This document shows positions 1 through 64,000 of a stretch of DNA of 64,000 nt, one piece after another; within the stretch, counting starts at the first letter, position 1, and every line of letters starts with the position of its first letter. This DNA comes from Cellulomonas flavigena DSM 20109 (GTDB lineage Bacteria > Actinomycetota > Actinomycetes > Actinomycetales > Cellulomonadaceae), in assembly GCF_000092865.1 (NCBI RefSeq), contig NC_014151.1, forward strand, positions 3,968,001 to 4,032,000, given 5' to 3'. The position numbers were made by a program, and so were the translations under genes. The notes under the pieces were generated by a model. It was not told where the DNA came from. It did no database searches and was given only the letters and a program-made list of their open reading frames with translations.

Positions 1-395
1 GGCTCGGCGACCGGGGCGACGTCGAGGTCGTGACGGTCGAGGCCGACGCGGAGCTCGCCGCGGACGTGCGCGGCGACGCACCTGGGTACGTCGACGTGCG
101 CACGGGCCGCTTCGAGGACCTGCACGCGACGCTCGGCACCTACGACCTCGTGTTCGCCGATGCCGAGGGCGGCAAGTGGACCGACTTCGACGTCACGCGT
201 GACCTCGTCCGGCCCGGGGGCGTCCTGGTGCTCGACGACCTCGACGAGGCGCTCTACACGCAGCCCGAGCACCGCGCGACGGTGTCCGCCGTCGTCGCCG
301 ACCTCTGCGCGGACTCTCGCTTCACGGTCGCGCAGCTCCCGTTCGACACCGGTCTGCTGCTCGCGACACGCTCGCGCGACGGCGCTGTCGAGTGA
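1..395 (+). CDS. SAM-dependent methyltransferase, C-terminal part (5' end outside window)
   Basis: The reading frame is open from the left edge (first full codon at 3) to TGA at 393-395, so only about 130 C-terminal residues are seen. The segment DLVFADAEGGKW followed by LVRPGGVLVLDD is the acidic loop and beta strand of class I O-methyltransferases of the catechol/caffeoyl-CoA type, where the aspartates bind metal and substrate. The Rossmann N-terminus with the SAM glycine loop lies outside, so substrate and exact family cannot be given. The GTG at 30 is internal and is unlikely to be the true start, because the open frame and the family fold both extend further upstream. Confidence 0.7.
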   Translation, partial: LGDRGDVEVVTVEADAELAADVRGDAPGYVDVRTGRFEDLHATLGTYDLVFADAEGGKWTDFDVTRDLVRPGGVLVLDDLDEALYTQPEHRATVSAVVADLCADSRFTVAQLPFDTGLLLATRSRDGAVE

Positions 396-485
396 TGGGC
401 CTGCCTGCCGCCCGTGCGCGAGGGGCCGGACTCGTGGCCTCAACCGACGAGACGCCGGCCCCGGACGCATGCCCCTGAGCCGTCG

Positions 486-1109
486 TCACGCGAGGTCTGC
501 GTCCGCCCCCCTGGTGGGGAGCGTGGTGGGGCCGCTCGGGTCCCACGTCGCCCAGCCCAGGTCCCACGGCGGGGCGCCGCGCTCGATCGCCGCGACCACG
601 TCCTCGCCGGTGGCGCGGACCTCCGCAGCCTCACGGGCGGTCAGCACCCCGTGCGCGACGGCCGCCGCGAGCTCGTCCTCGTCCTTCCACTCCCACCACG
701 ACAGGTCCGGCGCCACGATCACGTCGAGCACATGGTCGAGCGTCTCGAACCCGTCGGCGGTGCGGCGCAGGGGCGCCTGGAGGTTGACGTACCAGGCGGC
801 GACCCCGCGCTCGTCGGGCGTCGCGACGCGCCACACCTCGAACGGCTGACCGGGCCGCCCGATCCGCAGCCGCCCGGGCGGCTGCCAGACCTTGTCCCTC
901 AGGGTCCAGCGCCGCCCCGCCATGATCCGCAGGTAGTCGCGGCGCTGCGAGGGGTCGATGGGTTCGCGCGTGACGCTGCCGACGGCCTGGTGGAGCACGA
1001 TCTCGTCGGGCTCGTCGACCACGACCGTCGCCGGGCGCTCCGTCCACACGAGCCCCTCGACGACCTCGCGGACGACGACCTGGTCGCCGGGGCGGAAGTG
1101 GTCGGCCAT
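486..1109 (-). CDS. DUF402 domain protein (nucleotide phosphatase-like fold)
   Basis: The 207-residue protein starts at ATG 1107-1109. It has the layout of actinobacterial DUF402 proteins: an N-terminal beta-rich part (RPGDQVVVREVV), a middle WYVNLQAPLRRT strand and the family hallmark LDHVLDVIVAPDLSWWEWKDEDEL around residues 125-150, where the acidic residues bind metal. Known relatives are nucleoside tri/diphosphatases (the FomD and Ntdp group), but the substrate here is unknown. It is monocistronic, and the next leftward gene begins about 50 bases upstream. Confidence 0.8.
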   Translation of the reverse strand: MADHFRPGDQVVVREVVEGLVWTERPATVVVDEPDEIVLHQAVGSVTREPIDPSQRRDYLRIMAGRRWTLRDKVWQPPGRLRIGRPGQPFEVWRVATPDERGVAAWYVNLQAPLRRTADGFETLDHVLDVIVAPDLSWWEWKDEDELAAAVAHGVLTAREAAEVRATGEDVVAAIERGAPPWDLGWATWDPSGPTTLPTRGADADLA

Positions 1110-1155
1110 GCGGACATCCTTGCGGACCGGGCGGGTGCGGGCGCGCGCCCCCTCG

Positions 1156-1605
1156 TCAGGGCGTGCGGGGCGCCGGGGCGTGCGGGCCGGTCGGGGCGGG
1201 CGGGCCCCAGTGCCCGGCGTGGGGTCCGGGGACGCCGTACGGCGCGGGCGGGCGCACCGGCGCCGTGCGGTTGCGGCGGACCTGCGTGAGGACCACGACG
1301 TTGGCGAAGTGGACGATGCCGAGCAGCAGCGCCACTCCTCCCAGCTTGGGCGCCAGCGCCTCGATCGCGTGCTGCGTGGACCGGACCGACGCGCTCACCT
1401 GGAGGTTGAGAGCCACGAAGCCCAGGTTCGCGAGATAGAAGCCGACGACGAGGAGCCGGTTGGTCGCCTCGGCGATCCGCTCCTCCCCGCCGAACACGTC
1501 GCGCAGGAAGACCTCGCCGTTGCGGGACAGCGTGCGGGCGGTCCAGACGGTCAGGCCAACGCTGAGCGTGAGGTAGACGAGGTACATGAGGACTGTGGCG
1601 TTCAT
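1156..1605 (-). CDS. small integral membrane protein with three transmembrane helices
   Basis: The 149-residue protein has clear hydrophobic segments near residues 4-22, 50-69 and 88-107 and a proline-rich cytosolic tail of about 40 residues. There is no signal peptide cleavage site and no enzymatic motif. The family looks like the conserved actinobacterial membrane proteins often encoded next to TetR regulators, but I do not recognise a function. Its start codon (1605-1603) lies 25 bases from a cluster of TTGAAC inverted repeats at 1632-1679, which strongly suggests control by a TetR-family repressor encoded elsewhere. Confidence 0.7.
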   Translation of the reverse strand: MNATVLMYLVYLTLSVGLTVWTARTLSRNGEVFLRDVFGGEERIAEATNRLLVVGFYLANLGFVALNLQVSASVRSTQHAIEALAPKLGGVALLLGIVHFANVVVLTQVRRNRTAPVRPPAPYGVPGPHAGHWGPPAPTGPHAPAPRTP

Positions 1606-1631
1606 GGGTGCCTCCGAGCGGACTGGGGCGT

Positions 1632-1679
1632 TTGAACGTGTTCAACGAGCACGTTGAACGCATTGTTGAACGCGTTCAA
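1632..1679. promoter_or_regulatory. TetR-type operator cluster of TTGAAC/GTTCAA repeats
   Basis: Two dyads, TTGAACGTGTTCAA (1632-1645) and TTGAACGCGTTCAA (1666-1679, a perfect palindrome), flank a further TTGAAC at 1654-1659. GTTCAACG/CGTTGAAC (1640-1659) forms another 8-base inverted repeat, so the half-site occurs five times in 48 bases. The pattern fits TNNAACNNGTTNNA, the KstR-like class of TetR operators. It sits between the leftward membrane protein gene and the rightward acetyltransferase gene and could control either. No TetR gene is visible in the window. Confidence 0.6.
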
Positions 1680-1732
1680 GTGAGGGTTCGGACCTGATAG
1701 CCAACGGGACCACCATCGCGACGGCTACCGTC

Positions 1733-2266
1733 GTGCAGGTGCCCGTCTTCGCCGACTTCCGCCCGGACGTCCGTCGGCAGCCCACGCCGGTCACCGTGCG
1801 GCCGGCCACCCCGGGTGACGTCGCCGACATGGAGCGGATCCAGCTGCGGGCGGGCCGCCCGGCGTACCCCGACGCGTACCGCCGCGCGGTGACCACCCCG
1901 GACGTCTGCGTCGTCGTCGCCGAGTGCTCCTCACCGACCGGCGCGCCGGTGGTCGTCGGATGGGGCCAGACCTACCACCACGTGACCGTCGATGACCCGG
2001 CGCCCCCGGGCCACTACCTCGGCGGGGTCACGGTCGACCCCGCCTGGCGGCGACGCGGCGTCGCCCACGCCCTCACCGCCACGCGCGTGCAGTGGGTCGC
2101 GCAGCGCGTCGCCGAGGTCTTCTACGTCGTGAACCCGCGCAACCTGGCGTCGATCGAGCTGCACCGCCCCTGGGGGTTCGCGGAGGTGACGCGCGCGGCG
2201 CGCCTGACCGGCATCGAGTTCGACGGCGGGGTGGGGATCCTCATGCGCGCGTCCCTGCGCGAGTGA
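1733..2266 (+). CDS. GNAT-family N-acetyltransferase
   Basis: The 177-residue protein carries a single GNAT domain from about residue 20. VTVRPATPGDVADMERIQ is strand 1/helix 1, and YLGGVTVDPAWRRRGVAHAL is motif A with the R-R-x-G-V/I-A acetyl-CoA pyrophosphate loop. The C-terminal NPRNLASIELHRPWGF is motif B. The substrate is unknown. The GTG at 1733 has no clear Shine-Dalgarno sequence, so the start is uncertain. The 3' end overlaps the convergent HAD gene by 26 bases. Confidence 0.8.
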   Translation: MQVPVFADFRPDVRRQPTPVTVRPATPGDVADMERIQLRAGRPAYPDAYRRAVTTPDVCVVVAECSSPTGAPVVVGWGQTYHHVTVDDPAPPGHYLGGVTVDPAWRRRGVAHALTATRVQWVAQRVAEVFYVVNPRNLASIELHRPWGFAEVTRAARLTGIEFDGGVGILMRASLRE

Positions 2267-2888
2267 AGGGCTCGAGCGTCGCCCCCAGCGTCGCCGCGTC
2301 GCGGTACAGCAGCGTCGTCATCCCGAGCGCAGCCGCGGCAGCGACGTTCTGCTCGCGGTCGTCCACGAACAGGCAGCGCTCGACGGGCACGCCGGCACGC
2401 GCGGCGGCGATCTCGTAGATGCGGACGTCGGGCTTGGCGACGCCGACGGACGAGCTGTTGACGACGTCGTCCGCGAGGTCGCGCAGGCCGAGGCGCTCGA
2501 GGTCGTCGTCCAGCCACGGCGTCGCGTTGGTCACCAGGACGACAGGGCAGTGCGCCCGGACCCGACGGAGAAGACGCACGACGGCGTCGTCGACCCGGGC
2601 CTCGGCGTGGGTGAGGGCCCTGGCCAGCGCGTGGGCGTCGGCGTGCGGGACGTCGGCACCCAGGCCCTCCACGACGGCACGCTCCCACTGCTCCCGGGAC
2701 AGCAGCCCGGCGACCAGCGCCTCGCCGTGCGGCGGCGCGAACCCGACGGCCGCCGTCGTGCCCACCGGCAGACCTGCCCGCTCCTCCAGCCTCGACAGCA
2801 CGTCGGTCCGGTAGTGGCGGATCACCCCGTCGATGTCGCACAGCACGGCGTCGAAGGGACGGTCGGGGGCGGCGTCCACGGGCGGCAC
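2241..2888 (-). CDS. HAD-superfamily hydrolase
   Basis: The protein has 215 residues if translation starts at GTG 2888. The N-terminus FDAVLCDIDGVIRH holds the nucleophile motif DIDG. LVTNATPWL is motif II, VGVAKPDVRIYEIA contains the motif III lysine, and CLFVDDREQNVAAA is motif IV (DD). All four HAD motifs are present, so an active phosphatase or phosphoglucomutase-like enzyme of the subfamily I type is likely; the substrate cannot be told. The frame stays open well upstream, but the extra residues are arginine-rich antisense to the divergent gene, so the GTG just before the domain is preferred. Confidence 0.75.
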   Translation of the reverse strand: MPPVDAAPDRPFDAVLCDIDGVIRHYRTDVLSRLEERAGLPVGTTAAVGFAPPHGEALVAGLLSREQWERAVVEGLGADVPHADAHALARALTHAEARVDDAVVRLLRRVRAHCPVVLVTNATPWLDDDLERLGLRDLADDVVNSSSVGVAKPDVRIYEIAAARAGVPVERCLFVDDREQNVAAAAALGMTTLLYRDAATLGATLEPFTRAGTRA

Positions 2889-2962
2889 CCGCCATGGATA
2901 CCACGCACCTGCCGCTACGTTGGCCGGGTGACCCCGGCCGACGCGCGCGCGACCTGGGGTGC

Positions 2963-3757
2963 GTGGTGAACGATCCCGACGAGGGCGTGGCCGCCGACGG
3001 CACCGTCCGCACGGGTGCGCGTCGCGACCGCGTGCCCGCCGTCTTCGAGGACGTCCTGCGGGACGCCGTCGCGGGCGTCGAGGGGTCCGGCGCGTCCCTC
3101 TACGTCTACGGGTCCGTCGCCACCGGCAGGGCACGCCCCGGGTCGTCGGACGTGGACCTGCTGACGATCGACCTCACCGACGCGACCTCCCTCGCACGCC
3201 GTCTCTCGGCCCGCTATGCCGACCGGTGCCGCGGTGTGGAGATCGCGGCCGCGGCAGGCGACGAGCTCGTCGGCGACTCCGACGCGGCCTACGGTCTGCG
3301 GGTCTTCCTCCGCCACTACTGCGTCCACCTCACCGGCCCCGACCCGGCAGCGACCCTCCGGGCGTACCCCGCCGACGCCCGCGCCGCACGCGGGCTCAAC
3401 GGCGACCTCGGGCAGCACCTGCTCAGGTGGCGGCAGCGCCTGGAGACCGGGAGCGAGAGCGCGGACCGACTCGGCGCCCGGGTCGGCCGCAAGACGCTGC
3501 TGGCCGTCGCGGGACTGGTGAGCGTCCACGACGGCACGTGGACGACCGACCGCACGCGCGCGGCCCGGCGGTGGGGCGAGATCGAGCCGACGCTCGCCGC
3601 ACCCCTCGCGACGCTGCACGGCTGGGCGCACGACGGGCCGCCCTCGACGTGCGACGACGTCCGACGGGCGCTGGGTCACGACGGGGTGGTCGCGGCCGTG
3701 GTCGCGCTGTTCGACCGACGCATCGGCTCCTGGCAGGCCCCCGCTGCGGGCGGTTGA
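2963..3757 (+). CDS. MNT-type nucleotidyltransferase-domain protein
   Basis: The 264-residue protein has the pol-beta nucleotidyltransferase signature LYVYGSVATGRARPGSSDVDLL near residues 34-55. This contains the GS motif and the D-x-D metal pair (DVD), with a third acidic position likely in VEIAAA. The rest is helical with no recognised substrate domain. It may be an aminoglycoside- or protein-directed nucleotidyltransferase. The gene is divergent from the HAD gene and its start is chosen at the double GTG 2963/2966, just before the domain. There is no adjacent HEPN partner, so a MNT/HEPN toxin pair is not supported. Confidence 0.65.
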   Translation: MVNDPDEGVAADGTVRTGARRDRVPAVFEDVLRDAVAGVEGSGASLYVYGSVATGRARPGSSDVDLLTIDLTDATSLARRLSARYADRCRGVEIAAAAGDELVGDSDAAYGLRVFLRHYCVHLTGPDPAATLRAYPADARAARGLNGDLGQHLLRWRQRLETGSESADRLGARVGRKTLLAVAGLVSVHDGTWTTDRTRAARRWGEIEPTLAAPLATLHGWAHDGPPSTCDDVRRALGHDGVVAAVVALFDRRIGSWQAPAAGG

Positions 3758-3815
3758 GCCCTCCGGGACCGCGACGCGGCGCCCACGAAGGCCTGCTCGC
3801 GACCTTCGACCGCCC

Positions 3816-4224
3816 TCAGACCTCGTCGCGCCACGTGTGCTGCGGGTCGTACCCCAGCAGGCGGCGTGCCTTTGTCGATGGACAGCAGCGTCTCTCGGCC
3901 CTCGATCAGGCGTGTCACGAGGACGTCCGGGAAGTACTCGGCGACGAGCTCCGCCGACGGCCGGTCGAGCACCGTGTCGGGCGAGGCGATGATGAACGCC
4001 TCGAACCCGCGCACGTCGCTCTCGAGCGCGAGCCGGACCGCGAGGGCGCCGTCGCGGGCGTCGATGTAGCCCCACAGGTTCCAGATGCGGCTGCGCGGGT
4101 CGGCCGCGAAGCCCGGGAACGCGGCGTAGTCGCCGACCTCCATGACATTGGAGAACCGCAGTCCGATCAGCTTGAGCTCCGGGTCCCAGCGCGTGAAGTG
4201 GCGTGCCATCTCCTCCTCGACCGC
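3816..4224 (-). pseudogene. NAD-dependent epimerase/dehydratase remnant: N-terminus lost and C-terminus frameshifted
   Basis: Read leftward from about 4224, the sequence encodes the C-terminal half of an extended SDR epimerase: EEEMARHFTRWDPELK, LIGLRFSNVMEVGDYA, NLWGYIDARDGALAVRLA and ETLLSIDK. The Rossmann NAD-binding half (about 150-170 residues) is missing; the similarity stops abruptly at 4224. At 3871-3873 a run of three T instead of two shifts the frame. With one base removed the reading continues as ARRLLGYDPQHTWRDEV and a stop at 3816-3818, exactly how intact homologues end. The two lesions together mark a pseudogene. The 5' breakpoint coincides with the left edge of the element repeated at 31019. 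Confidence 0.8.
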
Positions 4225-4329
4225 TCTGGACGGCGTGCGACGCACGCACGAGACTCGGCCGACAGGTCCCCACCGCCTCGACGACACCGGAGGGCAGACA
4301 CCGTGGAGTACACCGCCTCGGTCCGCAGC
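4225..4329 (+). repeat. about 105-bp element (copy A): osmC promoter/leader, repeated at 31019-31122
   Basis: This stretch covers the upstream region, ribosome binding site and first nine codons of osmC. It aligns along its whole length with 31019-31122, with blocks such as CGCACGAGACTCGGC, the GGAGG region, GTGGAGT and CTCGGTCCG identical and roughly three quarters of all positions matching. The left edge abuts the truncated epimerase. It could be a duplicated promoter-leader module or the trace of a recombination event. Confidence 0.6.
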
Positions 4330-4731
4330 ACCGCCGGCTCGCACGAGGTCGCCGTCGCAGCAGGAGGGCAGCACCGGTCGCTCGACCTGCCCGCGCGCGA
4401 GGGCGCTGCGGGCTCCGACGTCAGCGGCGGCGAGCTGCTGTTCCTCGCCCTCGCGACGTGCGCCACCAACGACGTGTACCGCGAGGCGGCCGCCCGGTCC
4501 TTGCCGGTGGACGCGGTCGACGTCGAGGTCTGCGGGTGGTTCGACGCACCCGGCGCGCGGGCGCGCGACGTGACGTACCGCGTCACCGTCGTGTCGTCGG
4601 CACCCGAGGAGCAGGTGCGCGAGCTCGTGGCCCACGTGGACGCGATCGCCGAGGTGCACGGCACGCTGCGCAGCGGTGCGACCGTGCGGCTCGACGAGGT
4701 CCGCGTCAGCCGGCCGCCGGAGCCGTCCTGA
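4303..4731 (+). CDS. OsmC/Ohr family protein
   Basis: The 142-residue protein starts at GTG 4303 behind a GGAGGG box at 4289-4294. OsmC-family peroxidases reduce organic hydroperoxides with two cysteines. Here one is in LALATCATNDVYRE (about residue 50) and the second in VEVCGWFD (about residue 74), the expected spacing for the family. The segment GSDVSGGELLFLAL is the conserved OsmC helix entry. The acidic and arginine residues that complete an Ohr active site cannot be confirmed, so some other thiol-dependent role is possible. Confidence 0.8.
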   Translation: MEYTASVRSTAGSHEVAVAAGGQHRSLDLPAREGAAGSDVSGGELLFLALATCATNDVYREAAARSLPVDAVDVEVCGWFDAPGARARDVTYRVTVVSSAPEEQVRELVAHVDAIAEVHGTLRSGATVRLDEVRVSRPPEPS

Positions 4732-4799
4732 CGCGGCCTGCTCACACCGGCGCCGGAACGGGCTTCGTCGGTGGGCTCGGCTGCCCTAGGCTCCGACAC

Positions 4800-5402
4800 G
4801 TGCTGATCTGGATCAACGGGGCGTTCGGCGCGGGCAAGACGCAGACGGCGTTCGAGCTGCGCCGTCGCCTGGCCGACGGGCACGTCGCCGACCCCGAGCT
4901 GATCGGCTTCGCGCTGCACCGGACGCTGCCCCCGGCGGCACGCGGCGACTTCCAGGACCTCGCGGCGTGGCGATCGGCCGTGGTCGACGCCCTCGAGCAC
5001 GCCGAGGCCACGCACCCCGGGCCCGTGCTCGTGCCGATGACGGTCGTCCGCGACGACTACTTCGACGAGATCGTGGGCGGACTGCGGTCCCGCGGTGTCG
5101 ACGTCCGCCACTACGCGCTCGTCGCGAGCCCGCAGACCCTCCGCAAGCGGCTGAGCACCCGCATCGCGTTCGTGCGCGGTGGCCTGCGGCGCGAGACCTG
5201 GGCGGTGCAGCAGATCCCGCGCTGCGTCGCCGCCCTCTCCCAGGAGCGTTACGCCACGCACGTGGACACCGACCACCGCACCACCGACGAGGTCGTCGAG
5301 TGGATCGCGGCCGACGCCGGTCTCCCGCTGACCGCGCCCCGGCTCGCACCGTGGAGCCACCAGCTGCATCGTCTGCGGGTGGGCGTCGCCCACATCCGGT
5401 AG
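4800..5402 (+). CDS. P-loop ATPase/kinase resembling TmrB (tunicamycin resistance)
   Basis: The 200-residue protein starts at GTG 4800 with LIWINGAFGAGKTQTAFELRRRL; the Walker A loop GAFGAGKT lies at residues 6-13. GDFQDLAAWRSAVVDAL and VLVPMTVVRDDYFDEIV match the TmrB/YfbR-like group of small nucleotide-binding proteins, whose Bacillus founder gives resistance to tunicamycin. The family is wider than that activity, so drug resistance is only a possibility. It stands alone between osmC and the phosphomannomutase gene. Confidence 0.75.
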   Translation: MLIWINGAFGAGKTQTAFELRRRLADGHVADPELIGFALHRTLPPAARGDFQDLAAWRSAVVDALEHAEATHPGPVLVPMTVVRDDYFDEIVGGLRSRGVDVRHYALVASPQTLRKRLSTRIAFVRGGLRRETWAVQQIPRCVAALSQERYATHVDTDHRTTDEVVEWIAADAGLPLTAPRLAPWSHQLHRLRVGVAHIR

Positions 5403-5522
5403 CCGCGCAGCAGCGCCCTCACCGTCGGTCACCTGTGGCAGGCTCGACCGGCGCCGGCACGGCGACAGCCCGCCCCACGGCACTCGCAGCGCCGAGGACC
5501 GACCGACGGAGACGAGACGACG

Positions 5523-6962
5523 ATGTCCGCACAGCTCTCGCGCATGTTCAAGGCCTACGACGTGCGAGGGCTCGCACCGGGCGAGCTCGACGCCGAGGTG
5601 GCGTACGCCGTCGGTGCCGGGTTCGCCGACGTCGTCGTCGTCCCCGAGGCGCGCCCCGGTGACCGCCCGCGCGCGGTCCTCGGAGCCGACATGCGGCCGT
5701 CCGGCGGTCCGCTCGCCGACGCGTTCGCCGCCGGGCTGACGGCTCGCGGCGCGGACGTCGTCCGGCTGGGACTCACGTCGACGGACGAGATGTACTACGC
5801 GGCCGGGTCGCTCGACGTCCCGGGCGTCATGGTCACCGCGAGCCACAACCCGGCGCCGTACAACGGCTTCAAGCTCTGCCGGGCAGGTGCGCGTCCGGTC
5901 GCCCGCGGCTCGGGTCTCGACGCGGTCCGCGACGCGGCCGAGCTGCACCTGCGCGGTACCGCGAGCCCGCACCCCGCGGCGCCGGGCCGCACCGACCACC
6001 AGGACGTGCTCGGTGGGTACGCCGCCTTCCTGCGCTCGCTCGTCGACCTGTCGGACGTCCGCCCGCTCACGGTCGTCGTCGACGCGGGCAACGGCATGGC
6101 GGGCCTGACGACGCCCGCCGTGCTCGGCGAGGCCGCCGGGCTGCCGGGCCTGCCCGTCACCGTGATCCCGCTGCACTTCACGCTCGACGGCACGTTCCCG
6201 AACCACGAGGCGAACCCCACGCGGCCGGAGAACCTCGAGGACCTGCGGCGCGCGGTCCTCGAGCACGGCGCCGACGTCGGCCTGGCGTTCGACGGCGACG
6301 CCGACCGGTGCTGCGTCGTCGACGAGACCGGGACGCCGGTCAGCCCGTCCGCGCTCACGGTGCTCGTCGGGCTGCGCGAGATCGAGCGCGAACGGGCGGC
6401 GGGGCGCGAGCCCACGATCGTCCACAACCTGATCTCCTCGCGCGCGGTCCCCGAGCTGCTCGGTGCCGCGGGCGCACGCCTCGTGCGGACCCGCGTCGGT
6501 CACGCCGACGTGAAGGCCGCCATGGCACGCCACGGCGCCGTCTTCGGCGGTGAGCACAGCGCGCACTACTACTTCCGTGACTTCTACTGCGTCGACAGCG
6601 GCATGCTCGCCGCCCTCCACCTGCTCGCGACCGTCGGCGCGCAGGACAGGCCGCTGTCGGCGCTGGTCCGCGACCTGGACCCGTACTCCGCCAGCGGGGA
6701 GATCGACCACGTGGTCCCGGACGTCGCCGGGGCGCGCGCACGGATCCTCGAGGCGTACGTCCGGCGGGTCGACGCGCCGCCCGTGGAGGTCGACGAGCTG
6801 GACGGGCTGACGGTCTCGAGCTGGGCACCGGGCTCGGGCTGGTGGTTCAACGTGCGGGCGTCCAACACCGAGCCGCTGGTGCGCCTCAACGTGGAGGCGA
6901 CGAGCGACGACGTGATGCAGGACGTGCGCGAGACCGTGCTGCGCCTCCTCGCGGTGGGCTGA
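5523..6962 (+). CDS. manB: phosphomannomutase/phosphoglucomutase
   Basis: This enzyme interconverts mannose-6-phosphate and mannose-1-phosphate, the precursor of GDP-mannose. The 479 residues contain the four alpha-D-phosphohexomutase loops in order: TASHNP with the phosphoserine (residue 107), the metal loop AFDGDADR (about 250), the sugar-binding GGEHSAHYYF (about 343) and the phosphate loop RASNTEPLVRLN near the end. A ribosome binding site (GGAGACGAGACGACG) precedes ATG 5523. It is intact and full length. Its place next to the large glycan locus fits a sugar-supply role, but it may simply be the housekeeping copy. Confidence 0.9.
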   Translation: MSAQLSRMFKAYDVRGLAPGELDAEVAYAVGAGFADVVVVPEARPGDRPRAVLGADMRPSGGPLADAFAAGLTARGADVVRLGLTSTDEMYYAAGSLDVPGVMVTASHNPAPYNGFKLCRAGARPVARGSGLDAVRDAAELHLRGTASPHPAAPGRTDHQDVLGGYAAFLRSLVDLSDVRPLTVVVDAGNGMAGLTTPAVLGEAAGLPGLPVTVIPLHFTLDGTFPNHEANPTRPENLEDLRRAVLEHGADVGLAFDGDADRCCVVDETGTPVSPSALTVLVGLREIERERAAGREPTIVHNLISSRAVPELLGAAGARLVRTRVGHADVKAAMARHGAVFGGEHSAHYYFRDFYCVDSGMLAALHLLATVGAQDRPLSALVRDLDPYSASGEIDHVVPDVAGARARILEAYVRRVDAPPVEVDELDGLTVSSWAPGSGWWFNVRASNTEPLVRLNVEATSDDVMQDVRETVLRLLAVG

Positions 6963-6986
6963 GGCCGGACCCCGGCGCCCCGCCCG

Positions 6987-8579
6987 TCACCGGCGCCGCC
7001 GCACCGACCCGTCCGGGCGCAGCTCGACCACCGTGCCGGCGCCGAGGCGGCCGAGGAAGTCGTCGTCGTGGCTCACGACGAGGATCGCGCCCCGGTAGGC
7101 CTCCAGCGCCTCGACCAGCTGGGTCACGCTCGGGATGTCGAGGTTGTTCGTCGGCTCGTCGAGGATCAGCAGCTGCGCCGGCGGCTCCATGAGCAGCAGC
7201 CGGGCCAGGTTGACCCGGAACCGCTCGCCACCGGACAGCGTCGCGACGGGACGGTCGACGTCCGGCCCGCGCAGCAGCAGCCGGGCGAGGTGGTTGCGGA
7301 CGTCGCCCGGGGTGGCCCGGGGGGCGACGTCGCGGACGTTGTCGAGGGCCGAGCGGGTGTCGTCCAGGTCGTCGAGGCGCTGCGGCAGGTACCCGACACG
7401 GTCGGTGAGGAGGCGGCCGTGCGGGCGGCCGGGGACGGGAGGTGCGCCGGTGACCAGCTGGTCGAGGAGCATCGACTTGCCGACGCCGTTCGGTCCGACG
7501 AGCGCGACCCGCTCCGGCCCTTGGACCACGACCACGCTCGCGCCGTCGTGCAGCTCGACGAGGCGCCGGCCGCGCGGGACGTCCGGGTCGGGCAGCGTGA
7601 GGTGGATGTGGTCCTCCTCCCGCACGCGGGCGTCCGCGGCGTCGACCGCCGCCTGCGCGGCCTGGACCCGCGCGGCCAGGGTCGTGCGCAGCGACCCCGC
7701 CGACGCCCGTGCGCTGCTCGCACGGGTGCGGGCGACGATCCGCGGGATGCCGCCGTCGCGCTGCGTGGCGCGTGCGGTGCGCTCGCGGCGCGCGAGCTTC
7801 GTCTCCGCCTCGATGCGCTGCCGCTTCTCCGCACTCAGCGTCTGCTGCGCGGTGCGGGCCGCCTGCTGCGCCGCGGCCTGCTCCTGCGCGCGGTGCTCGG
7901 CCCATGCGCTGTACGGTCCGCCGACCACCTCGAGCCCACCGGTGTGCAGCTCGGCCGTGGCGTCCATCTGCTCGAGCAGCGTCCGGTCGTGGCTGACCAC
8001 CACGAGCGCCCCGGGCCACGTGCGGACGAGGTCGGCCAGGCGCTCACGTGTGGGCCGGTCGAGGTTGTTCGTCGGCTCGTCGAGGAGCGTGACCGGTGTG
8101 CGGCGCAGCCGCAGGCCCGTCAGCGCGACGAGCACGGCCTCACCGCCGGAGAGCTCGCCGACGCGGCGGTCGAGACCGATCCCGGCGAGCCCGACGTCGT
8201 CCAGCGCCTTGTCCGCGCGGGCCTCGACGTCCCAGTCGTCGCCGACGGTGTCGAAGTGCCGGACGTCGACGTCGCCGGCCTCGATCGCGCGCAGCGCGGC
8301 CACCACGCGGTCGACGCCGAGCAGCTCCGCGACGCTCGTCGCACGACCGAGGGTGAGCGTCTGCGGCAGGTAGCCGACCTCGCCGGTCGTCTCGACGCGG
8401 CCGGACGTCGGTGGCAGCACGCCCGCGACCAGCCGCAGGAGCGTGGACTTGCCGGCACCGTTGCGCCCGACCAGACCGGTCCGGCCGGTCGTGAACGTCC
8501 CGCTGACGTGGTCGAGGACGACCGTTCCGTCGGGCAGCTCGAGGACGACGTCGTGCAGGGTGACGACCGGGGAGGGCAT
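6987..8579 (-). CDS. ABC-F family ATPase (ribosome protection or translation factor type)
   Basis: The 530-residue protein has two ATP-binding cassettes, no membrane segment and a charged linker (about residues 225-320, rich in Arg, Ala and Glu), the ABC-F plan. Cassette 1 has GRNGAGKST, LSGGEAV and VTLLDEPTNNLD; cassette 2 has GPNGVGKSM, LSGGERFR and LLILDEPTNNLD. Some members protect ribosomes from antibiotics and others act in translation. The start ATG 8577-8579 follows a GGAGG box. It lies 40 bases after the leftward export/sulfation operon on the same strand, so it may be its last gene and serve in self-protection. Walker A of cassette 2 ends GKSM rather than GKST. Confidence 0.85.
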   Translation of the reverse strand: MPSPVVTLHDVVLELPDGTVVLDHVSGTFTTGRTGLVGRNGAGKSTLLRLVAGVLPPTSGRVETTGEVGYLPQTLTLGRATSVAELLGVDRVVAALRAIEAGDVDVRHFDTVGDDWDVEARADKALDDVGLAGIGLDRRVGELSGGEAVLVALTGLRLRRTPVTLLDEPTNNLDRPTRERLADLVRTWPGALVVVSHDRTLLEQMDATAELHTGGLEVVGGPYSAWAEHRAQEQAAAQQAARTAQQTLSAEKRQRIEAETKLARRERTARATQRDGGIPRIVARTRASSARASAGSLRTTLAARVQAAQAAVDAADARVREEDHIHLTLPDPDVPRGRRLVELHDGASVVVVQGPERVALVGPNGVGKSMLLDQLVTGAPPVPGRPHGRLLTDRVGYLPQRLDDLDDTRSALDNVRDVAPRATPGDVRNHLARLLLRGPDVDRPVATLSGGERFRVNLARLLLMEPPAQLLILDEPTNNLDIPSVTQLVEALEAYRGAILVVSHDDDFLGRLGAGTVVELRPDGSVRRRR

Positions 8580-8619
8580 GCGTAGGGGTCCTCCGTTCTG
8601 CGGTGGGCGCGGTGGTGGG

Positions 8620-9306
8620 TCAGCCACGCCCCGTCGTCGCGTGGTCCGTGCCCGGCGCGTCGACGTGGCGGGACACCCAGGTCTCGACCTCGGCGAGGGC
8701 CCGTGCGGGCTCGGCGAAGAGCACCCCGGACCACCCGTGCCGGCGTGCCGCCTCGACGTTGAGGGCGTTGTCGTCGACGAGCAGCACGCGGTCCCCGGGG
8801 ACGCCCGTCGCCCGCTCGACGTGCTCCCAGAAGCCGGCCTCCGGCTTGCGGTGGCCGACCGCGCTGCTGTCGAACACCCAGTCGAAGGCCTCCACCTCCA
8901 GCAACGCACCCCATACGGTGCGCCACTCGGCCACGTTGTTCGTCCCGATCGCGTGCTCGACGGGCGCGGGGTACCGCGCGACGGCAGCAAGGACGTCCAC
9001 GGCCGCGACGCTCTCGTGGAAGGGGTGCGGCGCTCCCCAGATCCCCCGGGCGTCCGCGGGCGTGCAGCGGCCGCCCTCGCCGTTGACGCGTGCGGCGAGG
9101 TCGGTCGCGAAGTCGTCGAGAGCCAGGCGCCCCGTCTCGACCCGGTCCCACGCCCCCTCGTCGCCCAGCAGCCGGTGGCGGACGCGGTCCCAGACGGTGA
9201 CGTCCAGCCCGACCCGGCGGGCGAACGCCGCCTGGTCGGCGCTCGCCCCCGTGACGAGCACGCCGTGCAGGTCCCAGACGATCAGGGCGCGCGTGACCCC
9301 GTTCAC
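8620..9306 (-). CDS. HAD-superfamily hydrolase
   Basis: The 228-residue protein begins at GTG 9304-9306, whose last two bases are part of the TGA of the upstream sulfotransferase gene (GTGA overlap), so translation is coupled. IVWDLHGVLVTG is motif I, but the usual second aspartate of D-x-D is replaced: the motif reads D-L-H-G. AIGTNNVAEW is motif II, VGHRKPEAGFWEHV carries the motif III lysine and VLLVDDNALNVEAA is motif IV. The D-L-H-G form occurs in some HAD enzymes, but loss of the general acid may slow phosphatase turnover. Confidence 0.75.
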   Translation of the reverse strand: MNGVTRALIVWDLHGVLVTGASADQAAFARRVGLDVTVWDRVRHRLLGDEGAWDRVETGRLALDDFATDLAARVNGEGGRCTPADARGIWGAPHPFHESVAAVDVLAAVARYPAPVEHAIGTNNVAEWRTVWGALLEVEAFDWVFDSSAVGHRKPEAGFWEHVERATGVPGDRVLLVDDNALNVEAARRHGWSGVLFAEPARALAEVETWVSRHVDAPGTDHATTGRG

Positions 9307-10076
9307 GAGCGCCGGGAACGACGGTAGGCCTCGATCAGCTCGGCGCTGCGCGCGTCGGCCTGCCGGGCCGTCCGCGGCTCCGGCACCGCGGCCGTCGCCG
9401 GCAGCGGGTGGTCGAGGAAGGCGAGCACGTCGCGCACGGTGGCGTCGTAGTCCGCGGTCAGCCACTCGTAGTCGACCTCGAGCACGGGGACGTCGAGCGC
9501 GGCCAGGTGCTGCGACCACCGCGCGTCGTGCGCGTCGATGGTCCCGACCACGCGCTCGATCTCCTCGAGGGGGTCGCCGCCACCGGTCGCCCAGTACGGC
9601 TCGGGGTGCCGCACCTCGTCGACCGCCGACCCGTCGGCGGGCGCCACGTACGTCCCCGTCGCCTGGGCGCGCAGCATCGAGACCGCCTGCGCGACCCGGT
9701 CCCGCCGCCGTAGCCGGACGACGACGGCGTCGGAGCGCGCGGCGCGGGGCACGGCGCCCCGGACGTCGTCGAGCCACCCGTCGTCGAGGGCCGCCGCGAG
9801 CTGGTACCAGTGCACCTTGGCGCCGAACACGGCACCCGGTGCGGTGCGGGCGGCCATCGCGTCGACGTAGGCGTCGAGGTCGCCCGGGCGGGGCGCGCCG
9901 GGCGTCGACGACGGGGCTGCGGTGCCGGAGTCGACGAGCCGCTGGTGCAGGCGGCTGCGGCCGAGCCACTCGTCGGGGGCCCCGAGGCCGCCCTGCGCGC
10001 TGAGCGCGCCGCACAGCAGGTTGCTGCCCGTCCGCTCCTGGCACGCGACCACGTAGGCGGCGACGGGGCCCGGCAC
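9303..10076 (-). CDS. Stf0-type sulfotransferase
   Basis: Stf0 enzymes move sulfate from PAPS to a sugar; the mycobacterial founder sulfates trehalose. The 257 residues open with VACQERTGSNLLCGAL, the 5'-phosphosulfate loop in its Stf0 form, followed by GAPDEWL. FGAKVHWYQLA and VVRLRRRDRVAQAVSMLRAQATG match the substrate and 3'-phosphate regions of that family. GTG 10074-10076 is one base downstream of the kinase stop. The likely substrate is the glycan made by this locus, and the APS kinase encoded at 28449 could supply PAPS; both are inference from position. Confidence 0.8.
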   Translation of the reverse strand: MPGPVAAYVVACQERTGSNLLCGALSAQGGLGAPDEWLGRSRLHQRLVDSGTAAPSSTPGAPRPGDLDAYVDAMAARTAPGAVFGAKVHWYQLAAALDDGWLDDVRGAVPRAARSDAVVVRLRRRDRVAQAVSMLRAQATGTYVAPADGSAVDEVRHPEPYWATGGGDPLEEIERVVGTIDAHDARWSQHLAALDVPVLEVDYEWLTADYDATVRDVLAFLDHPLPATAAVPEPRTARQADARSAELIEAYRRSRRS

Positions 10077-10077
10077 G

Positions 10078-10665
10078 TCAGGCGCCCTCGACGTGCAGGT
10101 CGGCCCGCGAGCGCGGGTCGTGCGTCGCGACGTAGTGGTCCTCGGCGGCCACCCAGCGGACGATCCACTCGTCGGCGTTCTCGCCCCGCTCGGCCTGCCG
10201 GCGCAGACGCGTCTCCTCGGACGTCTCGACCCAGACCGCGACGTCCACGAGGTCGGCCAGCTGCGGGCGCAGGGTGTAGACGCCCTCGACGACGACGACG
10301 TCCGGCATGGCCTGCTCGACCCAGACGCCCATCGTCGCGTTGTCCCAGTCGTACCGCTGGTAGCGCAGCGTGGCGTCGCCGCGCCGGACGGGCTCGAGGA
10401 CCTCGCGGCGCAGCCGCTGCCAGTCGAAGTACTGCTCGACCCCCGCCGCCGGGTCGAGGGCGGCGCGCTCGTCGTCGTCCATGTCGCGGTAGAAGTCGTC
10501 GCCCTCGACGACGACGGCCCGGCCGAGCGAGCCGACGACGGCCCGCGCGAACGTGGACTTGCCGGCGCCACCCTGACCGTCGATCCCCACGAGGACGGGT
10601 CGGCGGTCGACGGCGGAGACGAGGGCGCGCAGGGTCTCGGCGGCGTGGTCGGTGGTGGTGGTCAT
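10078..10665 (-). CDS. uridine kinase-like P-loop kinase
   Basis: The 195-residue protein has Walker A GIDGQGGAGKST (about residues 27-38), VVVEGDDFYRDMD and VVVEGVYTLRP, the layout of uridine kinase/phosphoribulokinase-like proteins. Many actinobacteria carry such nucleoside kinase-like enzymes with unknown targets. ATG 10663-10665 follows 14 bases after the ABC exporter gene in the leftward operon. Within this locus it could phosphorylate a nucleoside or sugar intermediate, which the sequence alone cannot settle. Confidence 0.75.
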   Translation of the reverse strand: MTTTTDHAAETLRALVSAVDRRPVLVGIDGQGGAGKSTFARAVVGSLGRAVVVEGDDFYRDMDDDERAALDPAAGVEQYFDWQRLRREVLEPVRRGDATLRYQRYDWDNATMGVWVEQAMPDVVVVEGVYTLRPQLADLVDVAVWVETSEETRLRRQAERGENADEWIVRWVAAEDHYVATHDPRSRADLHVEGA

Positions 10666-10679
10666 CGTCGTCCTCTCGG

Positions 10680-12494
10680 TCAGGAACGGTAGGCGGCGGC
10701 CTGGATGTGGTGGAGCTGGGAGTAGAGCCCGCCGGAGGCGACGAGCTCGTCGTGGCTCCCGACCTCGTGGACCCGACCGTCGGCCATCACGACGATCAGG
10801 TCCGCCATCCGGACCGTCGTGAAGCGGTGGGACACCAGCACCGTAACGGCGCCGGTCGCGTGGTGCGTGCGGCGGGCGTGCTCGGCGTACCGGGTGAACA
10901 GGGCGTACTCCGTCTCGGCGTCCAGTGCCGAGGTGGGCTCGTCCAGGACGACGAGCAGCGGGTCCTCGCGCATGAACGTGCGGCCGAGCGCGAGCCGCTG
11001 CCACTGCCCGCCGGAGAGCTCCGCGCCGTCGGCGTACGTCTTGCCGAGCGGGGTGCGCAGCCCGTCCTCGAGCTGGTCGACGACGTCCTGCGCGTCGGCG
11101 CGGGCGAGCGCGGCACCGACGCGGACCTCGTCGTCGACGTGGCGGACGTCCCCGACGCCGACGGCCTGCACGGCGGGGAGCTCGAACCGCACGAAGTCCT
11201 GGAAGCACGCGGCGAGGCGGGCCGACCAGGCGTGCGGCGCGAGGTCCCGCAGGTCCACGGCGTCGACCCGCACGGTGCCGGACGTCGGCTCGTACAGGCC
11301 GCACAGGATCTTGACGAGCGAGGACTTGCCCGAGCCGTTCTCGCCGACGATGGCGACGGTGGCGCCCGCGGGGAGCGACAGCGACACGTCCCGCAGCGCG
11401 AGGTCCGGCGAGCTGTCGTACCCGAACGTGACGCGGTCCACCTCGATGCCGCGGGTCAGCCGCGCCGGCGGGGTGCCGGTCCCGTCCGGCGTCGGCGGTG
11501 CGGCCTGCTCCTCGGCCTCGCGCATGCGACGGAACGTGCTGCGCAGGCGTGCGAGGTCCTGACCGACCGTGACGGCGGCCGTCACCTGGAGGTTCACCTG
11601 GGCCGCCGCGACGACGACGAGGACGACGTCGCCCGCGGAGCGCTCCCCGGCGAGGGCGGCACGCACGACGATGAGCACGGCCGCGACGTAGGCCGCGACG
11701 AACGCCAGCTGCCCGAGCAGCCGCAGGAGCGCGCCACGGACCTGGGCCCGGTGCAGGGTGGCCGTCGCGTCGCTCCAGAGGGCCGAGTGCCGGGTGCGCA
11801 TCTCGTCCCGGAGCCGCAGGACGCGCAGCTCCTTGCTCGCCGACGCCGTGGTCGCCAGCCGGTAGAGGTGCCGCGCGCCGCGCGTCGACGGGGCGCTCTC
11901 ACCCCGGGCACGATCCACGACGCGCTCCGCCGCACCACCGAGGACGAGCGCCGGCAGGGCCGCCAGCGGCAGCAGGAACAGCCAGGGGTCGACGGTGCCG
12001 AGCGCGACGAACGTGAGGATCAGCGCGCCGGCCAGACCCATCGCGGTCAGCAGGGCCTGGAGGCCGACCCGGAGCCGCTGGATCTCGCGCTCCAGGACGG
12101 TCAGCGTGTCCGCGAACCGCGGCGAGTCGTGGTGCGCCATGCTCGCGGACCCGTTGGAGATGGTCATGAAGCGCGCCTCGTACGCCAGGACGTCCAGCTC
12201 GGCGAGCTCGAAGTAGGCGATGTGCGCGAAGTGGGCGAACGTCAGCGTCGCGATGCCGGCGGCGGCCACGACGACCGCGGCGACGACGACCCTGCCCGCG
12301 GCGCCGTCGACCGCGGCGTCGGTCATGGCGCGCAGCGCGAGCGCCGTGAGCGGTGCCGCGACGGTGCCGGCGACCATGAGCGCGAGTGCGACGAGCGTGC
12401 GGCCGCGGTCCTGCCGGTAGCAGGTGACCAGCAGCTCGAGGGTGTCGGCGGTGCCGCGACGCCAGGCACCGAGGAGACGTCGGGCCCCGGTCAT
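10680..12494 (-). CDS. ABC exporter, fused membrane and ATP-binding domains (second of a pair)
   Basis: The 604-residue half-transporter has an N-terminal membrane domain with about six helices (residues 25-310) and a C-terminal cassette with Walker A GENGSGKSS, signature LSGGQWQR and Walker B LLVVLDEPTSALD. The FQDF segment in the Q-loop (CFQDFVRFELPAV) is typical of exporters found in actinobacterial biosynthetic clusters. ATG 12492-12494 overlaps the stop of the preceding ABC gene by four bases, so the two probably form a heterodimer in the cytoplasmic membrane that exports the product of the locus. Confidence 0.85.
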   Translation of the reverse strand: MTGARRLLGAWRRGTADTLELLVTCYRQDRGRTLVALALMVAGTVAAPLTALALRAMTDAAVDGAAGRVVVAAVVVAAAGIATLTFAHFAHIAYFELAELDVLAYEARFMTISNGSASMAHHDSPRFADTLTVLEREIQRLRVGLQALLTAMGLAGALILTFVALGTVDPWLFLLPLAALPALVLGGAAERVVDRARGESAPSTRGARHLYRLATTASASKELRVLRLRDEMRTRHSALWSDATATLHRAQVRGALLRLLGQLAFVAAYVAAVLIVVRAALAGERSAGDVVLVVVAAAQVNLQVTAAVTVGQDLARLRSTFRRMREAEEQAAPPTPDGTGTPPARLTRGIEVDRVTFGYDSSPDLALRDVSLSLPAGATVAIVGENGSGKSSLVKILCGLYEPTSGTVRVDAVDLRDLAPHAWSARLAACFQDFVRFELPAVQAVGVGDVRHVDDEVRVGAALARADAQDVVDQLEDGLRTPLGKTYADGAELSGGQWQRLALGRTFMREDPLLVVLDEPTSALDAETEYALFTRYAEHARRTHHATGAVTVLVSHRFTTVRMADLIVVMADGRVHEVGSHDELVASGGLYSQLHHIQAAAYRS

Positions 12495-14362
12495 GCGACC
12501 TCCTCGAAGCGGCTGGCCTGCAGGTCGAACAGGTGGGCGTAGGTACCGCCGAGGTCCATGAGCTCGTCGTGCGTCCCGCGCTCCTCGACACGTCCGTCCC
12601 CCAGCACCACGATCGTGTCGGCGTGCCTGACGGTCGCGAAGCGGTGCGAGATGAGCAGGGTCGTGACGCCCGCGGCGTGGCGACGGATCTCCTCGTGGAA
12701 GGCGACCTCGGCGCGCACGTCGAGGCTCGCGGTGGGCTCGTCGAGGACGAGGACCCCCGCACCCTGCCGCACGGCGAACAGCGCACGGGCGATCGCGATG
12801 CGCTGCCACTGCCCGCCGGACAGGTCGACGCCGTCGACGAGGCGGGAGCTCAGGGGCGTCGCGAGCCCGCGCGGCAGGCTGTCGACGAGGTCCTGGAGGC
12901 CGACGTCGCGGACGACCGCCCGGACGGTCTCTGAGTCGTCGAGGTGCTCGACGCTCCCGAACGCGATGTTCTCGGCGAGGGTGAGCTCGTAGCGCAGGAA
13001 GTCCTGGAAGACGACGCTGACGTGCCGCCGCCACTCGCGGGCGTCGACGCGGTCGATCGGGACGTCGCCGACCAGCACGGCCCCTGCCGTGGGCTCGTAC
13101 AGACGGGTGAGCAGCTTGACGAGCGTCGTCTTGCCGGCGCCGTTGGCGCCGACGACCGCCGTGCACCGGCCGGGCTCGAGGACGAGGTCGAGCTCGTCGA
13201 GCGTGCGGCGCGTGGTGCCGGGGTACTGGAAGCCGACGCGGGAGAACCGGACGGGCTGCGCCGCGACGGGGACGGGCACGGGCAGCGTCGGGGCGTCGCT
13301 GGCCGCCGCGCGGTAGGGGCTGTCGTCGACGGCGCGCTCGACGTTCGCGATGGCACGGCGTGCGTACATCCCGAACTCCGTCTGCATGTCGGCCTCCGGG
13401 TAGAAGTCGCCGAGGAGCAGCGCCCCGAGGACGCACTGCACGACCAGGACCAGGGCGTCGACGGGGAGGGCCCCCCGTGCGGCCGCCAGCCCCGCGGACA
13501 CCAGGACGGTGCCCGCCAGGACCAGCCCGACGGGTGCGTAGACGAGGTAGGGGCGCAGGTAGATGCGCCGCCGCGCCACCCACACGGGCGCCATCCAGGC
13601 GCGGTACGTGTCGACGTACCGGCCGCGCAGCCAGCCGATGAGGCCGAACACCCGGATCTCCTTGGCAGCGCCGGCGCGGGTGCCGATCTCGCGGTAGTAG
13701 TCGGCCTCACGGCCGGTCCGGGCCAGCGCGGGGAACACCGCGGCGTAGCTGCGCAGCCCGGTGCGCACGCCGTAGCGGAACATCAGGGTGGCCCCGCCGA
13801 GGACGACGGCGGCCCACCACCCGAGCGCGACGCCGGCGACGGTCACGAGGCCGAGGAGCTGCAGGTACCGCGGGATCAGGGCGAGCTGCCCGCAGCACCC
13901 TGCGCCCGGGCTGTGGTGGCCGGCGTCGATCTCGCGCGTCGCCTCGGCCAGGTCGTCCAGCAGCACGGGGTCCTCCAGGGGCCCCACGTCGGGGGTGCGC
14001 AGCACGGCCTGGAGCAGGTCGTCCACGACCACCCGGTCGATGCGCCGGGCCAGCAGCTCGCCGGCGACGAACTCGACCTGGGCGAGCACCTGCTGGACGG
14101 CGAGCGCCCCGGAGGCGAGCAGCAGCCACGGCACCAGGGCCTCCCAGGCACCCGTCGCGTCACCGGCGGTGACGTACCCCGGGATGGCGCCCACCGTGGC
14201 GCTCGTCGCCAGGACGAACACGACGGGCAGGACGCCGAGCAGGACGCCGACCACGACGAGCCCGGCGACGAGTCCCGGGGAGCCGGCGCGGGCGGTGAGC
14301 CGGGCGATCTCGCGCTGGCGGCCGAGGGCCTCGCGCACCGTCCGCAGCACGCGGCCCGTCAC
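12491..14362 (-). CDS. ABC exporter, fused membrane and ATP-binding domains (first of a pair)
   Basis: The 623-residue half-transporter has hydrophobic segments from about residue 30 to 330 and a cassette with Walker A GANGAGKTT, Q-loop VFQDFLRYELTLAENI, signature LSGGQWQR and Walker B VLVLDEPTASLD. It starts with ATG 14360-14362, overlapping the glycosyltransferase stop (ATGA), and ends overlapping the second exporter gene. A substrate-cleaving peptidase C39 domain is absent, so classical leader-peptide processing during export is not supported. Confidence 0.85.
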   Translation of the reverse strand: MTGRVLRTVREALGRQREIARLTARAGSPGLVAGLVVVGVLLGVLPVVFVLATSATVGAIPGYVTAGDATGAWEALVPWLLLASGALAVQQVLAQVEFVAGELLARRIDRVVVDDLLQAVLRTPDVGPLEDPVLLDDLAEATREIDAGHHSPGAGCCGQLALIPRYLQLLGLVTVAGVALGWWAAVVLGGATLMFRYGVRTGLRSYAAVFPALARTGREADYYREIGTRAGAAKEIRVFGLIGWLRGRYVDTYRAWMAPVWVARRRIYLRPYLVYAPVGLVLAGTVLVSAGLAAARGALPVDALVLVVQCVLGALLLGDFYPEADMQTEFGMYARRAIANVERAVDDSPYRAAASDAPTLPVPVPVAAQPVRFSRVGFQYPGTTRRTLDELDLVLEPGRCTAVVGANGAGKTTLVKLLTRLYEPTAGAVLVGDVPIDRVDAREWRRHVSVVFQDFLRYELTLAENIAFGSVEHLDDSETVRAVVRDVGLQDLVDSLPRGLATPLSSRLVDGVDLSGGQWQRIAIARALFAVRQGAGVLVLDEPTASLDVRAEVAFHEEIRRHAAGVTTLLISHRFATVRHADTIVVLGDGRVEERGTHDELMDLGGTYAHLFDLQASRFEEVA

Positions 14363-15576
14363 GCGGTCCTGCTCACGTGGGTGCCGATCCGGTGCGCCTC
14401 GCGCAGCAGGTCCTCGCCCCAGGTGTCCCAGAGGCCGTCGAGGCGGGACGTGAGCAGGACGGCGTCGACGGCGTCGTCGGCCAGCCCTGTGTGCACGCCC
14501 AGCGCGTGCCGGGCGGTGCCGACGGTGCCCTGCCGGGCCGCGTCGTCCAGCGCTGCGGCGTCGAAGTCGACGAGCGTCAGGTCGTGGTCGAGGTCGCCGG
14601 GGAGGCGGTGCCCCGCGCCGACGACGGCGACCCGCGACGTCCCTGCCGGGAGCGCTCGCAGGGCCCGGCCGACCTCGTCAGCGACGGACCGCCCTGCCAC
14701 CTGCCGACGCCAGCCGGCCAGGGCGAGGAAGTCGTCCTCGGCGCTGCCGGGCCGGTCACCGGTCTCGTGCGCGACGAAGATCTCGACGGCCGGCTCGGGG
14801 TGCATGTCGAGGAACTTCCACGCGTTGCGCTCGCCGCTGGCGATGTTCGCCTCGGTCGCCCGCTCGTGCGGTCCCTCGACCGCCCAGGCGTCCAGGTCGA
14901 AGCGCAGCGGCACGCCCGCGGCGTGCATGCGGTAGCCGAGCTCGAGGTCCTCGACGCCCCAGTTGCGGAACGACTCGTCGAAGCCTCCGACGGTGGCCAG
15001 GTCGTGCGCGGTGACCGAGAAGTTCATGGACCAGAAGAACCGCCACGGCAGCGCGAGCGACCCGAGGTCGAAGCCGCAGCCGGCGAGCCGGGCGTGGCGC
15101 ATGTCCTGGAAGGCGGGGTTGGTGGCGTACGCGCGGACGAGCTCGGCGGGCGTGTCGGTCGCGAGCCGGCGCTCCAGGTCCGGCACGGGGACGTACGGCT
15201 GGTAGCCGTAGCAGTAGCCGAGGACGGCACCGGGCCGGTCGTGCGCCGCGAGGTGGGCCCGTAGCCAGCCGGGGCCTGCGAGCGTGCCGGAGTCGAGGAA
15301 CGCGACCACGGGCGCCGACGCGGCGGCGGCGCCCGCGTTGCGCGCGGTGGCGACCCGGTAGCCCAGGTCCTCCTGGAACAGGTACGTCAGCCGCAGGCGG
15401 TCGCCGAACGACCGGGCGACGTCGGCGCTGTCGTCGGACGAGCCGTCGTCGACGACGACGACCTCGAATTCCTCGCACGGGAGGTCCTGCGCCGCGAGCG
15501 ATTCCAGGCTGCGCCGGAGCCATGCGCTCCGGTTGTACGTGGGAATGACCACGGAGATGTTCGGGGCAGGCGTCAT
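14359..15576 (-). CDS. glycosyltransferase family 2
   Basis: The 405-residue protein has the GT-A fold signature of GT2: ISVVIPTYNRSAWLRRSLESL, VVVVDDGSSDDS, DLGYRVATARNAGAAAA and the metal site FLDSGT near residue 95. GGFDESFRNWGVEDLELGYRM gives the galactosyltransferase-like ED motif. The last 130 residues resemble a SAM-methyltransferase-like fold (VAVVGAGHRL, DLTLVDFD) and may be an extra domain. ATG 15574-15576 follows an AGGTGA site. It heads the leftward operon, divergent from the LuxR-type regulator gene. Confidence 0.85.
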   Translation of the reverse strand: MTPAPNISVVIPTYNRSAWLRRSLESLAAQDLPCEEFEVVVVDDGSSDDSADVARSFGDRLRLTYLFQEDLGYRVATARNAGAAAASAPVVAFLDSGTLAGPGWLRAHLAAHDRPGAVLGYCYGYQPYVPVPDLERRLATDTPAELVRAYATNPAFQDMRHARLAGCGFDLGSLALPWRFFWSMNFSVTAHDLATVGGFDESFRNWGVEDLELGYRMHAAGVPLRFDLDAWAVEGPHERATEANIASGERNAWKFLDMHPEPAVEIFVAHETGDRPGSAEDDFLALAGWRRQVAGRSVADEVGRALRALPAGTSRVAVVGAGHRLPGDLDHDLTLVDFDAAALDDAARQGTVGTARHALGVHTGLADDAVDAVLLTSRLDGLWDTWGEDLLREAHRIGTHVSRTA

Positions 15577-15724
15577 CAGACGATTCACCTCAGCGTGCGG
15601 CGACGGGTTTCCGCTGTGCACATTAGGTGCCCCGCGCGCCGTGGTCCGGCCGTGCGGGCGGCAGGATCCGGACATGTCCCCCTGCGGACAAACTGGACGC
15701 ATGTTCACCCGCAAGCCTGGTTAG

Positions 15725-15740
15725 AGTGACCCCAGTCACA
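15725..15740. promoter_or_regulatory. Crp/GlxR-like binding site between the divergent operons
   Basis: AGTGACCCCAGTCACA differs from the cAMP-receptor consensus TGTGA-N6-TCACA at one position. It lies 60 bases before the luxR-type start and about 150 bases before the leftward glycosyltransferase start, so it could tie both operons to carbon status. This is a motif match only. Confidence 0.45.
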
Positions 15741-15800
15741 ACCGATCACGTGCCGGCCGGGCCTCTCCTGGTCGCGCTCCCGCAGCACCGAGGAGACCTG

Positions 15801-16817
15801 GTGAACCGCACGCCCACGTTCGAGATGCTCGGGCTGGTGGCCGAGGACGAGCGTGTCTACGGCGCTCTCCTCGAGCACCCCCACTGGGACCTGGTGGCGT
15901 TCGCCGTGAACCTCGAGATGTCGATCGAGTCCGTGGAGGCCACGCTCGACCGGCTCGCCGACCGCGCCCTGGTGAACCACGACCTGGCCGCGCCGTCGTT
16001 GTGGCGGCCGGTGCACCCGGAGCTGGGCCTCGGGGCCCTGCTGGCCACCCTCGAGGCCAACGTGCTGGAGGGGTGGGACGAGGTGCAGAAGCTGCGGCGC
16101 CAGGTGAGCACCCTCGCGAACGGCTTCGACGCACGCCCGTACCGCACGGGCACGCTCGAGCACACCGAGCGCGTCGTCGGGCCCGCAGCGGTGAGCATGC
16201 GGCTGACGGACCTCGCGGCGGCGGCGAGCACCAGCGTCGACCTGCTCGTCCCCACGGTGGCCGTGGGGCTCGGCTGGGACCAGCTGCTGCACGACGCGGT
16301 CCGTGGCGGCGACGTGGCGATGCGCTCCGTCCACACCGCGGGCGAGCTGCGCAGCGCGCCCGGCCGGGCGCGCGTCGACCGGCTGCGAGGGCTGGGCGTC
16401 GACCTGCGGGTCGCGCCGTCGCTCGCACTGCCGACCGTGCTGCTCGACCGCCGGACCGCCGCGGTCCCCATCGACGAGCACGACGTGACGCGGGGCCTGC
16501 TCGTGATCTCCTTCCCGCCGATCGTGACCGCGATCGTCGCCATGTTCGACCTCGTGTGGCGTGGTGCGGACACGGCCGACGGCGGTGCCGCACCGCTCGC
16601 ACCCGCTCAGGAGGGCGAGCCCACCCCCCTGGAGCGCGAGCTGCTCGCGCTGCTGGCGGCCGGCTGCACGGACGAGCACGCCGCGAAGCGGATGGGTGTG
16701 TCGGTCCGGACGGTGCGCCGCATGGTGGCGGCTCTCATGGTCCGGCTGAAGGCGCAGTCCCGCTTCCAGGCGGGCCTGCGCGCCGGCGAGCAGGGGTGGC
16801 TGGACACCACCGCCTGA
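15801..16817 (+). CDS. LuxR-type transcriptional regulator with TrmB-like N-terminal part
   Basis: The 338-residue protein starts at GTG 15801 behind AGGAG (15791-15795). The N-terminal 60 residues look like a winged helix (DLVAFAVNLEMSIESVEATLDRLADRAL), the middle resembles the PLD-like sensor part of TrmB proteins, and the C-terminal 65 residues form a LuxR helix-turn-helix: LERELLALLAAGCTDEHAAKRMGVSVRTVRRMVAALM. Such regulators commonly sit in actinobacterial biosynthetic clusters. Lying between two long divergent operons, it is the obvious candidate to control both. The effector is unknown. Confidence 0.8.
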   Translation: MNRTPTFEMLGLVAEDERVYGALLEHPHWDLVAFAVNLEMSIESVEATLDRLADRALVNHDLAAPSLWRPVHPELGLGALLATLEANVLEGWDEVQKLRRQVSTLANGFDARPYRTGTLEHTERVVGPAAVSMRLTDLAAAASTSVDLLVPTVAVGLGWDQLLHDAVRGGDVAMRSVHTAGELRSAPGRARVDRLRGLGVDLRVAPSLALPTVLLDRRTAAVPIDEHDVTRGLLVISFPPIVTAIVAMFDLVWRGADTADGGAAPLAPAQEGEPTPLERELLALLAAGCTDEHAAKRMGVSVRTVRRMVAALMVRLKAQSRFQAGLRAGEQGWLDTTA

Positions 16818-16823
16818 CCCCCG

Positions 16824-16845
16824 CCATGGCACGAACGTGCCATGG
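16824..16845. terminator. perfect 9-bp hairpin after the luxR-type gene
   Basis: CCATGGCAC and GTGCCATGG (16824-16832 and 16837-16845) pair perfectly around a GAAC loop, starting seven bases after the regulator stop. There is no T tract, so it may be an actinobacterial stem-only terminator. As a palindrome it could instead be an operator for the operon starting at 17040. Confidence 0.45.
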
Positions 16846-17039
16846 AACCATCCGGACGACTCTTTCGCTTTACCGCCCCACCGCTCCCGCTTAGTGTCGA
16901 ATTGTCGGCGCATCGGAGCGCAATTCTCAGGTGGGCGGGAGCTGGCGTCCGCGCCGACCTCCGAACATTCCGCACGCCTGCCCAAAAAATGCGGTCGCGT
17001 GCTGCTCGCGCGCATCCACGGAGCAAGGAGGAGAGCACC
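16846..17039 (+). promoter_or_regulatory. leader and promoter region of the 15-gene rightward operon
   Basis: This stretch has lower GC than its surroundings. GAATTG (16899-16904) and CAATTC (16921-16926) form an inverted repeat. AAGGAGGAG at 17025-17033 is the ribosome binding site for the TTG start at 17040. No convincing ORF is seen. The promoter must lie here, but exact -35/-10 boxes cannot be assigned. Confidence 0.4.
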
Positions 17040-18104
17040 TTGAGGCCATTTCTCTACCACGTGCACGGTGTGGGGCGGCACGACTTCTCCAACCTCGACC
17101 CGGGCGACCTGCTCGCGGTCGAGGCGGTGGCGCAGGAGCGGGAGCAGGACCTCGTCCCGACCGTGTTCCTCGTCCGGGACAACCTCCCGAGCCTCGTCGA
17201 CCTGCTCAAGCACTACGACGAGCTCCGCCGTGCCGGCCGACTGCCGCACATCGCGGGGTTCGCCGTCGAGGGCCCGCTCCTGGGCCCCGAGGGCGGCGTC
17301 CCGCGCGAGGGCAAGTGGGTGCCGACGTGGCGCGAGTGGGTCGCCCTCGCCGAGCTGGGCGACCTCGGCCTGAAGTACATCGTCATGGCCCCCGACAGCC
17401 TCGCCCTCGACGAGCGCGTCGACGGCGGGCACACGTTCGCGGAGCTCCTCGAGCTGTTCTACGACCACGGCACGCGCATCGCGCTCGGCCACTTCCACCA
17501 CGACGACCCCGACCGCAGCGCGCAGCGCACGCGGGACGTCGTCGCGCACCTGCACGCGACCTACGAGCCGTCGCCCTACCTGGTGCTCACCGACCACCTG
17601 TACAACGACATGCCGCGCACCTTCACGCACGCGTGGCGGACACCGGAGGAGCGCGCCCGCCGGGACGCCGAGGTCGCGGAGTTCCTCCGGTCGCCGTGGA
17701 CGCCCCAGAACGTCGCGGACCTGCTCGGCCCCGTGCCGGCCGTCCTCCTGGAGACCACGCGCGAGGGCCTGGTCACGCCGTGCCTGAACTTCGACGGCCT
17801 GCACGTCGACATCGAGGTCTGCCGGCGCACCGTCGAGTACCTCGGCGCCGAGCGGCTCGTCGCGCTGACCGACCACATCGAGGTCTCGGCGATGGCCAGC
17901 GAGAAGCTCTGGCTCGACCCGACCGGCCTGTGGCGCCGCCAGGACGGCGTCGTGGCCGCCGGGTCGACCGACTTCGAGCAGCAGCGCGCCAACATGCGGG
18001 CCGTCGGACTGCCCGAGGAGGCCGTCGAGGCCGTCTTCGACACCGTGCCCCGCGCGGTCATGGCGTTCGTGCCGCGCCGCCGGCTCCAGCCGGAGCCGGC
18101 ATGA
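17040..18104 (+). CDS. NagA-like amidohydrolase
   Basis: The 354-residue protein starts at TTG 17040 behind the strong box AAGGAGGAG. FLYHVHGVGRHDF is the metal-binding H-x-H strand of the amidohydrolase fold, GFAVEGPLLGPEGGVP matches the GFHLEGPF metal-glutamate region of N-acetylglucosamine-6-phosphate deacetylase, and VALTDHIEVSAM corresponds to the catalytic aspartate strand. The overall match is distant, so deacetylation of a sugar phosphate or nucleotide sugar is only a reasonable guess. It opens the rightward operon and overlaps the next gene by ATGA. Confidence 0.65.
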   Translation: MRPFLYHVHGVGRHDFSNLDPGDLLAVEAVAQEREQDLVPTVFLVRDNLPSLVDLLKHYDELRRAGRLPHIAGFAVEGPLLGPEGGVPREGKWVPTWREWVALAELGDLGLKYIVMAPDSLALDERVDGGHTFAELLELFYDHGTRIALGHFHHDDPDRSAQRTRDVVAHLHATYEPSPYLVLTDHLYNDMPRTFTHAWRTPEERARRDAEVAEFLRSPWTPQNVADLLGPVPAVLLETTREGLVTPCLNFDGLHVDIEVCRRTVEYLGAERLVALTDHIEVSAMASEKLWLDPTGLWRRQDGVVAAGSTDFEQQRANMRAVGLPEEAVEAVFDTVPRAVMAFVPRRRLQPEPA

Positions 18105-19180
18105 TCGACGCGCTGCTCGAGCAGGCCCTCCCGCGCCTCGAGGCGACGGCCACCACCGCCGCCACCCCGTTCGACGCGATCGTCCTCGCCGCCGGCGCCG
18201 GACGGCGCCTGTCCCCCGTGACGGACGAGCTGTGCAAGCCGCTCGTGCCCGTGCTCGGCACGCCGCTGCTGTGGTGGGCCGTCGCCGCGCTCCGCGCGGC
18301 CGGGGTCGGCAGGGTCGCCATGAACGCCCACCACCACGGGCAGCAGGTCGCCGCCGCCGGGGCGGTGCTCGCGGGACGGGACGGCGTCGACGTCGTCGTC
18401 GTGCCGGAGGACGCCCCGACCGGGCCCGCCGGCGGCGCGCGTGCCTGCGCCGCCGTGCTCCCGGCACGGACGAGCCACGTCGTCCTCAGCGGTGACGCCT
18501 GGACGGACGTGGACCTCGGCGCCCTCGTCGACGAGCACGTGGCGCGCGGGAGCGACCTGACGATCTGCGCGACACCCGTACCCGACCCCAGCCGCTTCGG
18601 CGTCCTCACGCTCGACGGGGACGACGTCGTCGGCCACCGCGAGAAGCCGCAGGACGCGGCACCCGGTGCCCTCGCGAGCTGCGGCATCTACGTGCTCAGC
18701 GACGCCGGGCTGCGGGCGCTCGCGGCCGGGGGCGCGGACCTCGCCGACTACGACTTCACGCACGTCGTCCCCGTGCTGCGCGGGCTCGGCCTGACGGTCC
18801 GGGCGTCGGTGACCTCACGCGCGTGGGACGACGTCGGCACCGTCGCCGCCCTGCTGCGGGCGAACGTCGACGCGCTGCGCGCGGACCGGTTGGTGCGCGT
18901 CGCCGTCCCGCACCCCGGTGCGCCGGGCCTGTGGACGACCGGCGTGCCCGACCTCGCCGCGGACGTCCGGTGCTCCGGCACCGTCCACGTCGGCCCCGGG
19001 GCCGTCGTGGGCCCGGGCACGCACCTGCGGGCCACCACCGTCGGCGCACGTGCCGTCGTCGGCTCGGGGGCCCGGCTCGACGGGTGCGTCGTGCTGCCCG
19101 GTGCGCGGGTGCCGGACGGCTTCACGGCCACCGGTGAGGTCCTGGGCGCCACCCGGGTCGCGAGCGAGGTGCTCGCATGA
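18101..19180 (+). CDS. sugar-1-phosphate nucleotidyltransferase with beta-helix tail
   Basis: The 359-residue protein has the nucleotidyltransferase start AIVLAAGAGRRLSPVTDELCKPLVPV (GxGxR and K-P motifs) and VVLSGDAWTDVD. After about residue 265 come hexapeptide turns (VRCSGTVHVGPGAVVGPG, GARAVVGSGARL), a left-handed beta-helix as in mannose-1-phosphate guanylyltransferases. It would activate a sugar phosphate to an NDP-sugar. A second, shorter nucleotidyltransferase is encoded at 20355, so the locus probably uses two different activated sugars. Confidence 0.8.
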   Translation: MIDALLEQALPRLEATATTAATPFDAIVLAAGAGRRLSPVTDELCKPLVPVLGTPLLWWAVAALRAAGVGRVAMNAHHHGQQVAAAGAVLAGRDGVDVVVVPEDAPTGPAGGARACAAVLPARTSHVVLSGDAWTDVDLGALVDEHVARGSDLTICATPVPDPSRFGVLTLDGDDVVGHREKPQDAAPGALASCGIYVLSDAGLRALAAGGADLADYDFTHVVPVLRGLGLTVRASVTSRAWDDVGTVAALLRANVDALRADRLVRVAVPHPGAPGLWTTGVPDLAADVRCSGTVHVGPGAVVGPGTHLRATTVGARAVVGSGARLDGCVVLPGARVPDGFTATGEVLGATRVASEVLA

Positions 19181-20358
19181 GCCTGCGCACCCTGATCCTC
19201 ACCTCCAGCTACCCCCCGACGATGGGGGGCGCCGAGACGTACGCCCACACGCTCGCGCACGGCCTGGCCCGCGACGGCTTCGACGTCCTCGTGGTGACCG
19301 ACGCGGTCGCCGGCGCGCCCCGCGACGAGCGGACCGACGGCGTCACCGTCGCTCGCCGGGACGGCTACCGCGCCCTGCTCGCCGACCCGGGCAAGCTCCC
19401 CTGGGAGCAGCTCTGCTTCGGCATCCTGCCGGACCTGGAGGACGTCCTGCGCGGGTGGCGGCCGCACCTGGTGGTCGCGAACAGCCTCGAGTGCACCGTG
19501 CTCGGCCGGATCGTCGCCGACGACCTCGGCGTCCCCCTGGTCGGCGCGTACCACGAGCACGACCCCCGCTCCGAGCCGTTCGGGGCGGGCCGGCTCAGCC
19601 TCGGTTATCGCGTGCTCGCGCCCGACCTCGTGCTGGCCGGCTCGTCGAGCTACGCCGCGCGCGCGCTCGAGCACCTGCCCGCCGAGCGGGTCGCGCTGGT
19701 CCTGCACGGCGTCGACACCGACGTGTTCGACGACCGCCCGGAGCTGCGCGACCCGGCGGCCGCGGTGCGCCGGCGCTACGGCGTGCAGGAGCACGAGCTG
19801 CTCGTCGTCACCTCCGGCCGTCTCAAGGAGCGCAAGGGCCACCTGGAGCTGATCGAGGCGTTCACCTCGCTGCGGCGCACCGACGCCGTGCTCGCCGTGG
19901 TCGGGGGCGTCAGCTCGTCGTCCCCCGAGTACGCCGACACGCTCGCGGCGACGGTCGCCGGGTGCGCGGACGCACGGGTCGTCATCGACACGACCGCGTC
20001 GCTCGACGACATGCCCGCCGTCCTCGCGGCGTCCGACGTCGTCGCGCAGCCCAGCAGGTCGGAGGGTCTCGGGCTCGCGCTGCTGGAGGCGATGAGCATG
20101 GCGCGACCGGTCGTCGCGACCCGCATCGACGGGTTCGACGAGGTGCTGGGGCCGGAGGGACCGGCCGTGCGCGTCCCGGTGGGCGACGTCGAGGCCATCG
20201 CGGACGCGCTGACGGCCCTCCTCGACGACGCGGACCTGCGCCGGACGCTGGGGGCACGGGCGCGCGAGCACGTCCTCGCGCGGTTCTCGCGCCGGCACAT
20301 GATCACGTCCACCGCCGCGCTGCTGCATGCGGTCGCCGCCACGGAGGCCGTCCGGTGA
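19177..20358 (+). CDS. glycosyltransferase family 4
   Basis: The 393-residue GT-B enzyme has the N-terminal TSSYPPTMGGAETYAHTLAHGL acceptor domain and the C-terminal donor domain with VVTSGRLKERKGHLELIEAF and AQPSRSEGLGLALLEAMSMARPVVAT, which contains the E-x7-E retaining motif. It likely transfers an NDP-sugar (heptose or mannose type) in the cytoplasm. ATGA overlaps join it to both neighbours' ends. Confidence 0.85.
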   Translation: MSLRTLILTSSYPPTMGGAETYAHTLAHGLARDGFDVLVVTDAVAGAPRDERTDGVTVARRDGYRALLADPGKLPWEQLCFGILPDLEDVLRGWRPHLVVANSLECTVLGRIVADDLGVPLVGAYHEHDPRSEPFGAGRLSLGYRVLAPDLVLAGSSSYAARALEHLPAERVALVLHGVDTDVFDDRPELRDPAAAVRRRYGVQEHELLVVTSGRLKERKGHLELIEAFTSLRRTDAVLAVVGGVSSSSPEYADTLAATVAGCADARVVIDTTASLDDMPAVLAASDVVAQPSRSEGLGLALLEAMSMARPVVATRIDGFDEVLGPEGPAVRVPVGDVEAIADALTALLDDADLRRTLGARAREHVLARFSRRHMITSTAALLHAVAATEAVR

Positions 20359-21083
20359 CCGCGTCCCCTCCCCAGGTCGTCCTGCTCGCGGGAGGTGCCG
20401 GCACGCGCCTGCGCCCGGTGACGGGCGACGTCCCCAAGGTTCTCGTGCCGGTCGGCGACCGCCCGTTCCTCGAGCTGCTCCTCGACCAGTACGAGGGCAC
20501 GGGGGTCCGCGACGTCCACCTGTGCCTGGGCGTCCACGCCGACCAGGTGCTCGCCCACCTCGCCCGCCACCCGCGGCCGGACCTGCGGATCACCTGGACC
20601 GTCGAGGACCACCCGCTGGGCACCGCGGGGTGCCTGCGGCTGGCCGCACCCGCGCTGCACGACGAGTTCGCGGTCGTGGTGGGCGACAGCCTGCTGACCG
20701 AGCCGGTGGGCGAGCTGACGCAGCGGTGGCACGCGACGGGCCGGGAGGCGGCGATGGCCGTGCTGCACAACGCGGGAGCGCTGGTGCCCAGCAACGTCGC
20801 GGTGGCCGACGGGCTCGTCGTCACGTACGACAAGCACGCCGCGCCCGGGTCGCTGGAGCACGTCGACTACGGGGTGCTGCTGCTGCGGCGCACCGCCCTC
20901 GGCCGGCTCCCGGACGCCGCGACGCAGGACCTGTCCACCCTCGTCGCGTCGCTCGTCGAGGACCGCGAGCTCGCCGCCGTCGAGGTCGGGCGGCGCTTCT
21001 ACGAGATCGGCTCACCGCGCGGCCTGGCCGAGCTGCGGGCCGTCGTCGGTCACGGGCCGGGAGCCGACCGTGTCCCGGCCTGA
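20355..21083 (+). CDS. HddC-like sugar nucleotidyltransferase
   Basis: The 242-residue protein is a single nucleotidyltransferase domain: VVLLAGGAGTRLRPVTGDVPKVLVPV, DHPLGTAGCLRLA and FAVVVGDSLLTE. It most resembles D-glycero-alpha-D-manno-heptose-1-phosphate guanylyltransferases (HddC). That reading fits the kinase, isomerase and phosphatase encoded just downstream, which together make the GDP-heptose route. The GTG start overlaps the upstream stop (GTGA). The nucleotide specificity cannot be read from sequence. Confidence 0.75.
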   Translation: MTASPPQVVLLAGGAGTRLRPVTGDVPKVLVPVGDRPFLELLLDQYEGTGVRDVHLCLGVHADQVLAHLARHPRPDLRITWTVEDHPLGTAGCLRLAAPALHDEFAVVVGDSLLTEPVGELTQRWHATGREAAMAVLHNAGALVPSNVAVADGLVVTYDKHAAPGSLEHVDYGVLLLRRTALGRLPDAATQDLSTLVASLVEDRELAAVEVGRRFYEIGSPRGLAELRAVVGHGPGADRVPA

Positions 21084-21651
21084 GACGCACGCGCCGGCCG
21101 GCCGGCGCGTCGTCGCGCACCGGGAGGTGTTCGCGAGCCCGTGGATGCAGGTGCGCGAGGAGGACTTCGTGCGGGCCGACGGCACCACCGGCACGTTCGG
21201 CGTCGTCACCCGGCACGGCTTCGTCGTCGTCGTGTGCACCGTCCCCGGCGGCACCGTGCTGCTCCGGCAGTACCGGCACGCCGCGCGGCGGTGGAGTCTC
21301 GAGCTGCCGCAGGGTGCCCTCGACCCCGGGGAGGACGCGCCCGGCGCCGCCGTCCGTGAGCTCCGCGAGGAGACCGGCTGGCTCGGCGAGGACCCGGTGC
21401 TGCTGGCTGCCGAGGTCTACGAGGCCGCCGACTGGGCGACGCAGTCCTTCGCGGTCGTGGCCGTGCACGCCCGCGACCGCGGCCCCTGCGCGCTCGAGCC
21501 CGACGAGCTCGTCGGCGACGTGCTCGTGCTGTCCGACGACGACCTCCGCGAGGCCGTCGTCACCGGTGAGGTCGTCGACGCGGCGACGCTCGCCGCCCTC
21601 GCCCTGCGCGGCCTGTCCCCCCGACACCCCGAACCCCTGGAGATCGCATGA
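21070..21651 (+). CDS. Nudix hydrolase (ADP-sugar pyrophosphatase type)
   Basis: The 193-residue protein has a complete Nudix box, GALDPGEDAPGAAVRELREETGW (about residues 82-104), placed after LLRQYRHAARRWSLELPQ, as in ADP-ribose/NDP-sugar pyrophosphatases. The GTG start overlaps the previous gene by 14 bases. In this operon it may hydrolyse a nucleotide sugar or clear a by-product. Confidence 0.8.
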   Translation: MSRPETHAPAGRRVVAHREVFASPWMQVREEDFVRADGTTGTFGVVTRHGFVVVVCTVPGGTVLLRQYRHAARRWSLELPQGALDPGEDAPGAAVRELREETGWLGEDPVLLAAEVYEAADWATQSFAVVAVHARDRGPCALEPDELVGDVLVLSDDDLREAVVTGEVVDAATLAALALRGLSPRHPEPLEIA

Positions 21652-22601
21652 CCACCCTCGTCACCGGCGCGGCCGGGTTCATCGGCACGCACGTCGTGCA
21701 GCACCTGCTCGACACCGGGCGCGACGTCGTCGCGACCGACCTGGTGCCGGCCGACGACGCCACCGGCCTGCGCGGCGTCATCGACGACCCGCGCCTGACC
21801 TACGTGCCCGGCGACCTCGCCGGGCAGCTCGACGCGCTGCTGCCCCACGTCGAGCAGGTGTGGCACCTCGCGGCCAACACCGACATCCCCGCGGGTGCCA
21901 CGGACACCGGCGTGGACGTCCGGTCCACGACGGGCCTGACCCACCAGCTGCTCGAGGCGCTGCGGCGCCACCCGGGCCGTGACCTCGTCCTGACGTCGAC
22001 GAGCGCGGTCTACGGCGAGCGGACGGGCAGCGCGTCCGAGACGTCGGGACCGCTGCTGCCCCGGTCGCTGTACGGGGCGGGCAAGCTCGCGGCCGAGGGC
22101 CTGACGTCGGCGTACTGCGCGACGTTCGGGCTGCGCGCCCGCATCTTCCGGCTCGGCAACGTGCTCGGCGGCGGGATGCGGCGGGGCATCGTCCTGGACT
22201 TCCTGCGCAAGCTCGGCGAGGACCCGCGGACGCTGCACGTCCTCGGCGACGGCGAGCAGCGCAAGAGCTACGTCCTCGTGGACGACGTGGTCGCGGGCAT
22301 GCGGCACGTCACCGAGACGACGTCCGGGCCGGAGCACCCGGCGTGCGACGTGTACAACCTCGCGGCCGGCGGCAGCGTCAGCACCCGGGAGGTCGCACGC
22401 CTCGTCGCAGCGGAGCTCGGCCTCGACGGCGTCGACGTCGTCGCCGAGCAGGGCGGGCTGTCGTGGCCGGGCGACCAGCCGGTGGTCGAGCTCGTCGTGG
22501 ACAAGGCCCGCGCGACGGGGTGGGCCCCGACGTGCACCGCGCCGGGGTCCGTCTCGGAGTCGGCGCGGCGCCTGCTCGCCGAGCAGGCGGTGACGGCATG
22601 A
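21648..22601 (+). CDS. NAD-dependent epimerase/dehydratase (extended SDR)
   Basis: The 317-residue protein starts with TLVTGAAGFIGTHVVQHLL, the Rossmann G-x-x-G-x-x-G. It has a catalytic STSAVYGER (S/T) and YGAGKLAAEG (Y-x3-K). Proteins of this type epimerise or dehydrate NDP-sugars. It probably modifies the activated heptose or a partner sugar. The ATG overlaps the Nudix stop and the end overlaps the kinase start. Confidence 0.85.
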   Translation: MTTLVTGAAGFIGTHVVQHLLDTGRDVVATDLVPADDATGLRGVIDDPRLTYVPGDLAGQLDALLPHVEQVWHLAANTDIPAGATDTGVDVRSTTGLTHQLLEALRRHPGRDLVLTSTSAVYGERTGSASETSGPLLPRSLYGAGKLAAEGLTSAYCATFGLRARIFRLGNVLGGGMRRGIVLDFLRKLGEDPRTLHVLGDGEQRKSYVLVDDVVAGMRHVTETTSGPEHPACDVYNLAAGGSVSTREVARLVAAELGLDGVDVVAEQGGLSWPGDQPVVELVVDKARATGWAPTCTAPGSVSESARRLLAEQAVTA

Positions 22602-23647
22602 CGGCCACGCAGGAGGCACCCGGGCGCGTCACGACCGGCACGGACGAGCTGGTCGTCGCGAGCGCCCCGTTGCGGATCTCCCTCGGCGGCGGTGGCACCG
22701 ACCTCCCGTTCTACGCGGACCGCCACGGCGCCGACGTGCTGTCCGTCGCGATCAGCCCGCGCGTGACCGTCGCCGCCCGCACCGGACGGCTCGACGCCCG
22801 GTTCCGCTACAGCCACGACCGCGTGCTCCTGGCACCCGACGTGGACGACCTCGACGAGCCGTACGTGCGTGCGGCGCTGCGGGCCACCGGCACCACCCGG
22901 CCCACGGAGATCACGTCGTTCGGCGCGGTCCCCCCGGGCACGGGCCTGGGCAGCTCGGGCGCGTTCACCGTGGCCCTGCTCGCCGCCCTCGGCGCGCTCA
23001 CCGGGCAGGACCCGCTGGGCCCCGGCCGCAGCGCGCTCGCCGAGCGTGCGTGGCAGCTCGAGGCGGGCACGCTCGGCCGGCCCGTCGGCAGGCACGACCA
23101 CTACGTGTGCGCGACCGGCGGCCTGTGCCGCCTGGTCGTCGAGGACGGACGTCCGCAGGTCATCGCGACCCGCGTCGAGGACGACACGCTGGAGGCGCTC
23201 GACCGGCGCCTGCGGCTCTACTACACGGGGGTCAGCCGCGAGAGCTCGCACCACCTCGCCGCCGCCCCCGCGAGCGTCGACGACCGCACCGCGCGGCTGC
23301 ACGAGACGCGGCGCATCGGCGCCGAGCTGCTCGGCGCCCTCGAGCGCGGCGACGTCGACCGGGTGCCCGAGCTCTTCCGCCGGCACTGGACGGTGAAGCA
23401 GGCGGGACTCCCGCCGGCGCCGTGGGACGAGGCGCTGCAGGTGGCGCTCGACGCCGGCGCCCTCGGCGGCAAGCTCGTCGGCGCGGGCGGCGGGGGTTTC
23501 CTGCTGCTCTTCGCACCCCCGGCCGCCCAGGCGACGGTCGACGCGGCGATGACCGCGCGGGGGCTGGTCGAGCTCCCCTTCACGTTCTCCCGCACGGGAG
23601 CCCAGATCACGCGTGTCCGGCACGACGACCAGGAGGCCCTCGCATGA
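22598..23647 (+). CDS. HddA-like GHMP kinase (heptose-7-phosphate kinase)
   Basis: The 349-residue kinase has the GHMP motifs APLRISLGGGGTDLPFY (motif 1), VPPGTGLGSSGAFTVALLAAL (motif 2, phosphate loop) and LVGAGGGGFLLLF (motif 3). The motif 1 form is that of D-glycero-D-manno-heptose-7-phosphate kinases, which phosphorylate C1 before the 7-phosphate is removed. GmhA-, GmhB- and HddC-like neighbours support this. Confidence 0.8.
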   Translation: MTATQEAPGRVTTGTDELVVASAPLRISLGGGGTDLPFYADRHGADVLSVAISPRVTVAARTGRLDARFRYSHDRVLLAPDVDDLDEPYVRAALRATGTTRPTEITSFGAVPPGTGLGSSGAFTVALLAALGALTGQDPLGPGRSALAERAWQLEAGTLGRPVGRHDHYVCATGGLCRLVVEDGRPQVIATRVEDDTLEALDRRLRLYYTGVSRESSHHLAAAPASVDDRTARLHETRRIGAELLGALERGDVDRVPELFRRHWTVKQAGLPPAPWDEALQVALDAGALGGKLVGAGGGGFLLLFAPPAAQATVDAAMTARGLVELPFTFSRTGAQITRVRHDDQEALA

Positions 23648-24270
23648 CCACCACCGCTGTCGACAGCACGACCTGGACCGGTCACGAGTTCGTGTCCGTC
23701 CTGGCCGAGACCGTGACCTCGCTCGACCTGCAGGCGGTCGACCGGATCGCCCACCGGTTCGCCCGCGTGCGGCGCGAGCAGGGCCGCGTGTTCGTCATCG
23801 GGGTCGGCGGCGGCGCCGGCAACGCGACCCACGCCGTCTGCGACCTGCGCAACCTGGCCCGCGTCGACGCGCACTCGCCGACGGACAACGCGGCCACGCT
23901 GACCGCGGCCGTGAACGACCGCGGCTGGGAGGAGGCCGTCGCCGAGTCGCTGGCCTGCGCGAACCTCGGCCCGCGTGACGCCGTGATGGTGTTCTCCGTG
24001 GGCGGGGGCAGCGAGAGCCCGCCCGTGAGCGTGAACCTGGTCCGGGCGGTCCGGTTCGCGGCGGCCGCCGGTGCGTACGTCTGCGGGGTCGTCGGCCCGG
24101 ACGGCGGCGAGACCGCACGGCTCGCCGACGACTGCGTCCGCGTCCCCGTGAGCGACCGGTCCTTCCGCACGACGCACACGGAGATCGCCCAGGCGGTCGT
24201 GTGGCACCTGCTGGTCGTCCACCCGGCCCTCGCGGCGATCAGCCCGACGTGGGAGTCGCTGCGACCGTGA
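23644..24270 (+). CDS. SIS-domain sugar isomerase, GmhA-like
   Basis: The 208-residue single-domain SIS protein has VFVIGVGGGAGNATHAV and VMVFSVGGGSESPPVSVNLV, the sugar-phosphate loops. It resembles sedoheptulose-7-phosphate isomerases, which make heptose-7-phosphate, the substrate of the upstream kinase. ATGA and GTGA overlaps tie it to its neighbours. Confidence 0.8.
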   Translation: MTTTAVDSTTWTGHEFVSVLAETVTSLDLQAVDRIAHRFARVRREQGRVFVIGVGGGAGNATHAVCDLRNLARVDAHSPTDNAATLTAAVNDRGWEEAVAESLACANLGPRDAVMVFSVGGGSESPPVSVNLVRAVRFAAAAGAYVCGVVGPDGGETARLADDCVRVPVSDRSFRTTHTEIAQAVVWHLLVVHPALAAISPTWESLRP

Positions 24271-24881
24271 GCGTGCGTGCGCTCGTCCTCGACCGCGACG
24301 GCGTCCTCAACGAGCTCTGGCACGAGCCGGACCTCGGGACGGTCGACTCGCCGGCACGCCCCGACCAGGTCCGCCTCGCGGCGGGCGCGGCCGACGCGGT
24401 CCGCGCCGCGAACAGGGCGGGCGTGCGGGTCGTCGTCGCGTCGAACCAGCCGGGCGTGGCGAAGGGCAAGTGCACCCCGCAGCTCCTCGACGCGGTGACC
24501 GGCGCGCTCCTGCATCTGCTCGCCGCGCAGGGCGCGCACGTGGACGACGTCCGCTACTGCGTGCACCACCCGGACGCGGTCGTGGACCGGCTGCGGGCCG
24601 GGTGCCCGCGGCGCAAGCCCGGTGCGGGGCTGCTCCTCGACATCGCCCGTGACCTGGGGATCGCACCCGGCGGGACCTGGTTCGTCGGGGACACCCACGT
24701 CGACGTCGCGGCAGGCCGGGCCGGCGGGTTCCGCACGGCCTGGGTCGGCCGGTCCCGCTGCGACGTGTGCCCGACCCGCGGCGCCGAGCCACCCGACCTC
24801 GTCGCCCCCGACCTGCTGACAGCGACCCTCACCATCCTCGAAGGAGAGAACCACGATGCAGCTCTTTCTCGACAGCGCTGA
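24267..24881 (+). CDS. GmhB-like heptose-bisphosphate 7-phosphatase (HAD-IIIA)
   Basis: The 204-residue protein has ALVLDRDGVLNE (D-x-D nucleophile), VVASNQPGVAKG and WFVGDTHVDVAAG. The GmhB zinc loop is only partly kept: YCVHHPD and GCPRRKP hold two cysteines and histidines, but the second C-x-C pair is reduced to one cysteine. It would remove the 7-phosphate from heptose-1,7-bisphosphate. Its last 26 bases overlap the transaldolase start. Confidence 0.75.
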   Translation: MSVRALVLDRDGVLNELWHEPDLGTVDSPARPDQVRLAAGAADAVRAANRAGVRVVVASNQPGVAKGKCTPQLLDAVTGALLHLLAAQGAHVDDVRYCVHHPDAVVDRLRAGCPRRKPGAGLLLDIARDLGIAPGGTWFVGDTHVDVAAGRAGGFRTAWVGRSRCDVCPTRGAEPPDLVAPDLLTATLTILEGENHDAALSRQR

Positions 24882-25524
24882 CACCCACGAGATCAAGTTC
24901 TGGCTGGGCCAGGGCGTCCTCGACGGGGTCACGACCAACCCGAGCGTCCTGGCACGCGACGGCGTCGTCGACGTCGCGGCGGCCCTGCGCAGCCTCGTCT
25001 CGCTCGTCAGCCCCGGCATCCTGCACGCCGAGGTGACGCAGGAGTGCGGCCAGGCCCTCGTCGACGAGGCGACGGCGCTGCACGCCCTCGGCGAGAACGT
25101 CGTCGTCAAGGTGCCCGTCCTCACGCCGTCGGGCGCGCCGTGCCTCGGCGAGATCCACGAGCTCGCCGAGGCCGGCGTGCGGGTCAACGCGACCGCCTGC
25201 CTGTCGCTCGGGCAGGCCGCCCTGGCCGCCAAGGCGGGCGCGGCGTACGTGAGCGTGCTCGTCGGGCGGATCGACGACGAGGGCGGCGACGGCGCCGAGG
25301 TCGTCGTCGAGCTGCGGCGCTGGCTCGACCTGTGGGGCTACCCGACCCGCATCGTCGCGGCGAGCCTGCGCGGCGCGGCCGACGTGCGACGTGCGCTCGC
25401 CGCCGGCGCCCACTGCGTCACGGCGCCACCGGCCGCGCTCGCGCGGACGTCGGACCACAAGTACTCCCGGCACACCGTGCAGGAGTTCCTCGACGCGGCC
25501 CGCACCAGCGCCGCGACCCTCTGA
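24856..25524 (+). CDS. transaldolase (small, FSA/TalC-like)
   Basis: The 222-residue protein has MQLFLDSADTHEIKFWL, DGVTTNPSVLA and VVVKVPVLTPSG, where the lysine forms the Schiff base. The length fits the small fructose-6-phosphate aldolase/transaldolase group. A transaldolase inside this operon would supply sedoheptulose-7-phosphate to the GmhA-like isomerase, linking central metabolism to heptose formation. A ribosome binding site (AAGGAGAG) lies within the end of the GmhB gene. Confidence 0.85.
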   Translation: MQLFLDSADTHEIKFWLGQGVLDGVTTNPSVLARDGVVDVAAALRSLVSLVSPGILHAEVTQECGQALVDEATALHALGENVVVKVPVLTPSGAPCLGEIHELAEAGVRVNATACLSLGQAALAAKAGAAYVSVLVGRIDDEGGDGAEVVVELRRWLDLWGYPTRIVAASLRGAADVRRALAAGAHCVTAPPAALARTSDHKYSRHTVQEFLDAARTSAATL

Positions 25525-25558
25525 GACCGACCACCCCGACCGACAGGAGTACCCCACC

Positions 25559-26494
25559 GTGCCCGAGCTGTCCCAGCCCCGCTCCATCTGGTTCGACGGT
25601 GCCGTCCGCCCCTGGGCCGACGCCCAGGTCCACGTCTGGACCGAGACGGTCCTGCGGGCCGCGAGCGTGTTCGAGGGCCTGCGCGGCTACTGGTCGCCCG
25701 ACGACGAACGGCACTACTTCGTGCACCTCGACCGGCACGTGCGTCGGCTGCAGCGGTCCGCGAAGGTGACACGGATCCCGTTCCGCCTGGAGACCGACGA
25801 CGTGCTGAAGGCCCTCACCGAGCTCGTCCTGGACCTCGGGTACCGCGAGGACATCTACGTCCGCCCCACCGCGTACCTCGAGAAGGGGCGGTACACCGCC
25901 GACGCCTCGGGGCTGGCGGGAGGCTTCTTCATGCCCGTGTTCCCCTCGCCCCGCGAGCGGACGATCGACGCGGGCGTCCGGTGCCAGGTGTCCTCGTGGC
26001 GACGTTCGGGCGACGACACCGCCCCGCCGCGCGTGAAGGCCGCCGCGAACTACTACAACCTGCGCCTCGCCCGCCTGGAGGCGGAGGGGAACGGCTTCGA
26101 CGAGGCGATCCTGCTGAACGCCGCCGGCAAGGTCGCCGAGACGGGCGGCGCGTCCGTCTTCGTCGTGCGTGACGGCGTGGCCGCGACGCCCGCCGTCAGC
26201 GACTCGGTGCTCGACAGCATCACCCGCGCGAGCGCGCTCGAGCTGCTCCGCGAGCTCGGGCTGCAGGTCGAGGAGCGGCCGGTCGACAGGACGGAGCTCT
26301 ACGTCGCCGACGAGGTGCTCCTGACGGGCACGCTCTGCGAGATCACGCCGGTCGTCGACGTGGACGGCCTCCCGGTCGGCGACGGCGCACCGGGCCCGGT
26401 CACGCGGCAGCTCCAGACCGCGTACTACGCGGCGTGCCGCGCGGGCTCGTCCGACGCGCGCGGTTGGCTCACGGAGGGTCCGCGGGTCGGATGA
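25559..26494 (+). CDS. class IV aminotransferase (IlvE-like)
   Basis: The 311-residue PLP enzyme starts at GTG 25559 behind CAGGAG. VFEGLRGYWS, VKAAANYYNLRLA (PLP lysine), EAILLNAAGKVAETGGASVF and VLLTGTLCEITPV are the branched-chain aminotransferase motifs. Class IV enzymes usually transaminate branched-chain amino acids or form 4-amino-4-deoxychorismate. In this operon it may instead aminate a keto sugar or add an amino acid-derived group; nothing in the sequence decides this. Confidence 0.8.
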   Translation: MPELSQPRSIWFDGAVRPWADAQVHVWTETVLRAASVFEGLRGYWSPDDERHYFVHLDRHVRRLQRSAKVTRIPFRLETDDVLKALTELVLDLGYREDIYVRPTAYLEKGRYTADASGLAGGFFMPVFPSPRERTIDAGVRCQVSSWRRSGDDTAPPRVKAAANYYNLRLARLEAEGNGFDEAILLNAAGKVAETGGASVFVVRDGVAATPAVSDSVLDSITRASALELLRELGLQVEERPVDRTELYVADEVLLTGTLCEITPVVDVDGLPVGDGAPGPVTRQLQTAYYAACRAGSSDARGWLTEGPRVG

Positions 26495-27417
26495 CGGGGC
26501 TCCTGACGACGTCGCACTACATGCGCCGCGACGAGGACCCGGCGGCGCTCGGTCTGGTGCGGCTCACCGCGCGCGAGGCACGGGACTGCCTCCGCGACGT
26601 GTCGACGGCGCTGTCCCGCTGGCCGGGCCGGGACGGGCGGGCGCTGGCCCGCGCGATGGCCGCCTACCACTGGTGGATGGCGACGGGGAGCTCGGGCCGG
26701 GCGGGAACGTGGACGCTCGACGTGGGGACGGTGCGCGCGCACGTGCGGCGCCACCCGAGCGACCTGTTCGTCCTGCGGGAGGTGTTCGTCGACCAGATCT
26801 ACGCGTTCCCGTACCGGGACGTCGTGGGCGACGTCCGGCGGGTGCTCGACGTCGGCAGCAACGTGGGCCTCTCCCCGCTCTACTTCTCCTCGGTGTTCCC
26901 GCAGGCGGAGGTCGCGTGCGTCGAGCCTGTGCCGGAGAACCTCGAGGTGCTCGAGGCGACCCGTGCCGCCAACGACCTCACGTGGCACGTCGTGGCGGCG
27001 GCGGTCGCCGCGGAGCCCGGCGAGGTGACGCTGTACCCGAGCGGGTGGTGGTCGTCGAGCTCGACCAGCGGGCACGTCGCGCACGCCCGCGAGGCGTCCG
27101 CCCACCGCCCGGAGCACCGGCTCGGCCGGCAACCCGTGACGGTCCGGGCCGTGACCGTGCCCCAGCTCCTCGACGAGCTCGGCTGGGACGGGGTCGACGT
27201 CCTCAAGATGGACATCGAGGGCGCCGAGGCCGAGGTGCTCGCCGCCGACGCCGACTGGCTCGACCGGGTCGGTGTGCTGGCCGTGGACATCCACGCCAAG
27301 TACGTGGCACGCGGCGAGCTGCTCACCGTCCTCGCCCGGCACGGGCTGCGCCCTGCCGCCGAGGCGGGCGCGCACGCGTCGGTGTTCGTCCGCGAGCGCG
27401 GCCCGGTGGCGTCGTGA
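26491..27417 (+). CDS. FkbM-family methyltransferase
   Basis: The 308-residue protein has a SAM site RVLDVGSNVGLSPLYFSS (about residues 112-130), VEPVPENLEVL and the FkbM hallmark VLKMDIEGAEAEVL. FkbM enzymes O-methylate polyketides and sugars. Here methylation of the glycan is likely. ATGA overlap upstream and GTGA overlap downstream keep it in the same transcript. Confidence 0.85.
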   Translation: MTGLLTTSHYMRRDEDPAALGLVRLTAREARDCLRDVSTALSRWPGRDGRALARAMAAYHWWMATGSSGRAGTWTLDVGTVRAHVRRHPSDLFVLREVFVDQIYAFPYRDVVGDVRRVLDVGSNVGLSPLYFSSVFPQAEVACVEPVPENLEVLEATRAANDLTWHVVAAAVAAEPGEVTLYPSGWWSSSSTSGHVAHAREASAHRPEHRLGRQPVTVRAVTVPQLLDELGWDGVDVLKMDIEGAEAEVLAADADWLDRVGVLAVDIHAKYVARGELLTVLARHGLRPAAEAGAHASVFVRERGPVAS

Positions 27418-28118
27418 GGCCCGCCGCGGTCCTCTTCGACGCCGGGCTGACGCTCATCCACGCGAGCGGCGACATCCTCGTCGAGGAGCTCGCCCGCGAC
27501 GGGGTGCAGGGTGTCGACGCGGGGGACGCGGTGCGCGCGCTGGTGCTCGCGTGCGAGGCCCGGCACGTGCCGATGCCCGTCGCGTCGGACGGCACGGGCA
27601 AGGTCGTGCGGGCGTGGTGCGCGTACCTCGGGCTCGACGCGCGCGCCGCCGCGGCCGCAGGCCACCGGGCGCTGGCTCGCGAGGACCTGTACGACGACCT
27701 CGACACCGGGGCCCACGAGCTGCTCGGGGGCCTGCGCGACGCGTCCGTCCGGCTCGGCGTCGTCTCGAACTCGGAGGGGACCGTGCGCGACGACCTGCGA
27801 GCGCACGGTCTGCTCGACTACTTCGAGGTGGTGCTCGACTCCACGGTCGTCGGGGTCGAGAAGCCGGACCCCGAGATCTTCCGCCTGGCGGCCGACGCCC
27901 TGGGGGTCGCGCCGGCCGCGTGCTGGTACGTCGGCGACGGCGTCGTCAACGACGTGCTCGGGGCGCGCGCCGCCGGGTACGGGCGCGCGGTGCTGTTCGA
28001 CCGGTTCGACTCGTACGCCCGGCTGCCGGGCGTCTGCCGCGTGCGGGCGCTCCCCGAGCTGCTCGCGCTCGTCGGGGCGCCGGAGGCCGACCTGGCCGTC
28101 GGCTCCCGGGCCGGGTGA
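27414..28118 (+). CDS. HAD-superfamily hydrolase with changed motif I
   Basis: The 234-residue protein begins VRPAAVLFDAGLTLI. The motif I aspartate is present, but the usual second aspartate is glycine (D-A-G-L-T). VSNSEGTVRD (motif II), VGVEKPDPEIF (lysine) and WYVGDGVVNDVLGA (motif IV) are kept. Proteins with FDAxxTL occur in the HDHD3-like group. It may act on a sugar phosphate in the pathway. Confidence 0.75.
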   Translation: MRPAAVLFDAGLTLIHASGDILVEELARDGVQGVDAGDAVRALVLACEARHVPMPVASDGTGKVVRAWCAYLGLDARAAAAAGHRALAREDLYDDLDTGAHELLGGLRDASVRLGVVSNSEGTVRDDLRAHGLLDYFEVVLDSTVVGVEKPDPEIFRLAADALGVAPAACWYVGDGVVNDVLGARAAGYGRAVLFDRFDSYARLPGVCRVRALPELLALVGAPEADLAVGSRAG

Positions 28119-28122
28119 CGGC

Positions 28123-28452
28123 GTGTACGCGTTCCGTGGCGACTTCCTGCGACCACCACCCGCGCCCGCCGTCGATGCCGACACCGTGCTCGACGAGGTG
28201 CGCCGCGCGCTGGCGGGAGGCCGGCACGTGGGCGTGGAGCTGGTCCGCGCGCGGCTCGTCGGTGCCGCGTCCGGGTCGGGGCTGAGCGTCATGGTGTACC
28301 TGACCGCACCGTCGCAGCCCCGGGCGGAGCGGGCGTTCCGCAGGGTCGTCGAGTCCCTCATGGTGGTCGGCGGCTCGCTCGCCGGGTGGACCTTCTACGA
28401 CTACCGGGAGGGGCGCGACGCGCTCGGCGGGGACCCGGGGGCGCAGCGATGA
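28123..28452 (+). CDS. small protein of unknown function
   Basis: The product has 109 residues from GTG 28123. It has no signal peptide or membrane helix. An alternating pattern (VGVELVRARLVGAASGSGLSVMVYLT, then FRRVVESLMVVGGSLAGWTFYDYREG) suggests an alpha/beta fold. It lies five bases after the HAD stop and overlaps the APS kinase start by four bases, so it belongs to the operon. I do not recognise the family. It is too hydrophobic and too evenly folded to look like a RiPP precursor. Confidence 0.55.
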   Translation: MYAFRGDFLRPPPAPAVDADTVLDEVRRALAGGRHVGVELVRARLVGAASGSGLSVMVYLTAPSQPRAERAFRRVVESLMVVGGSLAGWTFYDYREGRDALGGDPGAQR

Positions 28453-29057
28453 GCGACCGCGACGGGATGACGCTGTGGCTGACGGGCCTGCCCAGCACGG
28501 GCAAGAGCACCATCGCGGCAGACGTCGCGGACCGGTTGCGACGGGACGGCGCGCGCGTGACCGTGCTCGACGGTGACGAGATCCGCGCGGAGCTCACGCC
28601 CGACCTGGGCTACTCGCGGGCCGACCGGGACGAGAACGTACGTCGGATCGGCTTCGTCGCACGCCTCCTCGCCGCCCAGGGGGTCGTGGTGCTCGCTCCC
28701 GTGGTGGCGCCGTTCGCAGCGGGCCGGGCGAGCGTGCGTGCCGCCCACGACCGCGACGGGACGTCGTTCTACGAGGCGTACGTCGCGACGCCGCTCGCCG
28801 AGTGCGCCCGACGTGACGTCAAGGGGCTGTACGCCGACCAGCGCGCGGGCCGCCTGCGCGGCCTCACCGGGGTGGACGACCCCTACGAGGTCCCCGCGGC
28901 GCCGGACCTCGTGGTGCCGGCGGGCGCGCAGCGCCCCGGCGAGTCGGCCGCGCTGGTGCACGAGTTCGTCCGGGCGCGTCGGGACTCCCGGCACGCCGGG
29001 ACGCACCGCAGGAGGTGGCCGTCGAGCCTCAGGGCGTCCCGTTCCTCCCCGGCGTGA
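28449..29057 (+). CDS. cysC: adenylylsulfate (APS) kinase
   Basis: APS kinase makes PAPS, the sulfate donor for sulfotransferases. The 202-residue protein has LTGLPSTGKSTIA (P-loop), VLDGDEIRAEL, FYEAYVATPLAECARRDVKGLY and GVDDPYEVP, all hallmarks of CysC. The ATP sulfurylase domains of bifunctional enzymes are absent. It is the last gene of the rightward operon, and the obvious consumer is the Stf0 sulfotransferase at 9303. The C-terminal 25 residues are arginine-rich and may be untypical extension. Confidence 0.85.
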   Translation: MSDRDGMTLWLTGLPSTGKSTIAADVADRLRRDGARVTVLDGDEIRAELTPDLGYSRADRDENVRRIGFVARLLAAQGVVVLAPVVAPFAAGRASVRAAHDRDGTSFYEAYVATPLAECARRDVKGLYADQRAGRLRGLTGVDDPYEVPAAPDLVVPAGAQRPGESAALVHEFVRARRDSRHAGTHRRRWPSSLRASRSSPA

Positions 29058-29298
29058 CCGGCACGACGCCGGCGACCGCACAGGGCGACGGCAACGATCC
29101 CGCTGGAGCGGCTGACCGACGCGAACAGGCCGGTGCCGGGCAGCGTCGGGCGGCCGTGGGACAGCGTCCGAGGGAGCCGGCCGCGCCGGTCCACGCGTCC
29201 GTGCGGGCGCGGCGGGGACCCTGAGGCGGGGACGGGGCGCTGGAGGTGGCCGCCGCACCTCGCTGCGTCCCGTCCCGCCGCCGCGCCCGACGGGCGGA

Positions 29299-29793
29299 CT
29301 ACCAGGCCGCGGTGCAGGCCGTGGGCGCGGAGGTGTACCACACGCGGTGGACGCAGGTCCTGACGTAGTCGTAGTTCGCACCGGCGGTGAACGAGCCGAA
29401 CATCGGCGTCCACCCGACGCCCGGTCCGCACGGGGTCTGGACGATCAGCTGGTGGATCAGCCGGTTGTTCCGCAGGACCTGCAGGGAGATCCACGTGTCG
29501 TTGCACGACGTGGGCGGCGTGTACGACGGATTCGTCACGCGGCTCCACATGGCGTTGCAGTTCGGGGAGTAACGCAGCTCGAAGCGGCTGTTCATGTACG
29601 TGAACTCGTGCGGGCTGTAGGTCGACGACGTCGAACAGCCCATGGCCTGCGGGTCGCGGTCGTTGCAGCTCGTCAGCCAGCAGCCCGCCGCCTGGGCGGG
29701 CGCGGTCGGCGCGGCCGCGATCGCCCCGACCGCCAGCGCGAGAACCAGGGTCGCGCGGGCCAGCAAGCCGCGCGACCGTGCCATTGTGGACAT
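29299..29793 (-). CDS. secreted DUF2690 protein
   Basis: The 164-residue protein starts at ATG 29791-29793 behind AGGAGA. Residues 1-38 are a signal peptide: Arg-rich start, LLARATLVLALAVGAIAAAP core and an AQA-A cleavage site. The mature part has paired cysteines in CWLTSCNDRDPQAMGC, ending CNAMWSRV and CVHRVWYTSAPTAC, matching the DUF2690 pattern of exported actinobacterial proteins of unknown function. It is likely disulfide-bonded. A perfect Crp/GlxR-type site lies about 95 bases upstream. Confidence 0.8.
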   Translation of the reverse strand: MSTMARSRGLLARATLVLALAVGAIAAAPTAPAQAAGCWLTSCNDRDPQAMGCSTSSTYSPHEFTYMNSRFELRYSPNCNAMWSRVTNPSYTPPTSCNDTWISLQVLRNNRLIHQLIVQTPCGPGVGWTPMFGSFTAGANYDYVRTCVHRVWYTSAPTACTAAW

Positions 29794-30146
29794 GGGATCT
29801 CCTTGTTCGCGAGAATCTTCGGCAATGAAATGCGAAACCGATGCCAATAATGTCGGCGGGCTGGTCACGGCGACAAGTAAGCCCCCCTGTGACCGGAGTC
29901 ACATCATTTGATACATCCTCGGGCCCGACGGGTGCGGGCCTTTCGTCCCTCCGTTCGCGCCCCGAGCTGTGCACCGCCCGGCGCCCCCTCGCGGCAACGC
30001 GAACGTGAGACGCCGACCACGACGACCTGCCGTACCGACCGGGTCTGCGACCCTGCGGCGGTGAGGGCCGCAGGGCCGCGGCCCGCGCGACGTCGCTGAC
30101 GGGACGGACGGCGGGTTCGGCTCGGTCGAACCCGCCGTCCGTCGCC
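29794..30146. promoter_or_regulatory. gene-free 350-bp region with the DUF2690 promoter
   Basis: No ORF with coding character is seen. The first 110 bases (29794-29910) are clearly richer in A and T than the rest of the window and hold the Crp/GlxR-like site. They should contain the promoter of the leftward secreted-protein gene. The remaining part to 30146 is GC-rich and featureless. Confidence 0.4.
29888..29903. promoter_or_regulatory. Crp/GlxR-type binding site
   Basis: TGTGACCGGAGTCACA is a perfect 6+4+6 dyad and matches TGTGA-N6-TCACA exactly. It lies 95 bases upstream of the DUF2690 start, which fits activation by a cAMP-receptor-like regulator. Confidence 0.6.
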
Positions 30147-30922
30147 TCACCAGGGCAGGTAGTAGGTGAGCAGGTCGGCGGTCAGCGGCGGGAACAGGGC
30201 GCCGAAGAACTCGGCGTCCGGTGCGTACACGTCGGGGTGGAGCCGCTCCAGACCCTGGATGCCGCGTAGTACTGCGTCGCGTCGGCGCCGCCGGGCTCGA
30301 GGAGGTCCGCCCACGCCCGTCCCGGCACGGTGAGCGGGCGGTGCACGATCGTCAGCGGTTCGCCGAGGCCACGCGCGGTGTCCTGCAGCGCGACGAGGGC
30401 CGGGACGTCGGCCGTCGTCGCGTCACGGAGCACCTGCCGGCCGGTGTCGCGCGACGGGTGCTCCGTCGCGCCGCCCGCTGGCGGCGCCGCCTCCCGGAGC
30501 GCACGGGCGCGGGGGATGTCGATCGCGTACTCGTACCCGAAGAGCCGGTAGAAGTACGGGATCCCGATCATGACCTGGAGCAGGTGACCGCGGTCCCGCG
30601 ATCGGCCGTGCGCCCAGCCCATGAGCGCACGGACCAGCCCGCGGCCCTCGTAGGCACGGTCGGTCGCGACGAGCTCGACCTGGCCGGCCGGGAGCACGAT
30701 GTCACCGACCCGGACCGTCTCGTCCAGCAGCGTCGCGGTCGAGACCACCCGGTCACCGTCCACGACGACGGCGCACGCGTCCCACCCGAGCTCGCCCTCG
30801 ACGACGAGCCGGTGGTCGAGCGCGTCCGGCTCCTCACCACGCTCGACGAGCAGCGCCCCGACCTGGTCGAGGTCGGACGGTCGGGCCGTGCGGAGCTCGA
30901 GCCCGCCGGGCAGCGTGGACAT
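30147..30922 (-). pseudogene. GNAT acetyltransferase with C-terminal frameshift
   Basis: From ATG 30920-30922 the frame encodes a two-part GNAT protein: LRTARPSDLDQVGALL, LVATDRAYEGRGLVRALMGWA (acetyl-CoA loop) and IGIPYFYRLFGYEYA. It then runs through DATQYYAAS into a Ser/Thr/Pro tail ending at 30182. Two bases over, the next frame continues as LRGIQGLERLHPDVYAP, DAEFFGALFPPLTADLL and TYYLPW before a stop at 30147-30149, a natural C-terminus. A one-base (or equivalent) indel near 30262-30290 is therefore likely. Either it is a recent mutation or a sequencing error; the acetyltransferase core may still be made. Confidence 0.65.
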
Positions 30923-31018
30923 GGTCACAGCCTCGTCCGGCCCCCGCGCCGGGTCCAGGGGATTCGGCGGACGCCGTCCCCTGCGCCCCACGGGCCGGGG
31001 ACGCCTGCCGCTGCAGGA

Positions 31019-31122
31019 TCTGGACGGGCAGCAGCGGACGCACGAGACTCGGCGGACGACGCCCGCCCGCCCGACGATCCCAGGAGGCACACGACGTGGA
31101 GTGCTCCGACTCGGTCCGGAGC
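31019..31122 (+). repeat. about 104-bp element (copy B) matching the osmC leader at 4225-4329
   Basis: The whole stretch aligns with the osmC promoter-leader. It includes CGCACGAGACTCGGC, a strong AGGAGG (31082-31087) and the start GTGGAGT. Here the copied start does not lead into OsmC but into an 18-codon ORF that ends on the start codon of the next gene. Confidence 0.6.
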
Positions 31123-31152
31123 TGTCCGACGACCGAGAGGATCGCTCCGTGA
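31096..31152 (+). CDS. 18-codon leader ORF coupled to the 31149 gene
   Basis: GTG 31096 follows AGGAGG by eight bases, an excellent ribosome binding site. It encodes V-E-C-S-D-S-V-R-S-C-P-T-T-E-R-I-A-P, then TGA at 31150-31152. That TGA overlaps the GTG (31149) of the propeller gene as GTGA. The first codons resemble osmC (V-E-Y-T-A-S-V-R-S). It probably acts as a translational coupling leader rather than as a functional peptide. Confidence 0.4.
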   Translation: MECSDSVRSCPTTERIAP

Positions 31153-32159
31153 AGCTGGTGACGACCGCCGACCTCCGGCTGCCGGACAGGGTGGGCGGCC
31201 TGCTGGACGCGACCTCGTGCCTGGTGTCCGGCGCGGGGGTGTTCGTCGCGGTCGCGCGGTGGGACGGCGGTGAGCGGTACGCACTGGTGTCGATCGCCGA
31301 CCAAGCGGTGCGGACCGTGGTGCTCGACGACGTGGACGCCGTGTTCGCCGACCACGCACCGGCGCTCGTCCTGCTCGAGGACGATGCCGTCGGCCTCGTC
31401 GTCGACCCCGGGACCCTGCGCGTGCACGGGACCGACCTGCGGCTGCGGCGCGAGATCGCGATCGACGGCGGCGACGTGCTGGACCACGACGCCCTGCACG
31501 GGCAGCGACCGGCGGTGTGCGGCCGCGCGAGCCGTGGCACGTTCGCCGGCGCGCACGTGGTCGTCCTCGACGAGCCGATCGCGCGGGGCAACCCGCGGTA
31601 CCTCGCGTCGCTGCGGGTCGGCGGGTCGGACGCGTCGTGGACGGGCCTCAGGACGCTCGGGCTGGAGGGGTTCCCGGTGGACCGGTTCGGTCTCGACGGG
31701 CTGGACACCGGCCCCGACGCCCCGGGGATCGTCGGCGTCGTCGTCGGTGACGCGGTCGGACGCGGCGACGACCTGCTGGTCTGCGTCGAGGGGTCCGACG
31801 GCTCGAGCGTGCGCAAGTGGGGCTCCGACTTCTTCACGCTCACCCGTGTCACGGCCGACGGGACCGTGACGACGCCGCTCTACGAGCAGTCGGGCTGGAA
31901 GCGCTCGCCCGGCAAGCGCGGCCTCCACGGCAAGATCACGGCGTCGGGCCGCTACGTCGTGCTCACGCCGGTGTTCGCGTCCGGCGACTGGAAGGGCAGG
32001 CAGCGCCTGCTCGACCTCGAGACGGGCGAGCTCGTCGTGCCCGTCCTGCCCCGCGGGGCGACCGGGATGCGCATCGTCGACCACCACGGGGCGACCTTCT
32101 GGCTCAGCGACGGCGCGCAGCGGATCGTGTGCGCGGAGCAGGCCGGCCCGCACGGGTAG
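31149..32159 (+). CDS. predicted beta-propeller-like protein of unknown function
   Basis: The 336-residue protein has no signal peptide and no catalytic motif. Repeating short strands (FVAVARWDGGERYALVSI, GLVVDPGTLRVHGTD, RYVVLTPVFASGDW, RQRLLDLETGELVVPVLP) look like blades of a WD40/YncE-type propeller, with a DLETGELV blade end. The start GTG 31149 has only a weak site of its own and is joined to the leader ORF. Two further proteins of this general kind are encoded at 32845 and 35253. I do not recognise the family. Confidence 0.65.
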   Translation: MKLVTTADLRLPDRVGGLLDATSCLVSGAGVFVAVARWDGGERYALVSIADQAVRTVVLDDVDAVFADHAPALVLLEDDAVGLVVDPGTLRVHGTDLRLRREIAIDGGDVLDHDALHGQRPAVCGRASRGTFAGAHVVVLDEPIARGNPRYLASLRVGGSDASWTGLRTLGLEGFPVDRFGLDGLDTGPDAPGIVGVVVGDAVGRGDDLLVCVEGSDGSSVRKWGSDFFTLTRVTADGTVTTPLYEQSGWKRSPGKRGLHGKITASGRYVVLTPVFASGDWKGRQRLLDLETGELVVPVLPRGATGMRIVDHHGATFWLSDGAQRIVCAEQAGPHG

Positions 32160-32226
32160 GCCGACGCGGGTGCGCGGCGCGCCGGCAAGGCGTCAGTACA
32201 GGCGCACGGTCGCGGCATGAGCTCGG

Positions 32227-32709
32227 TCAGGACGCGAGGAGCGGGCGCGACCATGCCACTTCGCGACCCAGCTGCCCCGTCTGCCGGAACAGCCGCACCT
32301 GATGAGTGTGGGCCAGCGCCTCGACGAGCTCGTCACGATCAGCGGACTCGAACCCCAGGCCCTGCCAGAACGGTCCCGAACGGCGACTGAACAACCACGC
32401 CCTCGTCGCTCCCTCCTCGACCGCACGCTCGAGCGCGAAGCTCGCCAGGGCGCTACCCCGGCCGCGCGAGCGATCCGTCGGGCTGACCGCCACGCTGCGG
32501 ATCAGCACATGGCGACCGTCACGGCTGATCTCGTACCCGGTGCTGCCGACGATCGCGCCGCTCTCGTCACGCGAGATCCACAGCCGCACGCTCGGCGCGT
32601 CCAGACCGCTCGACGTGAGATCGACCGAGCTCAAGAACGCTGCCAGGGCCGCGACGTCGGCGTCCCCGCACGGCTCGACTCCCACACCGCAAGTGAACCA
32701 TCCGAGCAT
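32227..32709 (-). CDS. GNAT-family N-acetyltransferase
   Basis: The 160-residue protein has IRSVAVSPTDRSRGRGSALASFALERA, the GNAT motif A with an R-x-R-G-x-G-x-A type acetyl-CoA loop, and WLFSRRSGPFWQGLGFESADRDEL as motif B. The overall form resembles ArsN/YjaB-like enzymes (small, about 150-160 residues), but no arsenic genes are near. It is transcribed alone, convergent with the 31149 gene. Confidence 0.75.
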   Translation of the reverse strand: MLGWFTCGVGVEPCGDADVAALAAFLSSVDLTSSGLDAPSVRLWISRDESGAIVGSTGYEISRDGRHVLIRSVAVSPTDRSRGRGSALASFALERAVEEGATRAWLFSRRSGPFWQGLGFESADRDELVEALAHTHQVRLFRQTGQLGREVAWSRPLLAS

Positions 32710-32844
32710 GACCCGACGTCGCGGCTCACGGTCGTCGGTCGGCCCGCGAGTCCCGGAGCATGCCACTCGCGTCCGGCGCCGACGTCGCCGGCCGGTGGAC
32801 GACGCGTCGGTGCCGACCCCACGGGTGCTGGCAGGATCGCCACC

Positions 32845-34443
32845 GTGACCGTGCACCTGCTCGACGTCCTCGCCGACCAGCCGTTCGCCGAGATCGGCCG
32901 ACCCGTCCGCGTCCTCGACGACCCGGCGCGTGACGTTCTCGTCGTCGCCGGCGACCTGGGCCACACGCAGTGGCTGGGCAACGGGGACGGTGTCAGCCAC
33001 TACCGCGTCGCCGTCTACGACCGGAGCGACCTCACGTGCCGACAGGTGGCGGCGACGGGGTGGCGGGCGAACGACCTGGCGATCCACCCCTCGGGCAGAT
33101 GGGTCGCCGTCGCAACGGGCAGCTATGACGGCGGGTACCACTTCGAGGGCGAGCTCATCATGATCGACCTGGAGCGCGGGACGTCGGTGAGCGTGCTGCG
33201 CGCCGTGCGCGAGGTGGTCGTCGTGCACTGGCTCGACGAGACCCGTCTGCACGTCGAGCTGTCCCCGGTCCACGACGACTGCGCGCCCGAGGACCTGCAC
33301 GACGAGTCCTTCGTCCTGACGGCCTCGTGGGGCGAGGTCGCGCCGCGATCGATCGAGCTGCCCGCGGCACCCGGAGGTGACGTGACGGCCACGCGGACCG
33401 CATCCGATGCGGATACCGCGCACGCGACCCTCGGAGCAGCAGCAGCACGTACCGGCCGCCGCTGGGCGGTGCGTCGCCGGGTGGCGGTCGTCGCGGGGCG
33501 CAGCGACGGTTCCGTCCTTGCCGCGGGTGAGGGCGTCGCCGCCGAGCGGTGGGCGCCCGACGGCCGCACGTCCCCGGTCTGGCGACGTGGGGCGCCCGTC
33601 GGCGCCGGGTGCCAGCTCGCGCCGCTGACGTCGACGACCGTGCTCACCACCGTCGCGACCCCCGGGCCCGGCGGCCCGGCGACACGCGGTTCGGAGCACG
33701 ACGTGCTCGACGTCGCGACCGGCGATGTCCTGGCGTCCGTCCGGCCCGGTGGGCCCTCGATCAGCATCGTGTCCTGCGGCTCCTTCGGAGTGCTCCGCGG
33801 GGCGGCACCGTTCCCGGGTCGGGAACCGACCGCCCCCGCCCTGGTCGTCGGCCCCGACGGCAGCACCCTCGCCCGCCTGGACCTCCCGCACTTCGTCAGG
33901 GACGCGCACTGGTTCGACATCGTCGACGCGCCCGCTCCGCTGGTCCTCACGGACCACGGGACCAGGCCCCACGTGGAGAGGTGGGTCGAGCGCGTCGACC
34001 TCACACCGGCCGGCGCGGCGACCCGTCGTCTCTTCCCGCTCGACTGGGACGCCCCGCGCGACCGGTTGCTGGACGGCGGCCCCGGTGCGTTCGTCGACGA
34101 CGCGCAGGGCGAGGCGGTCGTCCACAGCGCGACGGCCCACGAGCACCCGAACAGGCAACGCCGGTTCCTCGTCCGCCGCACGTACCCGACCGGCGCCGTG
34201 CAGTGGGTGACCGAGCTCCCCGCCCGGGTCACGGGCGTGGCCACCTCCGACGGTGTCCTCGCCGTCACTACCGCGGACGGGCGGCTGCTGCTGGTCGACG
34301 CGCTCACGGGAGCCACGGTGGACGACGTCGAGCTGCGGGTCCACGGCCAGCCGGTCGTTCCACTGTGCGTGAGCGCCTACGGCGACGGCCGCCTCGCCGT
34401 AGGTCTGCTCGACGGGCGCATCCTGCGGCTGCGCCGGGAGTGA
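32845..34443 (+). CDS. large beta-propeller-like protein of unknown function
   Basis: The 532-residue protein starts at GTG 32845 behind AGGA. It has no signal peptide. Repeats such as LAIHPSGRWVAVATGSYDGG, ELIMIDLERGTSVSVL, LTSTTVLTTVATPGPGG, EHDVLDVATGDVLASVRPG and VLAVTTADGRLLLVDALTG indicate at least six or seven WD40-like blades. No enzymatic residues are seen. It may be a scaffold or sensor. It lies between a GNAT gene and a DUF2945 gene. Confidence 0.7.
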   Translation: MTVHLLDVLADQPFAEIGRPVRVLDDPARDVLVVAGDLGHTQWLGNGDGVSHYRVAVYDRSDLTCRQVAATGWRANDLAIHPSGRWVAVATGSYDGGYHFEGELIMIDLERGTSVSVLRAVREVVVVHWLDETRLHVELSPVHDDCAPEDLHDESFVLTASWGEVAPRSIELPAAPGGDVTATRTASDADTAHATLGAAAARTGRRWAVRRRVAVVAGRSDGSVLAAGEGVAAERWAPDGRTSPVWRRGAPVGAGCQLAPLTSTTVLTTVATPGPGGPATRGSEHDVLDVATGDVLASVRPGGPSISIVSCGSFGVLRGAAPFPGREPTAPALVVGPDGSTLARLDLPHFVRDAHWFDIVDAPAPLVLTDHGTRPHVERWVERVDLTPAGAATRRLFPLDWDAPRDRLLDGGPGAFVDDAQGEAVVHSATAHEHPNRQRRFLVRRTYPTGAVQWVTELPARVTGVATSDGVLAVTTADGRLLLVDALTGATVDDVELRVHGQPVVPLCVSAYGDGRLAVGLLDGRILRLRRE

Positions 34444-34565
34444 CCGGCCCGGCCGACGAGTCCGGCCACCGATGCGTCGTCACCGCTCGGACGGCAGGTC
34501 GTCGAGGTCCGAGAGGTCACGTGAGAACCGATGCTGTCACTGCCTGGTCCGCCACGCAGCGGCGG

Positions 34566-34763
34566 TCAGGCCTCCGTGAGGCTCGACTCCTTGTGCGCGG
34601 CCTGCGCGCCGGTCTTCTCGGACTCGACGATCCAGTACGGCTCGTCGTCCGACGCGCGGAACTGCTGACCGTCGAACGTGAAGTCGGCGGTCCGACGCTC
34701 CACGGTCGTGCCGGTGGTGCGGCCCTGCGAGGTGTTCCAGTGCACCTTCTGCCCCTTGCGCAT
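34566..34763 (-). CDS. DUF2945 (HVA1/TUDOR-like) small protein
   Basis: The 65-residue protein begins MRKGQKVHWNTSQGRTTG and ends with the segment DEPYWIVESEKTGAQAAHK, the standard form of hypervirulence-associated TUDOR-domain proteins: a strongly twisted beta barrel with K-G-x-x-V-x-W-x-T/S near the start. The family is widespread in bacteria and fungi and has no defined biochemical role. The ORF stays open upstream, but the domain starts at this ATG (34761-34763). Confidence 0.85.
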   Translation of the reverse strand: MRKGQKVHWNTSQGRTTGTTVERRTADFTFDGQQFRASDDEPYWIVESEKTGAQAAHKESSLTEA

Positions 34764-34941
34764 GGCGTCGACGCTAACCCGCCGCCGCGGGCCGCGCGCG
34801 TCGCGCGGCACCGTCCCGACGTCCTCACCCGTGCCCGAGGCGCTCACCGCTGACGTCGCCGGCGTGGCTGTCCCGTGCGAGTTGTGCGGTGGTATCGGGA
34901 AACGCCGCTCGGGGCACGCCCCGCGACCCGACGCTGACGTC

Positions 34942-35256
34942 ATGTCCATCTGGGAGGTCGACGGGATCCCGTTGACCCTGCTCAAGCACGTCACGCTGAC
35001 GGCGATCGTCCTCGTCTGCTGGGCCAACGCCTGGCGAGGGCCGCAGGACCGACCGCGCCGCGTCGCCGCCGGCGCGATCCGGCACAGTGCCGCCGCGTTC
35101 GTCCTGGCGATCCTGCTCGCGCTGGTGCCGGGGGTCAGGTGGGGGCCCGAGACCGCCCAGTCGACGTCGCGGAGCTCCGCGGGCCGCACCGCGGCGGTCA
35201 AGTCCTCGGACCCCGCGGCCGATGAGGCTGGCATGACCCGAACCTGCACGCTGTGA
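34942..35256 (+). CDS. small membrane protein, coupled to the next gene
   Basis: The 104-residue ORF has two likely membrane helices (TLLKHVTLTAIVLVCWANAW and AAAFVLAILLALVPGV) and a polar tail. Its TGA at 35254-35256 overlaps the GTG of the 35253 gene (GTGA), which supports that it is real. No clear ribosome binding site precedes ATG 34942 and the family is not recognised. Confidence 0.45.
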   Translation: MSIWEVDGIPLTLLKHVTLTAIVLVCWANAWRGPQDRPRRVAAGAIRHSAAAFVLAILLALVPGVRWGPETAQSTSRSSAGRTAAVKSSDPAADEAGMTRTCTL

Positions 35257-36437
35257 ACCGGGACGACGTCGCCAACCTGACGATCACGGTCGCCGTCGTC
35301 ACCGCCACGCTCGTCCTCGGCAGCATCGTGCCCGGCGCGGGGCGGTCGCCGGACGCACCGCCGCCGGCCGACGCGGCGGTGACACCGGTCGCGACGGTCG
35401 CGGCACCGCCCTCCTCACCGGCACCCGCGGGCGCGCGCGGCACCACGGCACCACTGCGCCTGGCCGACCTGCCCGCCGGCGCGCTCGACCCCGCCGGCTT
35501 CCCGGCACGCCGGGTCGAGCAGGCCGTCCTGATCGCCGACGTCGGCGCGGACGGCCTCGTCGCGATCGACGCTGCGACAGGGCAGTGGGTCAGCACGGGC
35601 CTGGTCCCGCCGATCAGCGAGCCGCTGCTGCTCTCACCCGACGGTCGGTCGCTCGCCACGCTCGCCTACCAGGACGCCGGTATGCGCGTCGAGATCGTCG
35701 AGCTGCTCACCGGTGCCGCGCGCGAGGTCCCCGTGAACGTTCCGCCGCCGCCGGGTGATTCCGAGTGCCGCGTCGACGGGGTGGCGTGGTCCCCGGACGG
35801 GCACCTCGGGGTGGTCGCGATGTGCATGACGTTCCACATGTCGTCGGACGACGGGCCGCGTGAGGCCGACTACGAGGCGGTCGTCCTCGAGGTGGACGTC
35901 CTGACCGGTGCCACGCGTGTCGTCGAGCGCGTCCCGGAGGCGTCGCCCGTGGAGGCATACCCGAGCTACTCCCCGGACGGGGCCCTGTTCGCGTACGGCA
36001 TCGGGCGGCCGCTCCCCGCGCCGGGGTGGGTCGACGAGTCGTGGTTCGGCGTGCGTGTGATCGGCGTGCACGACGACCGGCCCGCGCGCGAGTGGGTGAA
36101 CACCCACATGGCGTACGGCGACCCGTGGCGGGACGCCGGGACGCTGCTGGTGTGGGACGAGCTCGCCGACCCGGGCGGCCCGGCCGCCTACCTCCTGCTC
36201 GACACGAGCACGGGGGCGCAGTCCCCGTACGGGATCGACCGGCTCACCAACACACTCGGCTTCGTGGGGGGCAGCTTCCTCGCGCAGCGGACCAGGTGGC
36301 TCCAGGAGCCGGACCCCTGCCCGGCGGCTCTGTGCGCCGTCGACCTCGACTCCGGCGTCGTGGCGCCGTGGCTCGACCTCCCGGAGCGCGGCGACGTCCA
36401 CTGGCTCGGAGTCGCCCGGGACCTCGTCGGTCCCTGA
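35253..36437 (+). CDS. membrane-anchored TolB/WD40-like propeller protein
   Basis: The 394-residue protein has an N-terminal hydrophobic segment (NLTITVAVVTATLVLGSIV) and then a Pro/Ala-rich linker to about residue 75. The remaining outside domain has propeller repeats with the TolB-like SPDGRSLATLAY, SPDGHLGVVAM and YSPDGALFAYGIG blades. It is probably an extracellular, membrane-tethered binding protein. The preceding small membrane protein overlaps it by four bases and may be its partner. Confidence 0.65.
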   Translation: MNRDDVANLTITVAVVTATLVLGSIVPGAGRSPDAPPPADAAVTPVATVAAPPSSPAPAGARGTTAPLRLADLPAGALDPAGFPARRVEQAVLIADVGADGLVAIDAATGQWVSTGLVPPISEPLLLSPDGRSLATLAYQDAGMRVEIVELLTGAAREVPVNVPPPPGDSECRVDGVAWSPDGHLGVVAMCMTFHMSSDDGPREADYEAVVLEVDVLTGATRVVERVPEASPVEAYPSYSPDGALFAYGIGRPLPAPGWVDESWFGVRVIGVHDDRPAREWVNTHMAYGDPWRDAGTLLVWDELADPGGPAAYLLLDTSTGAQSPYGIDRLTNTLGFVGGSFLAQRTRWLQEPDPCPAALCAVDLDSGVVAPWLDLPERGDVHWLGVARDLVGP

Positions 36438-36735
36438 GCAGCCCCGGGACGTCGGCGACCCCGCCGGGTACCCGTCGAGCCCTCACCCCGCGTCGTCGAT
36501 CGACATCCCCGATCACCCGCTGCAGCGCTCCGACGCACCGCTCGACCTCGAGCCCGACGTCCTCGAGCCGCTCCGTGCTTCGATGTGCTCTGCACCGACC
36601 ACCCCACCGTGCAGGGAGGCGAACGACATCGACACGTCACCGTCGTCGGTCGAGGAGAGCACGAACCGCCCGCTGGCGGGTCTGACGCTGCTCGGGTGGC
36701 TCGTGCGGCCCGACGCCCACCGGCACGGCTGACGC
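36438..36735. other. gene-free stretch of about 300 bp
   Basis: I find no coding sequence with good codon pattern and start signal here. A leftward frame (36513-36776) reads GRFVLSSTDDGDVSMSFASL over a short part and might be the decayed end of a gene, but it lacks a start signal and overlaps the SUKH gene. The SUKH promoter should lie in the last 100 bases. Confidence 0.3.
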
Positions 36736-37323
36736 GTGGCCCCCGTGACGGAGCCCCCCGCGGCGAACACCCCCACCCCGGACGACGCGACCCGGCGCCT
36801 GTTCGCCGGCGTGGACCTCGACGACTTCTGGGACGACTCCGCGTACGCGCTCGCGGAGTACGTCGGTGCGCGGCCGTCGGACGAGCTGGTCGCGTCCGTC
36901 GAGGCGGAGCTCGGTTACCGCCTGCCCGCGTCGTACGTCGCGCTCATGCGGTGGCACAACGGCGGCACGCCACGGCTGACCGCCTGCCCCACCCCGGCCG
37001 AGGCGTGCCTCGCGGACGACGAGGTCGAGCTGACTGGCATCATGGGGATCGGCCGCGACAGGCGCTGCTCGGTGGCGGGCGAGGCCGGCAGCCGCTTCTG
37101 GATCGAGGAGTGGGGCTACCCGCCGCTCGGCGTGTACGTCGCGGACTGCCCGTCGGCCGGACACGACATGATCGCGTTCGACTACCGCGGGTGCGGGCCC
37201 GACGGTGAGCCGCGGGTGGTGCACGTCGACCAGGAGCGGGACTACCGGGTCACCGTGCTGGCACCGGACTTCGTGACCTTCGTGCGGTCGCTGCGTCCGG
37301 CGGACGACTTCGGGATCGCCTGA
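36736..37323 (+). CDS. SMI1/KNR4 (SUKH-1) family protein
   Basis: The 195-residue protein has the SUKH core: VEAELGYRLPASYVALMRWHNGG (helix 1 with the L-P-x-S/D-Y-x-x-L/F motif) followed by GIMGIGRDRR, WIEEWGYPPLGVYVADC and the conserved HDMIAFDYRGCGPDGEPRVVHV. SUKH proteins are often immunity proteins against polymorphic toxins and also act in cell regulation. No toxin gene is next to it, so it is an orphan immunity gene or a house protein. Start GTG 36736; a second GTG at 36745 is possible. Confidence 0.85.
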   Translation: MAPVTEPPAANTPTPDDATRRLFAGVDLDDFWDDSAYALAEYVGARPSDELVASVEAELGYRLPASYVALMRWHNGGTPRLTACPTPAEACLADDEVELTGIMGIGRDRRCSVAGEAGSRFWIEEWGYPPLGVYVADCPSAGHDMIAFDYRGCGPDGEPRVVHVDQERDYRVTVLAPDFVTFVRSLRPADDFGIA

Positions 37324-37526
37324 CGCGTCAGTCGGACCGGCGGGCCGCGGCGTCGTCCACCACGTCGGCGTGGTGGTGAACGCGATCGCCGCCTGCGGGG
37401 CGTGCCGGTGTCAGCCCTCGACCGCGGCGACGGCGCACGTTGACCGCGAGGATCGTGTGCAGCGCGGCGAGGTCGATCTGGAGCACCGGGCCGTAACGCT
37501 GCGGTCGTGCAGGAGCAAGAGGTGAC

Positions 37527-38102
37527 ATGAGCACGACATCGCCGCGCGACCTCTCGGACGCGTGCGCCCGGATCGGGCACGACAGCGACGCCCTCGAGGT
37601 GATCTACCGCGCTCACGTGCGGGACGTCGAGCGGTTCGTCGCCCGGCGTACGCGGGACCCCTTCGTGGTGGCGGACCTGACGGCCGACGTCTTCGTGCGG
37701 GCCATCGAGTCCGCGGCGACCTACCGCCCTGACGCGGGCCGGCCCGTCGCCTGGCTCCTCGGCATCGCCCGGCACGTCGTCGCCGCCCACCACCGTGCCG
37801 TCGGGCAGGAGGGCGAGGCGGTGCGCCGCATCGAGGGACGCGCGCTCGTCGACGCCGACGCGTACGAGCGGCTGCAGGAGCAGATCGACGCCGCCGCCCG
37901 GGCCCGCGCCCTGCACGACGGTCTGGCCGCACTGCCGGACGCGCTGCGCGACGTCGTCGAGCTGGTCGTCGTCGACGACCTGCCCCTCACGCAGGTCGCC
38001 GAGGTGCTCGGCATCACCTCCGTCGCCGCACGCGTGCGGCTCCACCGTGCCCGGGTGCGCCTGCGCCAGAGCACACCCGCTTCCCCCGGAGGACTGACAT
38101 GA
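37527..38102 (+). CDS. ECF-type RNA polymerase sigma factor
   Basis: The 191-residue protein has region 2 (ALEVIYRAHVRDVERFVARR, then DPFVVADLTADVFVRAIE and AWLLGIARHVVAAHHR) and region 4 (LAALPDALRDVVELVVVDDLPLTQVAEVLGITSVAARVRLHRAR). AGGAGCAAGAGG precedes ATG 37527. It is followed, with an ATGA overlap, by a gene for a one-helix protein that is probably its anti-sigma factor or target. The regulon is unknown. Confidence 0.9.
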   Translation: MSTTSPRDLSDACARIGHDSDALEVIYRAHVRDVERFVARRTRDPFVVADLTADVFVRAIESAATYRPDAGRPVAWLLGIARHVVAAHHRAVGQEGEAVRRIEGRALVDADAYERLQEQIDAAARARALHDGLAALPDALRDVVELVVVDDLPLTQVAEVLGITSVAARVRLHRARVRLRQSTPASPGGLT

Positions 38103-38689
38103 CCCAGCTGGACGCCTTCGAACGCCGGCTCCTGGCCGGGCTGCGCACCGTCGTGGAGGAGGACGCGCGCCGGCCGTCCGCTCCCCCGGTGGCCCCGGCG
38201 CGGCACCGGGGGCCGGGGGCGGTCGCTGCCGCGGCGGCCGCCGCGGTGGGCGTCGCCGCCGTCCTCGTGCCGACGCTGCACACCGAGCCCGCGTGGGCGG
38301 TGAGCCGCGACGGCAGCGGCACGGTCGAGGTGCAGGTCAACCGCATCGAGGACGCCGACGGGCTGGAGCGCGAGCTGGCCGCCGTCGGCGTCACCGCAGA
38401 CGTGACGTACGTGCGGGACGGGCACCGGTGCGCGCCGGACCGCTACCCGCCCCTCGACACCCCGGGGCTCGCGGTGAGCATCGGCAGCGATCGCTCGTTC
38501 CGCGTCACCCTGCCGCCCGGCACCGTGCCCGCCGACGGCGTGCTGGTCGTCGCCGCGTCCTTCGTCGTGCGGCCCGACGAGCAGCACGACGACGGCAGCG
38601 GCCGAACCGGCGCCGTCCGCGTGTGGGTCGACGTCGGCGTCACGACGGGGACGGTCGGCCCGTGCGTCACCGTGCCGGCACGGGACTGA
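38099..38689 (+). CDS. one-helix membrane protein, probable anti-sigma partner
   Basis: The 196-residue protein has a short cytosolic N-terminus (MTQLDAFERRLLAGLRTVVEEDARR, the usual contact region), one membrane helix at about residues 40-58 and an outside domain with strands (VQVNRIEDADGLERELAAVGV, then FRVTLPPGTVPADGVLVVAASF). This layout and the overlap with the ECF gene suggest an anti-sigma factor, although the zinc anti-sigma H-x3-C-x2-C motif is missing. Confidence 0.65.
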   Translation: MTQLDAFERRLLAGLRTVVEEDARRPSAPPVAPARHRGPGAVAAAAAAAVGVAAVLVPTLHTEPAWAVSRDGSGTVEVQVNRIEDADGLERELAAVGVTADVTYVRDGHRCAPDRYPPLDTPGLAVSIGSDRSFRVTLPPGTVPADGVLVVAASFVVRPDEQHDDGSGRTGAVRVWVDVGVTTGTVGPCVTVPARD

Positions 38690-38882
38690 CCTCGCGACCC
38701 ACTGCGTGTCGTTCTTCCCCGGCTCGACCGGCACGACGCCCGGCATCGTCGCAAGCCCTGGCCGACCATCCGCGGGTCTCGTCGACCCACCCCACGCCAC
38801 CGCGAGCCGCGGCCGCACCGGCCGCCGACCCCTGGTCCCGTCACGCGCGGGACCCGGGTGGGGTCCCGCGCGACGGCAGGGG

Positions 38883-39713
38883 TCAGCTCGTGAACAGACC
38901 GTTCAGGGTGCCGAAGTCCAGCGAGCCCGCGAGGCTGTCGTAGCTCCCCGTCTCCAGGACCTGGCGCGCACCCTCGAGCGCCACGGTGTACGCCGACTGG
39001 GCGAGCGCGGTGCCGACGCTGATCCGGCGGACGCCGACCTTCTCCAGCTCGGCGACCGTGGGGGCGCCCGGCCACACCATCACGTTGACGGCGAGGGTCG
39101 TGGCCGCGGTCAGCGCCTCGAGGGCGTCGAGGTCGACGAGACCGGGGACGAAGAGGCCGTCCGCCCCTGCGTCCCGGTAGACGCCCGCGCGGCGCACGAC
39201 CTCGTCGAGGCGCCCCTCCTCGGCGCCGATCCCGAAGAGGAAGACGTCGGTGCGGACGTTGACCACGAGGTCCGGGAGCCCGGCCTCCTCCGCGGCCCGG
39301 CGCGCCGCCCGGATCCGCGCAGCCTGCTCATCCGCCCCGAACAGCGGGCCACCCGGTGCGACCGAGTCTTCGAGGTTGATGCCGACCGCCCCCGCCTCCA
39401 CGACCGCCCGCACGGTGGCCGTCACGTCGTCGGGCGACGGGCCGTACCCGCCCTCGATGTCGGCGGTCACGGGCACCTCGACGGCGGCGGCGATGCGCGC
39501 CACCTGGCCCACCATCTCCTCGCGGGTCAGGCCGTGACCGTCCGTGCGGCCGAGGGACCAGGCCACGCCACCGCTCGTCGTGGCGATCGCGCGCGCGCCT
39601 GCGGAGGCGATCAGCGCAGCACTGGCGGCGTCCCAGGCATTGGGCAGCACGAGAGCGCCGCTCTCGTGGAACGACCGCAACAGCTGTGCCTTCTTGACGA
39701 TTGAATCGTTCAT
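38883..39713 (-). CDS. isocitrate lyase/PEP mutase superfamily protein
   Basis: The 276-residue TIM-barrel protein has VLPNAWDAASAALIASAGARAIATTSGGVAWSLG, VPVTADIEGGYG (D-x-E metal loop) and VGINLEDSVAPGGPL. The true PEP mutase motif E-D-K-x5-N-S is absent (LEDSVAPGG instead), so a C-P bond forming role is not supported. Close relatives are annotated as oxaloacetate decarboxylase or methylisocitrate lyase-like. ATG 39711-39713 follows AGGAGAG. It is divergent from the N-N cluster, which it may or may not serve. Confidence 0.8.
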   Translation of the reverse strand: MNDSIVKKAQLLRSFHESGALVLPNAWDAASAALIASAGARAIATTSGGVAWSLGRTDGHGLTREEMVGQVARIAAAVEVPVTADIEGGYGPSPDDVTATVRAVVEAGAVGINLEDSVAPGGPLFGADEQAARIRAARRAAEEAGLPDLVVNVRTDVFLFGIGAEEGRLDEVVRRAGVYRDAGADGLFVPGLVDLDALEALTAATTLAVNVMVWPGAPTVAELEKVGVRRISVGTALAQSAYTVALEGARQVLETGSYDSLAGSLDFGTLNGLFTS

Positions 39714-39900
39714 TTCTCGTCTCTCCTCGTCATGCGCGGGTCGACAGGGTGTCGGCCGCCTGCATGAACAATCCCCGAATCACCGACGATATTTCCAGCC
39801 CTGCGGCCCGTAATTGATTGTCCGCTCCGAACAACTCTTGGCCCCGGCCGGTCGCCCTGCCTGAATGGTCCCCGCCACCCCAAGGACGAGGAGCCACGAG
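39714..39900. promoter_or_regulatory. divergent promoter region at the left edge of the N-N bond cluster
   Basis: The stretch is markedly less GC-rich than its neighbours (for example 39768-39840, with AATCACCGACGATATTTCC and CCCGTAATTGATTGTCCG). ACAATC (near 39770) and GATTGT (near 39815) form an inverted pair. The promoters for the leftward ICL-like gene and the rightward cluster must be here. AAGGACGAGGAG (39882-39893) is the ribosome binding site of the 39901 gene. Confidence 0.5.
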
Positions 39901-41142
39901 ATGACGGTCGCGCAGCCCGATGCAGAAGCCCCGCCGGCCCGGGCACCGTTCCCCCGGAGCGCGGGGGAGATCCTGGCGCGAGCCACGGCCGTCGCCCCGC
40001 TGCTGCGCGAGCGCTCGGGCGACATCGAGCAGGCGCGTCGCCTCCCTGCCGACGTGGTCGAGCTGCTGCGCGGGACGGGCGTCTTCGGGATGGGCTTCTC
40101 GAAGGAGTGGGGCGGGCCCGGGCTCAGCTCGGTCGAGCAGACCGAGGTGATCGAGGCCTTGTCCTACGGCGACGTCGCCGCCGGGTGGTGCGCCATGATC
40201 GGGTCCGACTCCGGCCTCTACGCGCAGTTCCTCGACGAGCCGGTGGCCCGGGCGATGTTCCCCCGTCCGGACATGGTCACGGCCGGGCTGCTCTTCCCGG
40301 CGGGGCGCGCCGAGGTCGTCGACGGCGGCTACCGGCTCTCGGGGCGGTGGCAGTTCGGCAGCGGGATAACTCACGCGGACTGGGTCGTGTCCGGCGCCTT
40401 CCTCTTCCGCGGCGGGCAGCCGGTTCCCGGTCCGGACGGCGATCCGCACGACTCGAAGCTGTTCATGGTGCCCCGCCGTGACGTGCAGGTCGTCGACACG
40501 TGGCACACCACCGGGCTGGCGGGCACGGGCAGCTGCGACTACGTCATCGAGGACGTCCTCGTCCCCGCCGAGCGGGCCCTGACCTTCGACGACGTGCGAT
40601 CAGGCTCGGGGGTGCTCGCGCACCCCGAGGTCCACATGCGCAACATGCCGGGCGTGGCGCTCGGGGTGGCACGAGCCGCCCTGGACCACGTCACGCAAGT
40701 CGTCGCGACCCGGCCCGGCGGGCCCTCCAGGCGACTCGCCGACGACTACCGCACCCAGGTCACCATCGCCGACTGCGAGGCGGACTTCGCCGCGACGCGC
40801 GAGTCGACGTACGGCGCGCTGCGCCGACAGCACGAGGTGCTGGCCGACCGCGGGGACCTGGCCGCCCTGACGCGGCGTGAGCGGGCGGCGCTGCCCCTCT
40901 CACGCCGGCACGCGTTCCGGACGGCCCGGTCGATCGTCACCCGCCTCTACGACCTCATGCAGACGAGCTCCATCTACCGGCCGTCCCCCTTGGACCGATG
41001 GCTGCGCGACACCACCACCATGTGCCAGCACATCGTGGCCCAGGACCGGATCGCGCAGTCCGCCGGAGCCCACCTGCTGGGCGGCACGCCGAGCTTCCCG
41101 CTGTCCCTCGGGATCACCGCGCAGGACCGGAGCCCTCGGTGA
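39901..41142 (+). CDS. acyl-CoA dehydrogenase-like flavin-dependent oxygenase
   Basis: The 413-residue protein has the ACAD fold: LLRGTGVFGMGFSKEWGGPGLSSVEQTEVIEALSYGDVAAGW, SGRWQFGSGITHADWVV (mid beta domain) and LAGTGSCDYVIEDVLVPAERAL. Within it, HTTGLAGTGSCD is the pattern of the group D two-component monooxygenases (HsaA/DszC-like), which use reduced flavin and O2 rather than acyl-CoA. Such enzymes also oxidise C-N and N-N compounds. A flavin reductase is encoded at 48621 in the same cluster. First gene of the rightward cluster. Confidence 0.75.
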   Translation: MTVAQPDAEAPPARAPFPRSAGEILARATAVAPLLRERSGDIEQARRLPADVVELLRGTGVFGMGFSKEWGGPGLSSVEQTEVIEALSYGDVAAGWCAMIGSDSGLYAQFLDEPVARAMFPRPDMVTAGLLFPAGRAEVVDGGYRLSGRWQFGSGITHADWVVSGAFLFRGGQPVPGPDGDPHDSKLFMVPRRDVQVVDTWHTTGLAGTGSCDYVIEDVLVPAERALTFDDVRSGSGVLAHPEVHMRNMPGVALGVARAALDHVTQVVATRPGGPSRRLADDYRTQVTIADCEADFAATRESTYGALRRQHEVLADRGDLAALTRRERAALPLSRRHAFRTARSIVTRLYDLMQTSSIYRPSPLDRWLRDTTTMCQHIVAQDRIAQSAGAHLLGGTPSFPLSLGITAQDRSPR

Positions 41143-41249
41143 CCGAGCGGCGCCCGCCAGCCGAGCCCCGGCACGACCCCCCGGCACGACCGACCGAAGC
41201 CGGCAATCACCGACGCACGACCGCAACCGACAACACAACGAGGTGGATC

Positions 41250-42587
41250 GTGACAGAACAGCACGTTGACGTCCTGATGATCGGGGCCGGCCCCGCCAAC
41301 CTGGCGCTGGCGATCGCGCTCGAGGAGTGCGGGGACGTCGATCTCGCCCGCAGCTCCCTGATCCTCGAGCAGTTCCCGGACGTGAAGTGGCAGCGCAACC
41401 TGCTCCTGCCGTGGGCGAGGAGCCAGGTGTCCTTCCTCAAGGACCTGGTGACGCTGCGCAACCCGCAGAGCCGCTTCTCGTTCCTCAACTACCTGCGCCA
41501 GCAGGGACAGCTCGACGAGTTCGTCAACCTGGCGACGTTCAACCCCTACCGCTGGCAGCTGTCGGCGTACCAGGAGTGGGTGGCCGAGCAGCTTGCGCAC
41601 GTCGGCATCCGGTTCAACTCGCGCGTCGAGCAGATCACTCCTCGGCACGGCGACGGGGGTGACGTCGTCGGGTGGGTCGCGCGCCTCTCCGACGGCACCT
41701 CGATCAGCTGCCGCGACCTGGTGGTCGGCATCGGACGAGCTCCCCGCGTCCCCGAGGCGTTCGCCGGGCTGCCCGCCGACCGCGTCGTCCACAGCACGCA
41801 GTACGGCACCCGGATGAAGCAGCTGAGCGCCGACCAGCGCCCCGAGCGTCCCGTTGTGATCGGAGGTGCCCAGAGCGCCGCCGAGATGTTCATGGCCCTG
41901 CACCAGGACGCCCCCACGTCACGGCCCACGCTGATCCACCGCTCGATCGGGCTGCAGAACTACCAGACCAGCAAGTTCGTGAACGAGCTGTTCTTCCCCT
42001 CGTTCGTCGACGAGTTCTTCCACATGCCCGCGGACGCCCGCCGGCACGTGCTGGACGAGATGCACCCGACCAACTACGCGGCGCTGGCGCCGCCGCTGCT
42101 CGACGAGATCTACTCGATGCTCTACCAGCAGCGCATGACCGGGCAGCAGCGTTCGACCGTGCGGTCGCTCACCGAGGTCGAGACGGCCCACATGGACGGT
42201 CCGGACGTCGTGCTGGACCTGCGCGACCGCAAAACCGGTGGCGTCGAGCAGCTCCGCTGCGACATGGTCTTCCTCGGCACGGGCTACGACCCGAGGATGC
42301 CACCGATCATCACCGACATCGCGCGCCGGCTCGACCGGCCTGACGTCGAGGTCAGCCGGCAGTACAGGATGGACCTCGGCCGGCCGACGCACGGTGCCGT
42401 CTACCTGCAGGGCGTCAACGAGCAGACCCACGGCATCGCGGACTCGCTGATCAGCGTGCTCGCGCACCGGTCGCAGGAGATCACGAGCGACCTGCTGGGA
42501 CGGCGGGTCGGGCTCGGACGCGACCCGTTCCCCGCGCCCGACTTCGCGCTCACGTCCGCCGCCCACGCCGTCGCGGCCGAGGTGTGA
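41250..42587 (+). CDS. L-lysine/L-ornithine N-monooxygenase
   Basis: This enzyme hydroxylates the side-chain amine of lysine or ornithine with NADPH and O2. The 445 residues contain MIGAGPANLALAIALEE (FAD loop), the NMO hallmark VKWQRNLLLPWARSQVSFLKDLVTLRNPQSRFSFLNYL, the NADPH site PVVIGGAQSAAEMFM and DMVFLGTGYDPR (the D-x3-L/F-A/G-T-G-Y motif). Lysine and ornithine enzymes cannot be told apart by eye. The next genes (cupin and MetRS-like) point to the lysine N6-hydroxylase that feeds hydrazine synthetases. GTG 41250 lies behind AGGTGG. Confidence 0.88.
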   Translation: MTEQHVDVLMIGAGPANLALAIALEECGDVDLARSSLILEQFPDVKWQRNLLLPWARSQVSFLKDLVTLRNPQSRFSFLNYLRQQGQLDEFVNLATFNPYRWQLSAYQEWVAEQLAHVGIRFNSRVEQITPRHGDGGDVVGWVARLSDGTSISCRDLVVGIGRAPRVPEAFAGLPADRVVHSTQYGTRMKQLSADQRPERPVVIGGAQSAAEMFMALHQDAPTSRPTLIHRSIGLQNYQTSKFVNELFFPSFVDEFFHMPADARRHVLDEMHPTNYAALAPPLLDEIYSMLYQQRMTGQQRSTVRSLTEVETAHMDGPDVVLDLRDRKTGGVEQLRCDMVFLGTGYDPRMPPIITDIARRLDRPDVEVSRQYRMDLGRPTHGAVYLQGVNEQTHGIADSLISVLAHRSQEITSDLLGRRVGLGRDPFPAPDFALTSAAHAVAAEV

Positions 42588-42961
42588 CGCCCATGTCCGA
42601 GCTCCGCGCCCTCGACCGGGCCAACCTCACGCCCGCGTACGGTCTCGACTCCCAGCGGCTCCTGCCGTGGCCCGCGCTCAACGCCCCGTTCGAGGGCGCC
42701 TGGTGCATCCTGCGGGCGGGACGCGAGTCGACGGCCCACGCCCACCACGAGTACGAGCTCTTCATCGCCCTGGCCGGGACGGCGGCGATCGTGGTCGACG
42801 GGGAACGTCGGCCGTTCACCGCGGGCGACATCGTGCAGCTCCCGCCGGGCAGCATGCACCACGTCGTCAACGACGGTGACCACGACTTCGAGTACTACGG
42901 CATCTGGTGGGACGCCGAGATGTCCGAGGGCTTCCTGGCCCGGCACGGTGAGACGCCGTGA
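42584..42961 (+). CDS. cupin protein; stand-alone cupin part of a hydrazine synthetase
   Basis: The 125-residue single cupin has both metal motifs in full: H-x-H-x3-4-E (HAHHEYEL, about residues 49-56) and GDIVQLPPGSMHHVVN (G-x5-P-x-G-x2-H-x3-N). In known hydrazine synthetases such a zinc cupin is fused in front of a MetRS-like domain and rearranges the O-acylated hydroxylamine into an N-N bond. Here it is a separate gene, overlapping the NMO gene (GTGA at 42584, or ATG at 42593) and the MetRS-like gene (GTGA). The split arrangement and its role are inference. Confidence 0.85.
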   Translation: MTPMSELRALDRANLTPAYGLDSQRLLPWPALNAPFEGAWCILRAGRESTAHAHHEYELFIALAGTAAIVVDGERRPFTAGDIVQLPPGSMHHVVNDGDHDFEYYGIWWDAEMSEGFLARHGETP

Positions 42962-44499
42962 ACGGCACGACGCTGGTCATCTCCCCGGCCCCCACCGCGA
43001 ACGGGGACCTGCACCTGGGCCACGTCGCCGGCCCCTTCCTGGCTGCCGACGTGCACACGCGCTACCTGCGGGCGACGGGTCGGCGTGCGCTGCTGGCGAC
43101 GGGGACACAGGACACGTCGACGTACGTCGTGACGACGGCGCACCGGCGGGGACTGGAGCCCCGGGAGCTCGCGCGTGCGTCGACGGCGCAGGTCGAGGCC
43201 GGCCTCGCCGCCCTCGGGATCGACGTGCACGCCTTCACGCGCGACGAGGACGCGTTCACCAAGGCCGTCCTGCAGTTCTTCGAGGGCCTGTACACGTCCG
43301 GCAAGCTCGAGCTCCGGACGATGGCGTTCCCCTACAACCCGGCCACCGGAGCCTTCCTCGCCGACGGCTTCGCGCGGGGAGGCTGTCCCCACTGCCTCGC
43401 CGCCGGGTGCGCAGGTCTTTGCGAGAGCTGTGGTCACGTGATCGCGGCCGGGGACCTCATCGACCCGGTCGACGCGCTCGACCCGACGGCGCCCGTCGAG
43501 CTGCGCGACGTCGACGTCCTGGTGCTGCCGCTCGAGCGGTACCGCGCCAGGATCCGCGAGCACCTCGCGCAGCACGGCGGCTCGATGCGCCCGCACATGG
43601 CACAGGCCGTCGCCGAGATGCTCTCCCACCCGCTCGCGGACCTGCCGGTCACCTTCCCGGTCTCCTGGGGCATCCCGGCTCCCTTCCCCGAGGTGTCCGG
43701 TCAGTCGATCAACCCCAACGCCGAGCCTGCCGCGTGGAGCATCTACTGCGGGGCGGTCGCGGCCGAGGCGAGCGGCACCGTGGGCCCGGGGGACGACGCG
43801 CTGTGGCGCTCCGACGCGGACACCCGGGTCGTCTACTTCCTGGGTTTCGACAACACCTACCCGTTCGCGATCGGCGCGGTCGCCATGCTGCTGGCCACCG
43901 ACGGCCGTCACCTCGTGCCGGCCGACTTCCTCACCAACGAGTTCTACGAGCTCGACAGCGCGAAGTTCTCGACGAGCCGAGGCCACGTGGTGTGGGCGAG
44001 CGACCTCGTCAGGACGGTGTCGCGCGACCTGGTGCGGTTCCACCTCGCCGCGACGAGCCCCGAGAGCCAGCGCACCGACTTCACGCACGCGGCGCTCGCC
44101 CGCGTGACGTCCGCGCGCCTCGTCGAGCCGTGGAACCGTGTGGTCGACCGGATGGACGCCCTGCGCAACGCGCGGAGCCTGCCGGTGTCGCCACGCTCAC
44201 GCCTGGCGGCGCAGCGCATCCGGTCGCGGTTCGCCGCCTGCTACGAGCTCGAGCACTTCAGCCTCACGCGCGCGGCCGACGTGCTCGCCGAGCAGCTGGC
44301 CAGGCTGGCCGCGTGGGACCTCGCCGCTCATGACGCCGGCGACTTCTGCCACGAGGTCGAGGTCGTCCTGCGGTGCGCCGCGCCCCTCCTGGTCGACCTC
44401 TCGCAGCAGGCGCTGGCGGACGTCTCGTTCCCCGACGGCGCCGGCCCGTCGACCGCCGAGCCGCTGAGCCTGCCGCGTCTCGTCGGGAGGCTCGGCTGA
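42958..44499 (+). CDS. MetRS-like enzyme; synthetase part of a hydrazine synthetase
   Basis: The 513-residue class I aminoacyl-tRNA synthetase paralogue has the HIGH motif as HLGH (APTANGDLHLGHV, about residues 12-24), a zinc knuckle GCPHCLAAGCAGLCESCGH and the KMSKS loop as KFSTSRGHV. FLGFDNTYPFAIGAVAMLLA is the MetRS core. Unlike housekeeping MetRS it sits in a biosynthetic operon between cupin and flavoprotein genes. In hydrazine synthetases this domain activates an amino acid with ATP and transfers it to N-hydroxylysine; whether it uses glycine, glutamate or another amino acid cannot be read here. Confidence 0.88.
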   Translation: MNGTTLVISPAPTANGDLHLGHVAGPFLAADVHTRYLRATGRRALLATGTQDTSTYVVTTAHRRGLEPRELARASTAQVEAGLAALGIDVHAFTRDEDAFTKAVLQFFEGLYTSGKLELRTMAFPYNPATGAFLADGFARGGCPHCLAAGCAGLCESCGHVIAAGDLIDPVDALDPTAPVELRDVDVLVLPLERYRARIREHLAQHGGSMRPHMAQAVAEMLSHPLADLPVTFPVSWGIPAPFPEVSGQSINPNAEPAAWSIYCGAVAAEASGTVGPGDDALWRSDADTRVVYFLGFDNTYPFAIGAVAMLLATDGRHLVPADFLTNEFYELDSAKFSTSRGHVVWASDLVRTVSRDLVRFHLAATSPESQRTDFTHAALARVTSARLVEPWNRVVDRMDALRNARSLPVSPRSRLAAQRIRSRFAACYELEHFSLTRAADVLAEQLARLAAWDLAAHDAGDFCHEVEVVLRCAAPLLVDLSQQALADVSFPDGAGPSTAEPLSLPRLVGRLG

Positions 44500-44500
44500 C

Positions 44501-45652
44501 ATGGCCACCACCGGCTCCGCGCCGACCCTGCCACCGCGCGGTGCGCGCTCGGCCACGCGACGGCACGTCGTGGTGGTGGGCGCCGGTGTCACCGGGCTCC
44601 TCACGGCCATGGGTGCCGCCACCCAGGGGCATCGCGTGACGCTCCTGGACCGGGGCGCGGTGCCGGACGAGGGGTCGACCTCCTTCGACCGTCACCGTGT
44701 GGTCCGTGCTCTGGATCCCGGCGACCTGCGACGCAGTCGTCGCGACGCCCGCCTGCGGAGTCTGTGGCTCGACCTGGAGGACAGGCTGCGGACGTACGAG
44801 AGCGAGGGTCTCGTACGCCGCACCGGCGTGCTGACCGGGTGGGACGCCGACGACGCCCGGCGCGCCGAGGCGGCTGCGGCCCGTGCGGGGATCGTCGTCA
44901 CCCGGGTGCCGACCGATCACTACCCCGAGCTCGGGACCGCCCCGGACGCCGACGTGCTGCTCGAGACCGAGGCGGGCGTCGTCCTCGCGGACCGCGCCCT
45001 GGTCGCGGCGGCGCGGTGGCTGGCCGCGTGCCCGGAGGTGACGATCCTGGCCGGGGTCGAGGTCACCCGTGTCGACGCGTCCACCGGGACCGTGCACGGG
45101 GTCGACGGTCCCGTCGCCCGGGGCGACCTCACGCTCGTGGCGTGCGGGCCCTGGTCCGGCGCCCTGGTGGGCGTCCCTGTCCAGCTGCACCGCCAGACGA
45201 TGGCCTACCTGCGACCGCCGGCCGGGCTGCGCGACTGGTGGCGCGGCGCACCGGTCGCGGGTCGTCTGGGCGTCGACGCACGCGGCTGGGTCGTCCCAGC
45301 GGTCGGCGGTTCCTCGATCAAGGTCAGCACCGACGCCGTGCGACGCACGGTCTCCTCGACCGACTGGGACGCGGACGCCGACGAGTCCGTCTGGTGCGAG
45401 CGGATCCTGCGTTCCGGTGCGGTCCGCCGCCTGGGCGACTACACGGTGACATCCGTCCGCCGCTGCCACTACGCGACGTCCGACCACGGAGACGCCCTCG
45501 GCCTGGCGCGCCTCGGCCCCGGGGTGTGGTCGCGCGTCGCCAGCGGGCCCGACGGCTTCCGCACCGCCCCGATCGCCGCGGAGCAGGTGCTCCGCGAGCT
45601 CCGACCCACCCCACCACCCACAGCCCCACGGACACGGAAGCAGGCGTCATGA
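44501..45652 (+). CDS. FAD-dependent oxidoreductase (glycine oxidase/DAO family)
   Basis: The 383-residue protein has HVVVVGAGVTGLLTAMGAA (FAD loop, about residues 22-40) and the DAO-family end SDHGDALGLARLGPGVWSRVASGPDGFRTAPI. In the s56-p1 and triacsin routes a flavoprotein of this kind oxidises the lysine-hydrazine conjugate, releasing hydrazinoacetate and the aldehyde of aminoadipate. The gene is one base after the MetRS-like gene and overlaps the ligase gene (ATGA), so the same job is likely here. Confidence 0.8.
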   Translation: MATTGSAPTLPPRGARSATRRHVVVVGAGVTGLLTAMGAATQGHRVTLLDRGAVPDEGSTSFDRHRVVRALDPGDLRRSRRDARLRSLWLDLEDRLRTYESEGLVRRTGVLTGWDADDARRAEAAAARAGIVVTRVPTDHYPELGTAPDADVLLETEAGVVLADRALVAAARWLAACPEVTILAGVEVTRVDASTGTVHGVDGPVARGDLTLVACGPWSGALVGVPVQLHRQTMAYLRPPAGLRDWWRGAPVAGRLGVDARGWVVPAVGGSSIKVSTDAVRRTVSSTDWDADADESVWCERILRSGAVRRLGDYTVTSVRRCHYATSDHGDALGLARLGPGVWSRVASGPDGFRTAPIAAEQVLRELRPTPPPTAPRTRKQAS

Positions 45653-46947
45653 ACGAATCCCCGACCGCAGTGCTCGTCATCGGCAGCGGTCTCAAGCTGT
45701 ACCGCGAGTACCTCCTCAGCTCCGCGGCAGAGAGGGCCCGGGACGCCGGGCACGCGGTCGTCCTGGTCAACAACCTGCAGCCGACCTGGCAGCGCGCGTA
45801 TGTCGACGAGGTCCGCGTGGTCAACGTCTTCGACCACGCCCTCCTCGCCGAGGCCGCGCGCGAGGTCGCCACGCGGTACCGCGTCGTCGCGGTCCTGTGC
45901 TGGGACGAGCCGCTGGTGATGCCGGCAGCAGAGCTGGCCGAGGAGTTCGGCGTCCCCGGGCTCAGCACCCCCGGCGTCCACGGCTGCCGGGACAAGGTCA
46001 GCGCCCGCACGCGGCTCACCCGCGCCGGGGTGCTGCAGCCCATGTTCGAGATGGCGGCCGATCTCGAGCACGCGCGCGCCGCCGCCGCTCGCATCGGCTT
46101 CCCGGTCGTGGTCAAGCCCCGCGCGCTGGGCGCGAGCATGGGTGTGGTCCTCGCGCGGACCGACGCCGAGCTGACGAGCGCGTTCCAGGTCGCGTCCGAC
46201 GCCAGCCTCGTGGGTGACGAGCCGTTCCGGGGCGGTGCCATTGTCGAGGAGTACGCCGTCGGGCCGGAGATCAGCATCGACGGGGCGATCCACAAAGGCG
46301 AGTACCAGCCCATGTTCGTGGCGCGCAAGTGCACCGGCGAGCACCCCTACTTCGAGGAGACCGGCCACGTCGTCGACTCCGCCGACCCGCTCCTGTCGGA
46401 CCCGGTGCTCCTGGAGACGCTGTCACGGGCCCACGAGGTCCTCGGCGTCGAGGACGGCATCACGCACACCGAGGTCCGGCTGACGGATCGCGGGCCTCTG
46501 ATCATCGAGATCAACGGCCGCGTGGGCGGTGACCTGATCCCGTACCTCGGCAAGCTCGCGACCGGGATCGACCCTGGCCGCGTCATGGTGGACGTCGCAC
46601 TCGGCGTCCGCCCGGACGTCACCCGACCCACCCGGGGCGTCGCCGGTATCAGGTTCGGCTACCCGGACGACGACTGCGTCGTGCACGCCGTCCGGGTGCC
46701 GCAGGAGGCACCCGGACTGGTGCTGGCCTCGCCCATGGTGGAGCCGGGAGCCGTCCTGCGCCTGCCACCCGGGGGGTACATCGCGCGCCACTCCTTCGTC
46801 ATCTGCGAGGGGCAGGACGCGGCCGAGTGCGAGGCGCGGCTCCAGGCCGCGAGCGACCTGGTGGTGCTCGAGGCCGACGAGGTCGAGCGCAAGCCCGTCG
46901 GGGCGGTACTGGAGATGCCCGCCGGCCTGCTGGACGTGGACGCATGA
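45649..46947 (+). CDS. ATP-grasp ligase (carboxylate-amine ligase)
   Basis: The 432-residue protein has an N-terminal Rossmann-like part (VLVIGSGLKLYREYLLSSA), an ATP-grasp core with FPVVVKPRALGASMGVVLA, AIVEEYAVGPEISIDGAI and THTEVRLTDRGPLIIEINGRVGGDLIPYLG, and a C-terminal domain of about 120 residues. Such enzymes form amide or hydrazide bonds by acyl phosphates. In this cluster it could condense a hydrazine or hydrazino acid with a carboxylate. Substrates are not known. Confidence 0.85.
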   Translation: MNESPTAVLVIGSGLKLYREYLLSSAAERARDAGHAVVLVNNLQPTWQRAYVDEVRVVNVFDHALLAEAAREVATRYRVVAVLCWDEPLVMPAAELAEEFGVPGLSTPGVHGCRDKVSARTRLTRAGVLQPMFEMAADLEHARAAAARIGFPVVVKPRALGASMGVVLARTDAELTSAFQVASDASLVGDEPFRGGAIVEEYAVGPEISIDGAIHKGEYQPMFVARKCTGEHPYFEETGHVVDSADPLLSDPVLLETLSRAHEVLGVEDGITHTEVRLTDRGPLIIEINGRVGGDLIPYLGKLATGIDPGRVMVDVALGVRPDVTRPTRGVAGIRFGYPDDDCVVHAVRVPQEAPGLVLASPMVEPGAVLRLPPGGYIARHSFVICEGQDAAECEARLQAASDLVVLEADEVERKPVGAVLEMPAGLLDVDA

Positions 46948-47309
46948 TCGACTACGAGGGTCGCGTGTTCCGCAGGGCGGGCGGCGCGGACGCAGCACGC
47001 GCCCGCTACCACCAGTCGGGCCGGCACGTGTGGGCGCACGTCGAGGGCGGACCGGTCGTCGTCGGCACCCTCGCCGGGCAGTGCGACGACGACGGGAAGC
47101 TCTCGCTCGCCTACGCGCTGGCCCTCGGGACGGGTGTCGTGGTGGCCGGCCGCACGACCAACGTGCCCGAGGTGCGCGCCGACGGCAGCGTCGTGCTGCG
47201 CGAGGAGTGGCAGCGCAGCAGCCCCGACGTCTCCTGCGGGGTCTCGTACCTCGAGGAGGTCCGGGGCGCCGCCGCGGAGCCGACCGAGGCCCGGGAGGGA
47301 GCCCGATGA
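46944..47309 (+). CDS. small uncharacterised protein (family often labelled N-acetylglutamate synthase)
   Basis: The 121-residue protein reads YEGRVFRRA, YHQSGRHVWAHVEGGPVVVGTLAGQCDDDGKL, VVAGRTTNVPEVRADGSVVLREEWQ and GVSYLEEV. This matches a small beta-rich family found widely in bacteria; the common database label has no experimental support that I know of. It overlaps both neighbours (ATGA on each side), so it is clearly in the operon. Function unknown. Confidence 0.7.
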   Translation: MIDYEGRVFRRAGGADAARARYHQSGRHVWAHVEGGPVVVGTLAGQCDDDGKLSLAYALALGTGVVVAGRTTNVPEVRADGSVVLREEWQRSSPDVSCGVSYLEEVRGAAAEPTEAREGAR

Positions 47310-48661
47310 CCGACTTCGACGACCTCCGCAGGGCCGTGCGCGGCACCCTGCGCATGCCCGGCGACGCCGGGTTCGCCGAACGCACCCGCCCGTTCAACGA
47401 GCGCTTCCGGGACTCGCTCCCGAACGCCGTCCTCACGCCGGTAAGCGTGCAGGACGTCAGCGCGGCCGTGACGTGGGCCGGTCGGCACGGCGTGCCGGTC
47501 GTGCCACGGGGCGGCGGTCACAGCTACGCCGGCCACTCCTCGTCCCCAGGGCTCGTGCTGGACCTCACCCACCTCGACCGGGTCGACGTCGACCCCCGCA
47601 CCGGACTCGTCATCGTCGGGGGCGGCACCCGGATGGGGGTCCTGTCCGCGGCGCTGCGGGAGCACGACCTCGCGCTGCCCCTGGGCAACTCCGACGACGT
47701 GGGCATCGGGGGGCTGGTCCTCGGCGGCGGCGTCTCGGTCGTCTCCCGTGCCATGGGCCTGACCTGCGACACCCTGGTGTCGACGGACGTCGTCCTGGCC
47801 GATGGGCGGACCGTGACCTGCGACGACGACGACCACGCCGACCTCTTCTGGGCCTGCCGCGGCGGCGGCGGCGGGAACTTCGGCGTCAACACGTCCTTCA
47901 CGTTCCAGGCGCAGGCGACCCGCCCGACCTCGACCTGCATCCTCCTGTGGGAGGGACGGCACGCGTTCGACGTCCTGGCCACCATGCAGGAGGTGATGGA
48001 GCGCGCACCCGACGAGTTCTCCGCGCGGACCGGCGTCAGTCGCGCACCGGGAGCGGAGGCCGTCGTCTCGGTCGTGGGTCAGCACCTGGGCCCGCCCGAG
48101 GAGCTCCGTGAGCTCCTCGCACCCGCCGTCGCGATCGGTCCCCCGACCCGGCTGGACATCGCCGACACCACCTTCTGGGACGCGGCGGCGCTGCTGCGGC
48201 ACACGACGGCGGGAGGTGCGTACGCCGTGCGGACGCGGACCACGCCGACGTCGATCGGCGCCGATGGTCTGAAGACGCTGGTGACGGCCGTCGACGACTG
48301 GCCCGGCGGCACCAACCCCGACGGCGCCGGAGTCGCCCTGTTCGCCTGGGGCGGCGCCATCAACCAGGTGCCGGCCGATGCGACGGCCTTCCCTCATCGG
48401 GACGTGCGGTTCCTCGTGGCGATGGACACGTCCTGGGGCCGGACCGACCCGCCGGAGAGCGTCCGGGACAACCTGGCGTGGCTCCACCACCTGCACCGCG
48501 ACATGGGAGACCACGCGCGCGACGCGGCGTACGTGAACTTCACGGACCCGGACCTCACCGACTGGCGCACCGGCTACTACGGGCCCAACTCCGACCGGCT
48601 CGCGGAAGTGAAGCGGCGATATGACCCTCGACGCGTCTTCTCCTTTGCCCAGGCCGTCTGA
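47306..48661 (+). CDS. BBE-type FAD-linked oxidase
   Basis: The 451-residue protein is a berberine-bridge-enzyme-like flavoprotein. Its FAD domain has VPRGGGHSYAGHSSSPG, where His72 would bind FAD covalently, and GIGGLVLGGGVSVVSRAMGL. The cysteine used for a second covalent link in bicovalent members is absent, so a single link is expected. It ends YYGPNSDRLAEVKRRYDPRRVF, the family C-terminus. It may oxidise a C-N or N-N bond of the cluster product. Confidence 0.85.
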   Translation: MTDFDDLRRAVRGTLRMPGDAGFAERTRPFNERFRDSLPNAVLTPVSVQDVSAAVTWAGRHGVPVVPRGGGHSYAGHSSSPGLVLDLTHLDRVDVDPRTGLVIVGGGTRMGVLSAALREHDLALPLGNSDDVGIGGLVLGGGVSVVSRAMGLTCDTLVSTDVVLADGRTVTCDDDDHADLFWACRGGGGGNFGVNTSFTFQAQATRPTSTCILLWEGRHAFDVLATMQEVMERAPDEFSARTGVSRAPGAEAVVSVVGQHLGPPEELRELLAPAVAIGPPTRLDIADTTFWDAAALLRHTTAGGAYAVRTRTTPTSIGADGLKTLVTAVDDWPGGTNPDGAGVALFAWGGAINQVPADATAFPHRDVRFLVAMDTSWGRTDPPESVRDNLAWLHHLHRDMGDHARDAAYVNFTDPDLTDWRTGYYGPNSDRLAEVKRRYDPRRVFSFAQAV

Positions 48662-49202
48662 GGCGCGGCTCACCCTGCCCCGTCCCGACGTCCCGGGATG
48701 GGCGGGGAGCCCCGGGACCGGGGCGGGCCTGCGCGACGTGATGCGCGGGTTCGCGACCGGCGTCTGCTTGGCGACGACCTACCGCGACCGGCAGGGCGAC
48801 CGGCAGCACGACGTGCTGACGGTCAACTCGCTGACGTCGCTGTCGCTCGATCCGCCGCTCGTCGCGGTGTCGTTGCGACGCGACTCGGCGTTCCTGGAGG
48901 ACCTCAAGGACAGCGGCGCGTGGGCGGTGTCCATCCTCGCGGGCGGCGACTCGGACGTGGCCAGGAGCTGTGCGCGTGGACGGGCTGCGCGCCGCGACCT
49001 GGTCCACGAGCTGCCGGCGTCGCCGGGCAGCGCCACCGGCGCGCTCGTCATGCACGGGTCGAGCTGGCTCGAGTGCGTGACGTGGGCGAGCTTCGACGTC
49101 GGCGACCACGTGCTGGTGGTCGGCGAGGTCGTCGCCCTGAACGAGCGCGGGGAGGACCAGGCCCTCGTGTTCCTGCACAGCCGGTTCCACGCCGTGGAGT
49201 AG
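48621..49202 (+). CDS. flavin reductase family protein
   Basis: The 193-residue protein has the split-barrel flavin reductase pattern: VMRGFATGVCLATT, VLTVNSLTSLSLDPPLVAVSLRRDS, AWAVSILAGGD, WLECVTWASFDVGDHVLVVGEVV. It would supply reduced FMN or FAD to the ACAD-like oxygenase at 39901. The ATG lies 41 bases inside the end of the BBE gene. Confidence 0.8.
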   Translation: MTLDASSPLPRPSEARLTLPRPDVPGWAGSPGTGAGLRDVMRGFATGVCLATTYRDRQGDRQHDVLTVNSLTSLSLDPPLVAVSLRRDSAFLEDLKDSGAWAVSILAGGDSDVARSCARGRAARRDLVHELPASPGSATGALVMHGSSWLECVTWASFDVGDHVLVVGEVVALNERGEDQALVFLHSRFHAVE

Positions 49203-49267
49203 CACCTGGAACAGCTCGGCTCCCCCACGACCCCCGACCCCTCGCACCATCACCGACGGAGGATTCC

Positions 49268-50836
49268 ATGCAGGCAACGACGACGCTGGCCGACCCGGCG
49301 ACCACCACCCGGGACGCCCGGGACCTCGACGCGATCATCACCTACCACGGGACCGAGCCCGAGAACGCCCTCATCCCCGGCCACACCACCGAGTCGGGCG
49401 GGGTCAAGGTGATCGCGGCCCTGTTCCGGGGTCTGGTCTCCTACGACCCCGTCGACGCCCACCCGCGCAACGCCGTCGCCGAGTCGATCGAGTCCGACGA
49501 CTCCCGGGTCTTCACGATCCGTCTGCGCCGCGACTGGACGTTCCACGACGGCACGCCCGTCACGGCCCACAGCTTCGTGGACGCCTGGAACCACACGGCC
49601 TACGGACCGAACAGGATGCTGGGCTCGACGTTCCACGCGCACATCGACGGCTTCGCGGAGGTCAACGCCCCCGACTCCACCGTCACGGCCATGTCAGGGC
49701 TGACCGTGCTCGACGACCACACGTTCACGGTCACGCTGTCCGCGCCGTTCGCCGAGTTCCCGGTCACGCTCGGGTGCAGCGCGTTCTTCCCGCTCCCGGC
49801 GTCGTTCTTCACCGACCGCGAGGGGTTCGAGGCGCACCCGATCGGCAACGGCGCCTTCCGCTTCGTGTCCCGCCGGCCCGAAATCAACATCCTCCTGCAC
49901 CGCTACGAGGGGTACGCCGGTGACGACCGCCCGCAGATCGGCGGCGTCGAGTTCAAGATCTACGCGAGCCTGGACGACGCCTACCACGACGTCGTGGCCG
50001 ACCGGCTCGACTACCTCGACGTGACGCCGTACTGGTCGCTGCAGGACGACCGCTACCTGCGCGACCTACCCGGGCGCACGCACGACCGGACGTACCTCGG
50101 CATCCAGACGATCTCGTTCCCGCTCTACGACGCCCGGTACGCCGACGCGCGCGTGCGGCAGGCCATCTCCATGTCGATCGACCGGGAGCAGCTGGTCGAG
50201 ACGATCTTCCGGGGGCACCAACTGCCGGCCGACGGCCTGGTCCCGCCCGCGGTCTCCGGGCGCATCGAGGGCCAGGGCGGGCAGCTGTGCACCTACTCCC
50301 CCGCCCGGGCCAAGGAGCTCTTCGACGCGGCGGGCTTCGAGGGCGACATCGAGCTCACGTCCAACGTCGACTCACCCAACCGCCCGTGGATGGAGGAGAT
50401 CTGCGCGTCGGTCGAGGAGGTGCTCGGCGTGCGCTGCCGCTTCCTCGCCATCCCGACCATGGGCGAGTTCCGTCGCAGGCTCAACGCCCTCGAGGTCACG
50501 GCGATGTTCCGCTCCGGCTGGATCGCCGACTACCCCTCGATCGAGAACTTCCTGAGTCCCATGTTCCGCACCGGTGCCACCGACAACGTCGGCAGGTACA
50601 GCAACCCGGCCGTGGACGCGCTGCTCGACGCCGCCGACTCGGCCCCCACCCAGGAGGAGGCGTGGGCGAGGTACCAGGAGGCCGAGCGGGCCATTCTCCA
50701 CGACATGCCGACGATCCCGATCTGGCACCAGAGCACGCTCTCGGCGTGGTCGACCCGACTGCGTGACGTTCAACCGAACCCCTTCCGTGAGCTGGACCTC
50801 TCCAGCGTCACGGTGACCTCCGCGCCGACGAGCTGA
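49268..50836 (+). CDS. family 5 (peptide) ABC substrate-binding protein lacking a signal peptide
   Basis: The 522-residue protein has the DppA/OppA layout: FRGLVSYDPVDAHPRNAVAESIESDD, WTFHDGTPVTAHSFVDAWN, FPLYDARYADARVRQAISMSIDREQLVE and GWIADYPSIENFLSPMF. CGGAGGATTCC gives a strong ribosome binding site for ATG 49268. The N-terminus (MQATTTLADPATTTRDARDL) has no hydrophobic core and no lipobox cysteine, so the protein should stay in the cytoplasm unless the start is wrong. No permease or ATPase genes are nearby. It may bind a pathway intermediate or work in resistance. Confidence 0.85.
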   Translation: MQATTTLADPATTTRDARDLDAIITYHGTEPENALIPGHTTESGGVKVIAALFRGLVSYDPVDAHPRNAVAESIESDDSRVFTIRLRRDWTFHDGTPVTAHSFVDAWNHTAYGPNRMLGSTFHAHIDGFAEVNAPDSTVTAMSGLTVLDDHTFTVTLSAPFAEFPVTLGCSAFFPLPASFFTDREGFEAHPIGNGAFRFVSRRPEINILLHRYEGYAGDDRPQIGGVEFKIYASLDDAYHDVVADRLDYLDVTPYWSLQDDRYLRDLPGRTHDRTYLGIQTISFPLYDARYADARVRQAISMSIDREQLVETIFRGHQLPADGLVPPAVSGRIEGQGGQLCTYSPARAKELFDAAGFEGDIELTSNVDSPNRPWMEEICASVEEVLGVRCRFLAIPTMGEFRRRLNALEVTAMFRSGWIADYPSIENFLSPMFRTGATDNVGRYSNPAVDALLDAADSAPTQEEAWARYQEAERAILHDMPTIPIWHQSTLSAWSTRLRDVQPNPFRELDLSSVTVTSAPTS

Positions 50837-50929
50837 CACGACGGGCCGCCGCCGCGATCCCGGACGCCGCCGCGAGCAGGGGCGTCGCGGCGGCGGTCCC
50901 GCGGTGCTCGCGCGGGCGCAGGGCCGCGC

Positions 50930-51913
50930 TCAGCCTACCGACTCCTTGCCGCGGAAGGTCCCGCGGTAGGCGCTCGGGGCGATCCCGAGGGCGGCGGACA
51001 TCTGCACCCGCAGGGTCGCGCCGGTGCCGAACCCCGACTGCTCCGCGACCTGGTCGATCGGCAGGTCGGTCGCCTCCAGCAGGTGTCGCGCCCGCTCCAG
51101 GCGCTGCTGCGCCACCCACCTGCTGGGGCTCAGTCCCGTCTCGTCGCGGAACCGCCGCGTGAACGTGCGCGTGCTCATCCGTGCCCGCGCGGCGAGCTGC
51201 GGCAGGTCGAGCGGCTCGTCGAGGTGCTCGAGCGCCCAGGTACGGGCTGCCGAGGTCGACGAGTCCGTCTCCCTCGGGACGGGACGCACGATGTACTGCG
51301 CCTGACCTCCCGCCCGCCAGGCCGGCACCACGCAGCGCCGAGCCGCGAGGTTGGCGACCTCGCTGCCGTGGTCGTCCCTCACGACCTGGAGACACAGGTC
51401 GATCCCGGCACCCACGCCGGCGGACGTGGAGATCGGCTCGTCGTGCACGAAGAGCACGTCGGGATCCAGCTCCACCGCGGGGAACAGGCTCCGGAACGTC
51501 TCGGCGTGGGCCCAGTGGGTCGTGGCGCGCATCCCGTCGAGCAGGCCGGCAGCCGCGAGGACGAAGGCACCCGTGCAGATGGACATGATCCGGGCCCCGC
51601 GAGCGTGAGCCGAGCGCAGGGCGTCGACGATCTCCTGGTCGATCGCTCCGCTCGTCATCACCTCGGCGCCGTAGTACACGCCGGCCACCAGCACGGTGTC
51701 CGCCGTGGCGAGCGCCTCCAGCCCGTGCTCGGGAGTGACCGTGAACCCCGCCGCGGTCCGCACCGGCCTGCCGCCGAGCGTGCAGGTCTGCACACGGTAG
51801 AAGCGCTGGTTCTGCGCGTCGGTCGCCGCGTGGAACACCTGGGCGGGCATCCCGAGGTCGAAGGCGACCACGTCGTCGAGCGCGAGAACGGCGACCTGGT
51901 GCTGCCGGGGCAT
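50930..51913 (-). CDS. GlxA-like AraC-family regulator with DJ-1/PfpI domain
   Basis: The 327-residue protein has a DJ-1/PfpI-like domain (VAVLALDDVVAFDLGMPAQVF; the nucleophile-elbow region is IMSICTGAFVLAAAGLL, with Cys near residue 113) and a C-terminal AraC double helix-turn-helix: LDLPQLAARARMSTRTFTRRFRDETG and DQVAEQSGFGTGATLRVQM. It is divergent from the MFS gene, which starts 92 bases away, and is likely its regulator. Confidence 0.85.
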   Translation of the reverse strand: MPRQHQVAVLALDDVVAFDLGMPAQVFHAATDAQNQRFYRVQTCTLGGRPVRTAAGFTVTPEHGLEALATADTVLVAGVYYGAEVMTSGAIDQEIVDALRSAHARGARIMSICTGAFVLAAAGLLDGMRATTHWAHAETFRSLFPAVELDPDVLFVHDEPISTSAGVGAGIDLCLQVVRDDHGSEVANLAARRCVVPAWRAGGQAQYIVRPVPRETDSSTSAARTWALEHLDEPLDLPQLAARARMSTRTFTRRFRDETGLSPSRWVAQQRLERARHLLEATDLPIDQVAEQSGFGTGATLRVQMSAALGIAPSAYRGTFRGKESVG

Positions 51914-52004
51914 GCCTCGATGATCGCACGCGTGGCCGGATTCTTGCAGAGGATGGCCGACTCACCACTTACGCCCCGGGCCTCACGTTGGCCACGCTGG
52001 CCAG

Positions 52005-53306
52005 GTGACTCGGAACCGACAGCTCCTGCCGTGGATGATCGCCTTCGTCGCACTCGTCGGGGCGGCCGGTTTCCGCGCCACGCCTGGTGCGCTCGTCCAG
52101 CCGCTGCAGGACGAGTTCGGGTGGTCGACGGGGACCATCGGGTTCGCCATGTCGGTGAACCTGGCCCTGTACGGCGTCACGGCGCCGTTCGCCGCGGCGC
52201 TGATGGAACGGTTCGGCGTACGGGCCGTGACCGCGTCGGCGATGACGCTGATCGCCCTCGGCAGCGGCCTGACCGTCTTCATGACCACCTCGTGGCAGCT
52301 CGTCATGCTGTGGGGCGTGCTCGTCGGGCTGGGCGCCGGCTCGATCTCGCTGGGTTTCGTCGCGACCATCGGGACGCGGTGGTTCGTCCGGCGCCAGGGG
52401 CTGGTCACCGGGGTGCTGTCCGCCGGCGGCGCCACCGGTTCGCTGGTTTTCCTGCCGCTCGTCGCCTCGCTCGCCGAATCGCCCGCGGGTTGGCGGACGG
52501 CCTCCGTGGTCATCGCCGCGGTCGCCCTGGCCACGGTGCCGATGATCCTGCTCCTCTTCCGCGAGCACCCGGCGGACTTCGGCATCCCGCCGTACGGCGG
52601 CGACGAGGTCGTCGAGCCGGAGCCGCAGTCGAAGAACGCGGCACGACTGGCCGTCGAGGGGCTCGTCAAGGCCTCGCGGTCGAAGGCCTTCTGGTTCCTC
52701 GCGGCCGGGTTCGCCATCTGCGGTGCGACCACCAACGGCCTGGTCGCCACCCACTTCATCCCGGCGGCCCACGACCACGGGATGCCCAACGTGACGGCGG
52801 CGGGCCTGCTCGCCCTGATCGGCATCTTCGACCTGGTCGGGACCATCCTGTCCGGCTGGCTGACGGACCGGTTCGACTCACGCAAGCTGCTCGCCGTCTA
52901 CTACGCGCTCCGGGGTCTGTCGCTGCTGGTTCTCCCGTCGGTGTTCCACGACGAGATCACGGGGCTGATGCTCGTGTTCGTCTTCTTCTACGGCATGGAC
53001 TTCATCGCCACCGTGCCGCCGACGGTCGCCCTGTGCCGGATCCACTTCGGCATGAGCGCGCCCATCGTCTTCGGCTGGGTGTTCGCCTGCCACCAGATCG
53101 GCGCGGCCATCGCGGCGACGGCCGCCGGGATGACGCGGGACCAGTACGGCGCGTACACGCCCGCGTGGTACGTCGCCGGTGCCCTGAGCATCGTCGCGGT
53201 GTTCCTCTCGCTGCGGATCGCGGGCTCGAAGGTCGACCGCGAACCGCCCGTCCCGGGCGAGGACAGGGAGCTGGACGTGGTCGCGGCGGAGAAGGCGCGC
53301 GGCTGA
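52005..53306 (+). CDS. MFS transporter, OFA/monocarboxylate-type
   Basis: The 433-residue protein has about twelve membrane helices and the MFS loop GWLTDRFDSRKLLAVYY between helices 8 and 9. The start PWMIAFVALVGAAGFRATPGALVQPLQDEFGWSTG and the loop FVRRQGLVTGVLSAGGATGS are those of the oxalate/formate and monocarboxylate group. GTG 52005. In this context it may export the product or take up a precursor acid; direction cannot be read from sequence. Confidence 0.8.
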   Translation: MTRNRQLLPWMIAFVALVGAAGFRATPGALVQPLQDEFGWSTGTIGFAMSVNLALYGVTAPFAAALMERFGVRAVTASAMTLIALGSGLTVFMTTSWQLVMLWGVLVGLGAGSISLGFVATIGTRWFVRRQGLVTGVLSAGGATGSLVFLPLVASLAESPAGWRTASVVIAAVALATVPMILLLFREHPADFGIPPYGGDEVVEPEPQSKNAARLAVEGLVKASRSKAFWFLAAGFAICGATTNGLVATHFIPAAHDHGMPNVTAAGLLALIGIFDLVGTILSGWLTDRFDSRKLLAVYYALRGLSLLVLPSVFHDEITGLMLVFVFFYGMDFIATVPPTVALCRIHFGMSAPIVFGWVFACHQIGAAIAATAAGMTRDQYGAYTPAWYVAGALSIVAVFLSLRIAGSKVDREPPVPGEDRELDVVAAEKARG

Positions 53307-53393
53307 CCGACAGCCGTAGCCTGTGCGGGCCGGGGGGGGTGAGTGGCGCCGTCCCCCAGTGCGAGACGACGACGTCCTCGGGGGGCACCGATC

Positions 53394-54761
53394 ATGGCAA
53401 GGCCAGAGAATCCCATCGCCTCGGCCAACACGGCGGTGGCGGCTTTCGCGGAGGACCTCCGCCGGCTCCGCAGCGACGCAGGCAGTCCGACCTACCGTGA
53501 GCTGGCGCGGTACGCGCTGTTCTCCGCGTCCGTCCTGTCGAGCGCTGCGAGCGGCCAGAGGCTCCCCAGCCTGCAGGTCACCCTGGCCTTCGTCGCGGCC
53601 TGCGGCGGTGACCGCGAGGCGTGGCGCAACCGCTGGCTGCAGCTGGCCATGCTCACCGGCGGGGAGATCGTGCGCGAGCGCCGCCAGCCGGAGGCCTCGA
53701 CGCCGCGGCCCGCGCAGCTCCCGTCGCGGCAAGGGCTGCTCATCGGTTGCCGACCCCACCTCGAGCACCGCATCGCACCGGGCACCTCCACCGTCGTGGT
53801 GAGCGGCCCTCCCGGCACGGGTCGACGAGCCTTCGCGCTGGACCTGGCGCACCGCCTCGCCCGCGAGGCACCGGACGGGCAGCTCTACGCGGACCTCGGG
53901 CACGTCACCGGCGCGTCGCTCGGCACGAAGTGCGTGATGGAGCACTTCTTGGTCGCCCTCGGGATCTCGCTCGCCGAGCAGCCGCTCGACCTCGAGAAGC
54001 AGGCGGAGCTGTACCGGTCGATCCTGGCGGAACGTCGCCTGGTCGTCCTCCTCGTGAACGCCGGCGACGAGCACCAGGTCCGGCCCTTCGTGGGCGAGTC
54101 GACGACGAGCACGACGCTGGTCGTCTCGACGCGCCGCATGAGCGGCCTCCCCGGCGCCGTCGACGTCCCGCTCGGCAGGTTCACGCGCGCCGGGGCCGCC
54201 GCGATCGTGGCCAGGGCGTTCGACGTCCGGCAGGACGGCCCGCTGGTCGCGCAGGTCGCCGAGCTGTGCGCAGACATGCCGCTCGCGATCGACGTCACCC
54301 TCCGCAAGCTGGTCGGGACCTCCCGCCCGCTCGACGCCGCCGTCGCCGCTCTCGCCGACCCGTCCCGCGCCCTCCGGTGGCTCGACCACCACGACCTCTC
54401 CGTCCGCGAGGCGCTGCTGGCCCGCTTCCGTTCGGTCGACCCCGAGGCGCAGTCGTTCCTCGTGCGCATCGCTCGCGAGAAATCGCTCAGTGCCGCGGCG
54501 ACGCGTCTCGAGACGGAGGCTGAGATCACCGACCATCTCGTCGAAGCCGGTCTCGTACGGCACGGCGCGGGGGGTGACCTGGACGTCGACCGCCTCGTGC
54601 GGGCTCTCGTGCTCGCGGAGGGACGCCCTCTGCCCGCCTGTGGCCGCATCGCTCACCTCCCCCACGCCCGTGCGAAGCGGTCGCGCTCCCACGGCGCGAA
54701 GACCTCACGTGCGGCTGACCTCGCCGCCTGGCGACGACCGGACACCGGTTCTCACACGTAA
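53394..54761 (+). CDS. XRE-like regulator with degenerate NB-ARC ATPase domain
   Basis: The 455-residue protein begins with a helix-turn-helix (residues 15-75: FAEDLRRLRSDAG, SVLSSAASGQRLPSLQVTLAFV) and continues with an AfsR/NB-ARC-like domain. Walker A reads GPPGTGRR, so the invariant lysine and Ser/Thr are both arginine, and Walker B reads VVLLVNAGDEHQV without the usual acidic pair. ATP hydrolysis is therefore doubtful. RFTRAGAAAIVARAF and PLAIDVTLRKL match the winged-helix section of STAND regulators. It probably controls the N-N cluster. Start ATG 53394, behind GGGGGG. Confidence 0.75.
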   Translation: MARPENPIASANTAVAAFAEDLRRLRSDAGSPTYRELARYALFSASVLSSAASGQRLPSLQVTLAFVAACGGDREAWRNRWLQLAMLTGGEIVRERRQPEASTPRPAQLPSRQGLLIGCRPHLEHRIAPGTSTVVVSGPPGTGRRAFALDLAHRLAREAPDGQLYADLGHVTGASLGTKCVMEHFLVALGISLAEQPLDLEKQAELYRSILAERRLVVLLVNAGDEHQVRPFVGESTTSTTLVVSTRRMSGLPGAVDVPLGRFTRAGAAAIVARAFDVRQDGPLVAQVAELCADMPLAIDVTLRKLVGTSRPLDAAVAALADPSRALRWLDHHDLSVREALLARFRSVDPEAQSFLVRIAREKSLSAAATRLETEAEITDHLVEAGLVRHGAGGDLDVDRLVRALVLAEGRPLPACGRIAHLPHARAKRSRSHGAKTSRAADLAAWRRPDTGSHT

Positions 54762-54920
54762 GGAGCGGTGCGGTACCGCCACCGAGGCGGACGGCAGCCA
54801 TCTCGGGGTTCGCTCCGCTCGCGGGCGTCGTGACCGTGCGCCATGATCCGGGTGCGCTCGATACACCCGAATTGTCCGCACGTCCGGCAGGTTCGCCGGA
54901 CCCCTCCCCCTGGAGTGCCC

Positions 54921-55124
54921 ATGCTCGCGATCGTCGCCGCCGTGATCTTCGGCCTCGCCCTGCTCCTCGACCTCGTCGAGGCCAACCTCGGGGACGCCTT
55001 CGCCCCGCAGACGCTGATGTTCGCCGGACTGTTCTGCCTCGCGCTGCACCTGGGCGGGGTCGGAGGCGCGTCGCCGGTGAACGGCGGATGGCGGGGGCGT
55101 GGGGGCAGCAACCGCCGGCGGTAG
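54921..55124 (+). CDS. small membrane protein
   Basis: The 67-residue protein has two hydrophobic helices (LAIVAAVIFGLALLLDLVEA and TLMFAGLFCLALHLG) and a basic C-terminus. TGGAG precedes ATG 54921. It resembles the conserved short actinobacterial membrane proteins of unknown function. An upstream frame extension lacks a ribosome binding site. Confidence 0.55.
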   Translation: MLAIVAAVIFGLALLLDLVEANLGDAFAPQTLMFAGLFCLALHLGGVGGASPVNGGWRGRGGSNRRR

Positions 55125-55221
55125 GGCTCGTCGTACCTGCTGCCGCCATCGTGCAGTGAGGCACCCGAAGCCACACCGCACGGCACGCGAGCGTGGCCTC
55201 GGGGTGTGCCGAGGACGCCCG

Positions 55222-55596
55222 TCAGCGAGACCGGCGCGTGACGAGGGCGACCAGCTCCCGGCTGCAGCCCAGCGCCTCCGCGATCGCGGAGTAGCTCCAT
55301 CGCGCGGGGTCCTCGGCGCGGAGCTGGTGGATCAGGCGGTCGCGCTCGAGGCGGTAGCGCGCGGCCACCGCGTCCGCCTCGGCAGCCTTGCGGTGAAGCT
55401 CACGCGCGCGGGCGGCCCGCGGGTCCGAGGTGCCCCGACGGGGCGTCCGCAGGGGTGTGTCCGACGGCACGGGCGCGGACCGTGCGGGCGCCGATCCTGC
55501 AGACGCCGGCCGTGCCGACGCCGACCGGGGGACGACACCGTGGTCGGTGCCGCCCCCGGCCGGCGCGTCGGACCCGTGCGGGGACCTAGAGGCCAC
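55222..55596 (-). CDS. small helix-turn-helix protein, coupled to the Ro gene
   Basis: The 124-residue protein has a disordered Ser/Ala/Pro-rich first half and a helical second half: RARELHRKAAEADAVAARYRLERDRLIHQL (coiled coil) and a helix-turn-helix WSYSAIAEALGCSRELVALVTRR. Its GTG start (55594-55596) lies inside the end of the Ro gene (11-base overlap), so they are translated together. A role with Ro or its RNAs is a guess from position. Confidence 0.65.
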   Translation of the reverse strand: MASRSPHGSDAPAGGGTDHGVVPRSASARPASAGSAPARSAPVPSDTPLRTPRRGTSDPRAARARELHRKAAEADAVAARYRLERDRLIHQLRAEDPARWSYSAIAEALGCSRELVALVTRRSR

Positions 55597-57181
55597 GCGC
55601 GAACTCCGTGACGAGCGAGGGCACAGCGCCGTCGAACCCGACGACGTCGAGCATCCCCGCGTCCGACGGGTCGGCGATCGAGAAGCCCGTCGCCGTCATG
55701 CCGACCACCACGAGCCGAGCGTCGATCCCCGACCGCCGCCGGTACTCCGCGAGCGCCTGGTGCGGGTGCACCTTGCCGGCCCAGGTCTCGTTGTCCGTGT
55801 AGACCACGAACGTGTCGACCTCGGTGCCATGCTCGGTCGCCCACACCATCGGCAGCGCGCAGTCGGTCCCGGACATCGGCATCGCGTCGACCACGCGCAG
55901 GGCGTCGTCGAGCCGCTGCCGCGGCGAGATCGCGAGCGGCCGCAGCGCGCTGTCGTGCCAACCCACGCCGCGCCGCGTCGTGAACCCGACGGCGGACGCC
56001 GACGGCTCCGTCGCGAGCTGCACCAGGGCCAGCGCCGCCGACGCCTCGCGGGCGGTGATCGGCATGCCCGAGATGGGCGCCGTCATCGATCCGGAGACGT
56101 CGACCGCGAGCAGCGTGCGCTTCCCGGACGGCTCGACCGCCCCGAACGCCACGTAGAACGCGGCGTCGAGGGCGTCGGTCACCTTCCGGCTCGGCAACCA
56201 CTCGCCGGCGCCGCGGGCCGACCGCCCGGAGGCGTACGTCCGCTGCGCCACGAGCACGTTGACCGGGTGGACGCGCGCCGACCGCAGCCGGCCGGGGTCG
56301 ACCAGCTGCGCGACGACCTCGTCGGTCCGGCCCCCGAGGTCGGGGAGCATGCCGAGCCGCGTGAGCCGGGGCAACTGACGCATGAGCGCCGTCTGCGGCA
56401 CGCCCACGTCGAGCAGCGCGTCCCAGACCGCCACCTCACCCAGCGCCGCGTCGGGGAGCATCTCCCACGACAGCCGGTGCCGGCGGACGAGGTCGACCCA
56501 CGTCGCGGTGTCCGTGGCGGTCTGCGCCGCCACGAAGCCCTCGACGAGCGCCGGCGTCGCGTCCCCGACCGAGCCGCGGACGATCCAGTCGAACGTCGCC
56601 CGCAGCTCCGGCGAGGCCGTCGTCGGGTGGGACAGACGCAGCAGGTCACGGTGCGACCAGCCCTCACGCTGCCGGTACTTGACCGCCTGGTACGCGACGG
56701 CGTCGACGTCCTTGGACGTGTACCAGCCACCGACGGCGCGCCGCAGACCCCGACCCCAGCCGCGGAACTGCTCGACGTAGCCGGCGAACAGGAACAGGTG
56801 CGTCCCCGTCCGGGCGACGGCCGGCAGCGCCGCGAGCGCGAGCTGTGCCGACTCCGGCACCGACGCGGCGTACGCCAGGGCGAACAGCGCGGGGTTCTGG
56901 CGCGGCGCGGCGCCACGCACGGACACGTCGACGATGGTGCTGACCAGCGTCTCGGGGTCCTCGTGGGCCATCCGCCCGACGACCTCGGCGTTCTCCCGTG
57001 CCAGCTCGCGCGGCGCGGCGTAGTACGTACCGCCGTCCACGCCGAGGGTCAGGAAGCGCCGCAGCCGGGCGACGTCGTCGAGCACGAACGCGTAGCCACC
57101 CGCGGCGTTCAGCTCCTGGCGGGTGTCGGCGCGCTCGCGCTGCGGCGTGCGCCGCAGTCCGAGCGTGCGCAGCACGTCCAT
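55586..57181 (-). CDS. rsr: Ro60/TROVE domain RNA-binding protein (Rsr-like)
   Basis: Ro-type proteins form a ring of HEAT-like helices that binds Y RNAs on its outside and misfolded RNA ends in its hole, and work with PNPase and RNases. The 531 residues contain the TROVE domain (about 25-350, with LNAAGGYAFVLDDVARLRRFLTLG and YQAVKYRQREGWSHRDLLRLSHP) and a C-terminal vWA domain with the MIDAS motif LLAVDVSGSMTAPISG and SGTDCALPM. The start ATG 57179-57181 follows GAGAGGAA. The two tRNA-like RNAs encoded upstream on the same strand are the natural partners. Confidence 0.88.
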   Translation of the reverse strand: MDVLRTLGLRRTPQRERADTRQELNAAGGYAFVLDDVARLRRFLTLGVDGGTYYAAPRELARENAEVVGRMAHEDPETLVSTIVDVSVRGAAPRQNPALFALAYAASVPESAQLALAALPAVARTGTHLFLFAGYVEQFRGWGRGLRRAVGGWYTSKDVDAVAYQAVKYRQREGWSHRDLLRLSHPTTASPELRATFDWIVRGSVGDATPALVEGFVAAQTATDTATWVDLVRRHRLSWEMLPDAALGEVAVWDALLDVGVPQTALMRQLPRLTRLGMLPDLGGRTDEVVAQLVDPGRLRSARVHPVNVLVAQRTYASGRSARGAGEWLPSRKVTDALDAAFYVAFGAVEPSGKRTLLAVDVSGSMTAPISGMPITAREASAALALVQLATEPSASAVGFTTRRGVGWHDSALRPLAISPRQRLDDALRVVDAMPMSGTDCALPMVWATEHGTEVDTFVVYTDNETWAGKVHPHQALAEYRRRSGIDARLVVVGMTATGFSIADPSDAGMLDVVGFDGAVPSLVTEFARGL

Positions 57182-57352
57182 CGGTCGTTCCTCTCGTGTG
57201 GTCGTCGGGGCGGTGGCGGGCGTGGGGTGCGCACCGGGTGGACCCGGCGGACCGGGCTGCCCTCCTCCGAGGGCGTCCTTTGCGAGAGGAGAACCGATGC
57301 GCTCCGGCCCGCCACCGCTCCGACGTGGTGGAGCAGGTGTGCTCCAGGGAGG

Positions 57353-57482
57353 CTCGGGTGGGCGTGTGATGACGCCGGAGTCCTGCTCTCCCATCTGAGC
57401 TACGTCACCGAGGTGACGGCGGGACTCGAACCCGCGACCTGGCCATCAAGAGTGGTAACCGACAGTCTCCGGCCCACCCGAG
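57353..57482 (-). ncRNA. YrlA-type Y RNA with permuted tRNA-like module (RNA 1)
   Basis: Read leftward, the 5' end CTCGGGTGGGC (57482-57472) pairs perfectly over 11 bases with GCCCACCCGAG (57363-57353), and CCGGAG with CTCCGG just inside. Between them come, in order, a T arm GCGGGTTCGAGTCCCGC (57435-57419, with the TTCGA loop), an acceptor-like stem CGTCAC-CTCG-GTGACG closed by a CTCG tetraloop (57418-57403), TA and a D arm GCTC-N8-GAGC (57400-57385). The T arm precedes the D arm and the acceptor stem is closed, so it cannot be a normal tRNA; this is the tRNA-mimic of bacterial Y RNAs. It ends about 170 bases upstream of the Ro start. Ends are estimated from pairing. Confidence 0.75.
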
Positions 57483-57626
57483 TCTTCCCGTGTGCTGTTG
57501 TCGTCGAGGACTGTAGGGGTCTACACAGCGCTGGTCCCAGGCCTTTTCCGCGTCGGCCCCTCGGCGCCTCGGCGGACCGCGCGCAGGGGCCCGGGCGGGC
57601 GTGGGGTGGCCGCCGGAGAGCGACCG

Positions 57627-57755
57627 CCCCTCACGGGACGGTGCGCAGTCCGCTGCTCTTCCACTGAGCTACGACGTCGAGACGCCGGAGGGACTCGAAC
57701 CCTCGACCCGCGGAACCAGGTAACCGATGACCTTCGGCCCGCCCGGGCCGAGGGG
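57627..57755 (-). ncRNA. YrlA-type Y RNA with permuted tRNA-like module (RNA 2)
   Basis: It has the same order of parts as RNA 1: T arm GAGGGTTCGAGTCCCTC (57704-57688), acceptor-like hairpin CGGCGT-CTCG-ACGTCG (57687-57672, one G-U pair, same CTCG loop), TA, then D arm GCTC-N7-GAGC (57669-57655). The ends pair as CCCCTC (57755-57750) with GAGGGG (57632-57627), plus a bulged CGGGCGGGC/GCACCGTCCCG helix. GGGYGGGCCGRAG and TCGGTTACC are shared with RNA 1 in the 5' strand and may be the Ro-binding part. It lies 145 bases upstream of RNA 1 in the same direction. Ends are estimates. Confidence 0.7.
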
Positions 57756-57833
57756 TCAGTATGGCGTCGACGTGGGCGTGACGCGCGCGGATTTGATGCT
57801 CGGCACGAGCGCCCGCTGCCCTAGGTTGCAGCC

Positions 57834-58439
57834 GTGACGAGGCGGAGGGTGTGGATGGCGAAGGACCCCGCGCGCCTCGATGACGCCGGGAACTGGGCCG
57901 GCGGAAGCTACGAGCTCGCCGTCCAGCTGGGGACGCCGGACGACGCACGCCTCGAGCACGCGGCTGGGATGCTCTGGCGCCTCGCCGCAGTGGTGAGCCC
58001 GTCTGCGGCTGAGTCGGCGCTCGTCGAGGAGCCACCGCCTCCATCTCTCGATCAGGGTCACACCCGGGGCATCGTGACCCTTCCCGGGGGGCATCGCGTG
58101 GTCTGCGGCGCGTTCGCTCACCGCGACGACACCGGCGGGGACGACTGGGTCGTCCTGTACCTCCCGCTGGGCGCGCTCAGCCGCGCCGACAGCCGGGTCG
58201 GCGGGTACCCGTTCGGGGACGTGCGCGGTTCGCTGACGTGGCGCGGCCCCCTCGACGCCTGGCTGGCATCGCTCGCAGACCGGCTGGCGGAGGACGTCCT
58301 CTTCCGGGTGGGTCTGATCGGCTTCGACGTCTTCGGCGACGTCGAGGCCGACGACCTCGCGGGCAGCATCCCGTCCGACCGCTGGTACGGGGCGGTGGTC
58401 CCGCACGAGACCCCGCGGTACTACCCGGCGACGTACTGA
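57834..58439 (+). CDS. hypothetical protein
   Basis: The 201-residue protein (GTG 57834, or ATG 57855) has no signal peptide, no membrane helix and no motif I recognise. The pattern WVVLYLPLGALSRADSRVG, WLASLADRLAEDVLFRVGLIGFDVFGD and a C-terminus WYGAVVPHETPRYYPATY suggests a folded alpha/beta domain and good codon bias supports a real gene. It is divergent from the Y RNA genes. Confidence 0.6.
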   Translation: MTRRRVWMAKDPARLDDAGNWAGGSYELAVQLGTPDDARLEHAAGMLWRLAAVVSPSAAESALVEEPPPPSLDQGHTRGIVTLPGGHRVVCGAFAHRDDTGGDDWVVLYLPLGALSRADSRVGGYPFGDVRGSLTWRGPLDAWLASLADRLAEDVLFRVGLIGFDVFGDVEADDLAGSIPSDRWYGAVVPHETPRYYPATY

Positions 58440-58584
58440 CGCGTTGGCGACCGTGCAAGCCGTCGACCACGGGGAGATCGCCAGGGACGCCGTCGAGGCG
58501 TCCAACTGCACAGCACCCACGCAATCGTGGGTCGGCGGATTCAAGTGCTTGGTGCGACGCGGTGCCCATCGGGAGGGTGCGCGT

Positions 58585-58755
58585 ATGACTGGGGCGAGGT
58601 TGACGCTGGCGGAGCGGGCGGGGATCGACAACGGCACCACGCCGTTCGAGTTCGTCACGAACAACGCACGAGCCGCCGAGTTCTTCGAGAGCCGCGTGCG
58701 CGCACTGGGGCTGCGAGGATTCGTCCGTGTCCAGCCTTGGGCAGGAGCACCGTGA
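58585..58755 (+). CDS. short hypothetical ORF, possibly a gene fragment
   Basis: ATG 58585 opens a 56-residue frame with LTLAERAGIDNGTTPFEF and EFFESRVRALGLRGFVRVQP, which looks like real protein but matches no complete domain that I know. Its TGA overlaps the GTG of the next short ORF. It may be a decayed remnant, as the region to the right is degenerate. Confidence 0.35.
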   Translation: MTGARLTLAERAGIDNGTTPFEFVTNNARAAEFFESRVRALGLRGFVRVQPWAGAP

Positions 58756-59123
58756 AGGAAGCCTTGATCGCGATTCCCGACCTGCCACTCGACGTCCCCC
58801 GCGTTTCGGCGCCCACCCCGTCTGGAGCACCATCAGGCCGACTGGAAGGGCTGACTCCGGCCCGTCGCACCACCGGCCGCCGCTATCGGGTGAAGGACGA
58901 CTTCGCACGGGCTGAGCGGGTCCGCCTGGCGGGGCCCGGACTAGACGTCGTCGCCGTCGAGGTTGAGCGTCGCGCGCCACTTCAGGGGCCGCTCAGCTCG
59001 CCGAGGTCTGCCCCAGGGGAACGTGGCGGCCGCGCCGGTCGACGTGACAGTCGCAGGCTCGACCGCCACCATGCCCGCACCGACCGGCGCTCTCAGCGCC
59101 CTACCGCACGAGGTCGCACGTAG
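58752..59123 (+). CDS. doubtful hypothetical ORF
   Basis: The 123-residue frame from GTG 58752 (GTGA overlap) starts plausibly (VKEALIAIPDLPLDVPRVS) and keeps RRYRVKDDFARAERVRLAGP near residue 50, but the last 50 residues are Arg/Ser-rich and look like noncoding high-GC sequence. It may be a truncated gene. No family is recognised. Confidence 0.25.
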   Translation: MKEALIAIPDLPLDVPRVSAPTPSGAPSGRLEGLTPARRTTGRRYRVKDDFARAERVRLAGPGLDVVAVEVERRAPLQGPLSSPRSAPGERGGRAGRRDSRRLDRHHARTDRRSQRPTARGRT

Positions 59124-59396
59124 AGGAGCACTCAGCCGGTCCCGCGTCCCGATAGCTGGTGGCTTGGAGCCGACGCGTCCGTACTTAAAGTATCGAAGCC
59201 CGATTCTCAAAGTATCTTGCATCTCGACAAGAATCTTGCATCTCGACACTCGAGCCTGTCGAGATGCGGCGCACATTGACCGCTGCCGTGCGGGCTACCT
59301 TGAACCGCGGAGCTCACAGCGCAGAGGTCAGTCAAAGTACGAAGGGCCGCCGCGCGGTCGCTCGCTGCTGACGATCCCGGTCCGGCAGGTATCCAC
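59124..59396. promoter_or_regulatory. AT-richer intergenic region before the Nudix gene
   Basis: No gene is seen. The stretch 59180-59260 is unusually AT-rich for this genome, with TACTTAAAGTA, three AAAGTAYC-like words and the direct and inverted repeats described separately. The last 140 bases (59257-59396) are duplicated at 61249 and likely carry the promoter and leader of the Nudix gene. Confidence 0.4.
59214..59266. repeat. 16-bp direct repeat plus 10-bp hairpin
   Basis: ATCTTGCATCTCGACA occurs at 59214-59229 and again at 59233-59248. CATCTCGACA (59239-59248) pairs perfectly with TGTCGAGATG (59257-59266) across an eight-base loop. The hairpin's right arm is exactly the left edge of the segment duplicated at 61249. 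It could be an operator pair or a recombination site. Confidence 0.5.
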
Positions 59397-59504
59397 GTGG
59401 CCCCGGCGGACACTCTCGGCGACGATGAGGACGTGGACGGGCGGAAGCGGGTGGCGGCGATCATCGTCCGCGACGGGTCGGTGCTGATGGTCCGGGAACG
59501 TGGG
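59257..59504 (+). repeat. 248-bp segment (copy A), duplicated at 61249-61490
   Basis: From TGTCGAGATGCGGCGCAC to GGTCCGGGAACGTGGG this segment matches 61249-61490 along its whole length, with scattered substitutions and small indels. Long identical runs include GATGAGGACGTGGACGGGCGG. It covers the leader and first 36 codons of the Nudix gene. Confidence 0.8.
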
Positions 59505-59807
59505 CGAGGGCCGCAGGGGCGACACGACGGCCCGGAGTACTGGACGCTGCCGGGGGGCGGGGTCCTCGAGGAGACCGACCTGACCTGCACGTCGGTCCGT
59601 ACCGCGTTCGATTTCCCGTGCCCCTCAGGGTGGACGACTGTCTTCCGGGTGGACGTCGACCCCGCGAGCGAGCCGGTGCTCGGCACCGATCACGACCTCG
59701 CGTGCGACTGCCCAAGGATGGTCGGCCTCGACTGGATCCCGCTGACCCAGGACCTCGGCGACGACACAGGACTCGCCGTCCCGGTGATGCTCATGCGCTC
59801 GCCGTGA
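59397..59807 (+). CDS. Nudix-domain protein with most of the Nudix box deleted
   Basis: The 136-residue protein starts at GTG 59397. VAAIIVRDGSVLMVRERGRG and EYWTLPGGGVLEETDLTC are Nudix-domain segments, and WTTVFRVDVDPA and GLDWIPLTQDL complete the fold. The box G-x5-E-x7-R-E-U-x-E-E-x-G-U is cut: after GGG the text goes directly to V-L-E-E-T-D-L, so about 13-16 residues with the catalytic R-E and first E are missing in frame. Metal-dependent hydrolysis should be lost. Its stop overlaps the GTG of the HAD gene, so it is still translated in an operon. Confidence 0.7.
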   Translation: MAPADTLGDDEDVDGRKRVAAIIVRDGSVLMVRERGRGPQGRHDGPEYWTLPGGGVLEETDLTCTSVRTAFDFPCPSGWTTVFRVDVDPASEPVLGTDHDLACDCPRMVGLDWIPLTQDLGDDTGLAVPVMLMRSP

Positions 59808-60448
59808 AGAGCTACGTCCTCTTCGACCACGACGGCGTCCTCGTCGACACCGAGCACTGGTACTGGACGGCGGGCGAGCGTGCTCTGGCCGACGTCGGGG
59901 TGGTGCTGGACAAGGCGCAGTACCTGAGCGACATGACCCGAGGGCTGGGGACGTGGGCTCAGGCCCGGGCGGCGGGTGTCGACGAGCCGACCATCGACCG
60001 ACTCCGCGTCGCGCGCGACGGCTACTACCAGGAGTACCTGCGCACGCAGCCCATCGAGATCGACGGCGTCGTCGACGTGCTCGCCGAGCTGTCGCGGCAT
60101 GCGCGTCTGGCCATCGTGACGACTTCCAAGCGCGCGGACTTCGACCTCATCCACGAGAGGCGGCAGATCCGCGCGTTCATGGACTTCGTCCTCGTCCGTG
60201 AGGACTACCAGCGCGCCAAGCCCGACCCGGAGCCGTACCTTGCCGGCCTGCGGCGCTTCGGCGCCGAACGACCGGACACCCTGGTCGTGGAGGACTCGGC
60301 CCGCGGGCTGGCGTCCGCGGTGGCGGCCGGCATCGATTGCGCAGTCGTGGACAACCACTTCACACGTGACGGTGACTTCTCGGGGGCGCGGTACCGGATC
60401 GAGACGCTAAGAGAGCTCGTCGACATCGTCCGGGGAGAAATCGGCTGA
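59804..60448 (+). CDS. HAD-superfamily phosphatase
   Basis: The 214-residue protein starts at GTG 59804 (GTGA overlap). YVLFDHDGVLVDTEHWYWTAGERAL is motif I with the D-x-D pair as D-H-D, AIVTTSKRADFDLIHE is motif II, YQRAKPDPEPYLAGL the motif III lysine and LVVEDSARGLASAVAAG motif IV. The cap lies between residues 15 and 85. It is a beta-phosphoglucomutase/phosphoglycolate phosphatase-like enzyme of unknown substrate, co-transcribed with the damaged Nudix gene. Confidence 0.85.
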   Translation: MKSYVLFDHDGVLVDTEHWYWTAGERALADVGVVLDKAQYLSDMTRGLGTWAQARAAGVDEPTIDRLRVARDGYYQEYLRTQPIEIDGVVDVLAELSRHARLAIVTTSKRADFDLIHERRQIRAFMDFVLVREDYQRAKPDPEPYLAGLRRFGAERPDTLVVEDSARGLASAVAAGIDCAVVDNHFTRDGDFSGARYRIETLRELVDIVRGEIG

Positions 60449-60516
60449 CGACCTTCGAGCCAGGTGCGCGACCGGTCCGGCTCGCCGGGTGGCTCGTCGG
60501 GCTAGGGTCGCCCGTC

Positions 60517-61161
60517 ATGAGTGACGGTCCCGACGCCCCGCCCCCACGCCCACTTCCGCCACAGGAGTTCGCCCGCTGGTATGGCGCGTGGGAGCCGCTC
60601 GACCCGAGCTCGATCGCCGAGTTCATGGACGGCTTCGACCGGCCGTGGTGGATCATCGGGGGCTGGTCCATCGAGGCGTTCACCGGGGTTGCTCGGGAGC
60701 ACCAGGACATGGATGTCTCGATCCTGTCCAGCGATGCCGAGTCGTTCCGGCTGTTCCTCGGTGACCGCTACACCCCCTGGAACATGGACCGCAGCAGGCT
60801 GCGGCCCTTCGACGACCGGTTCCGGGACGTGCGGCCGGACAGCTCGCTGTGGATCCGGGAGCACTCCCGCGCGCCGTGGATCCTCGATGTGCCGTTCACG
60901 CCCGACACCGACGGCAGGTGGACCAACAAGCGTCGACCGGTCCACACGGCACCCCTGGACGATGTGACGTGGGTGGCCCCCGACGGGCTGCGCTACCTCC
61001 AGCCGGAGATCGCCCTGATGATGAAGTCGCGGCTGGCTCGGGAAAAGGACCGGATCGACGCCGCCGTCACGCTCCCGCTGCTAGATCTCGTGCAGCGACG
61101 TCGACTGCGGGAGTACCTCGAGGACGTGTCCCCGCAGCACCGCTGGCTCGAGGACCTCTGA
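60517..61161 (+). CDS. nucleotidyltransferase resembling ANT-type resistance enzymes
   Basis: The 214-residue protein has WWIIGGWSIEAFTGVAREHQDMDVSIL near residues 43-70, the form of aminoglycoside nucleotidyltransferases of the AadB/LinB group (W-x-x-x-G-G-W and H-x-D-x-D). LDDVTWVAPDGLRYLQPEIALMMKSRLAREKDRIDAA is the helical substrate end. Many relatives in actinobacteria are not drug-resistance genes, so resistance cannot be claimed. ATG 60517. Confidence 0.75.
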   Translation: MSDGPDAPPPRPLPPQEFARWYGAWEPLDPSSIAEFMDGFDRPWWIIGGWSIEAFTGVAREHQDMDVSILSSDAESFRLFLGDRYTPWNMDRSRLRPFDDRFRDVRPDSSLWIREHSRAPWILDVPFTPDTDGRWTNKRRPVHTAPLDDVTWVAPDGLRYLQPEIALMMKSRLAREKDRIDAAVTLPLLDLVQRRRLREYLEDVSPQHRWLEDL

Positions 61162-61248
61162 GCGCTCGGACGAGCAGGGCGCGGGTCGTACCTGAGCGGA
61201 AGTAGCCAGACTACCGGCGGCGCTCTAGCAGTCATTCACGTGCGTCAC

Positions 61249-61490
61249 TGTCGAGATGCGGCGCACGTTGACCGCTGACGAGCGGGCTACCTTGATCCGC
61301 GGAGCGCTCATCGCAGAGTCGGTCAAAGTACGAACGGCCGGCGCACGGTGGCTCGCTGCTGACGGTCCCGGTCGCGCAGTGATCCGCGTGCCCGACGGAA
61401 CTCAGCAACGATGAGGACGTGGACGGGCGGTAGCGGGTAGCGGCGAACCTCGTTCGCGACGGGTCAGGGCTGATGGTCCGGGAACGTGGG
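61249..61490 (+). pseudogene. duplicated Nudix 5' fragment (copy B), nonfunctional
   Basis: It matches 59257-59504 (copy A). In the Nudix frame the copied GTG (61388) runs V-P-D-G-T-Q-Q-R and hits TGA, and later codons are shifted and carry TAG (CGGTAGCGGG). Similarity ends after GGAACGTGGG at 61490, so only the leader and the first third of the gene were copied or remain. Confidence 0.75.
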
Positions 61491-61662
61491 ATCCACCGCC
61501 GAAGAGGACCCATCACCGATGCGTTAGCGGCTGGAGTTTCGGCCAACTCCTCATAGCCTTAGCCAACGATTGCGCATCCGGCAGGCCGGGATTCGGCCCT
61601 TGCTCGCAACCGGCCGACAGTTGTCGCGCGCACCGAAGCGCACACCGGCGCCGACAACGACG

Positions 61663-61696
61663 AAACGCCGAGAGAACATCTTGGCTCTCGGCGCTT
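61663..61696 (-). terminator. stem-loop terminator of the 61714 gene
   Basis: CGCCGAGAG (61666-61674) pairs perfectly with CTCTCGGCG (61685-61693) and the stem extends by GAA/TTC after one mismatch. In the leftward reading it starts about 20 bases after the TAG of the 61714 gene and is followed by GTTTCGTCGTT, a weak T tract. Confidence 0.65.
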
Positions 61697-61713
61697 CGCG
61701 CTCGGTGTTGATC

Positions 61714-62016
61714 CTAGACTCGGGACTGTCCAGCGCCAGGAACTTCCCATAGGTCCAGAGCGACGTCGTAGCCAGGTCCGAGCTCGACCTGCAAGGCGTG
61801 CTGGAGACGCTGACCTTCTCGGGTGTACGGCTCGATCAGTCTCGAGTCGTCCCATCCGTGCTGGAAGTCGTAGTGATTGTTGAACGTTCGCGCCCAAGCC
61901 TTGAGATCACCCGCAAGTCGTTCCGACACAGGTAGGTCCCCCTCGCCCGCTGGACCATCGACCCAGAGGGGCCAGTCGATCGTGTACTCGTTCATGAGCC
62001 GGACGCGTGTGGTCAT
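61714..62016 (-). CDS. small conserved hypothetical protein
   Basis: The 100-residue protein reads RLMNEYTIDWPLWVDGPAG, LAGDLKAWARTFNNHYDF, QRLQHALQVELGPGYDVALDLWE. It is a small acidic helical protein that I have a sense of seeing in actinobacteria but cannot name. GGAGGAGG precedes ATG 62014-62016, and a terminator follows. It has lower GC than its surroundings, so it may be recently acquired. Confidence 0.7.
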   Translation of the reverse strand: MTTRVRLMNEYTIDWPLWVDGPAGEGDLPVSERLAGDLKAWARTFNNHYDFQHGWDDSRLIEPYTREGQRLQHALQVELGPGYDVALDLWEVPGAGQSRV

Positions 62017-62019
62017 GCT

Positions 62020-62130
62020 TCAGCATCCTCCTCCTGGGATGGAAGTGATGACGAGCGTGTTGTTGCGCGAAATGACGACGCGCGGCTTGAACGTCTCCAG
62101 CAGGGTGCCGTTGGAGCGATAGAGCTGCAC
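62020..62130 (-). CDS. tiny ORF or gene remnant upstream of the 61714 gene
   Basis: A 36-codon frame from GTG 62128-62130 reads VQLYRSNGTLLETFKPRV and VISRNNTLVITSIPGGGC, ending three bases before the ATG of the 61714 gene, whose ribosome binding site lies inside it. The peptide looks like true protein (a beta-hairpin), not chance. It may be a short gene paired with 61714 or the tail of a lost larger one; there is no clear start signal. Confidence 0.35.
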   Translation of the reverse strand: MQLYRSNGTLLETFKPRVVISRNNTLVITSIPGGGC

Positions 62131-62249
62131 CGGCGTCGTGTCTCGAACCGCGCAGCACTCACTCCTCGGCGGTCAGGCGGCGGTCAGCATAGTCGCCAAG
62201 GGATGAAATCCGCTCAGAGCCCCCGGGCATGGACCGTTAGCGTCGCGGC

Positions 62250-63038
62250 ATGCAGACCGACATCACCGACGCCGAGGTGGCGCTCCGCGCGGCCATAGCG
62301 GGATCGCTGGTCGTGGAGCGGGCTTTCGGTCGTGACGCACGGCGCGTCCCGAAGCACGGGGACGACTTCGCGACCGAGGTCGATCTCCGCGCGGAGGAAG
62401 CCATCCGCGAGGTGCTCCGCGAGCACCGCCCCGGGGACGGGGTGCTCGGCGAGGAGCTCGAGCCACACGATGGGGACGGCTGGAGGACGTGGCTCGTCGA
62501 CCCGCTCTGCGGGACACGCAACTTCGCCTCCATGACAGGCCCGTTCAGCGTCAACGTCGCCCTGCGGGAGGGTGAGGACGTCCGCGTCGCCGCCCTGGCG
62601 GAGCCGCTCGCGCGGCGCGTCCTCTGGACCGACGGGGCCGACGCCTACGAGCGGCGTGAGGGCCGCACCGTCCACGTGCGACCGTCCGCGGCGTCCAGGA
62701 TCGTCGAGGTGAACGCGGACGGCGCGGCGGACGACATCGGACCTCGCTTGGTCTCCGACGTGCGCGTCCGGTCGTGGATGAGTCCCCGGGTGAGCGCGTC
62801 GACGTTGGTCCTCGGCTGGGTCGCCGCCGGTCAGCGGGCCGCCTACGTCTCGGACGGGGACCTCCGGCACTCCGTCCACTTCGCGGCGGGGATCGCACTG
62901 TGCCGAGCTGCCGGCTGCGTGATCGGCGACCTGTCTGGCGGCGACGTGCACACGGGCGACGGGCTCCTGATCGCGGCCGACCACGAGACCTGGCGCCAGC
63001 TGTCCAACCACGTGGCGCGGCACCGCGTCCCGATCTGA
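62250..63038 (+). CDS. inositol monophosphatase family protein with altered metal site
   Basis: The 262-residue protein has the IMPase frame: GDDFATEVDLRAEEAIREVL, GVLGEEL (G-E-E), WLVDPLCGTRNFASMTGPFSVNVAL and VHFAAGIALCRAAGCVIGDLSG. The metal motif D-P-[IL]-D-G-T is D-P-L-C-G-T, so the second aspartate is cysteine, and the W-D-x-A-A-G motif is V-H-F-A-A-G. Three-metal catalysis as in IMPase or HisN is therefore unlikely to be standard. I recall DPLCGT forms in other actinobacterial members, so this may be a distinct subfamily. Confidence 0.8.
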   Translation: MQTDITDAEVALRAAIAGSLVVERAFGRDARRVPKHGDDFATEVDLRAEEAIREVLREHRPGDGVLGEELEPHDGDGWRTWLVDPLCGTRNFASMTGPFSVNVALREGEDVRVAALAEPLARRVLWTDGADAYERREGRTVHVRPSAASRIVEVNADGAADDIGPRLVSDVRVRSWMSPRVSASTLVLGWVAAGQRAAYVSDGDLRHSVHFAAGIALCRAAGCVIGDLSGGDVHTGDGLLIAADHETWRQLSNHVARHRVPI

Positions 63039-63128
63039 CGCAGCCGTCCGCGATCGACTGCTGGGCTGTGCCGTCGCGACCGCCGGGTCGCGCCGTGAAT
63101 CCATCATCCGAACGGGGTAGTCGCTGAT

Positions 63129-64000
63129 ATGACGCATCTGGAGCTTGGGCCGGTGGTCCTGGGCGGGAACGTCTTCGGCTGGACCGCCGACCAGGCGACG
63201 AGCTTCGCCGTCCTCGACGCCTTCGTCGAGTCCGGGGGGCGGTCGATCGACACCGCTGACTCGTACTCGGTGTGGGTTGCCGGTCACCGCGGAGGCGAGT
63301 CCGAGTCGATCATCGGCGAGTGGCTGGTAGCTCGAGCGAATCGCGATGATATCGAGCTGCACACGAAGGTCTGCAACCATCCCGGGCGGCGCGGGCTCCG
63401 CGCGGGCAACATCGCGGCCGCGGTTGACGACTCGCTGCGGCGCCTCCGCACCGACCGGATCGATCTCTACTACGCGCACGACGACGATCCCAGCGTGCCG
63501 CAAGAGGAGTACGTGGCGGCGCTCGACGCCCTCGTCCGGGCGGGCAAGGTCCGCGAGGTCGGCGCCTCCAACTTCTCGGCCGAGCGGTTCGCCGGGGCCG
63601 TCGAGCTGGCGCGCCGGGAGGGCCTGACGCCGTTCACGGTCTCCCAGGACCACTGGAACCTTGTCGAGCGGGACATCGAGAGCACCCTGCTGCCGACCCT
63701 CGTGGAACGCGGCGTCGTCGAGCTTCCGTACGCTGGGCTCGCCGGTGGGTTCCTCACCGGTAAGCACCGGCCTGGCACGGCCGATCCCTCACCGCGGGCG
63801 GACGCCGCGAGGGTGTACCTCGACAGACCCGGCTCGACCGCTCTCCTGTCGACGCTCGATGAGCTCGCGCTCGCCCACGGCGTGTCCCCGGCGGTCGTCG
63901 CGCTCGCGTGGCTACGGACACGTCCGGCCGTGGGTGCGCCCATTGCGAGTGCGCGCCTCCCCGAGCAGGTGCCGCCCCTGGTCGCGTCTGCGACGCTCGA
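63129..64000 (+). CDS. aldo/keto reductase (3' end outside window)
   Basis: ATG 63129 opens a frame that is still open at the right edge (about 290 residues visible). It has the AKR tetrad: Asp and Tyr in SIDTADSYSVW, Lys in ELHTKVCNH and His in LYYAHDDDP. The NADPH-binding end starts with LAGGFLTGKHRPG and GVSPAVVALAWLRTRP. It belongs to the general (AKR11/12-like) group; the substrate is unknown. Confidence 0.85.
   Translation, partial: MTHLELGPVVLGGNVFGWTADQATSFAVLDAFVESGGRSIDTADSYSVWVAGHRGGESESIIGEWLVARANRDDIELHTKVCNHPGRRGLRAGNIAAAVDDSLRRLRTDRIDLYYAHDDDPSVPQEEYVAALDALVRAGKVREVGASNFSAERFAGAVELARREGLTPFTVSQDHWNLVERDIESTLLPTLVERGVVELPYAGLAGGFLTGKHRPGTADPSPRADAARVYLDRPGSTALLSTLDELALAHGVSPAVVALAWLRTRPAVGAPIASARLPEQVPPLVASATL

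Follow-up and report, generated by a model that had tools for sequence, protein, structure and literature searches.

What small molecule would be made by a row of genes that sets an N-monooxygenase, a cupin and a MetRS-like protein beside a ligase and a series of flavin enzymes, and how much of that row is new? The question is raised by a 64,000-nucleotide stretch of Cellulomonas flavigena DSM 20109 (contig NC_014151.1), hereafter the window. An earlier note had read positions 39901..54761 as an uncharacterised gene cluster for a hydrazine-type natural product, and a Pfam scan together with open reading frame positions finds the genes it named where it placed them (Table 1). We consider the gene set at 38883..54761 to be probably a biosynthetic cluster for a small N-N compound, predicted to operate without NRPS or PKS enzymes. 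Its N-N-forming core is already known; the extended set is new.

Gene content of the cluster

Table 1. Predicted genes of the Cellulomonas flavigena cluster, in window coordinates.
Position	Strand	Predicted product	Match or remark
38883..39713	-	PF13714 (PEP mutase / isocitrate lyase superfamily) protein	Pfam 270.4 bits; divergent from operon
39901..41142	+	ACAD-fold flavin-dependent (group D type) monooxygenase, P0001	NCBIfam HsaA 147.3 bits, cut-off 450
41250..42587	+	Lys/Orn-type flavin N-monooxygenase	PF13434 Lys_Orn_oxgnase 292.5 bits
42584..42961	+	Zinc-type cupin, proposed N-N-forming rearrangement enzyme	PF07883 52.6 bits
42958..44499	+	MetRS-like amino-acid-activating protein of hydrazine synthetase, P0004	PF09334 tRNA-synt_1g 195.1 bits
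44501..45652	+	DAO-fold FAD oxidoreductase, proposed oxidative C-N cleavage of hydrazine adduct	PF01266 73.4 bits
45649..46947	+	ATP-grasp ligase of L-amino-acid-ligase type	PF13535 ATP-grasp_4 60.8 bits
46944..47309	+	Small protein, predicted 8-strand all-beta fold	No Pfam or NCBIfam match
47306..48661	+	BBE/EncM-like FAD oxidase	FAD_binding_4 and BBE (Pfam)
48738..49202	+	Flavin reductase, P0009	PF01613 Flavin_Reduct 109.5 bits
49268..50836	+	Family-5 (oligopeptide-type) solute-binding protein	PF00496 194.7 bits
50930..51913	-	AraC-type regulator with DJ-1/PfpI domain	Pfam
52005..53306	+	MFS transporter, probable exporter	MFS_1 136 bits
53343..54761	+	Putative regulator	No Pfam match; family in many relatives

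Across 41250..48661 every gene junction is a 4-base overlap or a 1-base gap, in agreement with the 1- to 4-base spacing described previously (gene content here and in relatives comes from a GC-frame gene caller, which called later starts for three genes in this interval). The absence of assembly-line enzymes claimed for the locus also holds, since none of the 14 cluster proteins, two of them without any Pfam match, has an NRPS or PKS domain by Pfam. The same scan of the 14 proteins returned no carrier protein, AMP-forming ligase or N-acyltransferase domain, and a condensation domain was absent genome-wide at E 0.001, with 4 of 14 genomes positive in the control. Promoter and terminator scans gave 0 sites against 0.2 in shuffles and 2 sites against 2.2, respectively, repeats were limited to short weak matches, and the window contains no RNA families or tRNAs. 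The approximately 11 kb at 39901..50836 holds several flavin enzymes and the ligase.

Outside the core, the ACAD-fold protein best matches Rv3094c in the PDB (170 bits) and then 3-HSA hydroxylase (121 bits). Its occurrence with a flavin reductase nearby is the sequence pattern of a two-component ACAD-fold flavin monooxygenase, and the reductase is its probable partner. The ligase matches L-amino acid ligase BL00235 and BacD best (75 bits) and carries the motif EINGR; its ATP-grasp_4 match lies above the cut-off, its LAL_C2 match (26.7 bits) below the cut-off of 29.4. The BBE oxidase matches PDB 9p1o (207 bits) and EncM (191 bits) and contains RGGGHSYAG. For the binding protein, comparison of its N-terminus with nine relatives by eye showed no visible signal peptide. 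The small protein, modelled by AlphaFold2 with eight strands at a pLDDT of 89.9, may be a beta barrel. As an exclusive marker of hydrazine clusters it was rejected, having relatives in 15 other genomes of 396, none of which contains a match to the MetRS-like protein at E 1e-70.

A hydrazine synthetase core already in print

The MetRS-like protein retains the class-I motifs noted before, HLGH at residue 19 and KFSTS at residue 336. It does not group with true MetRS, a concern of the earlier note: in a quick tree that included eight Cellulomonadaceae outgroup rows, a branch of 1.96 changes per column (SH-aLRT 100) separates it from the organism's own housekeeping MetRS, which is encoded elsewhere. 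The cupin has a predicted ligand set of H52, H54, E58 and H92, with the motif HAHHEYE at residue 52, and its closest PDB matches are 4rd7 (154 bits), 4mv2 (123 bits) and 5uqp (35 bits). At the level of sequence, the spacing of its ligands and invariant glutamate is identical to that of PyrN from the pyrazomycin pathway (H50/H52/E56/H90) and RHS1 from Rhodococcus jostii (D63/H65/E69/H103), in which E56 and E69 are the corresponding catalytic glutamates and of which RHS1 is likewise a stand-alone cupin (PMC8664883). With the N-hydroxylase gene adjoining, the proposal of a hydrazine synthetase core is well borne out.

The description of the locus as uncharacterised fares less well. Table 2 of PMC11705231 already lists the pair D5UDN8-D5UDN9 (ADG76495/ADG76494) from C. 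flavigena DSM 20109 as an identified hydrazine synthetase, and because the genome has a single MetRS-like paralogue, the core chemistry is both supported and in print. In addition, Iyer et al. (2010) described neighbourhoods of MtRS paralogue, cupin and lysine monooxygenase, the same core, with ATP-grasp, binding protein and dimethylargininase genes in some (PMC2922099). The product predicted in that account was a Met-Lys dipeptide, N-N formation is not proposed in its treatment of these neighbourhoods, and Cellulomonas is not named in what its main text says of them (PMC2922099).

The closest described pathways are those of s56-p1 (Spb38/Spb39/Spb40) and triacsin (Tri26/Tri27/Tri28), which share an N-hydroxylase, a cupin and MetRS-like synthetase and a DAO-family cleavage enzyme with the Cellulomonas cluster (PMC11705231). 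Unlike in those pathways as set out there, the Cellulomonas cupin and MetRS-like protein are two proteins; an ATP-grasp ligase, a BBE oxidase and an ACAD oxygenase lie alongside; and the 14 proteins scanned include no carrier protein or AMP-ligase. The PyrN and RHS1 clusters differ in another respect, as they contain a putative saccharopine dehydrogenase gene (PMC8664883), whereas no domain of that type is found among the 14 cluster proteins and the DAO-fold flavoprotein occupies its place. Two further comparisons were set aside on published accounts of the pathways: negamycin was ruled out as the product as its hydrazine is made by a heme enzyme, and the N-nitroglycine and DOB clusters for their reliance on carrier, NRPS or PKS steps.

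Conservation of the extended gene set

For comparison, 39 loci with a best-segment MetRS identity of at least 44% were treated as close, and 40 of the remaining 41 loci, at no more than 42%, as distant (L059, in which no genes were called, was not counted). Six neighbour families of the MetRS-like gene occur in 15-31 of the 39 close loci and in 0 of the 40 distant ones, across a split chosen once the neighbourhoods had been given an initial look and with genes poorly called in low-GC loci (L055 and L058 among them). Among these, the small-protein family is found in 31 close loci, that of the putative regulator (53343) in 23, and that of the PF13714 gene in 15, each with 0 of 40 distant; on this count the PF13714 gene is included in the cluster, which thus reaches further left than the 39901 start given earlier. 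The DAO-fold family is present in 35 close and 3 distant loci, with a mean identity to the window copy of 44% as against 53-65% for the other cluster enzymes measured. The BBE, small-protein and ligase families together range over 28-35 of 39 close loci, with BBE at 28.

Other members are looser. The ACAD-fold family occurs in 28 close loci and the flavin reductase family in 16, so that they are missing from 11 and 23 of 39, respectively, several close loci being cut by contig ends. The ACAD gene sits at either operon end in relatives, and in Amycolatopsis relatives the BBE and cupin genes lie on the opposite strand. Of the 39 close loci, 9 carry the window's MFS family and 24 a second MFS family that is also present in 2 of the 40 distant ones. 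With its family in 4 close and 2 distant loci, the AraC regulator is only weakly linked to the cluster.

In the tree, the MetRS-like protein falls in a 38-row clade spanning eight actinomycete families, and recurrence over so many families argues that the gene arrangement is not due to chance. Pairwise distances of the MetRS-like protein correlate with those of eleven neighbour families (r 0.47-0.92, none reached in 999 permutations), as expected if the gene block travels together, in a test that also carries the shared relatedness of the species. Judged from these predicted genes, the extended set defines a separate branch among hydrazine-synthetase clusters, reported as new here.

Simpler or related gene sets are carried on Pantoea and Deinococcus plasmids, and the core also occurs on a Klebsiella plasmid. 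The Deinococcus ficus cluster has a gene annotated as PF13714-type alongside. In both of the Pantoea records examined (L083 and L085, two of four), the N-monooxygenase, cupin and MetRS-like genes are accompanied by an FAD oxidoreductase, an MFS transporter, an ATP-grasp ligase and a binding protein. Compared with Cellulomonas, this mini-cluster adds a GNAT gene, lacks the BBE, ACAD and reductase genes and has a binding protein of a different family. Its retention of core, ligase, transporter and binding protein without BBE or ACAD suggests that the shared trunk is a ligated hydrazino compound. Pantoea natural product 3 (PNP-3) was considered as the mini-cluster's product but not adopted: the two gene sets have eight genes each, but the mini-cluster measures 8,057 bp at 50.2% GC in L083 and that of PNP-3 8,487 bp at 49.06% GC, and PNP-3 is described as confined to Pantoea while the core is on the Klebsiella plasmid as well.

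Proposed pathway and alternatives

We propose that the N-monooxygenase would make N6-hydroxy-lysine (or the ornithine homologue), that the MetRS-like protein would adenylate a second amino acid and pass it to the hydroxylamine oxygen, and that the zinc cupin would rearrange the resulting ester to a hydrazine. By published work on the enzyme family, these three steps almost certainly operate. The DAO-fold flavoprotein, whose best PDB match is a weak one to monomeric sarcosine oxidase (28 bits), would then cleave one C-N bond to release a free hydrazino acid, a step that gene order and fold make very probable.

Which bond is cut matters for what follows. Apy10 and Spb39 belong to one family yet cut different C-N bonds (PMC11705231), and if the Cellulomonas enzyme acted as reported for Apy10, the hydrazine would stay on the lysine-derived part and the ligase and oxidases could form a ring or a hydrazide. 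We regard this as unlikely, as the actinopyridazinone ring is reported to form by a carrier-protein-mediated route (PMC11705231) and no carrier protein is found among the 14 cluster proteins by Pfam.

On the preferred reading, in which a free hydrazino acid is released, the later steps and the identity of the product are what we infer. Coupling of the hydrazino acid with a further amino acid by the ATP-grasp ligase, a step we lean towards, would yield a compound that is peptide-like or a hydrazide. Oxidation of the ligated compound would fall to the EncM-like oxidase and to the ACAD-fold oxygenase working with its reductase; that it takes place at the N-N unit itself we hold tentatively, at somewhat less than an even chance. 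The MFS protein would export the product, and the signal-less binding protein may hold it inside the producer. The hydrazide, hydrazone or diazo compound suggested in the earlier note fits no better than a hydrazino or N-oxidised dipeptide would.

To reach the diazo compound, a hydrazone would be N-oxidised, a reaction shown for Dob3 in the dob pathway (PMC13061610) and proposed for azaserine. Further flavin enzymes in the cluster could oxidise nitrogen, but the hydrazone routes as described use a carrier-bound intermediate, azaserine adding succinylation and carrier loading, and the 14 cluster proteins show neither a domain for a carrier, an adenylating ligase or an acyltransferase nor a diiron oxidase like Dob3. 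We think this end product distinctly improbable.

Less probable again is that only the hydrazine core (41250-45652) forms one pathway and that the ACAD, BBE, binding protein and regulator genes belong to a neighbouring, separate trait. The two Pantoea plasmids do carry the core without ACAD and BBE, and GC content reveals no clear island (0.723 inside the cluster, 0.747 to the left, 0.708 to the right), but the ligase, small-protein and BBE genes trail the core with 4-base overlaps, recur with it in most close loci and have distances that track those of the MetRS-like protein.

A siderophore N-monooxygenase beside a spare housekeeping MetRS in an accidental neighbourhood has next to no probability, even with ornithine hydroxylases as the best PDB matches of 41250 (3s5w, L-ornithine 5-monooxygenase, which we take to be PvdA, 258 bits; MbtG, 212; KtzI, 200), given that the true MetRS lies elsewhere, that gene order is kept in many loci, and that a second strong N-monooxygenase match at 0.23 Mb sits beside PLP decarboxylase, acetyltransferase and IucA/IucC genes while Pfam finds no IucA/IucC among the 14 cluster proteins. 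The siderophore question raised in the earlier note thus leaves the hydrazine reading intact.

Carrying that reading to its end, we speculate that the cluster and its relatives make undescribed hydrazino dipeptides, free of ribosome and NRPS, in which an alpha-hydrazino acid would be joined by the ligase and then N-N-oxidised by the EncM-like flavoenzyme and the ACAD-fold N-oxygenase; as a complete proposal this is rather doubtful.

Implications

The literature searched names no product for this cluster branch. Going by what is generally known of hydrazino acids, hydrazino dipeptides may be imported like other peptides and target PLP enzymes. Members of the branch are found in eight actinomycete families and simpler relatives on Pantoea plasmids; the host here is a type strain whose genome is finished and whose synthetase pair is already on record (PMC11705231). 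At about 11 kb, the 39901-50836 segment is small enough to be expressed whole, so that a new class of hydrazine-derived products would be directly testable.

Gene content and the published core

A codon-position GC gene caller and translation resolved fourteen genes between 38883 and 54761 in a host genome that is a single contig of 4,123,179 bases and includes the window. The run of N-monooxygenase, cupin, MetRS-like, and flavoprotein genes described in the earlier note was confirmed at the domain level by Pfam and NCBIfam, and the tight spacing claimed for it holds, with the junctions from 41250 to 48661 being 4-base overlaps or 1-base gaps. Elsewhere in the window (17040-28452), the gene caller places consecutive genes resembling those for glycosyltransferases, nucleotidyltransferases, epimerases, and sugar kinases, which together look like a sugar-nucleotide cluster.

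Cluster genes and neighbor families, with family counts at close (39) and distant (40) loci among the best 80 of at least 262 stretches
Feature	Position	Match	Close	Distant
PF13714 gene	38883, left edge, divergent	Pfam	15/39	0/40
ACAD-fold oxygenase	39901, upstream of core	Pfam/NCBIfam	28/39	0/40
Lys/Orn-type N-monooxygenase	41250	Pfam/NCBIfam	38/39	30/40
Cupin	42584	Pfam/NCBIfam	33/39	18/40
MetRS-like protein	within pair, 42584-44499	Pfam/NCBIfam		
DAO-fold flavoprotein	44501	Pfam/NCBIfam	35/39	3/40
ATP-grasp protein (either copy)	45649	Pfam/NCBIfam	35/39	1/40
Small all-beta protein	46944-47309	none in Pfam or NCBIfam	31/39	0/40
BBE-type oxidase	47306	Pfam/NCBIfam	28/39	0/40
Flavin reductase	48738	Pfam/NCBIfam	16/39	0/40
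Family-5 binding protein	49268-50836	Pfam/NCBIfam	9/39	0/40
AraC-type regulator	50930, right side	Pfam	4/39	2/40
MFS transporter (window type)	52005, right side	Pfam	9/39	0/40
Right-hand protein	53343, right side	none in Pfam		
Second MFS family			24/39	2/40
Right-hand protein at 53343, a putative regulator			23/39	0/40
DDAH-like	absent from window		15/39	0/40
Response-regulator-like	absent from window		15/39	2/40

The cluster had been called uncharacterised, a description that is not supported as worded, since its core and the cupin/MetRS-like pair are already in print. The review PMC11705231, citing PMC8664883, places D5UDN8-D5UDN9 (ADG76495/ADG76494) of Cellulomonas flavigena DSM 20109 under 'Other Identified Hydrazine Synthetases', and going by this listing we take these proteins to be the pair at 42584-44499. 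Members using glycine, serine, alanine, and tyrosine are reported in the main text of PMC8664883 without assignment to individual pairs. For PyrN and RHS1, the same paper describes a MetRS-like part that activates an amino acid to give an O-acyl hydroxylamine, which a zinc cupin turns into the hydrazine, an invariant glutamate being required (PMC8664883). Residues H52, H54, E58, and H92 of the window cupin have spacing identical to that in the PyrN and RHS1 cupins.

A literature search of open-licence papers found no product for a cluster with such a gene set. The window set lacks both PF00501 and PF13302 (an AMP-ligase and an acetyltransferase, respectively). Both are among the Pfam criteria by which, according to PMC13061610, 129 clusters were found. 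ATP-grasp, binding-protein, and dimethylargininase genes have previously been noted around such cores (PMC2922099).

Separation from siderophore and housekeeping enzymes

Two alternatives had been named, a siderophore enzyme and a true MetRS. A PF13434 search of the genome returned five places, strong at the cluster and at 0.23 Mb (400 bits) and weak (22-27 bits) at the other three. The siderophore-type set lies at the separate 0.23 Mb locus, where the N-monooxygenase gene is accompanied by one for IucA/IucC and by PLP decarboxylase and acetyltransferase genes. No condensation domain was found in the genome at E 0.001.

The genome encodes one MetRS-like paralogue, in the cluster, and one housekeeping MetRS, and the two fall apart in a 72-row tree built by a quick method with long branches flagged. 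The window protein sits inside a 38-row clade (SH-aLRT 100) together with 37 close loci (from the best 80 of at least 262), drawn from Pseudonocardiaceae, Nocardiopsidaceae, Thermomonosporaceae, Frankiaceae, Streptomycetaceae, Micromonosporaceae, and Nocardiaceae, the window itself representing Cellulomonadaceae. Five Cellulomonadaceae MetRS, including the one from the window's own genome, were taken as housekeeping and are set apart by a branch 1.96 changes per column in length. Three further Cellulomonadaceae rows (L088, L094, L105) fall outside this housekeeping group, and thus some genomes of the family carry distant MetRS-like paralogues. The other two close loci, L035 and L036, form part of a sister group, and rows from Pantoea and Deinococcus cluster with them and with L087 beside the 38-row clade.

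Among MetRS chains of solved structures, the top matches to the window protein are 9l8v and 9vq4, titled 'Methionine-tRNA ligase' (195 bits versus 133). Both sequences carry KFSTG, and from sequence they may be hydrazine-synthetase-like proteins instead of tRNA ligases.

Putative tailoring enzymes and possible product

The nearest solved structures to the oxidase at 47306 are 9p1o and EncM. Doubly linked BBE enzymes carry a cysteine at a site occupied by serine in this oxidase. For the oxygenase at 39901, the closest solved structures are Rv3094c and 3-HSA hydroxylase; because ACAD-fold oxygenases include amine N-oxygenases such as VlmH and KijD3, it is possible by analogy that this enzyme catalyzes an N-oxidation. 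Among solved structures, the ATP-grasp ligase is closest to L-amino-acid ligases. Family-5 binding proteins are a type known for oligopeptides, and the one encoded here would fit a peptide-like product. Judged by eye from gene-caller starts, no signal peptide is apparent in it or in its relatives at L003, L005, L006, L018, and L072, and those at L009, L016, L017, and L049 have a lipoprotein-like N-terminal signal. The protein may have turned cytoplasmic, with a role in self-protection.

Hydrazine clusters are not the only setting for relatives of the small all-beta protein. Of the four genomes inspected (L129-L132), two (L129 and L132) have such a relative next to a thiO-like gene, along with thiS- and thiG-like genes.

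Distribution and simpler relatives

The 38-row clade is rare: among 200 genomes of the window's family, a close copy was found in the window's own genome alone (other matches ≤37% identity), and among 396 genomes across the phylum that genome alone gave a match at E 1e-70. GC is 0.723 within the set, 0.747 to its left, and 0.708 to its right, and GC3 differs weakly from the left side (p 0.03, 14 versus 41 genes); composition does not settle whether horizontal transfer occurred.

Relatives came from a scan of one genome per species (84,980 species), in which at least 262 stretches encode one; the best 80 loci were kept and divided by MetRS identity into close (≥44%) and distant (≤42%). For eleven neighbor families (10 to 39 rows), distances track MetRS-like distances with r from 0.47 to 0.92, the lowest being ATP-grasp, where paralogues enter the comparison; in each family, 0 of 999 permutations reached the observed r. 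Extra genes were noted in some relatives (L022, L023, L025, L031, L032, L034). In Lentzea, Actinacidiphila, and Kitasatospora these are a second ACAD gene and a gene that Pfam assigns, at L031, to B12-binding radical SAM proteins; in Amycolatopsis they are instead an FAD_binding_3 monooxygenase and a DUF6875 gene.

Plasmid records matching at E 1e-20 numbered 97, and five were examined. Those of Pantoea agglomerans and P. ananatis encode N-monooxygenase, cupin, MetRS-like, FAD oxidoreductase, MFS, ATP-grasp, binding, and GNAT proteins, and the Klebsiella variicola record shows the first three before it ends. Alongside its core, Deinococcus ficus encodes three ATP-grasp proteins as well as binding, FAD_binding_4, and PF13714-type proteins; the match region of Streptomyces sp. 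BHT-5-2 is without annotation. The two Pantoea plasmids among those bearing cores at L083, L084, and L085 (Pantoea and Klebsiella variicola) were typed conjugative. The Pantoea plasmids and the window have in common the core, ligase, MFS, and binding protein, and the BBE, ACAD, and reductase genes look like additions onto this common trunk.
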